Position numbers and translations under genes: made by a program. A DNA stretch of 36,295 nt from Spirochaetota bacterium (GTDB taxonomy: Bacteria > Spirochaetota > Spirochaetia > Treponematales > UBA12059), in assembly GCA_026398615.1 (NCBI GenBank), contig JAPLSN010000038.1:1-36295 (forward strand), written 5' to 3'. The notes below the pieces were generated by a model. That model saw nothing but the letters and a program-made list of their open reading frames with translations, had not been told where the DNA came from and ran no database searches. Shown piece by piece: positions 1 through 36,295 of this stretch. Positions within the stretch are counted from its first letter, which is position 1; each line of letters starts with the position of its first letter.

Positions 1-39
1 CGCGTCGCGCTCGGCGCTGGTAAAATGAGTGTACGGCAT
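1..39 (-). CDS. N-terminus of a probable IS30-family transposase (cut by window edge)
   Basis: Only the first 13 residues are inside the window, reading MPYTHFTSAERDA from the ATG at 39-37 leftward. The start is well supported by AGGAGG at about 47-52 on the minus strand, six bases upstream. The pattern of Y-x-H followed by ER resembles the N-terminal helix-turn-helix of IS30-type transposases, but 13 residues cannot prove a family. If correct, the right end of the insertion sequence should lie in 60-120. A 13-base palindrome, TGTGGT-A-ACCACA (65-77), sits there, but I could not confirm a terminal inverted repeat because the other end is outside the window. Confidence 0.45.
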   Translation of the reverse strand, partial: MPYTHFTSAERDA

Positions 40-113
40 TGCGGGACCTCCTGATAGTATGTTGTGTGGTAACCACATCCTACCAGAAACCGCGATGCCG
101 TTTCTCTGGTTTT

Positions 114-311
114 CTATTCGCACTTCAGAATTGATTCCGCCAATGTTTCGAAATGAGCATCCAGAGTCATGACTGCAGAGCCCCGACCCTGTGAGACGCA
201 CGCGATCAAGCAGTCTGAGAGCCCGACGGCAAGGACTTCCCCCTGGCTTCTGTGAACCATTGCACCGGCGCCTACGCTCAATACCGAAGGACAATTCGAT
301 AAAAAAGGCAT
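114..311 (-). pseudogene. C-terminal remnant of a PIN-domain (VapC-like) protein
   Basis: The 65-residue minus-strand frame contains a stretch of the form DCLIACVSQGRGSAVMTLD followed by AHFETLA. This matches the C-terminal half of PIN-domain ribonucleases, where the D-x-x-IA helix and a T-x-D-x-x-F motif carry catalytic acidic residues. A complete PIN protein is about 130 residues. The N-terminal half with the first conserved aspartate is not present in any frame between 312 and 590, and no antitoxin partner is visible. I read it as a broken toxin gene left beside the insertion sequence at the window edge. It could also be an intact short protein of unknown role, but its lack of the first acidic residue argues against activity. 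Confidence 0.45.
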
Positions 312-587
312 CTTTACAGACGGGATGTACTATGTTAAACTTTCCCCGGATTATTCAGCGCGAGCAAGCCTTTCGAGCGATAGTCCAAAAATGGGGCTTG
401 CCACGCGTCTGAATGAAAAGGACGTACCGGGCAACGTGTTCATGCCCATCCATGGCAGAGAGGATGCAGTGAACATCCTCGCCCAAACGAGATCGACTCG
501 ATCGCGAGAATACCTGGGTTCTAAGCGTGCGCGGTGCGCATCGAAAAGCCAAAGAGCTAGAAACGAACGACAAGGAGAGTACGCGCT
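312..587. other. Gene-free leader upstream of the OFA transporter
   Basis: No convincing coding frame is present; the open frames here do not resemble known proteins. A 7-base inverted repeat, GAGGATG (460-466) and CATCCTC (474-480), could form a small hairpin or act as an operator. AAGGAG, eight to nine bases before the ATG at 588, is the ribosome binding site of the transporter. I could not fix a promoter with good spacing. Confidence 0.35.
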
Positions 588-1898
588 ATGAGCAGTACGA
601 ACACAAAGACTGTCAACCGATGGTTGATAGCCATCATGGGTACGGTGCTCCAGATCTGTCTGGGCACCATTTACGCCTGGAGCTTCTTCCAGATCCCGCT
701 CATGAAATACGCCGGTGATTTGAATTGGACCAATCAACAGGTCGCGATGATCCTTTCCCTCGCTCTCTGCTTCCTGGGCCTTTCAGCGGCGGTGGGTGGA
801 ACCCTGCTTCCCAAGACCGGACCGCGCAAGCTTGCCATCGCTGGCGCCATCCTCTTTGCCCTCGGCTGGGTCATCGGTGGCTTTGCCCTGAGCATCAAGA
901 GCCTTCCCCTGCTCTATTTGGGCATGGGAGTCATCGGTGGCATCGGCTTGGGTCTTGGCTACGTGACTCCGGTCGCGACCGCGGCCAAATGGTTCCCGGA
1001 CAAGAAGGGATTCATCACCGGTATGGTCGTCATGGGCTTCGGCCTGGGCGCACTGTTCATGAGCAAGTTCATTGCCCCGAATTACCAGGCCATGTTCACC
1101 TCCGGTGACGTGACCAACTGGCCGACCGTCTTCTTCTGCATCGCCGGTACCCTCGGCGTTCCCGCCTTGATCGCCGCCTTGATCCTGCAGAACCCCCCGG
1201 CTGGCTACGTCCCCGCGGGCTGGACTCCCCCCGCCGCCGAAGCCAAGGCAAATGCAGCCCCCGACCTCAAGCTCAAGGAATGCGTCTTCACCACGCGCTT
1301 CTGGTTCGTCTGGGTCGCCTTCTTCTGCAATATCACCGCGGGCCTCATGTTCATCGGCTTCCAGTCCCCGATGCTCCAGAACCTTCTCAAATTGAGCGAT
1401 CCCTCCATGCTTCCCGCCGCGCTCGCCGCGGCCGGAGCCACCCTGATCGCCGTCAGCTCGCTCTTCAACGGCATCGGCCGCTTCTTCTGGGGCGGGCTTT
1501 CCGACAAGATCGGTCGGGCCAACACCTACCGCATCATCCTGGGTAGCCAGATCCTGATCTTCATCGCCCTCATCTTCGTCCAGAGCCCGATCCTCTTCGC
1601 CATCCTGGTTTGCTACATCCTCCTGTGCTACGGCGGCGGATTTGGCACGGCCCCCTCCTACGTGCTCACCGTCTTCGGCAACAAGATCATGGGCGTCGTC
1701 TACGGCTGCCTCCTGACCGCCTGGTCGGCCGCCGGCCTCGTCGGCCCGCAGGTCGCCGCCATCATCAAGGACAGCAATAAGGACCCAACCCGGGCCGCGA
1801 CGATCACCTACATCGTCGGCGCCGTCTTCCTGAGCGTCGGCTTCCTGTTCGCGCTCCTCCTGAGCAACAAGGCCTTCGAGCAAAAAAAGAAGGCGTAA
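588..1898 (+). CDS. OFA-family major facilitator transporter (oxalate/formate antiporter-like)
   Basis: This 436-residue membrane protein has about 12 hydrophobic segments. Its opening (RWLIAIMGTVLQICLGTIYA, then WSFF) is typical of the OFA subfamily, which includes the oxalate:formate antiporter OxlT and many carboxylate carriers. A central cytoplasmic loop around residues 205-225 is rich in P, A and K. The start has an AGGAG site upstream. The gene ends in a strong intrinsic terminator, so it is a single transcription unit. Its place directly before a Mo-cofactor gene and a formate dehydrogenase suggests formate or another small carboxylate as substrate, but OFA proteins vary in substrate and the assignment is inferred. 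Codons end mostly in C, unlike the formate dehydrogenase genes that follow. Confidence 0.8.
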   Translation: MSSTNTKTVNRWLIAIMGTVLQICLGTIYAWSFFQIPLMKYAGDLNWTNQQVAMILSLALCFLGLSAAVGGTLLPKTGPRKLAIAGAILFALGWVIGGFALSIKSLPLLYLGMGVIGGIGLGLGYVTPVATAAKWFPDKKGFITGMVVMGFGLGALFMSKFIAPNYQAMFTSGDVTNWPTVFFCIAGTLGVPALIAALILQNPPAGYVPAGWTPPAAEAKANAAPDLKLKECVFTTRFWFVWVAFFCNITAGLMFIGFQSPMLQNLLKLSDPSMLPAALAAAGATLIAVSSLFNGIGRFFWGGLSDKIGRANTYRIILGSQILIFIALIFVQSPILFAILVCYILLCYGGGFGTAPSYVLTVFGNKIMGVVYGCLLTAWSAAGLVGPQVAAIIKDSNKDPTRAATITYIVGAVFLSVGFLFALLLSNKAFEQKKKA

Positions 1899-1916
1899 AC
1901 CTTCTTCGGGAACAGC

Positions 1917-1948
1917 GGGGACATCGCAGGTGCGGTGTCCCCCTTTTT
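1917..1948 (+). terminator. Intrinsic terminator after the OFA transporter gene
   Basis: GGGGACATCGC (1917-1927) pairs with GCGGTGTCCCC (1932-1942) as an 11-base-pair stem including one G-U, with the loop AGGT. It is followed by CTTTTTG and then CTTTT. It separates the transporter from the Mo-cofactor gene that starts at 1969. Confidence 0.8.
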
Positions 1949-1968
1949 GCTTTTCAGGGAGAAGATTC

Positions 1969-3114
1969 GTGCCCGTACCGATCGTCGCCAGATCACGGCC
2001 TGAAATCTTGCTTGTCGGCGCTGCCGACAGGAATGTCGGCAAGACCGAATTCGTCTGCCGGGTAATAGCGCGCCACGCTTCCACGATGCCGATCATCGGC
2101 GTGAAGATAACCGTGATACCCGACGGCAACAAAATCGGGGAACGAATCCGTCACCTTGAAGGTGATGGCGGCGGCGTCTGTACGGAGATGGACAGGAATT
2201 TTCTCGTCATCGAAGAGTGCGATGCGCAGGGTACGAATGACACCTGCAGGATGCTGGCCTCCGGGGCTTCGAAGGTTTTCCGGCTTCGGGTCATGAAGAA
2301 ACACATGACGGAAGGCTTTGAAGCATTGATGGCCTTGATACCCGGAGGAACAGCCATCATCTGTGAATCCAACTCGGCGCGGGCGCTCGTGGAACCCGGG
2401 GCTTTCCTGGTGATCAAGGACACTCGGGCAGATTCGATGAAGCCCGGGTGCGCCGCGGTGATCGGAATGGCGGACCATATCCTCGTGTTTGACGGCACTG
2501 GTTGGGATTTTCAGCCGGACAGGCTTGGTTTCGTGGATGGACGCTGGTTCATAAGGCAGAAGGCGACGGCCGTCATCCTGGCAGGTGGCATGAGCACGCG
2601 TCTGGGCACCGACAAGAGCTTGCTTGCGTACCGTGACGGGACTATGATCGGGCACATTGCCATGCAGCTGAAACCCATGTTCGACGAGCTTGTCATAAGC
2701 TCCGCCGACTCGGGAAAGTACGGTTTCTTGGATCTCCCCGTTGTAGCAGATATTCATCCGGGGCAGGGGCCTTTGATGGGCATCGCCTCGGCTCTCGCGC
2801 GTTCCCGAAACGAACTCTGCTTCGTGATGGGTTGCGATATACCCGTAGTGAACTTCAACTATGTGCACCGGATGCTGAGCATGGCGGAAGGTTTCGATAT
2901 TGTCATGCCGAGAAGCCTCGATGGGAAATTCGAGCCGCTTTTCGCGGTGTATCGGCGAAGCGTGGTCGAACCGGCTCTGGAAATACTGGCCGCCGGGGGG
3001 CGGAGGATCGTGGAGCTGTTTTCGCGGGCGCGCGTGAATTTCATGGAATTCGATTCCGGTACCTGGTACAAGAACATCAATTCCCCCGAGGACTACAGTG
3101 CCATTACATCGTGA
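1969..3114 (+). CDS. MobB-like / MobA fusion, molybdopterin-guanine dinucleotide biosynthesis
   Basis: This 381-residue protein has two halves. Residues about 12-180 form a P-loop domain with GAADRNVGKT (17-26), as in MobB-type GTP-binding proteins. From about residue 200 the sequence AVILAGGMSTRLGTDKS is the signature of the MobA nucleotidyltransferase, followed by GPLMGI and the metal-binding GCDIP. MobA joins GMP to molybdopterin to make the (bis-)MGD cofactor used by formate dehydrogenase. The start is taken as GTG at 1969 because an AGGGAG site lies just before it; an upstream in-frame start would lie inside the terminator hairpin. The gene is followed by the NuoEF and formate dehydrogenase genes, which fits a role in making their cofactor. 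The N-terminal domain is only MobB-like and could have diverged in function. Confidence 0.75.
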   Translation: MPVPIVARSRPEILLVGAADRNVGKTEFVCRVIARHASTMPIIGVKITVIPDGNKIGERIRHLEGDGGGVCTEMDRNFLVIEECDAQGTNDTCRMLASGASKVFRLRVMKKHMTEGFEALMALIPGGTAIICESNSARALVEPGAFLVIKDTRADSMKPGCAAVIGMADHILVFDGTGWDFQPDRLGFVDGRWFIRQKATAVILAGGMSTRLGTDKSLLAYRDGTMIGHIAMQLKPMFDELVISSADSGKYGFLDLPVVADIHPGQGPLMGIASALARSRNELCFVMGCDIPVVNFNYVHRMLSMAEGFDIVMPRSLDGKFEPLFAVYRRSVVEPALEILAAGGRRIVELFSRARVNFMEFDSGTWYKNINSPEDYSAITS

Positions 3115-3240
3115 TCGCTTTTCGAGCTCGACAATCTGCCATGGCGATCGGGATTTTTCTCGACTTCTTCGGGAAACGCCGGCTTGTCGGATAGAACCGA
3201 TCGTCCAGATCGGCAATTCGGGGAAAGAAATGGAAAAAGG

Positions 3241-3268
3241 TTGAAATAGCGCATTTTTCTGATATACT
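3241..3268 (+). promoter_or_regulatory. Candidate sigma-70 promoter for the NuoEF-fdhA operon
   Basis: TTGAAA (3241-3246) and TATACT (3263-3268) are separated by 16 bases, about 45 bases before the ATG at 3315. The ribosome binding site is GGAAGGGG at about 3301-3308. Confidence 0.6.
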
Positions 3269-3314
3269 CGCCTCTGGTCGAGTTCATAGTACCTTTACAA
3301 GGAAGGGGTTTTCA

Positions 3315-5021
3315 ATGATTTCCTCACAGATTTCGACGAGGATTAGGGAACTTGCCAAAAGATATCCCCAGAAAGAATCGGTTCTTCTTCCCGCATTGAT
3401 GCTTGCCCAGAAGGAAAACAAGAATGTCCTTTCAAAGCAAGACATCGGAAATGTGGCGGATATCATCGGGGTAACCCACTCAAAAGCCTATGGCGTCGCC
3501 ACGTTCTACACGATGTACAATGTGAAGGATATGACCGGCACGTACCATATCCAGGTCGACACCAACATTCCGGCGACCTTGATGGGCGCAAAAAAAATAT
3601 TGGCGCACCTGGAGAGAAAGCTCGGCATCAAGGCAGGCCAGACGACTCCCGACGGTCTGTTTACGCTCTCGGAAGTCGAGTGTCTGGCTTCGTGCGGTAC
3701 ATGTCCGGTCATTCAGGTCAACGATGTCTATTACGAGAATCTGACCATCGAGAAAACGGATGCGCTGATCGACTCACTCAGGAAAGGCGTCATGCCCGAC
3801 AGGAAAACCGAGTACTTCTGGGGAACCACGTGCAATGTCCTCCTGAAAAACCGGGGACTGGAAAATTCGACGTCGATCGGAGTCTACAGGAAAAACGGCG
3901 GATACAAGGCTCTCGAAAAAGCGAGGACCATGAGTCCGGAGCAGATAGCCCTTGCCGTCAAGGATTCCGGAATCAAGGGAAGGGGCGGCGCGGGCTTCCC
4001 GGCCGGTCTGAAATGGAGCTTCCTGCCCAAAAACCACGGGAAACCGGTCTATCTGATCTGCAATGCAGACGAGGGAGAGCCGGGAACGTACAAAGACAGG
4101 CAGATAATGGAATACGATCCCCATCTGCTGATAGAAGGAATCGCCATTTCCGCGTCTGCCCTCGGCTGTAAACTGGCGTTTATCTACATCAGGGGCGAGT
4201 TTGATTGGATAGCGGACATCCTTGATAAGGCTATCGACGAGGCCAAGGCCGGTGGACAGCTGAAAGACATGGACATAATCGTTCATAGGGGCGCGGGGGC
4301 CTATGTGTGCGGAGAAGAGACCGCCCTGATCGAATCGATCGAGGGGAAACGGGGGCAGCCCAGAATCAAGCCGCCTTTTCCGGCGGTCCAGGGACTGTAC
4401 GGATGCCCGACGATCGTGAACAACGTCGAGACCCTTGCGAGCGTTCCGTTCATCATCGAAAAAGGCGCCGATGAATTCCGGAAAATCGATTTCAAGATTT
4501 TCGGCATCAGCGGGAACGTGAACAAGCCGGGATGCTATGAATACCCGATCGGCACCTCGTTCAAGGATCTCATTGCCGCTGCCGGCGGCGTAAAGGGGAA
4601 ACTCAAGGCCGCCATCGTGGGTGGCCTGTCCGTCGCGATCCTCAAGGCGGACGAGCTCGAAGATCTTGTGATGGACTATGAATCCTGCGCCAGGAAGGGA
4701 ACCGCGCTCGGCTCCGGCGGCATCATCGTCATCAACGACGAATGGTCGATACCCGAACTTGCCCTGCGGTCTATGGAATTCTACGCGCATGAATCGTGCG
4801 GGAAATGCACTCCCTGCAAGGAAGGCTCGAGAATAACGGTGAAGATCCTTGAAAAAATACTGAAAGGGCAGGGTACATCCGCGGACCTCGCGAACGTCGA
4901 ACGGCTCGTGGGAACGATAAAAGGGCTTACCTTGTGCCCGGTCGGCGAGGCATTTTCCACACCGATAAGGGCGATGGTCGAGAAATTCAGGCCTGAGTTT
5001 GAAAAGTTGCTTACGAACTGA
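3315..5021 (+). CDS. NuoE-NuoF fusion, NADH-binding diaphorase subunit of formate dehydrogenase
   Basis: This 568-residue protein fuses a NuoE-like domain (about 1-150) to a NuoF-like domain (about 165-568). The NuoF part has the glycine-rich NADH/FMN motif GRGGAGFP from residue 222, and CGKCTPC (Cys495, 498, 501) with Cys541 to bind a 4Fe-4S cluster. In this role it would pass electrons between formate dehydrogenase and NAD(P). The NuoE part is odd. The usual C-x4-C pair that starts the 2Fe-2S site is replaced by Asp82 and Ala87, while the second pair, Cys123 and Cys127, remains. The NuoE cluster is therefore probably missing or altered. The gene lies directly upstream of fdhA with about 90 bases between them, so the two are likely subunits of one soluble complex. 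Confidence 0.85.
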   Translation: MISSQISTRIRELAKRYPQKESVLLPALMLAQKENKNVLSKQDIGNVADIIGVTHSKAYGVATFYTMYNVKDMTGTYHIQVDTNIPATLMGAKKILAHLERKLGIKAGQTTPDGLFTLSEVECLASCGTCPVIQVNDVYYENLTIEKTDALIDSLRKGVMPDRKTEYFWGTTCNVLLKNRGLENSTSIGVYRKNGGYKALEKARTMSPEQIALAVKDSGIKGRGGAGFPAGLKWSFLPKNHGKPVYLICNADEGEPGTYKDRQIMEYDPHLLIEGIAISASALGCKLAFIYIRGEFDWIADILDKAIDEAKAGGQLKDMDIIVHRGAGAYVCGEETALIESIEGKRGQPRIKPPFPAVQGLYGCPTIVNNVETLASVPFIIEKGADEFRKIDFKIFGISGNVNKPGCYEYPIGTSFKDLIAAAGGVKGKLKAAIVGGLSVAILKADELEDLVMDYESCARKGTALGSGGIIVINDEWSIPELALRSMEFYAHESCGKCTPCKEGSRITVKILEKILKGQGTSADLANVERLVGTIKGLTLCPVGEAFSTPIRAMVEKFRPEFEKLLTN

Positions 5022-5114
5022 AAAACAGCAACGAGCCTCCGGCCTCGGGGGACATGATCCGTTATCGGATTGCGGGAATGGTCAGTCACGGTATGTGGGT
5101 GAAGGAGGTTTTTG

Positions 5115-7799
5115 ATGCAGATCTCTATGAACGGAACATCGATCGGGGCCAAGCCGGGCCAGACGATTTTCCAGGCTGCAAGGGATAACGGAATATTCAT
5201 TCCGACTCTCTGCTATCATGACAAAGTAGGCGCAGCCGGCAAGTGCCGTGTCTGTGTCGTCGAAATAGAGGGAATGAACGGTCTTCAGACATCCTGCTCC
5301 GTCGAAGTGAGGGAGGGAATGAGGATCCAGACCAGGACGGAAAAGGTCATCAATGCCCAGAAGCTGGTCGTCGATCTCCTTCTGTCCACGGGGACGCATG
5401 ACTGTATCGCCTGCGATCAGAACGGGAAATGCGAGCTGCAGAACGCCGCCTACTATCTCGGGCTGGAGCGGGGATCCCTGAACTACGGTGTTCCTGAAAA
5501 GGACATGGACGAGAGTTCCGAGTTTGTCTTTGTCGACAGGAACAAGTGCATTTCCTGCGGCAGGTGCGTGGCTGCCTGCAACGGCACCGTCGTGAACGAG
5601 GTCCTCGATTTCAAGTACAGGGGCAACAAGGTGGATATCGCCTTTGACGACGACCTGCCCATGGGTAAATCCTCCTGCGTCCAGTGCGGCGAATGCTCCC
5701 AGATCTGTCCTGTCGGCGCCATCACCGACAGGAATTCACGGGGCAAGGCACGGCATTGGGAAGTCGAGAAAGTCTACTCGGTCTGTCCGTATTGCGGCGT
5801 CGGTTGCAAGCTCGAGCTGCATGTCGACAGGAAAGCGAACAAGATCATCAGGGTGAATGGCGTGGAAGGCGCCCCGACAAACGACGGAATGCTCTGCGTG
5901 AAAGGCAGGTATGGCTATGATTTCGTCGGACACGAGGAGAGGCTCAGGAATCCGCTCATCAAGAATCCGGACGGTACCTTCAGGGACGCCTCGTGGGACG
6001 AGGCTATCGACCTCGTTTCGAGAAAGTTCTTCGAGATCAAGTCGAAACATGGTGCGGATTCCATCATGGGCATGTGTTCCGCGAAAGCGACCAACGAAGA
6101 GAACTATACGTTCCAGAAATTGTTCAGGCAGGTGATAGGCACAAATAACATTGACCATTGCGCACGTCTTTGACACAGTTCGACAGTGGCCGGTCTGGCT
6201 GCTTCCTTCGGTTCCGGTGCAATGACCAATGATATCGCGGGCCTGGACAAGAGCGATGTGGCTTTGATCATAGGTTCTGACACATCCGAGGCTCATCCCG
6301 TGATAGCCGCTCGATTGAAAAAAGCGGCGAGAAAAGGCAAGCTCAAGATAATCGTGATCGATCCCAAAGAGATCAGAATGGCCGACTATGCGGAAATTTA
6401 CACTTGTCAGAGGCCGGGAACCGATGTCGCCGTGCTCAATGGCATGATGCATCTCATCATAAAAAACGGGTGGGAAGACAAGAAGTTCATTGAAGAGCGA
6501 TGTGAAGGCTATGAGGCCCTCAAGGAAGAGGTCGACAAGTTCACGCCCGAGTACGTCGAGCGGATTTCGGGCATTCCGGCGGCGACTCTCGAAAAGATCG
6601 CCGAACTTTTCGGCAAGGCCGAGACCGCGGCACTCTACTATGCGATGGGCATTACGCAGCACACGACCGGTATCGACAACGTCAAGTCCACCGCGAATCT
6701 CCAGATGCTCTGCGGCAACATGGGCAAGGTGGGCGGCGGCGTCAATCCGCTCAGAGGCCAGTCAAATGTCCAGGGTGCCTGTGATATGGGCGGACTTCCC
6801 AATGTGTTCACCGCGTATCAGAAAGTGGGAGATGCCCCCGTCCAGGAAAAGTTCGAGAGATTCTGGGGAGTCAGCTTGAGCGACAAACCCGGTATCCCGA
6901 TGACCGTCGCCTTTGACAAGGCATATGATGGCGAAATGAAGGCGTTCTACATCATGGGTGAAAACCCGATGATCTCGGACCCTGACCTTCACCACGCTGA
7001 AGCGGCACTGAAAAAACTGGAATTCCTGGTCGTGGAGGATATTTTCCTTACTGAAACGGCCAAGCTGGCGGATGTCGTCCTACCGGCATCGACCTACGCC
7101 GAAAAGTCGGGTACGTTCACGAATACCGAGAGAAGGGTCCAGCTCCTCTTCGAGGCCGTGAAAGCCCCGGGCGAGGCGAAGCACGACTGGCAAATCCACC
7201 AGATGCTGGCGAATAAAATGGGACAGAACTGGAATTTCGGCAACGCGCGGGAAATTTTCGAGGAGATCAGGAAGTGCACCCCCTCGTACGCGGGCATGAC
7301 CTATGAACGGCTTGGTTTCAACGGTCTTCAATGGCCTTGCCCGACCGAAGAGCATCCGGGAACGCCCGTTCTCCATATCGGCAAATTCACGAGAGGGCTC
7401 GGTTTGATGACAGCCATTCCCTTCAAGGCTCCCGCTGAAATGCCGGATGCAGACTACCCGCTGTATCTTACGACCGGCAGGATCCTGCAGCAGTTCCACA
7501 CGGGAACGATGTCCAGGAAGTCCCCGGGCTTGAATAACCTGGCGGGTCCCCATGCGATGATTTCCGTTCAGGATGCCGAGGCGATCGGGGTAAAGAACAG
7601 CGAGAAAGTGAAAGTTACGACAAGAAGAGGTTCTATCGTAACCACGGCGTTCATAACAAAAAGATGCCCGAAAGGCACGGTGTACGTTCCTTTCCATTTC
7701 GCCGAAGCGCCCGCCAATGCGCTGACGATCAATGCGCTGGATCCCGTGGCCAAGATTCCTGAATACAAGGTATGTGCCTGCAAGATTGAAAAGGTCTGA
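5115..7799 (+). CDS. fdhA: Selenocysteine-containing formate dehydrogenase, catalytic subunit (TGA at 6171 read as Sec)
   Basis: The 894-residue protein oxidises formate to CO2, or reduces CO2, at a Mo/W bis-MGD centre. In order it has an N-terminal 2Fe-2S domain with the Cys cluster near residues 33-50; a NuoG-type H-x3-C-x2-C-x5-C site (THDCIACDQNGKC); two ferredoxin motifs, CISCGRC and CVQCGEC; the CPYCGVGC 4Fe-4S site of the molybdopterin oxidoreductase fold; and then the catalytic region. The frame is interrupted only by TGA at 6171-6173. This falls exactly where Sec or Cys ligates the metal, giving DHCARL-U-HSSTVAGL with Sec353, and the His after it is conserved. ATG at 5115 follows GGAGG at 5104-5108; a TTG at 5112 is in frame but less likely. 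There is no Tat signal, so the enzyme should be cytoplasmic. Confidence 0.93.
6171..6203 (+). promoter_or_regulatory. UGA selenocysteine codon with bacterial SECIS hairpin in fdhA
   Basis: After the UGA (6171-6173), AGTGGCC (6185-6191) can pair with GGCTGCT (6197-6203), seven base pairs including two G-U, closing the loop GGTCT (6192-6196). In E. coli fdhF the same GGUCU loop begins 18 bases after the UGA, and here the spacing is also 18. SelB binds this loop to recode the UGA. Confidence 0.88.
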
Positions 7800-7809
7800 C
7801 AATTCCTTG

Positions 7810-7886
7810 AAAGTGGGGCGTCCGCTTGACTCATGTCGATACCGGGTATGCCGGTATCGACATGGGCAAGGGACGCCTTTCACTTT
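7810..7886. repeat. Long interrupted hairpin between fdhA and the rubrerythrin-like gene
   Basis: The core is a perfect 14-base-pair stem, 7832-7845 with 7851-7864, around the loop GTATG. Outward pairing continues with CTTG (7825-7828) to CAAG (7867-7870), GGCGTCC (7817-7823) to GGACGCC (7871-7877) and AAAGTG (7810-7815) to CACTTT (7881-7886). The sum is about 31 pairs with small bulges. It starts 11 bases after the fdhA stop and is followed by TATC, so it may end or stabilise the fdh transcript. Confidence 0.7.
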
Positions 7887-7904
7887 TATCAACCCTTTCG
7901 GGAA

Positions 7905-7930
7905 AAATTACAGCCCGTGGAACGGGCTGT
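7905..7930 (-). terminator. Intrinsic terminator of the rubrerythrin-like gene
   Basis: Read on the minus strand, ACAGCCCGT (7930-7922) and ACGGGCTGT (7918-7910) form a nine-base-pair stem with a three-base loop, followed by AATTTTT. It lies 55 bases after the stop codon of the minus-strand gene. Confidence 0.75.
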
Positions 7931-7984
7931 CGCGGTCAAGGGTGGTGTGAAACGAAGCGGGGCGAATCGAAATATGCCTTTCGG

Positions 7985-8446
7985 TCAGCCCCCGGCGGTC
8001 TGGGCAAACGCGGTGTCATTATAGATCGCTTCGAGCTTGACCTTATGCCCTTGTTCCATCCTGGCGAGTTGATTGAAGATTTCACTTTGTTGGGCATCTT
8101 CGCATGCTCGCGCAAAAGCGATATACACATTCATCGCGGCTTCTTCTTTTTTCATCGCAAGGGCAATCCCCTCGACGAAGCTCATTTCGGTAGAAAGCCT
8201 GGGAAGCTCAACTGACTCGGAAATCCTGTAATCTTTCACGTCATTGAATCTGATCGTCTTCAATTCATCAAATGCATACGTCTCCAGAAGATCCTTATGA
8301 CCCATTTCCTCTCGCGCCAGTTCATTGAAAATGGCTTTCAAACTGGCATTTTGGGTTTTCTCGGCAGAATCATGGTAAAATTCATATGCTTCGATCTCGT
8401 TTTTTACTGCCGAGAGCAGTGTCTGTTTGTACGTTTCAAAATCCAC
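7985..8446 (-). CDS. Rubrerythrin-like ferritin-family diiron protein
   Basis: The 153-residue protein is a predicted four-helix bundle. E-x6-Y in the first helix (KNEIEAYEFYHDSAE), an E-x2-H pair (REEMGHKDLL), a later E-E pair (MKKEEAAMNVY) and a second E-x2-H (ARMEQGHKVKL) match the paired diiron-binding helices of rubrerythrin/ferritin-like proteins. No C-terminal rubredoxin domain is present. The start is taken as GTG at 8446 because GGGGAGG lies just upstream on the minus strand; the open frame extends 35 codons further but crosses the promoter. Proteins of this family reduce peroxide or sense iron and redox state. It is convergent with fdhA and may protect oxygen-sensitive enzymes, which is an inference. 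Confidence 0.78.
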   Translation of the reverse strand: MDFETYKQTLLSAVKNEIEAYEFYHDSAEKTQNASLKAIFNELAREEMGHKDLLETYAFDELKTIRFNDVKDYRISESVELPRLSTEMSFVEGIALAMKKEEAAMNVYIAFARACEDAQQSEIFNQLARMEQGHKVKLEAIYNDTAFAQTAGG

Positions 8447-8483
8447 CGCAACCTCCCCGAGCAAAAAACGTTGAACTACGACG

Positions 8484-8512
8484 AGCCTATCCAGAGTGAG
8501 CCCTGCTGTCAA
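8484..8512 (-). promoter_or_regulatory. Promoter of the rubrerythrin-like gene
   Basis: On the minus strand, TTGACA (8512-8507) and TAGGCT (8489-8484) are separated by 17 bases. The -10 element is about 37 bases before the GTG start at 8446. Confidence 0.65.
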
Positions 8513-8597
8513 TACAAATTCGTCAAGAAGCCCGGAGGGTCTACATAGCATGTTTCTATATAAAGTAACGCAATGAGTTTTCGCTGAAAGCCCAGAC

Positions 8598-8626
8598 TTG
8601 ACTTATTCAATAGCCTTATCTATATT
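8598..8626 (+). promoter_or_regulatory. Promoter of tRNA-Sec
   Basis: TTGACT (8598-8603) and TATATT (8621-8626) are 17 bases apart. The expected start of transcription is a few bases before the tRNA 5' end at 8638. Confidence 0.75.
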
Positions 8627-8637
8627 TTACGCCTCGT

Positions 8638-8729
8638 GGAGAGGAAGGATCTGGTGGTTCGACTGGTCTTCAAAACCAGGAGCGGGCGGGTAATACTGAC
8701 CGTGGTAGGTTCGATCCCTACCCTCTCTG
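8638..8729 (+). tRNA. selC: Selenocysteine tRNA, anticodon TCA
   Basis: The gene folds as a long tRNA of 92 bases without an encoded CCA. GGAGAGG (8638-8644) pairs with CCTCTCT (8722-8728), with G8729 as discriminator base. The D arm is GGATC-TGGT-GGTTC. The anticodon stem CTGGT/ACCAG (8663-8667 and 8675-8679) holds the loop CTTCAAA with TCA at 8670-8672. The T arm GTAGG-TTCGATC-CCTAC is at 8705-8721, and a long variable arm lies between. The TCA anticodon, the long variable arm, and selA-selB-selD directly downstream together identify it. I see seven clear acceptor pairs; an eighth, as usual for bacterial tRNA-Sec, is not a clean pair here. Confidence 0.95.
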
Positions 8730-8739
8730 TCTTTGACTG

Positions 8740-8848
8740 TTGAAAGATTCCTTCCCCGCCTTCTTATACCCAACCATCGGTGTTTTATCATGCCGGCGCG
8801 CACGAAGCATGCATGCGATACCGCAACCCTTGCATCCGGTTGTTTTTT
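8740..8848 (+). promoter_or_regulatory. Leader of selA with possible promoter and terminator-like hairpin
   Basis: TTGAAA (8740-8745) and TTATAC (8764-8769) with an 18-base spacer could be a promoter for selABD. Further on, CAACC (8824-8828) pairs with GGTTG (8838-8842) and is followed by six T (8843-8848), 52 bases before selA. This is either a weak terminator for tRNA-Sec or an attenuator for selA. Confidence 0.4.
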
Positions 8849-8900
8849 CGGATAGTTTTTGGAATATGCTTTATCCCAATCCTTTTTTCAGGATGCCCAG

Positions 8901-10319
8901 ATGTCCTCTGTAAAAGACCGGATGAAGTACTTGCCCGGCGTGAATGCCGTACTCAATAGCGACCCCATCCGGGAAGTTATCAAAAAATATGGTTCAGCCC
9001 TCGCCACTCACGCAACCCGGAGCGTTCTGGAACGGGCCCGGGACGCCATCAACGAGGGGGCGGAAACCCCTGAACACGGAAAATTGGAACGTGAAGCTGC
9101 CGATCTGGCCGAAAGAATAGCTCTCCCAGCCTTGAAAGAAGTAGTCAACGCGACCGGTGTCGTCATCCACACCAACCTGGGCCGGTCCCCCTTGGGCGCC
9201 CGGGTGCTGCGGGACTTGAGTCCCATCGTGAACGGATATTCCAATCTTGAATTCGACCTTCAGTCCGCGTCACGCGGAAGCAGGCATGATCATGTCAGCT
9301 TGCTCCTGAAGTACCTTACCGGCGCGGAAGACGCGCTCGTGGTCAACAACAACACGGCCGGCTTGATCCTTGCGCTGGGCACCCTGGCCTCAGGCAGGGA
9401 AGTGATCATATCCCGGGGCGAATTGATCGAGATCGGCGGTTCCTTCCGCCTTCCGGAAATCATGGAAGCTTCAGGCGCGACCATGGTCGAGGTTGGCACT
9501 ACCAACAAGACCAGGATCGCCGACTTTGAAAAAGCGATCACCGAGAAAACCGCCCTGTTGATGATGGCTCATCGGTCCAATTTCGCGATCCGGGGATTCA
9601 CCGAGGAAGTGTCGGTAAGAGAATTGGCCAGTCTCGCCGTCCGGAAGGGAATCCCCTTCCTCTATGACCTGGGCTCGGGCCTCCTGCGCAAGCCAACCAG
9701 CCTGTCGTTCCTGGATGAGCCCGATGTCAGGTCATCGCTGGCCGATGGTGCCGACCTGGTGTTGTTCTCCGGGGACAAGCTTCTGGGTGGGCCGCAGTCG
9801 GGGATCGTGGCCGGCAAGGAAGCGCTGATATCAAGGCTGAAGAAAGCCCCGCTCATGCGGGCACTCCGAGTGGGGAAACTCACGCTAGCGGCACTGACCA
9901 GCGTCATGCGCAGCTACCTGAACGACGAATCACTGATGCGCGACAATCCGGTCTTTTCAATGCTGAGCCAGTCGCCTGAGAATCTGAAACGCAAGGCATC
10001 GAAGCTCGCAGATGCCATCCAAAAAACCGGAGTCGAGTGCGATGTCGTGGAAAGCGCCGCCCAGTGCGGTGGAGGAACGCTGCCGGACCTGAAGCTCGAC
10101 AGTTTCTCGGTAAGGATCCTTTTCAGGGAACGTACCACGGTCAAGCGCTCGAAGTCGGGAGAACGCGTATTCGCCGCCTTGCTCGCGCTGAAGCGGCCGG
10201 TGCTCGGGGTGTTGCGCGCGGCCGAACTGCATCTGGATGTGCTGACGCTCAATGAATCCGATTTCCCCTTTATCGCTTCGGCTCTCGCGGGCATAATGGT
10301 CGATACCGCGGCATCATGA
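8901..10319 (+). CDS. selA: L-seryl-tRNA(Sec) selenium transferase
   Basis: This 472-residue PLP enzyme converts Ser-tRNA-Sec to Sec-tRNA-Sec using selenophosphate. The internal aldimine lysine is Lys293 in SGDKLLGGPQSG, matching the family position (Lys295 in E. coli). Other conserved stretches are VVNATGVVIHTNLGRSPL and ALVVNNNTAG. The N-terminal segment MSSVKDRMKYLPGVNAVLNS aligns by eye with the start of known SelA proteins. I therefore take ATG at 8901, not the TTG at 8859, although only a weak GGA precedes it. The stop codon overlaps the selB start by four bases (ATGA at 10316-10319), so the two are translationally coupled. Confidence 0.95.
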   Translation: MSSVKDRMKYLPGVNAVLNSDPIREVIKKYGSALATHATRSVLERARDAINEGAETPEHGKLEREAADLAERIALPALKEVVNATGVVIHTNLGRSPLGARVLRDLSPIVNGYSNLEFDLQSASRGSRHDHVSLLLKYLTGAEDALVVNNNTAGLILALGTLASGREVIISRGELIEIGGSFRLPEIMEASGATMVEVGTTNKTRIADFEKAITEKTALLMMAHRSNFAIRGFTEEVSVRELASLAVRKGIPFLYDLGSGLLRKPTSLSFLDEPDVRSSLADGADLVLFSGDKLLGGPQSGIVAGKEALISRLKKAPLMRALRVGKLTLAALTSVMRSYLNDESLMRDNPVFSMLSQSPENLKRKASKLADAIQKTGVECDVVESAAQCGGGTLPDLKLDSFSVRILFRERTTVKRSKSGERVFAALLALKRPVLGVLRAAELHLDVLTLNESDFPFIASALAGIMVDTAAS

Positions 10320-12271
10320 AACACCTCATCATGGGAACGGCCGGCCACGTGGATCACGGCAAGACCGCGCTGGTCAAGGCTCTTACCGGCTTCGACTGCG
10401 ATACGCACGCGGAAGAAAAAAGGCGCGGAATCACAATTCACCTCGGGTTCACTCACTTGAATCTGGAAGACGGGAACAGCGTCGGCATCATCGACGTGCC
10501 GGGTCACGCGGATTTTATCCATACCATGGTCGGCGGGGCGAGCGGTATCGATTTCGTGCTGCTCGTGATCGCCTCGGATTCCGGCGTCATGCCCCAGACC
10601 AGGGAGCATGTGCATATCATGGAGCTTCTGGGTATCAGGCGTGGCATCGTCGTGCTCAGCAAGTCTGATCTCGTGAATGCCGAACTCCTGGAACTGGCGT
10701 ACGATGACGTGCATCAGTTCGTCGAGGGAACGTTCCTCGAGGCTGCCACCATGATACCCGTATCAGCGAAAACCGGGCAGGGTGTGGCGGAACTGAAGCG
10801 TCTGATCGGGGAAATGTGCGCACGCGTCGAGGAAAAACCCGCCGATGGACCATTCCGCATGTTCGCAGACAGGGTTTTTTCCAAGGCGGGTTTCGGCACC
10901 ATTGTCACGGGATCGGTTATCGGCGGGAAACTCGTTCGGGACGAACCGGCGTACCTGATACCCGGGGGAGCCGAGCTGCGGGTGCGCAGGCTGGAACGCC
11001 ATGGCGAAGAAGTGCAAGAGATCCGGGCGGGAGACAGGGCTTCCATCAACCTCATCGGACTTGAAAAATCCGGATTTCAGCGCGGCATGCTGATTTCCGA
11101 TCGACAGCTCAAGGAAACAGCCATGCTGGACGCCCGGATCGAACTGTTCGATCCGAAGGCGGTCCTGCACACCTGGAACCAGGTGATTTTCCACTCCGGC
11201 ACGCTGGAGTGTCCGGCCAGCATGCACTTGATCGATCGGGATGAGCAGAAAAGCGGCGAAAGGGGCCTGGTGCAGATACACCTTGCCAGGGCCGGGGCTT
11301 TCATGCGCAGTGACAGATTTATCATCCGCACCAGCTCCTCGGATCGAACCCTGGGCGGCGGGGAGATCATCGACCCGTTTCCCCTGCACCATGTGCGCAG
11401 GCCCGAAAAGCTGGTCAAGACCATGGAAAGGATCGCGGGCGGGAAACTGGCAGATCTGGTCGGAATCGAGGTCAAGAAGGCATTCCGTGCGCTCAGGCTC
11501 GGGGAGATCGCGGAAACCCTCAATCTGGCAAGGAACGACGTGATGGCGTGCCTCTCCGGCGATGGCATGAAAGAGATCGAGGTTTTCACATTCGGGGAAG
11601 AGACGCTCCTTATCTCCGGACAATGCCTCGAACGGATGGAAAAAGCCGCGCTCAAGGCCATCTATGCGTTTCGCAGGCGCAATCCACTCGTGGAACACGG
11701 AGCCAGTTTCAACGAGATCAGGAGCGGCGTCAAGGTGGAAAAAGGTTCGGCGGATGAAGCAATGCTGGAACTGATCGTTCGTGGACTGGTGGACTCAGGA
11801 AGGATAAAAGAAAAAAGCCGCACTTTCGTCATGCATGGAGAAATTGCCGATATCGACGGCAGAACCAAGGAGAAAATAGCGCTCGTGGAAGTCTTCATCG
11901 CGGAGTGCGGCCTGCAAGTGCCCCTGATGAACGATCTGAAAAAAAAGGCGCTGTCATTCGGTATCGGTGAAAATGAATTGAAACAGATTCTGTATCATCT
12001 TCAGACAAACGGCACGATCTACAAGGCTGAGGGCAGTTACCTGCACAAGAAGACGGTGGATCGGGCCAGGGACAGGCTGGTCGGCGAACTGACCCGGTCA
12101 TCGACGGGGATTACCGTCGCCGGATTCCGCGACTTGATCGATGGCAATCGCAAGATCTGCCTCTTGCTCTTTTCGATTTTCGACGGCGAGGGCTTGACGC
12201 GCCGGGATGGCGACAATCGTTTTTTGGCGGGAAAAGGCGGGGACAAGCCGCCTGAAGGGAGCTACGCATGA
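10316..12271 (+). CDS. selB: Selenocysteine-specific elongation factor
   Basis: This 651-residue protein carries Sec-tRNA-Sec to the ribosome at UGA codons marked by a SECIS hairpin. The N-terminal half is an EF-Tu-like GTPase: GTAGHVDHGKT (7-17) is the P-loop, DVPGHADF is the G3 motif and SKSD the G4 motif. The C-terminal part (from about residue 385) is the region where SelB carries four winged-helix repeats that bind the SECIS RNA; the length matches full SelB, so none appears to be missing. It starts inside the selA stop codon and its own stop (12269-12271) overlaps the ATG of selD at 12268, so selA, selB and selD form one tight operon. Confidence 0.95.
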   Translation: MKHLIMGTAGHVDHGKTALVKALTGFDCDTHAEEKRRGITIHLGFTHLNLEDGNSVGIIDVPGHADFIHTMVGGASGIDFVLLVIASDSGVMPQTREHVHIMELLGIRRGIVVLSKSDLVNAELLELAYDDVHQFVEGTFLEAATMIPVSAKTGQGVAELKRLIGEMCARVEEKPADGPFRMFADRVFSKAGFGTIVTGSVIGGKLVRDEPAYLIPGGAELRVRRLERHGEEVQEIRAGDRASINLIGLEKSGFQRGMLISDRQLKETAMLDARIELFDPKAVLHTWNQVIFHSGTLECPASMHLIDRDEQKSGERGLVQIHLARAGAFMRSDRFIIRTSSSDRTLGGGEIIDPFPLHHVRRPEKLVKTMERIAGGKLADLVGIEVKKAFRALRLGEIAETLNLARNDVMACLSGDGMKEIEVFTFGEETLLISGQCLERMEKAALKAIYAFRRRNPLVEHGASFNEIRSGVKVEKGSADEAMLELIVRGLVDSGRIKEKSRTFVMHGEIADIDGRTKEKIALVEVFIAECGLQVPLMNDLKKKALSFGIGENELKQILYHLQTNGTIYKAEGSYLHKKTVDRARDRLVGELTRSSTGITVAGFRDLIDGNRKICLLLFSIFDGEGLTRRDGDNRFLAGKGGDKPPEGSYA

Positions 12272-13314
12272 GCGGTGATGAAATCATCAGGCTGACGACG
12301 ACCGTGTCAGCCGCCGGCTGAGCGGCCAAATTGAGTCCAGAGTTGCTGGACCGCGCACTGGATGGATTGAAGCCATTCCGCAGCCCGGACCTGCTCGTCG
12401 GCTTCGAGGGCAATGCCGACGCCGGTGTTTTCAGGCTGAGTGATGACCTGGCTATCGTCCAAACCGTCGATTTTTTCACACCCATCGTGGATGATCCCTT
12501 CACCTACGGAAGGATCGCCGCGGCCAATGCATTAAGCGATGTGTACGCGATGGGCGCCAAACCCGTCACCGCGATGAACATCGTGGCCTTCCCGAAGGAA
12601 GGGATGGACCCCGGTATTCTCCGGAGCATTCTGCAGGGCGGGATCGCGATCCTGAAGGAAGCCGGGGTATCGTTGGCCGGCGGCCATAGCGTAGCCGATC
12701 AGGAAATCAAGTACGGCATGTCGATAACCGGCATCGTTCACCCGGACCGGCTGGTGAGGAATACGGGCATGCGACCGGGCGACTGCCTGGTGCTGACCAA
12801 GCCCCTGGGAACAGGCGTGATCAACACGGCACTCAAAGCCGGATGCGCATCGCCTGAGAGCGTCGAAGCCGCGGTCAAGGTCATGACGACGCTCAATCGC
12901 GATGCCTCTTCGGTCATGTGCGCTGTCGGCGTGCACGCCTGCACCGATATCACCGGCTTCGGTTTTATCGGGCATTTGGCCGAAATGGTGATCAACTCCG
13001 GCGTGAACGTCGAGATCGACACAGAAGCGGTGCCCATCATCCCGCAAGCGCTGGAATACGCGGCCATGGGAATGCTCCCCGGCGGCGCTTACTGCAACAA
13101 AGAGTATCGACAGGCCATGGTGGATGCGGACGGATCAATCTCCGATGAGCTTGAGATGCTGCTGTATGATCCGCAAACTTCCGGAGGCCTTTTGATTTCA
13201 GTCGCTCAGGATCGTGTCGATGAGCTCTTGAAGCTCCTGGACGCGCGAGGGGTCAATGGTTCCATGGTAGGTACGGTAAAGATGGGAACCCCCGGGAAGA
13301 TTGCGCTCAGGTGA
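12268..13314 (+). CDS. selD: Selenophosphate synthetase, itself a selenoprotein (TGA at 12319 read as Sec)
   Basis: SelD makes selenophosphate from selenide and ATP, the selenium donor for SelA. From ATG 12268 the frame reads 17 codons, then TGA at 12319-12321, then AAKLSPELL. The sequence AAG-U-AAK is the catalytic motif of SelD, where Cys or Sec (here Sec18) and Lys21 are the active-site residues (Cys17 and Lys20 in E. coli). Reading through gives 348 residues, the normal family length. A start downstream of the TGA would lack the catalytic loop. Later conserved parts include GNADAGVF, the DxxTPIVDDPFTYGRIAAANALSDVYAMG stretch (12469-12555), GGHSV, and TDITGFGFIGHLAEM. The ATGA overlap with selB supports the start. 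Confidence 0.95.
12319..12351 (+). promoter_or_regulatory. UGA selenocysteine codon with SECIS-like hairpin in selD
   Basis: UGA is at 12319-12321. GTCCAG (12335-12340) pairs with CTGGAC (12346-12351), six perfect base pairs, around the loop AGTTG (12341-12345). The loop starts 19 bases after the UGA, close to the 18 seen in fdhA, and contains the expected G and U. The loop sequence differs from GGUCU, so SelB binding here may be weaker. Confidence 0.75.
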
Positions 13315-13322
13315 AAAGGGAA

Positions 13323-14216
13323 TCAGGCCTCTTGTTCCCTGAAAAAGACGATAAACGCTTCCAGCAGTCGGGAAGCTGTCATCTGCTTTCGATAAATACA
13401 CCAGAAGGCCCGCTTGAGCGTCAACCCTTCGACGGCTACGGTACGGATCAAGCCCAGGGCAACGCCCTTTCTGACGGCGAGATTGGACACAAACGCGATC
13501 CCTGCCTTGGCTTCCACCGCGGTGATCAGCGATTCCGTGCTTCCCAGGATAAGCGCCGGTCTGAGCTTGTTCACGTCAAAGCCGCCATTCAATAGCAGCA
13601 TTTCCACGCTCTGTCGAGTACCCGATGTCGACCCCCTGAGAATCATGGGCTCGGCGCTCAGTTCCAGGAAAGAGACATGCTTTCGTCCCGCAAAGGGGTG
13701 CTCAGGATAGACGATGAGTACTATCTCGTCCTCGGCGATCTTGATAGCCTCGAGCTCCCGGCATTCAGGATGCATTCCACAGAACCCGATATCGTATTCA
13801 CCGTTTTTCATGGCTTCGATGACACGTGCAGAGTCTATGACAGTCACCTGAATGCCCACGGCAGGATGCAGTTTCTTGAACTGGCCGAGGAGTGGCGGGA
13901 GGATGTATTCCCCCGGTATCGTGCTGGCGGCGATGACCAGGTTTCCGCTTACGGTCTCCTTGAGTTTTCCCAACTCATCCACGAGGGCTTGATGCTCGGT
14001 GTCGACAATGTTCGCGAATGCCAGCAGCCGCTTGCCTGCCTCGGTCATCATGAGGGTTTTTTGCTTCCGGTCGATAAGCTGCACGCCCAGGTCCTGCTCC
14101 AGTTTTTGGATTTGAAACGATACGGCTGGTTGGCTGATGGACAGTTTCTTGGCGACTTCGGAAAAGCTCCCTGTCTTGATCACTTCCAGGTACGTCTTCA
14201 GATAATCCAAATTCAT
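13323..14216 (-). CDS. LysR-family transcriptional regulator of the selenium genes
   Basis: The 297-residue protein has a typical LysR N-terminal helix-turn-helix (residues 1-60; SFSEVAKKLSISQPAVSFQI at 18-37) and a C-terminal co-inducer domain. The start at 14216 follows AAGGAG on the minus strand. It is transcribed divergently from the YedE operon and converges on selD, ending nine bases from the selD stop. LysR proteins commonly control the divergent neighbour; here that is the selenium/sulfur supply operon. A regulator of this kind is known to travel with YedE/YedF genes, so control in response to selenium status is likely but not shown. The ligand is unknown. Confidence 0.85.
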   Translation of the reverse strand: MNLDYLKTYLEVIKTGSFSEVAKKLSISQPAVSFQIQKLEQDLGVQLIDRKQKTLMMTEAGKRLLAFANIVDTEHQALVDELGKLKETVSGNLVIAASTIPGEYILPPLLGQFKKLHPAVGIQVTVIDSARVIEAMKNGEYDIGFCGMHPECRELEAIKIAEDEIVLIVYPEHPFAGRKHVSFLELSAEPMILRGSTSGTRQSVEMLLLNGGFDVNKLRPALILGSTESLITAVEAKAGIAFVSNLAVRKGVALGLIRTVAVEGLTLKRAFWCIYRKQMTASRLLEAFIVFFREQEA

Positions 14217-14242
14217 CGATTGCTCCTTTTATATAAGAGAAA

Positions 14243-14277
14243 TCAATATTGACCATAAAAAATCCTTATGATAAGAT
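14243..14277 (+). promoter_or_regulatory. Divergent control region: yedE promoter with LysR operator candidates
   Basis: TTGACC (14249-14254) and TAAGAT (14272-14277) with a 17-base spacer form a good promoter for the yedE-like gene. The perfect palindrome TCAATATTGA (14243-14252) overlaps the -35 element, and CTTAT-G-ATAAG (14265-14275) overlaps the -10 element. Both are plausible binding sites for the LysR protein, whose usual sites are AT-rich dyads. Confidence 0.55.
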
Positions 14278-14332
14278 TCTTTGAGTCAAGTCTATGCCAC
14301 AGAAAGAGAAATTGGTAGTGAAGGGGACTTCC

Positions 14333-15436
14333 ATGCATTTTTTCTCCCGGTTTTTGACATCCCGCTGGGGACCGATTATCACAGGTCTCATCGTCGGCAT
14401 CCTTGCGCCCTTACTGGTAAAGTTCGGAAATCCGGGCAACATGGGAATCTGCGTCGTCTGTTTCGGCCGCGACATCGCCGGCGCCTTGGGGCTCCATAGA
14501 GCAGGAGCAGTGCAATACATCCGCCCCGAGATAATCGGTTTGGTCCTGGGCGCGTTTGTCGCAGCCCTCCTGTCCCGCGAGTTCAAGCCGCGTACGGGTT
14601 CGGCGCCGCTCGTGCGATTCCTGCTGGGCATGTTGGCCACCTTCGGCGCCCTGGTGTTCCTCGGCTGTCCGTGGCGGGCCTACCTGCGCCTGGCAGGCGG
14701 AGACTGGAACGCGATCTTCGGCATACTCGGTCTGGTGGCCGGCATCGTGCTGGGCATCGTGTTCCTGCGCGGAGGCTACAGCCTGGGCCGGAGTCATCCG
14801 GCGCCCAAAGCCTTGGGCTGGGTCATGCCCGCCATCATGGTGACGCTGCTCGCTCTCCTGATCCTCGCCCCGCAGTTCGGCCGGGATGCCGAAGGCAAAC
14901 CGATAGGACCCATCTTTTTCTCCGCAACTGGGCCCGGCAGTCAGCACGCGCCGCTGCTCATTTCCCTGGCAGCGGGTCTACTGATCGGTTTCCTGGCTCA
15001 ACGAAGCCGTTTCTGCACCATCGGTGCCGTGCGTGACGCCATCTTGCTTCGCGATTCGCGCCTGCTTTCAGGCGTCGTGGCCCTGATCGTTTCCGCCTTC
15101 GCGGCCAATCTGGCTCTGGGCCAGTTTCATCCCGGTTTCGAGAACCAGCCGATAGCCCATACCGATGGCTTGTGGAATTTCGGCGGCATGGCATTGGCGG
15201 GCTTGGCCTTCACGCTCGCAGGCGGTTGCCCCGGGCGGCAGCTCTTCCTGGCAGGTGAAGGCGACGCCGACTCTGGCCTGTTCTTCGTCGGAATGCTGGT
15301 CGGCGCCGGTTTTGCCCATACCTACGGCATAGCCAGTTCAGCCGCCGGCACCGGTCCTTGGGGACCTTTGGCGGTGATCGCGGGATTGCTGGTCTGTGTC
15401 CTTTTCGGCCTTACGATGCGCGAGTCCGAGGTATAG
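14333..15436 (+). CDS. YedE-like selenium metabolism membrane protein (YeeE/YedE family)
   Basis: This 367-residue membrane protein has about nine or ten hydrophobic segments. It carries the conserved cysteines of the YeeE/YedE family: GICVVCFGRD near the N-terminus, GCPWR, RSRFCTIGAVRD and GGCPGRQL. Family members carry sulfur species across the membrane, and the YedE branch next to YedF occurs with selenium genes, so it may take up selenium or sulfur compounds. The start is taken as ATG 14333, with AAGGGGA upstream; an in-frame ATG at 14294 has no ribosome site and lies too close to the promoter. It is the first gene of a four-gene operon. Confidence 0.82.
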   Translation: MHFFSRFLTSRWGPIITGLIVGILAPLLVKFGNPGNMGICVVCFGRDIAGALGLHRAGAVQYIRPEIIGLVLGAFVAALLSREFKPRTGSAPLVRFLLGMLATFGALVFLGCPWRAYLRLAGGDWNAIFGILGLVAGIVLGIVFLRGGYSLGRSHPAPKALGWVMPAIMVTLLALLILAPQFGRDAEGKPIGPIFFSATGPGSQHAPLLISLAAGLLIGFLAQRSRFCTIGAVRDAILLRDSRLLSGVVALIVSAFAANLALGQFHPGFENQPIAHTDGLWNFGGMALAGLAFTLAGGCPGRQLFLAGEGDADSGLFFVGMLVGAGFAHTYGIASSAAGTGPWGPLAVIAGLLVCVLFGLTMRESEV

Positions 15437-15445
15437 GAGCTGAGC

Positions 15446-15667
15446 ATGAACGATACAACGACCGTGGATGCCCGCGGGCTTTCCTGCCCGCAACCGGCTC
15501 TGCTGGTCCGACAGGCACTCCAGAAGCTGGGCAAGGGAAGTCTGGAAGTGCTGGTGGATTCCGGGACCGCCCGCGAGAACGTTTCCCGTCTGGCCAAGAA
15601 GGCCGGCTGGACGGTGACGCTGGAAGAGCAATCTGAAGGTAACTTCAAGATTACGCTGGATAAATGA
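15446..15667 (+). CDS. YedF/TusA-like sulfur or selenium carrier
   Basis: The 73-residue protein is a single TusA/SirA domain. The signature DARGLSCPQP contains the carrier Cys14, which in this family holds a persulfide or perselenide. YedF proteins of selenium clusters often have an added C-terminal domain making about 200 residues; here that part is absent, so only the carrier domain remains. TAGGAG precedes the ATG. The stop overlaps the start of the next gene (ATGA, 15664-15667). Its likely partners are the membrane protein upstream, as source, and the desulfurase-like enzyme downstream. Confidence 0.8.
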   Translation: MNDTTTVDARGLSCPQPALLVRQALQKLGKGSLEVLVDSGTARENVSRLAKKAGWTVTLEEQSEGNFKITLDK

Positions 15668-16812
15668 TCTACCTGGACAACGCCGCAACGTCCTGGCCCA
15701 AGCCCAGGGAAGTCATGAAGGCGATGATCGGCGCTTTGGAACACGCCGGGGGCAACCCCGGCCGTTCCGGACACCGCCTGTCCATTGCCGCGGCTCGGGT
15801 TATCTATGACACCAGGGAAGGGATCGCCGGGTTATTCGGCTGTGCGGACCCGCTCCGGGTGGTTTTTACCGGTAACGCCACTCACGCGCTCAATCTGGCT
15901 CTCAGGGGAATACTGAAACCGGGCGACCGTGTCGTCGCAGGTTCCATGGAACACAATGCCTCCATGCGGCCGCTGCGGTGCCTAGAAAAACAGGGTGTCA
16001 TCGTGAACCTGGCAGAGTGCGATGCGGATGGCAGCCTGGACGCCGGGAGTCTTGGTGCCGCGATCACTCCCGACACGAAACTGGTCGTCCTGAACCATGC
16101 CAGCAACGTGACGGGGACGCTGCTGCCCATCGCCGAACTGGCCGCCATCGCCCATCGGGCGGGGGCGCTGGTCCTCGTGGACGCCGCCCAGACGGCAGGG
16201 GCGTTGCCGATCGATATCCAGGCGATGGGCATCGACCTGCTGGCTTTTGCCGGGCACAAGGAATTGCTGGGACCCATGGGTATCGGCGGACTTATCATCG
16301 CCGAAAGTGTCGATGCTTCGCGGATGGAACCTCTGATCCGTGGCGGGACGGGGAGTCGCTCCGAATCCGAAGAGCAACCGGAAGACCTGCCCGACAGGTT
16401 CGAAAGCGGTACGCCCAATCTGGCGGGTATTGCCGGCCTGGGCGCGGGCTTGCGTTGGCTCAAAGAAAGGGGTATCGAAGAAACCAGGGCGCACATGAAA
16501 AAAATCAGTTCCCGATTGATCGATGGCTTGTCCACGCTTCCGGGGCTCAATATCTACGGGACGCTTGACCCGGAACGCTCTATGGCAGTGATATCCTTCA
16601 CCGTTTCAGGCAAGCGCGTCTCGGAGATAGGGTTCAGGCTGGATGAGGAATTCGGCATCATGTCGAGGGTCGGCTTGCACTGCGCTCCCATGGCGCATCG
16701 GACAATCGGGTCCTTCCCCGAAGGAACCGTAAGGTTTGCACCCGGAGTTTTCACGACGGACCGCGATATCCAGAAAGCGCTCAAAGCGGTCATCCGGATT
16801 GTACGGTCATGA
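15664..16812 (+). CDS. Cysteine desulfurase-like class-V aminotransferase
   Basis: The 382-residue protein belongs to the NifS/Csd-type PLP fold. It opens with MIYLDNAATSWPKP, has the PLP lysine at Lys199 in AGHKELLGPMG, and ends with the substrate-attacking Cys340 in GLHCAPMAHRTIG. These enzymes take sulfur from cysteine or selenium from selenocysteine. This sub-branch is often found beside YedF and DUF3343 genes, so a role in mobilising selenium for SelD is likely but inferred. It overlaps the genes before and after it by four bases, which suggests tightly coupled expression. Confidence 0.85.
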   Translation: MIYLDNAATSWPKPREVMKAMIGALEHAGGNPGRSGHRLSIAAARVIYDTREGIAGLFGCADPLRVVFTGNATHALNLALRGILKPGDRVVAGSMEHNASMRPLRCLEKQGVIVNLAECDADGSLDAGSLGAAITPDTKLVVLNHASNVTGTLLPIAELAAIAHRAGALVLVDAAQTAGALPIDIQAMGIDLLAFAGHKELLGPMGIGGLIIAESVDASRMEPLIRGGTGSRSESEEQPEDLPDRFESGTPNLAGIAGLGAGLRWLKERGIEETRAHMKKISSRLIDGLSTLPGLNIYGTLDPERSMAVISFTVSGKRVSEIGFRLDEEFGIMSRVGLHCAPMAHRTIGSFPEGTVRFAPGVFTTDRDIQKALKAVIRIVRS

Positions 16813-17045
16813 AACAATACGGGGTAGTCTTGTTCCACACGACCTCGGCGGTTTTGCGTACGGAGAAGCTGCTAAGAAAAGAGGGATTCGCCATCAAGCT
16901 CATCCCGACGCCCAGGCAGTTCTCGAGCGACTGCGGTATCGCCCTTCGCTTCGACTGGAACTGTCAAGAGCGGATAGGGTCGATCCTGGGTGAGGCAAGA
17001 ATCGCATTCGACGCACTGCATTTCCTGGACACGATGACGGCGTAG
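16809..17045 (+). CDS. DUF3343 protein, putative selenium/sulfur carrier
   Basis: The small protein of 78 residues matches DUF3343: an N-terminal VVLFHTTSAVLRTEKLL stretch, and the conserved SSDCGIALR with Cys42. Members of this family are typically encoded next to the class-V aminotransferase seen here, and are thought to accept the chalcogen atom on the conserved cysteine. The start overlaps the stop of the upstream gene (ATGA). It is the last gene of the operon. The function is not proven. Confidence 0.75.
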   Translation: MKQYGVVLFHTTSAVLRTEKLLRKEGFAIKLIPTPRQFSSDCGIALRFDWNCQERIGSILGEARIAFDALHFLDTMTA

Positions 17046-17052
17046 GAATACG

Positions 17053-17072
17053 GCTCATTTTTTCGAATGAGC
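17053..17072 (+). terminator. Possible terminator of the selenium supply operon
   Basis: GCTCATT (17053-17059) pairs with AATGAGC (17066-17072) around a six-base T-rich loop, eight bases after the DUF3343 stop. Only ATTTCAT follows, so the T-run is weak. Confidence 0.45.
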
Positions 17073-17365
17073 ATTTCATCTTCGTGCACAGGATGCCCGG
17101 GTATACTGAGCCCAGGAAATCGGACAGATTGGGAGGCACGAATAAGGTGGACGTTCCCTTCTTGATGAAGACAAGGAGCACCTGAACGTCGCAATGCAGT
17201 TGCAGACTGGCGACATGCCAGAGCATGTCGCGCTGCTATCGTTGGTCTTGGCATGTGCCTTCATGATTCAGTATATTTGCCTTGACGCATCGGACAGCCG
17301 AATATAATCCGGGTGACGCACGCTCCCCTTTGACTCGTTTCAACCCTGATGCTAGGATTGTCGTC
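17073..17365. other. Intergenic region with promoter candidates for the DUF4384 gene
   Basis: I recognise no gene here; the minus-strand open frames do not resemble known proteins. TTGACG (17282-17287) with TATAAT (17303-17308) is a near-consensus promoter, but its spacer is 15 bases. TTGACT (17330-17335) with TAGGAT (17353-17358) has a 17-base spacer but lies only seven bases before the ATG, and would give a very short or absent leader. Confidence 0.4.
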
Positions 17366-18394
17366 ATGCATGCAAAAACCGCGGTTCGTCTGTTCGTTGC
17401 GCTCCTTTTGACGACGGGTGCGGCTTCGGCGCAGGATTGGGCGGTCTCCCTTCCCGGAACGCTCGACCGGATGGCGAGCTCCTACTACCTTCCCACCGTC
17501 AACGCGGCCTTCGGGACATTCACCTTCGCATACACCGAACTGTCGAGTCCCTTTTCTCGCTGGTTCGAAGAGCGGCTCGCCGATGCCGCGGCCAGGAGCC
17601 GCAACGTCAAGCTCTTCAACAAGGCCGCCGCCGCCGCGATGGATCCGGCATTCAGGGCCGTCTACGCGGATCTCTTCGCGTCGAACGAGGTCGGAGCCCT
17701 CCTCCACGGGCGATATTATGAAGAAAACGATGGTGTCCGCGTCCGGATCGAGCTCACCGGGCTCTCTGACGGCATCCTCATCGGCACGGCCGAATTCCGG
17801 ATACCGAAGCGCGATATCCCCGCCGGTCTTCCGGTAGACCCGGGAAAAGCCGCCGAAGCTGCGGCTGCGAGCCTCGCTTCCATCGTTTCAGCGGGTGCCT
17901 CTGGCGGATCTTTCGACAAGCGACTCGGCGTTTCCGCAAGCACCGACCGGGGGGCCGGCGCAGTCTATCGCGAGGGCGAGGCGATGTCCGTACTTGTCAC
18001 GGTGAGCGCGGACGCCTACCTCAAGGTCTACCACGTCGACGTCAAGGGCGCCGTCCAGCTCATCTGGCCGAACCGCTTCGGCGGCGGTCAGGGTCTGGTT
18101 CGCGCGGGGGCCGCCGTGCGTATTCCGGGCGAGGGGGCGCCCTTCGAATTCCGGATGACGCCGCCCTACGGCACGGAGTTCATCAAGGTGATCGCCTCGA
18201 CCGCGCCCTTTGCCGGGAAGGAAGGCGACTTCGCCGATCTCCGCGAAGGGGCGAGCGACAACGCCCGGGCGGCCATAACGAGAGGGCTCTCGGTAGTAGG
18301 CACCGGAGCCAATGCTTCGACGGCAGGCGTTGCGGGGCCGGCTTCCATGGCCGAAGCCACTGCCAGCTATGTCATCATGGAAGCCCGGCCATGA
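17366..18394 (+). CDS. Exported DUF4384 domain protein
   Basis: The 342-residue protein starts with a clear signal peptide, MHAKTAVRLFVALLLTTGAA followed by SAQDW, with cleavage likely after SAQ near residue 24. The C-terminal half (about 190-340), with YREGEAMSVLVTVSADAYLK and then VYHVDVKGAVQLIWPN, matches DUF4384, a domain of surface and secreted proteins whose role is unknown. The N-terminal part contains an FxFAYTELSSPFSRWFEERL stretch and resembles the CsgG-like or outer-membrane assembly regions found in spirochaete proteins, but I cannot name it. The start at 17366 is chosen because only it gives a signal peptide at the N-terminus. The next gene begins 19 bases downstream, so the two may be co-transcribed. 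Confidence 0.7.
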   Translation: MHAKTAVRLFVALLLTTGAASAQDWAVSLPGTLDRMASSYYLPTVNAAFGTFTFAYTELSSPFSRWFEERLADAAARSRNVKLFNKAAAAAMDPAFRAVYADLFASNEVGALLHGRYYEENDGVRVRIELTGLSDGILIGTAEFRIPKRDIPAGLPVDPGKAAEAAAASLASIVSAGASGGSFDKRLGVSASTDRGAGAVYREGEAMSVLVTVSADAYLKVYHVDVKGAVQLIWPNRFGGGQGLVRAGAAVRIPGEGAPFEFRMTPPYGTEFIKVIASTAPFAGKEGDFADLREGASDNARAAITRGLSVVGTGANASTAGVAGPASMAEATASYVIMEARP

Positions 18395-18413
18395 CGGCCA
18401 CGGTGGATGCGTG

Positions 18414-20321
18414 ATGGACCGGTCGCAGGGTGCGGATACGCGGGCGAACGCGAAGCGCGGGAATCGGACCCGGCGGCCGACGGTGCATGCGGCGGGCAGG
18501 GTGTCGTACGCCATCAGGAAACTCATCGAAGGAACCTTCGGGCGGCTGCTCCTGTCCTTCGCCTTGGTGATGGGACTCGTCATCCTCGTTTTCGGCCTCG
18601 TATTCGCTTTCATCGGCGCGGGCACGGGGTTCAAGGATCCCTTCTGGTTTTCCTTCCTTTCGCTCCTCGGTCCGGACGCGCTGTTCACGGTCGATGAAAC
18701 CGCAACGCCCACGAGGACTGTCGCCGCGATTCTCGTGGCCTTCGGCATCGTCGCGTTCAACGGCATCATCGTGGCCATCGTCGTATCGCGGCTCCAGCGC
18801 GAATTCGAAGCCATCCATGAAGGGCGGGGGAGGATTTTTGAACGCGGCCACGTCGTCCTGCTCGGGTGGACGGATTCGACGCCGGCCTTGCTGCGCGGGC
18901 TCGACGACTGGTGCGTCACGGAGGGCCGGAAGCTCCTCGTCGTGACGACGGCCGACGAGGCAAGCGAGGACCTGGTGCGATCCCTGCCGCGATTCCGGAA
19001 GCTGGCCGTAACCCACCGTCGCGGGCTCCCGCAGGGCGAAGGAATCCTCGAGACGGTGGCCGCCGGCGATGCATCCTGCATCATCATCCAGTATGACAAG
19101 TTTTCCCCGGCGGAAATCGAGGATCCCGCCGATGACGCGGTGCGGGATGCCTCCGTGGCTACCGCCTACATCGCCGCCCGGGCCGAGCTCGGGGAGAGTC
19201 TGCCGCCCTGCGTCGTGTCCATGCGAGGCCCGGGAAGGATGCGGGACCTCGAACCTTTCCTCGATCCGGGCACCCGAATGTTCGACGAGGACAGGTTCGT
19301 GGGCGCCTATATCGCGACGCTGTGCATCGAGCCGCTAGTCTACGCGGCCCTCGACGAGATGCTTTCCTTCCGCGGTTGCGAACTGCACTTCAGGGATGCC
19401 CGCGAAGATGTCGGCCTGGAATTCCGGGAGCTTCAGGCGCGCTACGATCTCGCCCTGCCGGTCGGCATTTTGCGTCGGGGACTGCTTTCCCTCGTCCCCG
19501 ACCCGTGCGAACGGATAGGGACCGGGGATACCGTGGTGTTCATCGCCGAGAATGACAAGGCCTGCCTCCGACCGGATCATGGTGCCCCCGGACAGGAACT
19601 GCCTTCGTCCGATGCACTCCGGCTGGAGTTCATTCCGGCCTCGAGCGTGCGCGGTCGGCGGGAATTGCTCGTGGTAGGCAGGAACCGCCTCCTTCCGCAT
19701 ATCCTGGAAGAATTCCATCGGGCAGGCATCGGGGTCCGCGCCATCCCCGCGCCCGGGATGGATACGGATGACGACGACAGGGAAATGGACTACGATTGGG
19801 CATCCGTGGACGATTTGGCAGGATTCGAGCGCATCCTGCTGCTGGCTGACGATACCGGGCGGGATCGCGCCCAGACCGACGCGGAAACGGTTTTCAGGAC
19901 GCTTTCCCTCATGCGGTACCGCGATTCGACCGGCGCAGGATTCGCCATTGCCGCCGAGTTCCTCGATCCGGTTACCGAGGGGGCCATGAGCCTTCTCCCG
20001 GGAACTGGTTTCACCTGGATAGTCGGGACTCAGGTCAGCTCCGAACTCCTGGCAATGGCAGCGATACACCGTGGCTATCTTGACGCGTTCGACGACCTGC
20101 TCTCCGAAAGCGGTACGAGGATATTGACGGGTACCCTGCACCGGAACGACGCCACTCGAAGACTGACATTCGGCGAGGCGGTTTTCCTGCTCGGCAGGGA
20201 AAACCGGATCGTGCCGATCGGCATTTTCGAGGATGGACGATTCATCCTCAATCCGAACCGCTCGACACCTCTCGAGGACGGAGCGGAAATCGCCGTGATC
20301 GCGCCGTTCGACCTGGCTTGA
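18414..20321 (+). CDS. CASTOR/POLLUX-like putative ion channel
   Basis: The 635-residue protein has two clear membrane segments (about 43-66 and 104-126) flanking a pore-like stretch (FWFSFLSLLGPDALF). A basic helix follows, and then two RCK-like nucleotide-binding halves: one begins with GHVVLLGWTD near residue 145, the other with RELLVVGRNRLL near residue 415. This order matches bacterial relatives of the plant CASTOR/POLLUX channels, which conduct cations and are gated by the ring of RCK domains. The start is ATG 18414; the longer frame upstream runs inside the preceding gene. No partner gene indicates which ion is carried. Other RCK-containing channels are possible. Confidence 0.7.
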   Translation: MDRSQGADTRANAKRGNRTRRPTVHAAGRVSYAIRKLIEGTFGRLLLSFALVMGLVILVFGLVFAFIGAGTGFKDPFWFSFLSLLGPDALFTVDETATPTRTVAAILVAFGIVAFNGIIVAIVVSRLQREFEAIHEGRGRIFERGHVVLLGWTDSTPALLRGLDDWCVTEGRKLLVVTTADEASEDLVRSLPRFRKLAVTHRRGLPQGEGILETVAAGDASCIIIQYDKFSPAEIEDPADDAVRDASVATAYIAARAELGESLPPCVVSMRGPGRMRDLEPFLDPGTRMFDEDRFVGAYIATLCIEPLVYAALDEMLSFRGCELHFRDAREDVGLEFRELQARYDLALPVGILRRGLLSLVPDPCERIGTGDTVVFIAENDKACLRPDHGAPGQELPSSDALRLEFIPASSVRGRRELLVVGRNRLLPHILEEFHRAGIGVRAIPAPGMDTDDDDREMDYDWASVDDLAGFERILLLADDTGRDRAQTDAETVFRTLSLMRYRDSTGAGFAIAAEFLDPVTEGAMSLLPGTGFTWIVGTQVSSELLAMAAIHRGYLDAFDDLLSESGTRILTGTLHRNDATRRLTFGEAVFLLGRENRIVPIGIFEDGRFILNPNRSTPLEDGAEIAVIAPFDLA

Positions 20322-20657
20322 CCTCAGGCGGGCAACGATCCGGCAAAAGGGAAGCCGGGATTTTGCCATCATCCTCCGGAGCGAGGACGGTTGCGGGTCA
20401 TGCCACGGGGAGCCATGATTCATGAGCCAATTTAAATAGATTACTTCTGATATTGGCTTTGCGATTATCGCCAGAATACTGGCGCTCATGGTTCTTGACA
20501 TTTGGATGAACCGTTGCGCACATCGCGCATCAAAAAGGTAGCTCTTTCAGGATACATCTATATTTTGAAAGAGCCTCTCATGATTGTCGGTTCAGGATCC
20601 CGGTTCAGGGGACCCAGCCTGCCAGCGAGCGATCGAATAAGGTAAAGGAACGTCAGC
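20322..20657. other. Gene-free region with hairpins before the GPH symporter
   Basis: No coding frame is supported. CGCCAG (20469-20474) and CTGGCG (20479-20484) make a small hairpin. GCTCTTTCA (20541-20549) pairs with TGAAAGAGC (20566-20574) around a 16-base AT-rich loop, which could be a terminator or the leader structure of the next gene. TTGACA lies near 20497 but lacks a well-placed -10 element. Confidence 0.4.
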
Positions 20658-21950
20658 ATGGATCGTCTGCCTCTTTCGAAAAAGCTCTCGTATGCCACCG
20701 GAGGGCTCGCGCTCAACTACGCGAACCTCCTCATAAGCCAATGGCTGCTCAGGCTCTACTCGCCCGACAAGGAGCATGCCCTCGTGCCGGTCGGCCTGTT
20801 CTCCCTGATCTTCCTTTCGGGGCGGATCATGGACGGGATCACGGATCCGCTCGTCGGGTACATCAGCGACCATACGAGGACCAGGTTCGGGCGGCGCATC
20901 CCGTACGTGGCGGGCGCGATACTGCCAACCGCCCTCGTTTCCTGCCTCATGTGGATGCCGCCGTTCGCGGGCGGCCTGAATCCACTGAATGCCGTGTATC
21001 TCCTCGTCTGCGTCCAGCTTTTCTTCATCTTCTGGACCCTGCTCGCGAATCCCTACCTGAGCCTGATCCCGCAGCTCTCAGGCGATCCGAAGGACCGCGT
21101 CGACATCACCACGTTCCAGGCCGTCTTCATCATGTTCGGGACCTTCCTCTCGGCGTTCATCGGCAACATCAAGGCCAGCTTCGGCTGGGCGGGTCTCGGC
21201 GTATCCGTGGGTCTCGTCACCCTGGTCTCCTTCCTGCCGACCCTGTTCATGATCCGCGAACCCTCGTCGCGGGAACTGCCCACGGAAGGAAAGGCGCTCA
21301 ACCCCCTGCGGATGGCCGGCAACATCGCATCCACCTTCCGTAACACGCCATTCATATTCCTCCTGGCTTCCACCTCGCTGTTCTGGTTCTCGCTCAACCT
21401 CGCCATCATTTTGGTTCCCTTCTGGATGCAGTATGTCGTCCACATGGGAGATGACGCGGTCGTGCTCGCGATGCTCCCCTTCCTCGTTTCGAACATCCTC
21501 TTCTTTTTCGTTTTCAACGCCCTCGCCAAGAAGGCGGGCAAGTTCCCCGTATTCATGATCACGCTCGCGGGGTCGGCCGTGGCCGTTCTCGCGCTCTTCC
21601 TGGTCAGAGAAGGAGAGGGCGCTCTCCTCTCCACGCAGATCGCCATGGCCATCTACGGCATCCCGACCGCGGGGTTCCAGATGCTTCCGAACGCGCTGCT
21701 CGCCGACGTGGTCGACAGGGATGAAACGATATCGGGTCAGCGCCGCGAAGCGCTCTACTTCGGGCTCCAGGCCGTCTTCCAGAAAGTGGCCATCGGGTTT
21801 TCGATCACGGCAGCGGGTTTTCTCATGTACTGGGGCGGCGACGCGCTACCCACGGTGGCCGGCCTCAAGTTCATCGTCGTCACGGCCTCGGTGGCCGCCG
21901 CGCTCGCCACGATGGCATTTTCGTTCTACGCGATACGGGAGAAGACATGA
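20658..21950 (+). CDS. GPH-family sugar:cation symporter (MelB-like)
   Basis: The 430-residue protein has about 12 membrane segments. The conserved loop SDHTRTRFGRRIPY (around residues 70-85) and the preceding SGRIMDGITDPLVGY are the signature of the glycoside-pentoside-hexuronide symporters. The acidic residue in MDGITDP is the kind that binds the coupling cation. The substrate cannot be told; the absence of a nearby glycoside hydrolase gives no hint. A weak AAAGGA precedes the ATG. The stop is 28 bases before the start chosen for fdhD, so the two may be co-transcribed although their functions look unrelated. Confidence 0.83.
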   Translation: MDRLPLSKKLSYATGGLALNYANLLISQWLLRLYSPDKEHALVPVGLFSLIFLSGRIMDGITDPLVGYISDHTRTRFGRRIPYVAGAILPTALVSCLMWMPPFAGGLNPLNAVYLLVCVQLFFIFWTLLANPYLSLIPQLSGDPKDRVDITTFQAVFIMFGTFLSAFIGNIKASFGWAGLGVSVGLVTLVSFLPTLFMIREPSSRELPTEGKALNPLRMAGNIASTFRNTPFIFLLASTSLFWFSLNLAIILVPFWMQYVVHMGDDAVVLAMLPFLVSNILFFFVFNALAKKAGKFPVFMITLAGSAVAVLALFLVREGEGALLSTQIAMAIYGIPTAGFQMLPNALLADVVDRDETISGQRREALYFGLQAVFQKVAIGFSITAAGFLMYWGGDALPTVAGLKFIVVTASVAAALATMAFSFYAIREKT

Positions 21951-21978
21951 GCTTGCGGCCCCGTCCCGCGTGGCCTTC

Positions 21979-22728
21979 ATGATTTCTTCGCGCAGGCCTC
22001 TCGCGTACGAGCGGCCCGTCGAGCTCAGGTTGAACGGCGGGCGGCTCGTGACCCTCATGTGCACGCCATTCGACCTCGACGAACTGGGCGTGGGTCATCT
22101 CCTCGCGATGGGTATCCTGCGCGACCGGAGCGAACTCGCGTCCATCTACGTGTGCCCGGATCTTGGCTACGTCGATATCGAGATGGCGGGCGTCCCCCGG
22201 GCGGATACCGGCTCGCTTCATGCCGTCGTCGCTTCGGGCTGCGGTTCGGAAGGGGATATCTTCCCCGACCTTTCCGCCATTTCCGCGGTGCGGACGGATT
22301 TTTCCATCGCTCTGGATGTCCTGGCCGGATTCGCCCGCGCGATGTACGAAAGCGCAAGCATGTATCGCGCGACGGGAGGCGTGCACTGCGCGTCCCTGGT
22401 CCTGGGGGATGGTTCGCGCGGACGCCAGGTGATCCGCGAGGACGTCGGGCGGCACAATGCCGTGGACAAGGTGCTTGGCCGCGCCTTCCTCGACGGGGCG
22501 GCCTTTGGCGGGACCTGCATCCTCACGAGCGGCCGGATCGCCGCCGACATGGCGCTCAAGGCCGCCGCGGCCGGCGTACCGGTTCTTGCCACGAGGAGCA
22601 TACCGACGTCGGCAGCCTATGAGATCGCCTCGAAGCTCGGGATCACGCTCGTGGGAAGGCTCGGATCGTCCGAACCTTCGGTATATACCTGGCCGGAACG
22701 CATCGCGCCCGGGGGCGTGATCGCGTGA
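21979..22728 (+). CDS. fdhD: FdhD, sulfurtransferase for formate dehydrogenase activation
   Basis: FdhD moves sulfur from a cysteine desulfurase to the Mo/W cofactor of formate dehydrogenase, which is essential for activity. The 249-residue protein has the opening RPLAYERPVELRLNGG, the segment FDLDELGVGHLLAMGI, the active-site loop ASGCGSEG with Cys88, and the conserved REDVGRHNAVDKVLGRAF, TSGRIAADMALKAA and ATRSIPTSAAYEIA. Many FdhD proteins have a CxxC pair in the loop; here only one cysteine is seen. The start is uncertain: ATG 21979 is used, with an in-frame GTG at 21970 as the alternative, and no clear ribosome site for either. It lies 14 kb from fdhA but is its expected partner. Confidence 0.9.
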   Translation: MISSRRPLAYERPVELRLNGGRLVTLMCTPFDLDELGVGHLLAMGILRDRSELASIYVCPDLGYVDIEMAGVPRADTGSLHAVVASGCGSEGDIFPDLSAISAVRTDFSIALDVLAGFARAMYESASMYRATGGVHCASLVLGDGSRGRQVIREDVGRHNAVDKVLGRAFLDGAAFGGTCILTSGRIAADMALKAAAAGVPVLATRSIPTSAAYEIASKLGITLVGRLGSSEPSVYTWPERIAPGGVIA

Positions 22729-22782
22729 GGGAATTTGCGGAACGACGCGGCAGCGTCATGCACATTTCTCAAGGAGGAAACG

Positions 22783-23025
22783 ATGTTCGGAAGGATCGGA
22801 CCCACGGAACTCATCCTGATTCTCGTGATCGCGCTCGTCATCTTCGGCCCGAAGAAACTGCCTGAGATCGGCAAGGCGCTCGGCGAGGCGCTTCGCCAGT
22901 TCAGGAAGCAGGCGGAACGCGTCACGGACGACGCGGACGAGCGGCCGGACGCATCGGCGCATCCACCGGCTGGCGGGAGTCATGAGGGCAGGGACAGGAA
23001 CGACGCGGACGGCGGGGCATCCTGA
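22783..23025 (+). CDS. tatA: TatA, twin-arginine translocase pore subunit
   Basis: The 80-residue protein has the TatA layout: one N-terminal membrane helix ([20 protein letters not shown], where FGP is the hinge), then an amphipathic helix ([17 protein letters not shown]), then an acidic low-complexity tail. AAGGAGG precedes the ATG at 22783. tatC follows 77 bases downstream and no tatB is present, so this is a minimal TatA-TatC system. The Tat pathway exports folded cofactor-containing proteins. The formate dehydrogenase in this window has no Tat signal, so the substrates must lie elsewhere. Confidence 0.9.
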
Positions 23026-23102
23026 GCCTCGCGGTCATGCGTCATGCGGGGTTCGGGGGGATGGCGGTCCGCGGTTTCCCGTCCGCGTGGAGTTGACGGA
23101 TC

Positions 23103-23867
23103 ATGGATGACACGCGCATGGATTTCGTGGGGCATCTCTCCGAGCTGAGGAAGCGCCTGCTGGTTTCCCTGGCCGCGTTCCTCGTCGCCGGCGCTGCGGT
23201 CTTTCCGTTCGCGGGAGGGCTGGCCGAGTTCGCATCCAGCCCGGCGAAGGGCGTCAGGCTGGTCTACCTCTCGCCGCCCGAGCTCTTCATGTCGTACGTC
23301 GAACTGGCGCTCGCCGCCGGACTAGTCCTGTCCATGCCGGTGATCCTTTTCGAAGCCTGGCGCTTCGTGAAGCCCGCGCTCGACCGCCGCGAACGGCGGG
23401 CGGTGCTGTCAGCCGTTGTCGCCGGGGCTGTCCTCTTCGCATCGGGAGCGGCCTTCGCGTTCCTGGCGGTCGTCCCGCTCACCGTTCGCTTTTTCCTCTC
23501 TTTTTCCGCTCCCGGGATCGAGGCAATGTATTCCATCGCCGAGTACCTGGATTTCGTGACCGGTATCGTCATCGCCTTCGGCATCGCGTTCGAGTTGCCG
23601 GTCGTGGCTTGGACCCTCGGTTCGCTCAGGCTGGTCGACTCGCTCGCGTTCGCGAAGGCCCGAGGTCCGGCGGTGCTCGTCATCTTCATCGTCGCGGCGA
23701 TCCTTACGCCGCCTGACGTGGTTTCGCAGCTGCTCCTCGCCCTGCCGCTCGTGGGCCTGTACGAAGTCTCAGCCGTCCTGCTCCGTGTCCAGGAAGCCGG
23801 CCGGGTCCGGCGGACCCGACGGCTCGGACCGGCCGGGTCGCCGCAGGTTCCTGGCGTTTCCGGGTGA
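23103..23867 (+). CDS. tatC: TatC, twin-arginine translocase receptor subunit
   Basis: The 254-residue membrane protein starts with MDFVGHLSELRKRLL, the conserved TatC N-terminus that binds the twin-arginine signal, and has about six hydrophobic segments. The periplasmic-loop Pro and the FxxPV/FEAWRFVKPAL stretch are typical. FGIAFELPVV contains the membrane-buried Glu conserved in the family. The gene ends 14 bases before the stop of the glycogen debranching gene on the other strand. The C-terminal tail is rich in Arg and Pro. Confidence 0.9.
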   Translation: MDDTRMDFVGHLSELRKRLLVSLAAFLVAGAAVFPFAGGLAEFASSPAKGVRLVYLSPPELFMSYVELALAAGLVLSMPVILFEAWRFVKPALDRRERRAVLSAVVAGAVLFASGAAFAFLAVVPLTVRFFLSFSAPGIEAMYSIAEYLDFVTGIVIAFGIAFELPVVAWTLGSLRLVDSLAFAKARGPAVLVIFIVAAILTPPDVVSQLLLALPLVGLYEVSAVLLRVQEAGRVRRTRRLGPAGSPQVPGVSG

Positions 23868-23881
23868 CGACCGGGAAACCA

Positions 23882-26284
23882 TCAGAACGAAGCCAAGAGG
23901 ACGATGGAACAAGCCTTCACCACGTAATCTCCCTCGATGGTCGCCGCGGCCTCCACCGGCCACGCGTTGTCTGATACGGATTCGGCCCAGTATGCCGTGT
24001 CGGCGAGCCGTTTCCACACAGTCCCGCGATCCGGCACCCCGAGCAGGAAGCGCCGCTCGTCGTACGACATGTTGACGAGGACGAGATAATCCCGGTCGCC
24101 CACGGCGCTCCCGTCGATTCGGAGCATGAAAGCGATATCCTCGCGGGATTCGTAGTCTGCATGGCCGTCCGGTTTCGAGTATGCCATGCCCATGTCGTAG
24201 TTACCCTGTCTGAGAGCGCGGCTGGACGCCCGCAGGCGGATCATGGAGCGGGCGAAGAGGAAAAGCGTGTCGATCCCGTCGGGCTTGGAGTCGACGCCCA
24301 GGTTGTCATGGTAGGGCGCTCCTGGGAAACCCGTCGGAACCCGCTGCGGAGCGTCGGTGGCGATCATGTCGTAGTTGTTCCACGTGGCGACGGAGTCCAG
24401 GTTGTAGGGATTATTGTTGCCATTCTGCGTCCGACCGAACTCGTCGCCGTAGACGGTCATGGGGACCCCCCGGCTCAGGAACTGGAACGCGAGGAAATTG
24501 CGGATGCGCTGCCTTCTGAACGCTTCGACGTCCGGGCATCCGGAGGCCGGCGGGACCCACGCTGAATCCCACGATTCGTTTTCGGAGGCGCCGCCGTCAG
24601 AGGGTCCGAACGGCCACGGGCCATCGTTTCGCCGTGCGTTGTACGACACGAGATCGGCCAGCGTGAAACCGTCATGGGCGGTGATGAAGTTCACCGAGCG
24701 TTCGGGGCCGCCCTGGTCCTGGAAGTGGAGCCAGTCCCCGTGGAGGGCGTCGGCGGGCGAGATCGGGCCGTCCGTGGATCCCTTCATGAAGCGTCGGACC
24801 GTGTCGCGGTAGCGTCCATTCCACTCGGCCCAGCGATCGGGGAAATTCCCCACCTGGTAGCCGCCCCCGGCGGTATCCCACGCCTCGGCGATGACTTCAG
24901 CGTCGCGCGACTGCGCCAGGTCCGCGATGCTGACGAGGATGTCCGCCCTCGGATCGAAACCGAACGACCTGGCCTGCACGCGGCCGAGCGCGGGCGCGAG
25001 GTCGAAGCGGTACCCGTCGACGCCCATTTCGTCGAGCCAGTATGTCAGCGAATCGAGGATCAGGTTCCTGACCGGGCCTGAGCCCGCGTTCAGGTTGTTA
25101 CCGCAGCCCGTGCTCTCCCAGTATGACGTCGGATCCCCGGGCACGAGCGCGTAGTAAGCCGCATTGTCGAGGCCCCGGAAGGAGAGTATTTCCGCGCTCA
25201 TCCGGGTCGAGTCCCAGATGCCGCCTTCTCCCGTATGGTTGAATACCACGTCGAGGTAGACCTCGATCCCGCATTCATGGAAGGCGCGGACCATGGACTT
25301 GAATTCGCGCGTCGGTCCGCCCGCGGACCTGTCCGATGAAAACCGCCGGTCCGGCGCGAAATAGCCGTACGTCATGTATCCCCAGAAATTCCCGCCCGGA
25401 CGATCGTCGGGGTTGTCGTCGTTGGCCGATTCGTGGACCGGGAGGAATTCGATCGCCGTGTACCCGAGGGCCTGGAGGTATGGCGCCATGAGCCCGGCGC
25501 CCGCGTACGTACCCCTCTGGCTTTTCGGCACGTCGGGCACCGAACCGAAACCGGGCACGCGGGCCAGGATCTTCGAAAGCCGCGAGGCCGAAGGGTGCGC
25601 GGTGAGCCCGCGCACATGGGCTTCGTAGATGATGGAATCCTCCGCGGCCAGCTTCGGCTTGGCGCCGAAGGACGTGGTATCCGAGACGACGACCGATTTC
25701 GGGGCTCGCTTCCCGGTATCCACGTTCCGCCTGTCCAAGGGAACCCCGCCGGCGAGGGTTCCACCGTAGATCTGGGCGTGCGAGACGTTGCGCCCCCCGG
25801 TCCCGTACATCCCCGCGTCGTCGCCGAGGGCAAGGATCCCGGGGGTGACACGATCGTGCGAGAGTTCGCGGGCATAGGGATCGAAGAGCAGCTTGTTTGG
25901 GTTGAATCGGTTTCCCGCCCCGTCGACGTCGGCGACGAAGCCCGTCCCGCTGTTGCCCCTGCGCCATCCCGGATCGAAACGCCAGTTGGGTCCCCATGCG
26001 CGGAAACCGTAGAGAGCGCCGGCGCCGACGCCGGAAACATGAGCCCTGAAGATTCCGTCCGGACCCTTCGCCATGAAGTAATCCCTCGCCGCGTCGCTCC
26101 CGATGGCCTCGTCGTACAGTTCGAGGACGAGCGCTTCCGCGGTACCGGAATACACGGCGAAGCGGCATGAGCCGTCGTCGCCGGTCAGCGCGCCGAGCGG
26201 CCATGTGGCTGCTGTCCAGGACCCCTCGTTGACGGGCGCATAACGTCCCGTGACGGGATGTTTCGATCCGATACGGTCGCTCAT
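23882..26284 (-). CDS. glgX: Glycogen debranching enzyme / isoamylase (GH13)
   Basis: The 800-residue protein hydrolyses alpha-1,6 branch points of glycogen or starch. It has an N-terminal carbohydrate-binding beta domain (about 20-130, with LELYDEAIGSD and YGFRAWGP), then the GH13 barrel with DVVFNHTGEG, the nucleophile Asp in GYRFDLAPALG, the acid/base Glu in EVIAEAWDTAGG, and the transition-state stabiliser in NFITAHDG. A C-terminal beta domain follows. The GlgX-specific GNNNPYNLDS and ETRDxxS-like region are recognisable. The start is ATG 26284 with GGGGAGAG upstream; the open frame continues about 98 codons further but crosses the intergenic region. It is convergent with tatC. No other glycogen gene is in the window. 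Confidence 0.9.
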   Translation of the reverse strand: MSDRIGSKHPVTGRYAPVNEGSWTAATWPLGALTGDDGSCRFAVYSGTAEALVLELYDEAIGSDAARDYFMAKGPDGIFRAHVSGVGAGALYGFRAWGPNWRFDPGWRRGNSGTGFVADVDGAGNRFNPNKLLFDPYARELSHDRVTPGILALGDDAGMYGTGGRNVSHAQIYGGTLAGGVPLDRRNVDTGKRAPKSVVVSDTTSFGAKPKLAAEDSIIYEAHVRGLTAHPSASRLSKILARVPGFGSVPDVPKSQRGTYAGAGLMAPYLQALGYTAIEFLPVHESANDDNPDDRPGGNFWGYMTYGYFAPDRRFSSDRSAGGPTREFKSMVRAFHECGIEVYLDVVFNHTGEGGIWDSTRMSAEILSFRGLDNAAYYALVPGDPTSYWESTGCGNNLNAGSGPVRNLILDSLTYWLDEMGVDGYRFDLAPALGRVQARSFGFDPRADILVSIADLAQSRDAEVIAEAWDTAGGGYQVGNFPDRWAEWNGRYRDTVRRFMKGSTDGPISPADALHGDWLHFQDQGGPERSVNFITAHDGFTLADLVSYNARRNDGPWPFGPSDGGASENESWDSAWVPPASGCPDVEAFRRQRIRNFLAFQFLSRGVPMTVYGDEFGRTQNGNNNPYNLDSVATWNNYDMIATDAPQRVPTGFPGAPYHDNLGVDSKPDGIDTLFLFARSMIRLRASSRALRQGNYDMGMAYSKPDGHADYESREDIAFMLRIDGSAVGDRDYLVLVNMSYDERRFLLGVPDRGTVWKRLADTAYWAESVSDNAWPVEAAATIEGDYVVKACSIVLLASF

Positions 26285-26501
26285 GATACTCTCCCCGCCG
26301 GCACAATCCGGCATTGCGACGGGCGCGGCGTTGCGGCTGTGCCCTGCACTACAGTATATTGTATGGCGAAACCTTTCGCGATGCCGCAACGCCCCATTTT
26401 TCGGTGCCCGGCAGGATGACGCCATGACATGTTTCGACGCTGCATCCGCCCGCCGGTGGCGTGAGAGGCGGACAGGCGCGCGACGAACGGAGGGAACCGA
26501 C

Positions 26502-27209
26502 GTGGTGAACTTGCCGATTGCCGGTACAGGCGGATCATATGTCGTGAACCCGGGCAAGATCGTCGGGCTCGGGCTCAATTACCGCGACCATGTCGCCGAG
26601 AGCCTTTCCGTGCTGGCCCGCGGCAACACGGATATACCGGCGGAACCGGTCCTTTTCGCCAAGACGCCGAACGTGCTCGTCGGCCCGGGCGAACCGATCG
26701 TCATCCCTTCCTCATTCCTGTCGGCCGCGGGGATCGCGGCTCCACGAACGGATTACGAAGCCGAGCTTGCGGTGATCATCGGGCGCCGCTGCCGGCGGGT
26801 GTCGGCCCGGGACGCTCTTTCCTTCGTTTTCGGGTATTCCTGTTTCAACGACGTGAGCCAGCGGAACATCCAGAACAGCGAGCGCGGAGGGTGGTGGAAG
26901 GGCAAGAGCTTCGACAGTTTCGGCCCGATCGGGCCGGTCGTCGTCCCCGCCGGATCGATGGGGGATCCGCAGTCCCTGGCGATCGAGTGCCGCCTGAACG
27001 GCCGCGTCGTCCAGTCGGCCTCCACGGGCTCCATGATATTCGGCGTCGCCGAGACCATCGCCTACGTGTCGTCCGTCCTCACGCTCGAGGCCGGGGACCT
27101 GATCATCACCGGCACCCCGGCCGGAGTCGGGCCGCTTTTGCCGGGCGACGTGGTGGAAGTGGAAATCGGGGGAATCGGCATACTGCGCAACCCCGTGACT
27201 GAGGAATGA
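26502..27209 (+). CDS. Fumarylacetoacetate hydrolase family protein
   Basis: The 235-residue protein has the FAH fold: KIVGLGLNYRDH near the N-terminus, DYEAELAVIIG with the metal-binding acidic residues, FGYSCFNDVS, GKSFDSFGPIGP, and the C-terminal LEAGDLIITGTPAGVGPL. Family members hydrolyse or decarboxylate 2-oxo acids such as acylpyruvates and oxaloacetate; the exact substrate cannot be told. The start is taken as GTG 26502, preceded by GGAGGG, because close relatives begin just before the conserved lysine-isoleucine segment. ATG at 26424 would add 26 residues rich in Arg with no clear purpose. It stands alone between glgX and the receiver-PEP synthase gene. Confidence 0.8.
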   Translation: MVNLPIAGTGGSYVVNPGKIVGLGLNYRDHVAESLSVLARGNTDIPAEPVLFAKTPNVLVGPGEPIVIPSSFLSAAGIAAPRTDYEAELAVIIGRRCRRVSARDALSFVFGYSCFNDVSQRNIQNSERGGWWKGKSFDSFGPIGPVVVPAGSMGDPQSLAIECRLNGRVVQSASTGSMIFGVAETIAYVSSVLTLEAGDLIITGTPAGVGPLLPGDVVEVEIGGIGILRNPVTEE

Positions 27210-27384
27210 GTCGCCAGTTTATATCCCGAATGAGACCGGCAAAGCATGCCAGGCCATGGATCCGGAAAGTCGCCGGAATCCATGTTGCCATGAAGTATGT
27301 GGGATTCTCCCGGAAGGTCGCCCGGCCGGAGTGCAAACGGCGGACGTCTTGATCCGTCATCGGCCTGGGGGCATACTTCGGGAC

Positions 27385-30300
27385 ATGTACTTCAACGAAC
27401 TCGTGGCGGCCTATGACCGCGAACGGCGCGAACGCAACATCTTCCATGACCTCATGCACTACCGAGTGCGCGAAGTCCTCCTCGTCGCGAGCCTTTACGA
27501 TTCATTCATCCTCGAGAGCGACGGCGCCCTCTCCGAGCAGATCTACGGGGAGTACTACAAGCTCAACCTTACCGCCGCGCCCCGCGTGACCTGCGCCTAC
27601 ACGCCGGAATCTGCCGTCGACGTCTTCCGGGCCGGATCGTACGACATCGTGATCCTGATGGCCGGGCTGGATTTCGACATTCCGCTCTCGCTCGCCCGTG
27701 AGATGAAGTCGGCCCGGCCCGACGTGACGATCCTCCTCCTCGCCATGAACAACTCGAGCCTGCTCGGGCTGGACATGGAACGACCGGAACTGCCCTCGGT
27801 GGACCGCGTGTTCGTGTGGAACGGCTATTCCAAGCTGTTCGTGGGGATGGTCAAGTACGTCGAGGACCTGCGCAACGTGGACGCCGACACCTGCACCGGA
27901 CTCGTGCGCGTCATCCTTCTCGTGGAGGATTCCGTCAGGTACTATTCGCGCTACCTGCCCGTCCTCTACTCGGTCGTGATGAAGCAGACGCAGACGCTCA
28001 TCGAGGAGGAGCGTCAGGTCGAGATGAACAAGGTACTCCGCATGCGCGGACGGCCGAAAGTGCTGCTGGCGACCGACTACGATCGGGCCGTCGAACTCTT
28101 CGAGCGCTATGAGCCATACATCCTCACCGTGATCTCGGACATCTCGTACCCCCGGTCGGGCTGCCAGGATCCGGAAGCCGGCTTCGAATTCCTCGAGCTC
28201 GTGAAATCGCGGAAGGCGGACGTTCCGGTGCTCATCCAGTCGAGCGATCCATCGAACCGGGAACGGGCCTTCGCCATGGGCGCCGCCTTCGTGGACAAGG
28301 ATTCCAACACCCTGGCCCACGAACTCTCGACTTTCTTCCGCGACCACCTCGGGTTCGGCCCTTTCATCTTCAGGAGCCCCGAAGGCGCCGAGCTCGCCCG
28401 GGCCAGGAACATGGATGAATTCGAGATGCTTCTCGAACAGGCGCCGCTCGAGTGCGTCCTGCATCACGCGGAGCGCAACCACTTTTCCGCCTGGCTCCTG
28501 GCGCGCGGCGAGATACGCTTCGCGCGCGTCATGCGAAGCTACCGGACGGAGGACTTCGGTGGCGCCTCGGAAATGCGCGATTTCATCCTGCGCATCATCG
28601 ACGATGTGCGTAAAGCGAAGAACCACGGCGTCATCCCCAATTTCGACGAGTCGCTCTGCGGCGACTCGAACTGCATGGTCAGGCTGGCTTCGGGTTCAGT
28701 CGGAGGGAAGGGGCGGGGCATCGTCTTCATAAAGAGCCTCATCGACAATGCCGCTTTTCCAGCCTACTTCGGCGACATGGAAATCAAGATACCGTTCACG
28801 GCCTTCGTCGGCATCGACGAATTCGAGCGCTTTCTCGAGTCCAACGCGCTGTGGGTGTTCGCGCAGACCGAGCGCGACCAGGAGCGGGTGAAAAAACGCT
28901 TTCTCGAAGCCCCCCTGACGCGCTCGCTGAGCGGGCAGCTCGAACAGCTCATCTCCGTCACGCAGGCGCCCCTCGCGGTCCGGTCCTCGGGTCTGTTCGA
29001 GGACATGCTGATGGTTCCCTTCTCGGGGATCTACGACACCTATATCATCCCCAACGCGCATCCCGATCCCGCGGTCCGGCTCGCCCAGCTCTGCGATGCA
29101 ATACGGCTCACCTACGCGAGCCTCTTCTCGGAGTCCGCGAGGAACTACTTCGAAGCCGCGAGCTACAAGATTGAGGAAGAGCGCATGGCGATCGTGATCC
29201 AGGAAGTGGTGGGCGCACGTGTCGGAAACCTCTTCTATCCCCACATTTCCGGGACCGCGCAGTCGCACAACTACTATCCAGTGGCCTATCTCAAGCCCGA
29301 CGACGGGCTCTGCGTGTCCGCGATCGGGCTCGGAAGCTACGTCGTGGAGGGCGGCGAAGCCTTCCGTTTCAGCCCGAGCTACCCCAGGCTCGACGTCGTG
29401 TCGCCCGAGCACCAGCTGTCGGGTTCCCAACGCTGGTTCTACGCCCTCGACCTTTCCAGGGTGGATGTCGAACTCGCACGGGGAGAGGATGCCACCCTGT
29501 CGGCGCTCGACATTTCCGTAGCGGAGTCGAACGCCAGCTTCCCCCTCCTCGCGAGCACCTACGACATGGAGGACGGGCGCATCGTCCCCGGGATCTCCGC
29601 ACGGGGATCGCGCATCGTCAACTTCGCCAACATCCTCAAGTTCGACGCCCTGCCGTTCGCGGAAGCGATCGAGACCGTGCTCCAGGTGGGATCCAAGTCC
29701 ATGGGCATACCCGTCGAGATAGAATACGCGGTGAACCTGGCGGAACCTTCAGGCCGGCCGACGCTCTACCTCCTTCAGATCAAACCCCTGCTCCAGATCT
29801 CGGACAAGGTGGACGTGGACCTCTCAGGCATCCACCCGGGCGACTGCCTGCTCCTCACCGAGCTCAGCATGGGCAACGGCCGCGACGACACGATCTCGGA
29901 TATCGTGTTCATCCGGCCGGGGACTTTCGACAGGGAACGGACGCTCGACATCGCGGAAGAAATAGGCTTGATCAACGCGTCGATCAAGGCCGAAGGCCGG
30001 CGCTACATCCTGATCGGCTTCGGCCGCTGGGGCACCCGCGACCGCAGGCTCGGGATACCGGTATCCTTCAACCAGATTTCCGCAGTCCGTGCCATCGTCG
30101 AGGCGGACCTCGAGGATTTCAGGGTCGAAAGTTCGCTTGGCAGCCATTTCTTCCATAATGTCACCGCGATGAACATCGGATACTTTTCGATACCATGGCA
30201 CTCGCCGACCGCGTTCGTGGATTGGAATTGGCTCGGGTCGTCGAAAACCTTCCGGGAAACCGCCCATTGCGTCCACTTGAGGCTGGATTCGCCGGTTTCC

Positions 30301-30402
30301 ATACTCATGGACGGCAGGAAGGGAAGGGCCGCGATCCTAAAACCCGGAGCTGCATTGACCGGCTCGGGAAAAAATGACAATATCGCCTGCGAAGAAAGCT
30401 GA
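27385..30402 (+). CDS. Receiver-like domains fused to a PEP/pyruvate-binding (PpsA N-terminal) domain
   Basis: The 1005-residue protein is built of two parts. The N-terminal 360 residues carry two response-regulator-like segments. The first (about 25-150) has VLLVASLYDSFILE. The second (about 170-330) has VILLVEDSVRYYSR, then TVISDISYPRSG and FVDKD, which mark a receiver with its acidic pocket, phospho-acceptor Asp and Lys. The C-terminal 550 residues match the nucleotide-binding domain of PEP synthase and pyruvate phosphate dikinase, with SVGGKGRGI and the catalytic Arg in APLAVRSSGLFED. No phosphohistidine swivel domain and no PEP-binding barrel are visible, so it cannot be a complete PEP synthase. 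The ATG at 27385 has a weak ribosome site. The function is unknown; a regulatory phosphotransfer role is possible. Confidence 0.75.
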   Translation: MYFNELVAAYDRERRERNIFHDLMHYRVREVLLVASLYDSFILESDGALSEQIYGEYYKLNLTAAPRVTCAYTPESAVDVFRAGSYDIVILMAGLDFDIPLSLAREMKSARPDVTILLLAMNNSSLLGLDMERPELPSVDRVFVWNGYSKLFVGMVKYVEDLRNVDADTCTGLVRVILLVEDSVRYYSRYLPVLYSVVMKQTQTLIEEERQVEMNKVLRMRGRPKVLLATDYDRAVELFERYEPYILTVISDISYPRSGCQDPEAGFEFLELVKSRKADVPVLIQSSDPSNRERAFAMGAAFVDKDSNTLAHELSTFFRDHLGFGPFIFRSPEGAELARARNMDEFEMLLEQAPLECVLHHAERNHFSAWLLARGEIRFARVMRSYRTEDFGGASEMRDFILRIIDDVRKAKNHGVIPNFDESLCGDSNCMVRLASGSVGGKGRGIVFIKSLIDNAAFPAYFGDMEIKIPFTAFVGIDEFERFLESNALWVFAQTERDQERVKKRFLEAPLTRSLSGQLEQLISVTQAPLAVRSSGLFEDMLMVPFSGIYDTYIIPNAHPDPAVRLAQLCDAIRLTYASLFSESARNYFEAASYKIEEERMAIVIQEVVGARVGNLFYPHISGTAQSHNYYPVAYLKPDDGLCVSAIGLGSYVVEGGEAFRFSPSYPRLDVVSPEHQLSGSQRWFYALDLSRVDVELARGEDATLSALDISVAESNASFPLLASTYDMEDGRIVPGISARGSRIVNFANILKFDALPFAEAIETVLQVGSKSMGIPVEIEYAVNLAEPSGRPTLYLLQIKPLLQISDKVDVDLSGIHPGDCLLLTELSMGNGRDDTISDIVFIRPGTFDRERTLDIAEEIGLINASIKAEGRRYILIGFGRWGTRDRRLGIPVSFNQISAVRAIVEADLEDFRVESSLGSHFFHNVTAMNIGYFSIPWHSPTAFVDWNWLGSSKTFRETAHCVHLRLDSPVSILMDGRKGRAAILKPGAALTGSGKNDNIACEES

Positions 30403-30502
30403 GGCGGCCGGGAACGACGACCGATGCGCGCATGAACCGTCGGTCTCTCCCGGCTTTATTCGCGTCCATGTCGAAGAGCCATACAAAGAACGGAGTATCG
30501 CG

Positions 30503-32086
30503 ATGGATATCAAGGCCATGGTAAGGACACTGCACCCCCTCGAAGTCAAGGTACTCAACCATTACAAGCCAGGCACGGAACTTTCGGCCGAACGCCTCGT
30601 GAAGGAACTCGGCTACATCGAGGGACAGGCCAACCAGGCGCTCAACTGGCTCTGCGGCAAGGAACTTGCAGTGGAATCCGGCCGCGTTTCGAAGACCGTA
30701 TACGAACTGACACCCCTGGGCAAGGAATGGTTTGAGACCGGTACGCCCGATGAACGGATCCTCCGGCACCTTTCGGAGAAAGGGGCTGCCCGCCTCCCCG
30801 ACCTGGCGCAAGCACTGGCCATCCCGCCCAAGGATGTCGGTTCCGCATTCGGGATCCTGTCCAGGGAAGGCGCGCTTTCGATGGATTCCGGGAAGCGGGC
30901 CGTCCTCGATACCGGATGGTTCGAGGCCGCGCACTCAGGCAAAGAGAAGCCGCGGATCGTCCTGGTCCGGGACCTGGTCACGAGGGCAGCCGGTGAAAAA
31001 GGCGGTATCCTCGAGGAAGCAGGACTATCCGCCGCGGAAAGAACCGCCATGGGCGGCATCGCGAAAAAACGCGGATCGGGCGACGCAGCCTTCCGAATTT
31101 CCGATCGCGAAACCGTCATGTTCACTCTGGCCGCCGGATGCGCGGAAGCCGTCGCGGCGCTTTCCGACGCCGGGATCACGGGCGGTGAGATCGGCGCGGT
31201 CACCCAGGACATCCTCGAAAAAGGTTCGTGGAAGGATTCCGCGTTCAGACCGTACAACGTGAAAGGGAAGCCCGCCCGGCTCGAGCTGGGCAGGCGGAAT
31301 CCCTACGTGGAGTTCCTCGATTCGGTCAAGGACAAGCTCGCTTCCCTCGGTTTCGAGGAATTCGACGGCTCCCTCGTCGAAACGGAGTTCTGGAACTGCG
31401 ACGCTCTCTTCATGCCCCAGTTTCATTCCGCCCGCGACATCCACGATGTCTACTACCTCGCGGAACCGGAACGGGCCAGATTCATCGAGCAACCGCATCT
31501 CGACGCCGTGGCGGGAACCCACGAAAACGGCGGCTCCACGCAGAGCCGCGGATGGCGTTACTCCTTCGACCGCGACTTCACCCGGCGCCTCATCCTGCGG
31601 AGCCAGGGCACGGTGCTCTCGGCCCGGCAGCTTCCCACGGCGCAGGTGCCCGGGAAGTACTTCGGCATCGCCCGCTGTTTCCGCTACGACCGCGTCGACG
31701 CCACCCACCTGTCCGACTTCTACCAGACCGAGGGCATCGTACTCGGAGAGGACGTGAACCTCCGGACCTTGCTCGGCTTTCTCAGGATGTTCGCGACCGA
31801 GGTCGCGGGCGCGAAGGAAGTCAAGTACGTTCCAGGTTACTTTCCATTCACGGAACCATCGGTCGAGGTCCACATTAAGCACCCCGTGCTCGGCTGGTTC
31901 GAGCTCGGCGGGGCGGGGATCTTCCGGCCGGAAGTCACCGAACCGCTCGGGGTGAAGGTCCCGGTGCTGGCGTGGGGCATCGGCATCGACCGGATGGCCC
32001 TCATGGCCCTTGGGCTGAACGACCTCCGGGAATTGTTCAGCCTGGACATCGAAAACGTGCGGCTACGAAGGAATATGACGAGATAG
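30503..32086 (+). CDS. pheS: Phenylalanyl-tRNA synthetase alpha chain, archaeal/spirochaete type
   Basis: The 527-residue chain charges tRNA-Phe with phenylalanine. The first 90 residues contain winged-helix repeats (LHPLEVKVLNHYKP, AERLVKELGYIEGQANQALN), which mark the archaeal/eukaryal PheS type and replace the coiled coil of ordinary bacterial PheS. The class-II core follows: motif 1 near NPYVEFLDSVKDKLASLGF, motif 2 around CFRYDRVDATHLSDFYQTEG and motif 3 in WGIGIDRMALM. Substrate-binding GWRYSFDRDF is also present. ATG 30503 follows GGAG, eight bases upstream. pheT lies downstream, separated by two strong hairpins. Bacteria of the phylum Spirochaetes are known to use this type. Confidence 0.93.
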   Translation: MDIKAMVRTLHPLEVKVLNHYKPGTELSAERLVKELGYIEGQANQALNWLCGKELAVESGRVSKTVYELTPLGKEWFETGTPDERILRHLSEKGAARLPDLAQALAIPPKDVGSAFGILSREGALSMDSGKRAVLDTGWFEAAHSGKEKPRIVLVRDLVTRAAGEKGGILEEAGLSAAERTAMGGIAKKRGSGDAAFRISDRETVMFTLAAGCAEAVAALSDAGITGGEIGAVTQDILEKGSWKDSAFRPYNVKGKPARLELGRRNPYVEFLDSVKDKLASLGFEEFDGSLVETEFWNCDALFMPQFHSARDIHDVYYLAEPERARFIEQPHLDAVAGTHENGGSTQSRGWRYSFDRDFTRRLILRSQGTVLSARQLPTAQVPGKYFGIARCFRYDRVDATHLSDFYQTEGIVLGEDVNLRTLLGFLRMFATEVAGAKEVKYVPGYFPFTEPSVEVHIKHPVLGWFELGGAGIFRPEVTEPLGVKVPVLAWGIGIDRMALMALGLNDLRELFSLDIENVRLRRNMTR

Positions 32087-32090
32087 AAGT

Positions 32091-32124
32091 GTGTTGAAAA
32101 AGGCCATGGAGCCTTTTTCAACAC
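32091..32124. repeat. Perfect 14-bp hairpin after pheS (TGTTGAAAA repeat, copy 1)
   Basis: GTGTTGAAAAAGGC (32091-32104) pairs perfectly with GCCTTTTTCAACAC (32111-32124) around CATGGA. It begins five bases after the pheS stop. The T-run is within the stem and not after it, so it is not a standard terminator, but it could slow or end transcription in either direction. Confidence 0.75.
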
Positions 32125-32177
32125 TGCCTTACATTATGCAATTGCGCAGAAGACCGAATGGTTTTCGAGGAATTGCA

Positions 32178-32220
32178 CGGCAGGATGTTGAAAAGCCTCA
32201 GGTTTTTCAACATCCTGCCG
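32178..32220. repeat. Long hairpin before pheT (TGTTGAAAA repeat, copy 2)
   Basis: CGGCAGGATGTTGAAAA (32178-32194) pairs perfectly with positions 32204-32220. Three further pairs including one G-U close a TCA loop, for a total of about 20 base pairs. It shares the core TGTTGAAAA with the hairpin at 32091 and ends 21 bases before the pheT start, next to its GGGGAG ribosome site. Confidence 0.75.
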
Positions 32221-32241
32221 GAGACTCGGGGAGAAACCCAT

Positions 32242-33966
32242 ATGCCCAAGATCGAAGTGAACGAAACCCTCTTCTTCAGCCTCGTCGGTCGCCGCTATGA
32301 CGCCGCGGAGCTCGAAAAGCTGCTTCCCGTCGCGAAGGCGGAACTGGACGAATGGAACCGGGACGAAGGAAACGAAGATGACCGCGTCATCAAGATCGAG
32401 CTCAACGACACGAACCGGCCTGACCTCTGGTCCACCGCCGGCCTCGCGCGTGCGCTCCGCATCTACTCGGGCGATCCCGTGCCCGACTATCCTTTCTTCT
32501 CCCGAGATGGCGACCAGCGCGAGGCAGTGTTCAGGATCGTCGTGGACGCATCCGTGCGGAAGCCGCGGCCCTACATCGCGGCCTTCGTCGTCTCGGGCAA
32601 GCCGATCACCGACGCGATGCTCAAGGACGTGATCCAGACACAGGAAAAGCTCGCATGGAACTTCGGGCGCAAGCGGCGGACCATTTCGATGGGCGTGTAC
32701 CGCATCGCCCTCATCAAATGGCCGGTGGTGTACAAGGCCGTGACGCCGGACTCGGTCAGCTTCGTGCCGCTCCAGTCCGACCGTTCCATGACCCTGTCGG
32801 AGATCCTGCGCGAACATCCGAAGGGCAGGGAATACGCCTTCATCCTGGAGAACGAGCCGGAACATCCCCTTCTCGTGGATTCGACGGGCGCCGTACTTTC
32901 CTACCCACCGATCATCAATTCGAACGACCTCGGCGCCGTCAAGGTCGGCGATTCCGACCTGCTCGTCGAGCTCACCGGCACGGATCTTCCCTCGGTGACC
33001 CTCGCCGCCAGCATCATCGCCTGCAACTTCGCTGATGCCGGCTACTGCATCAAGCCGATCGCGGTCGACTATCCCTTCGACACCGACTATGGCCGTCGCG
33101 TCGTGAACCCGCACTATTTCCAGGCCCCGGTTTCCATCGACGCAAATCGCATCGGGAAGCTCCTGGGCAAGCCCTTCACACCGGAAAAAGCCCGAGAATG
33201 CCTCGCGCGGATGGGCGTCCGGAGCGACCAGCACGGCGTGTTCGTCTCGGCTTCCCCTCCGGAATACCGCAACGATTTCCTGCACCCCGTCGACGTCGTC
33301 GAAGACGTGATGATCGGCTTCGGCATGGAGAATTTCGAACCCGAGCGCCCGCACGATTTCACAATCGGTCGGCTCACGCCGATCGAGCTCCTTTCGCGGA
33401 AGGTGAAGGGTCTGCTCGTCGGCATGGGCTACCAGGAGATGATCTACAACTACCTCGGTTCCGGGCGTGACTACATCGAGCGGATGAACGTTCCGGGCGA
33501 CGATACGATCCGCATCTCGAACCCGATGTCGGAGAACTTCGAGTATGTCCGTCCGTCCATCCTCCCGAGCCTCCTCATGTCGGAGGCGGTCTCTGCCAAG
33601 GCGCCGTACCCCCACCGCATCTTCGAGGTCGGCAAGGTCGCGTACCGAGACGTGTCGGCCAACTACGGCACGACGACGAGGCAGAAGCTGGGTTTCCTCG
33701 CATCCCATGCAAATGCGGATTTCAACGAAGCTGCGAGCCATGCAGCGGCGCTACTCTACTACCTCGGTGAAGACAATGCGGTCGGGGATTCGGAAGATCC
33801 GCGCTTCATCCCCGGTCGGCAGGCCGCGGTGCTCAGGAACGGTTCGCCCATCGGCGTATTCGGCGAGATGCATCCCCGCGTGCTCGACAACTGGGGTGTG
33901 ACGATGCCCTGCATCGCCGGCGAAATCGACATCGAAACGCTCCTGCCGGGCGCGTCGTCCCGTTGA
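32242..33966 (+). CDS. pheT: Phenylalanyl-tRNA synthetase beta chain, archaeal/spirochaete type
   Basis: The 574-residue chain is of the short archaeal/eukaryal type; ordinary bacterial PheT has about 800 residues with extra tRNA-binding domains. The N-terminal part has ELNDTNRPDLWSTAGLARAL. The middle part is the B3/B4 region. The B5 domain shows PEYRNDFLHPVDVVEDVMIG followed by FG, and the C-terminal part is the catalytic-like core, with NPMSENFEYVRPSILPSLL. There is no anticodon-binding C-terminal domain. The start is ATG 32242 after GGGGAG; upstream in-frame codons cross the hairpin. It pairs with PheS as an (alpha-beta)2 enzyme. Confidence 0.93.
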   Translation: MPKIEVNETLFFSLVGRRYDAAELEKLLPVAKAELDEWNRDEGNEDDRVIKIELNDTNRPDLWSTAGLARALRIYSGDPVPDYPFFSRDGDQREAVFRIVVDASVRKPRPYIAAFVVSGKPITDAMLKDVIQTQEKLAWNFGRKRRTISMGVYRIALIKWPVVYKAVTPDSVSFVPLQSDRSMTLSEILREHPKGREYAFILENEPEHPLLVDSTGAVLSYPPIINSNDLGAVKVGDSDLLVELTGTDLPSVTLAASIIACNFADAGYCIKPIAVDYPFDTDYGRRVVNPHYFQAPVSIDANRIGKLLGKPFTPEKARECLARMGVRSDQHGVFVSASPPEYRNDFLHPVDVVEDVMIGFGMENFEPERPHDFTIGRLTPIELLSRKVKGLLVGMGYQEMIYNYLGSGRDYIERMNVPGDDTIRISNPMSENFEYVRPSILPSLLMSEAVSAKAPYPHRIFEVGKVAYRDVSANYGTTTRQKLGFLASHANADFNEAASHAAALLYYLGEDNAVGDSEDPRFIPGRQAAVLRNGSPIGVFGEMHPRVLDNWGVTMPCIAGEIDIETLLPGASSR

Positions 33967-33985
33967 GTTCCCTCGGAGCGCAGGA

Positions 33986-34285
33986 ATGAACCCAGGCGAC
34001 ATCGCGTTTCTGGTTTCGCGGCTCGTGGTGATGGCCGCCGCCGCCTTCCTCGCCATACTCGTTTGGTCCAGGACGCGGGACATCGCCTGGATGCTGGTCG
34101 TCATCGGCACCGTCGCCGGGTATACCGACGTCCTCTTTTCAACCCTGACGCGTTTTGGCATCGTACCCGAATCGGCCGGAATGGTCGCAGGCATTCCTCT
34201 CGCCGCGATCGCGTTCGCGAACCTGCCGTATATCTTCTACTCCACCGCCTTCCTCATCATGATCGCCAGGAAGAGGCTCCGCTGA
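33986..34285 (+). CDS. Small membrane protein of unknown function
   Basis: The 99-residue protein has three hydrophobic stretches (about 8-27, 33-50 and 67-93) and a basic C-terminal end, RKRLR. It starts with AGGA just before the ATG, 19 bases after the pheT stop, so it is probably translated from the pheT message. I do not recognise a family. Charged residues between the helices (RTRD and TLTRFG) suggest short loops. Confidence 0.6.
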   Translation: MNPGDIAFLVSRLVVMAAAAFLAILVWSRTRDIAWMLVVIGTVAGYTDVLFSTLTRFGIVPESAGMVAGIPLAAIAFANLPYIFYSTAFLIMIARKRLR

Positions 34286-34443
34286 CGGAAAGAGCGGGGG
34301 GAAATGCCGTTTTCCGTATTCCAAGCTTCCTCGCCATCGTGATTTGCCAAAAACCCCATGATGTTCCGGCAAAATGCCTTTCCCACGGGCGGAACCAATC
34401 GAGCCCGTCCCTTCATGGCGTTTTTCCGCGCGGAGGCAAACCC

Positions 34444-35991
34444 ATGGTCGTCTACGCGTATGCTCCCTCCGGTTTCGAAGGCAATCTCGTCCATGTGGAA
34501 GTGGATATTCGACGGGGTTTACCTGCTTTCGACCTCACGGGCCTGCCCGACGGAGCCATCAAGGAAGCCAGGGACAGGGTCCGGGCAGCCGTGCGGAATT
34601 CAGGTTTCGAGTTCCCGGTAGATCGCGTCCTCGTGAACCTCGCCCCGGCGGGCATGAAAAAATGCGGTGCGTCCTTCGACCTTCCGATCGCCCTCGCCAT
34701 CCTTGCCGCGAGCGGGCAGCTTCCCGAGCCGGGACGGCCTGTCCTCGCGCTCGGCGAACTCCTCCTCTCGGGCGAAACCCTGCCGGTATGCGGCGTCTTG
34801 TCGGCTATGGCCGCCGCCATGGAGCGTGATATCGGCGATGCCATCGTGGCTCCCGGGAATTTCCGGGAAGCTTCTTCCCTCCATGCCGGAAGGGTTCATT
34901 CCCTCGCGTCGCTCCGTACCGCGCTGGAAACCTTCGCCCGTGTCCGGGACGGTATCGATCAGCCTGATCCCGGCATAGTGTCCGCGGAGCAGGCTGGTGA
35001 CGGAGCGGGCGCCGACCCGAACGGGGATTTTTCCGACATTCGCGGGCAAGGGCCGCTTCGGCGAGCCCTCGAGGTGGCTGCCGCGGGAGGTCATCACGTA
35101 TTGCTGTTCGGTCCGCCCGGTTCGGGGAAAACGATGGCAGCCTCCCGTTTCGGGTCCATACTGCCCGATCTGGACCGGGAACGATCATTCGAGACGACCA
35201 AGATCCATTCCCTGGCGGGAACTCTCCCTCCGTCCAGAGGGCTCATCGTTCGGCCTCCGTTCAGGGCGCCCCATCACGGCGCTTCGGCGGAAGGCATCGT
35301 CGGTGGCGGGCGTTTCGTGCGTCCGGGCGAAATCAGCCTCGCCCACGGCGGCGTACTATTCCTCGACGAAGCGCCCGAATTCCGGATCGATATCCTGCAG
35401 TCGCTTCGCGAACCCATCGAGTCGGGGCGCATATCCATCGCCCGCGCGGAAACGAGCGCATGGTTCCCTGCACGGTTCCAGTTGATCCTTGCCGCCAATC
35501 CCTGTCCCTGCGGGAACCTCGGAAGACCATCCGCGGTCTGCCTCTGTTCCGTCGATGACGTAAAGCGCTACTGGAAACGACTCGGCGGGCCGCTCCTGGA
35601 CCGCATTGACATCAGGGTTCCCGTACGAAACGCCGGCAGCTCCGAACTCCTCGGCCCTCCCGGGGAATCTTCGGGCGAAATCCGGAAACGCGTCCGGAAA
35701 GCGCGGGAACTGCAAGAAATCCGATACCGGAAGGAATCGTTCGCCTTGAACGCCCATGTCCCGCCCGGATTCATCGAGCGATACTGCCCCATTGAAGGCG
35801 AGTTCCGCTGCGAATTCCTGGCTTCAGCTGAAAAATCAGGGATCTCGAGCCGCGCCATCCATTCCATCGCACGCCTGGCGAGAACCATCGCGGATCTGTC
35901 CGACGACAAACAAATCGGAAGACGACACGTGGAGGAAGCTTTTAGCTTGAGGAAATATGGCGAGGAAAATGTTTTCTGGAGAATTCCATGA
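34444..35991 (+). CDS. ComM/YifB family Mg-chelatase-like AAA ATPase
   Basis: The 515-residue protein has the typical three parts: an N-terminal Lon-like domain (1-170) opening with MVVYAYAPSGFEGNLVHVEV, a AAA+ ATPase with Walker A GPPGSGKT and Walker B GGVLFLDEAPEF, and a C-terminal helical domain. The NPCPCGN stretch and later cysteines are family hallmarks. ComM relatives act as helicases in branch migration during natural transformation; a role in recombination is known for some members and inferred here. GGAGG, seven bases before the ATG at 34444, fixes the start. It is the last gene before the promoter region at the window end. Confidence 0.9.
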   Translation: MVVYAYAPSGFEGNLVHVEVDIRRGLPAFDLTGLPDGAIKEARDRVRAAVRNSGFEFPVDRVLVNLAPAGMKKCGASFDLPIALAILAASGQLPEPGRPVLALGELLLSGETLPVCGVLSAMAAAMERDIGDAIVAPGNFREASSLHAGRVHSLASLRTALETFARVRDGIDQPDPGIVSAEQAGDGAGADPNGDFSDIRGQGPLRRALEVAAAGGHHVLLFGPPGSGKTMAASRFGSILPDLDRERSFETTKIHSLAGTLPPSRGLIVRPPFRAPHHGASAEGIVGGGRFVRPGEISLAHGGVLFLDEAPEFRIDILQSLREPIESGRISIARAETSAWFPARFQLILAANPCPCGNLGRPSAVCLCSVDDVKRYWKRLGGPLLDRIDIRVPVRNAGSSELLGPPGESSGEIRKRVRKARELQEIRYRKESFALNAHVPPGFIERYCPIEGEFRCEFLASAEKSGISSRAIHSIARLARTIADLSDDKQIGRRHVEEAFSLRKYGEENVFWRIP

Positions 35992-36106
35992 TGATTTTCC
36001 CGATCATCCTTGACAGGAATCAAGCTTGCGGATATAAACAATCCGCTTTGAATGTCTCCGAGCCTTACAAGGCGGCAGGAGAAATAACAAAAAGAATGGA
36101 CCACGC

Positions 36107-36136
36107 TTGACACGAAGATATCAAGTTCGGTAGACT
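36107..36136 (+). promoter_or_regulatory. Upstream promoter P1 of an operon beyond the window
   Basis: TTGACA (36107-36112) is a perfect -35 box, followed by an 18-base spacer and TAGACT (36131-36136). No open frame follows it within the window. Confidence 0.65.
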
Positions 36137-36220
36137 ATCCTAGCGCAATGTCGTCTGCGTCGGTATCCGGAAGGGGCGCGACGGCAGGGGGCGAAAAGAA
36201 CGCAGGGAACGTTCGGATGC

Positions 36221-36250
36221 TTGACAAGGGCGTACGGACGAAAGTATAAA
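36221..36250 (+). promoter_or_regulatory. Downstream promoter P2 of the same operon
   Basis: TTGACA (36221-36226), an 18-base spacer and TATAAA (36245-36250). It lies 114 bases after P1 with the same spacer length. Two strong tandem promoters with no coding sequence behind them suggest a stable-RNA (rRNA or tRNA) operon just to the right, which is an inference. Confidence 0.7.
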
Positions 36251-36295
36251 GCACTGCTTCTGGCACGAAAACTGCTAAGGCAAACGGGATCTTCA

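Follow-up and report, generated by a model that had tools for sequence, protein, structure and literature searches.

A compact candidate selenium-supply operon beside selD in a Spirochaetota bacterium, and a possible selenocysteine-read leader in its relatives

Gene arrangement at the locus

The window analysed here is a stretch of 36,295 nucleotides from a Spirochaetota bacterium (contig JAPLSN010000038.1), in which the genes of a Sec-containing formate dehydrogenase and selC-selA-selB-selD are followed by lysR and then by yedE-tusA-desulfurase-DUF3343. The features are listed below with the models that identified them.

3315-5021, + strand: NuoE/NuoF-like electron-transfer subunit, adjoining fdhA (PF01512, PF01257, PF10589)
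5112-7799, + strand: fdhA, formate dehydrogenase alpha with Sec (TIGR01591, 851 bits; UGA at 6171-6173 read as Sec)
8637-8731, + strand: selC, tRNA-Sec (ARAGORN; Rfam RF01852, 52.8 bits)
8859-10319, + strand: selA (TIGR00474, 517.4 bits)
10316-12271, + strand: selB (TIGR00475, 295.5 bits, over the cut-off)
12268-13314, + strand: selD, selenoprotein gene, presumed selenium recipient (TIGR00476, 388.9 bits)
13323-14216, - strand: lysR, 297 aa, divergent from yedE (NF040786 LysR_Sec_metab, 267.5 bits, cut-off 250)
14243-14275: palindromes TCAATATTGA (14243-14252) and CTTATGATAAG (14265-14275), candidate LysR sites, overlapping the promoter-like site
14249-14277, + strand: promoter-like TTGACC-N17-TAAGAT with extended -10, for yedE (consensus match only)
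14333-15436 (alternative start 14294), + strand: yedE, putative selenium transporter, 367 aa (TIGR04112, 487.9 bits, cut-off 200)
15446-15667, + strand: TusA-type carrier, 73 aa, CPxP Cys14 (PF01206)
15664-16812, + strand: desulfurase / selenocysteine lyase-like enzyme of class-V aminotransferase fold, 382 aa (TIGR01977)
16809-17045, + strand: DUF3343 putative Se/S carrier, 78 aa, Cys42 (PF11823)
17053-17072, + strand: terminator-like hairpin 3' of the operon (pattern match only)

The original prediction described four genes that overlap or nearly touch, and this is confirmed by the ORF analysis, which places 9 bp between yedE and tusA and an ATGA overlap at both the tusA/desulfurase and the desulfurase/DUF3343 junctions. 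The stretch 13323-17045 that it called a four-gene operon does hold these genes, but it also includes lysR on the opposite strand. The yedE start at 14333 is likelier than that at 14294 because a better Shine-Dalgarno sequence (AAGGGG) precedes its ATG. Since an identical gene order was found again in many distant loci, the arrangement is not a matter of chance; pattern matches such as the terminator-like hairpin and the promoter-like site, on the other hand, occur near their chance count.

The selD gene directly upstream carries its own Sec codon (UGA codon 18, 12319-12321). Both this call and that of the fdhA UGA are based on homology, and the hairpins that follow the two codons in the window were no more stable than shuffles, so that folding energy is no proof of a SECIS. 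The fdhA product is a likely main selenium user. The selenium link that had been predicted for the operon is supported by its context (selC, selA, selB and a Sec-type selD) and by four of the five proteins, LysR included, passing selenium-linked or carrier models.

The LysR protein belongs to the "selenium metabolism-associated LysR" family NF040786, whose members over the cut-off come, in 11/11 cases, from genomes with both selD and yedE. The operon had been called LysR-controlled, and the divergent gene and its family agree with this, but no binding site was demonstrable and an adjacent lysR is absent from most relatives. A LysR box at the two palindromes of the 14217-14332 gap was considered and rejected, as the lysR-bearing relatives L010, L044, L081 and L099 have no common site. 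From position and family we infer that LysR probably controls the operon, with a polarity that is equally conjectural.

Protein families and invariant cysteines

YedE exceeds the curated TIGR04112 cut-off and its Cys40, 43, 112, 228 and 299 are present in all 59 aligned sequences (59/59). Its AF2 model (pLDDT 90) has the TsuA fold, with Z 22-24 against TsuA and the TsuA-TsuB complex (6leo, 6lep, 8j4c, 8k1r) while the next unrelated structure reached Z 4.7, and cysteine motifs are common to both proteins. However, YedE falls far under the cut-offs of the TsuA models (36.5 vs 645 bits and 36.6 vs 400). It is thus not a member of TsuA/YeeE, but given the fold it may work like one. In the sequence alignment the halves of YedE and TsuA come in swapped order, which may reflect only the inner two-fold symmetry because the sequential structure match already gives Z 24.

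The 73-aa TusA-type protein passes PF01206 (68.3 bits, cut-off 28.6) and its CPxP motif includes Cys14, kept in 114/114 relatives. It had been named YedF, a name that we do not retain: the protein is a lone TusA domain that lacks the DsrE half and scores 59.3 bits with the selenium YedF model TIGR03527, whose cut-off is 110.

The desulfurase-like enzyme is over the cut-off of TIGR01977 (EF_2568 type; 451.1 vs 377 bits) and under that of the SclA model NF040779 (390.5 vs 525 bits), and Lys199, His97 and Cys340 are invariant among 47 sequences. At the position of Asp146, the Sec-specificity residue of the human lyase SCL (PMC3266270), it carries Asn98 and in this differs from a human-type Sec-specific lyase. 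Asn98 was also considered as a selenium marker and discarded, since Asn is found as well in TIGR01977 members of selD-lacking genomes. The DUF3343 protein passes PF11823 (Se_S_carrier, 74.9 vs 25 bits), with an invariant Cys42 (66/66). Its predicted model is ferredoxin-like, but we make no assignment from this fold because many unrelated families tied in the structure comparison (best Z 7.9).

Distribution, origin and a leader in relatives

Co-occurrence with selD had been proposed as a check and was assessed in 218 genomes of the phylum. There, 56 of the 58 YedE genomes have selD (Fisher p 8e-22) and, counted by genus, 19 of 19 do (p 1e-8), both p values being uncorrected for phylogeny; the two genomes lacking selD are incomplete or fragmented assemblies. 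DUF3343 accompanies YedE in 58/58 genomes. The link to selD is looser for two other members of the set: genomes without selD amount to 10/84 for DUF3343 and 23/95 for a strong TIGR01977 match, and four genomes carry a desulfurase, DUF3343 and a split YedE without selD. Since the desulfurase and DUF3343 also occur without selD, neither is selenium-specific.

The same four-gene cassette was found in many Chloroflexota and others, often with selD or selB after it, and many loci have YedE and TusA without an adjacent desulfurase. In the YedE tree, the protein of the window nests in Dehalococcoidia, apart from the named spirochaete clade, and transfer is therefore likely. The GC content of the island is 0.49-0.62, compared with 0.60-0.66 beyond 18 kb. 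Contamination was considered as the source of a Chloroflexota-like YedE and is unlikely: a gene 10 kb downstream on the same contig is conserved at 54-69% across almost every genome of the family, which argues that the contig belongs to the host. Acquisition of the cassette with or beside the sel/fdh genes, from what would be a Dehalococcoidia-like donor, is thus the most likely origin.

In 30 relatives we found a leader, mostly 5' of yedE, in which a mini-ORF ending in UGA is combined with a SECIS-like hairpin and with a frame that stays open beyond the UGA. The residues [NHY]-R-R-T precede the UGA. The hairpin is present in 28 of the 30 leaders and in 27 it starts 9-15 nt after the UGA, as in the selD of the same loci, and in 19/30 the frame beyond stops at 27-36 codons, against a shuffle mean of 3.3 and a shuffle maximum of 11. 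These features resemble the geometry of a bacterial SECIS-dependent Sec codon, which makes the UGA a candidate for Sec incorporation. In many of these loci the Sec-read frame would end just before a sequence able to mask the yedE Shine-Dalgarno; anti-SD pairing was seen in the leaders without a shuffle control, and a long-range stem (P1) was no better than shuffles in L038, L041, L065, L077 and L109, so that it is not supported in every leader. The leader model (R1) had no match in the window or in the rest of this genome (G000), nor was it matched with confidence in another 32 YedE genomes, most of them from outside Chloroflexota. The leader is apparently undescribed: an Rfam gathering search of 10 YedE loci, most of them with the leader, and a Pfam and NCBIfam comparison of the leader peptides gave no match, and the literature searched yielded no account of bacterial leader peptides that contain Sec.

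We favor the view that a Sec-read leader governs the cassette in Chloroflexota and a few others, and that the lineage of the window lost this leader and replaced it by lysR control. According to this proposal, which we hold to be probably correct, the mini-ORF would be translated, its UGA would be decoded as Sec by means of the hairpin about 20 nt downstream, and the frame would end some 30 codons on. Since the UGA would be decoded as Sec, the supply of Sec-tRNA would directly set the expression of the selenium-import genes. Only geometry suggests the masking switch and whether selenium would turn expression on or off.

Proposed function and comparison with known systems

A supply of selenium to selenophosphate synthetase is, in our judgment, the probable function of the four genes. 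YedE would import a reduced selenium compound, the natural guess being the selenium counterpart of a thiosulfate- or sulfane-type compound. In the manner of TsuB with TsuA, the TusA protein would dock on the inner face of YedE and accept selenium at Cys14. From selenocysteine or cysteine, the desulfurase-like enzyme would free selenium, and probably sulfur too, on Cys340 into the same pool, and DUF3343 would hand selenium to SelD through Cys42. Selenophosphate made by SelD would then serve SelA, and through it the insertion of Sec into formate dehydrogenase and into SelD. Control of the operon would lie with the divergent LysR, a member of the selenium-linked subfamily. The flow from uptake to carrier, enzyme and SelD, as originally predicted, is less well supported than the selenium link: selenium depletion raises yedE by 5.3 log2 in Methanococcus maripaludis, yet a deletion of the gene gave no clear uptake phenotype (PMC11097638). 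No demonstration of transport or transfer by the YedE family was found in the literature searched.

Two other explanations were weighed, and we regard either as rather improbable. The genes could form a general uptake and relay cassette for sulfur (sulfane or thiosulfate) that lies beside selD by chance, with selenium as a minor passenger. The TsuA fold and cysteine motifs of YedE would suit such a cassette, as would the four genomes with desulfurase, DUF3343 and split YedE but no selD, and the DUF3343 and TIGR01977 proteins of other selD-lacking genomes. However, TIGR04112 YedE of full length is nearly restricted to genomes with selD and is often a neighbour of selD or selB, and its score with the TsuA model is very low. 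Alternatively, the locus could serve selenocysteine recycling, the enzyme being a Sec lyase and YedE an importer of organic selenium, an exporter or a redox partner, with inorganic selenium entering through other carriers. This would agree with EF_2568, the founder of TIGR01977, having been called a probable Sec lyase (PMC2276186), with the Sec preference of SclA, a selD-operon enzyme of E. faecalis (PMC13188914), and with the mild effect of the archaeal yedE mutation being on selenocystine (PMC11097638). Nevertheless, the enzyme lies below the SclA cut-off, and because many loci have YedE and TusA without an adjacent desulfurase, YedE seems to be independent of the lyase. We keep selenium supply as the preferred reading.

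The operon is not supported as a new system: Haft & Self 2008 (PMC2276186) and Lin et al. 2015 (PMC5322559) had already put forward the same genes, LysR included, as candidates for a role in selenium use. The YedE/YedF/LysR_Se/DUF3343 set of the latter and EF_2566-EF_2567-EF_2568 of the former have in common with the locus the families TIGR04112, LysR_Se, PF11823 and TIGR01977 and the link to selD. Here, in contrast, all four genes form one tight operon, lysR lies between selD and yedE, and a single-domain TusA takes the place of the two-domain YedF. The operon itself is thus ordinary, a further clean instance of a candidate set that was already known, and the added value is in the comparison: the compact cassette, the invariant cysteines, the TsuA-type fold of YedE and the apparent Sec-read leader of the relatives. 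According to a recent review, prokaryotes have so far yielded no specific transport system with high affinity for selenium (PMC13188914), and even for the archaeal example studied most closely it is not known how selenium is sensed (PMC11097638).

Among characterized systems, TsuA-TsuB (YeeE-YeeD; PDB 6leo, 8j4c, 8k1r), in which uptake by TsuA requires TsuB (PMC11073785), resembles the locus in the fold of the membrane protein and in an adjoining TusA-type partner with a CPxP cysteine, whereas YedE is selD-linked, under the TsuA cut-offs and swapped in its halves by sequence. SclA of Enterococcus faecalis and human SCL share with the enzyme the class-V aminotransferase fold, the catalytic Cys and the PLP Lys, and SclA also the selD neighbourhood, but the enzyme differs from the former by its score and from the latter by Asn98.

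If the leader functions as its features suggest, a reporter would allow a direct test of selenium sensing through the supply of Sec-tRNA; the leader could be a built-in selenium sensor, and its position would predict genes of the selenium regulon. Thanbichler and Boeck are said to have described, in 2002, a SECIS-like element in the 5' leader of E. coli selAB, and the leader of the relatives is like it in being a SECIS-type hairpin 5' of a selenium gene. The E. coli element reportedly lacks a mini-ORF containing a Sec codon, whereas in the leader of the relatives a mini-ORF runs up to a UGA and the frame stays open past it.

A four-gene operon beside the selenocysteine genes

The original prediction of a tight four-gene arrangement with an adjoining lysR is confirmed in the window (all 36,295 bases of contig C22, from a genome of 3.38 Mb in 43 contigs, judged 99% complete): yedE and the TusA-type gene are 9 bp apart, the next two junctions are ATGA overlaps, and lysR is divergent.

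Features of the operon and its surroundings
5112-7799: fdhA, Sec-containing formate dehydrogenase alpha gene (TIGR01591, 851 bits), before the tRNA-Sec and sel genes
13323-14216, minus strand: lysR, divergent from yedE
14249-14277: promoter-like site upstream of the operon (pattern match, near the chance count)
14294/14333-15436, plus strand: yedE, with two candidate starts
15446-15667, plus strand: TusA-type gene, 73 aa
15664-16812, plus strand: class-V aminotransferase-type gene
16809-17045, plus strand: DUF3343 gene
17053-17072: terminator-like hairpin downstream of the operon (pattern match, near the chance count)

NCBIfam and Pfam models with cut-offs assigned LysR to NF040786 (267.5 bits, cut-off 250), YedE to TIGR04112 (487.9 bits, cut-off 200), the class-V aminotransferase-type enzyme to TIGR01977 (451.1 bits, cut-off 377) and the DUF3343 protein to PF11823 (74.9 bits, cut-off 25). 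The product previously named YedF proved to be a lone TusA domain, which aligns to the first third of TIGR03527 only (59.3 bits, cut-off 110); for comparison, a genuine two-domain YedF at locus L077 of a relative scores 211.5 bits. The catalytic or carrier cysteines, namely Cys40, 43, 112, 228 and 299 of YedE, Cys14 of the TusA-type protein (114/114), Cys340 of the enzyme (47/47, as are Lys199 and His97) and Cys42 of DUF3343 (66/66), are invariant.

Immediately upstream of lysR and the cassette lie tRNA-Sec, selA, selB and a selD carrying its own Sec codon. The fdhA halves (5112-6173 and 6186-7799) form one frame if UGA 6171-6173 is read as Sec. Together, fdhA, the sel genes and the cassette make the region between about 3 and 17 kb a self-contained set of selenoenzyme, Sec machinery and supply genes. 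An fdhD gene (21721-22728) is on the same contig as this fdhA.

The proposed check of co-occurrence with selD was run on 218 genomes of the phylum. YedE scored over the model cut-off in 58 genomes, 56 of them with selD also over its cut-off (p of 8e-22 by genome and 1e-8 by genus, not corrected for phylogeny); one of the two others is an assembly 73% complete and the second lies in about 990 contigs. YedE thereby survives the refuting condition on co-occurrence that the original prediction set. The association also held for LysR_Se (over the cut-off in 11 genomes, all with both selD and yedE). It was not clean for DUF3343, which accompanied YedE in 58/58 genomes and was found without selD in 10/84, or for TIGR01977 (strong matches in 95 genomes, of which 23 had no selD), and DUF3343 and the desulfurase are better viewed as chalcogen handlers recruited by selenium systems. 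Four genomes of one family, all without selD, carry desulfurase, DUF3343 and split YedE halves together (L162, L163, L164, L165/L166), possibly a sulfur version of the cassette. The operon is real and selenium-linked, and we infer that LysR controls it.

Origin of the island

A tree of 111 YedE proteins placed the window YedE inside Dehalococcoidia, while five named spirochaetes formed one clade apart from it. The window protein shares 83% identity with that of a Syntrophales-binned contig and 81% with Dehalococcoidales. YedE occurs in only 8/23 genomes of the window's family, the other YedE proteins there being 55-68% identical. The first 18 kb or so of the contig has a GC content of 0.49-0.62, and the rest 0.60-0.66. 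Contamination as the source of this Chloroflexota-like YedE is unlikely, because the contig also bears a gene (27256-30402) that is 54-69% identical across nearly all genomes of the family. The likeliest explanation is that the island, or the cassette, was transferred. Positions 1-17045, with lower GC than 18000-36295 and the Chloroflexota-like YedE, are probably a transferred island.

A leader upstream of yedE in relatives

During the search for LysR sites, a conserved leader was met 5' of yedE in many Chloroflexota loci. It consists of a strong Shine-Dalgarno sequence, a mini-ORF of 2-11 codons, UGA and a SECIS-like hairpin, and precedes yedE, with two cases preceding other genes.

Examples of the leader (26 further loci carry it)
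L032:5898-6052
L033:2559-2707
L034:1327-1481
L044:7758-7915

When any stop was allowed in a scan upstream of yedE, the mini-ORF ended in UGA at 21 loci and in UAA or UAG at none. The peptide leading up to UGA is conserved as [NHY]-R-R-T with variable codons: Thr precedes UGA in 19/30 leaders (all four codons used) and Arg stands at -2 in 19/30 (all six used). Beyond UGA the next stop came at 27-36 codons in 19/30, against a shuffle mean of 3.3 (maximum 11 in 2000) and 2/30 and 0/30 in the other two frames, and at fewer than 20 codons in only 1/30; after removal of leaders at least 75% identical, the figure was 18/28 (shuffle mean 3.1, maximum 10). This statistic is less independent than the any-stop scan, since the 30 mini-ORFs were curated by eye and model after the pattern was seen and, for L036, L047 and L054, which have two in-frame UGAs, the second was used. 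In these three leaders the UGAs are one codon apart, with the hairpin at the usual distance from the second.

A recognisable hairpin was present in 28/30 leaders, in 27 beginning 9-15 nt past UGA, the same distance as in the selD hairpins of these loci; in the main group its spacing varies by 3 nt, which keeps the frame. Among 20 aligned leaders, the hairpin was 92% paired (two-sided changes in 6/7 pairs) and a long-range stem joining the mini-ORF start to a downstream block 71% (7/12), and together they exceeded shuffles and slid controls. Most leader loci are from metagenome bins. The leader of these relatives is probably a translated element in which UGA is read as Sec.

A covariance model found one leader per genome in 23/30 genomes (E <0.01), always 5' of yedE; over 201 Chloroflexota it added two. 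One (L250:4825-4986, minus strand) precedes a desulfurase-DUF3343-selD-selA-selB operon in a genome without TIGR04112 YedE, and the other (L251:1214-1366) a gene starting MSRSTVVLFTRFGLGQ, cut by the contig end and DsrE-like by eye, with no family match. The leader was not found in the window or its genome, had no confident match in 32 other YedE genomes and none in Rfam, Pfam or NCBIfam, and nothing on it appeared in the literature searched.

In ten of the examined loci, no more than 16 nt separate the read-through stop from a following sequence predicted to pair with the yedE Shine-Dalgarno. A Sec-inserting ribosome would terminate near this anti-Shine-Dalgarno sequence and could free the yedE start, which a ribosome stopping at UGA would leave unfreed. 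As yedE would be freed only on Sec insertion, we infer that it would be expressed when Sec is in supply. The reverse polarity is also possible, L053 having a terminator-like hairpin between its leader and yedE. The leader merits an experiment of its own.

Comparison with known selenium and sulfur systems

The cassette is of a known kind, of which the window carries a further example. Haft and Self linked TusA-like EF_2566 and desulfurase EF_2568 to selD in 2008 (PMC2276186); Lin et al. added YedE, the LysR_Se subfamily and DUF3343 in 2015 and proposed a selenium homeostasis model (PMC5322559). Chloroflexota, a Syntrophales bin and others carry the same cassette of four genes, often with selD following. 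At L073:1430-1981, L090:9324-9881 and other Desulfobacterota loci, the DUF3343 proteins are about 185 aa long with an unassigned second half, and are encoded directly 3' of tusA, with no desulfurase adjoining. An archaeal yedE rose by 5.3 log2 under selenium depletion, but deleting it had no clear phenotypic effect (PMC11097638).

A TusA-type gene adjoins yedE, or lies within a few hundred bases, in almost all of 109 relatives. An AF2 model of YedE (pLDDT 90) matched the TsuA and TsuA-TsuB structures with Z of 22-24, the next fold having Z of 4.7. The economical reading is that YedE and the TusA-type protein would form a TsuA-TsuB-like pair repurposed for selenium. In its model YedE has the TsuA fold, but by score it is no member of the TsuA family (36.5 bits against 645), so that the claim is limited to working like TsuA, not being it. 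As for the enzyme, EF_2568, founder of its family, was named a probable Sec lyase (PMC2276186), and SclA, from the selD operon of E. faecalis, prefers Sec (PMC13188914); the window enzyme, however, scores under the SclA cut-off and lacks the specificity residue of human Sec lyase.
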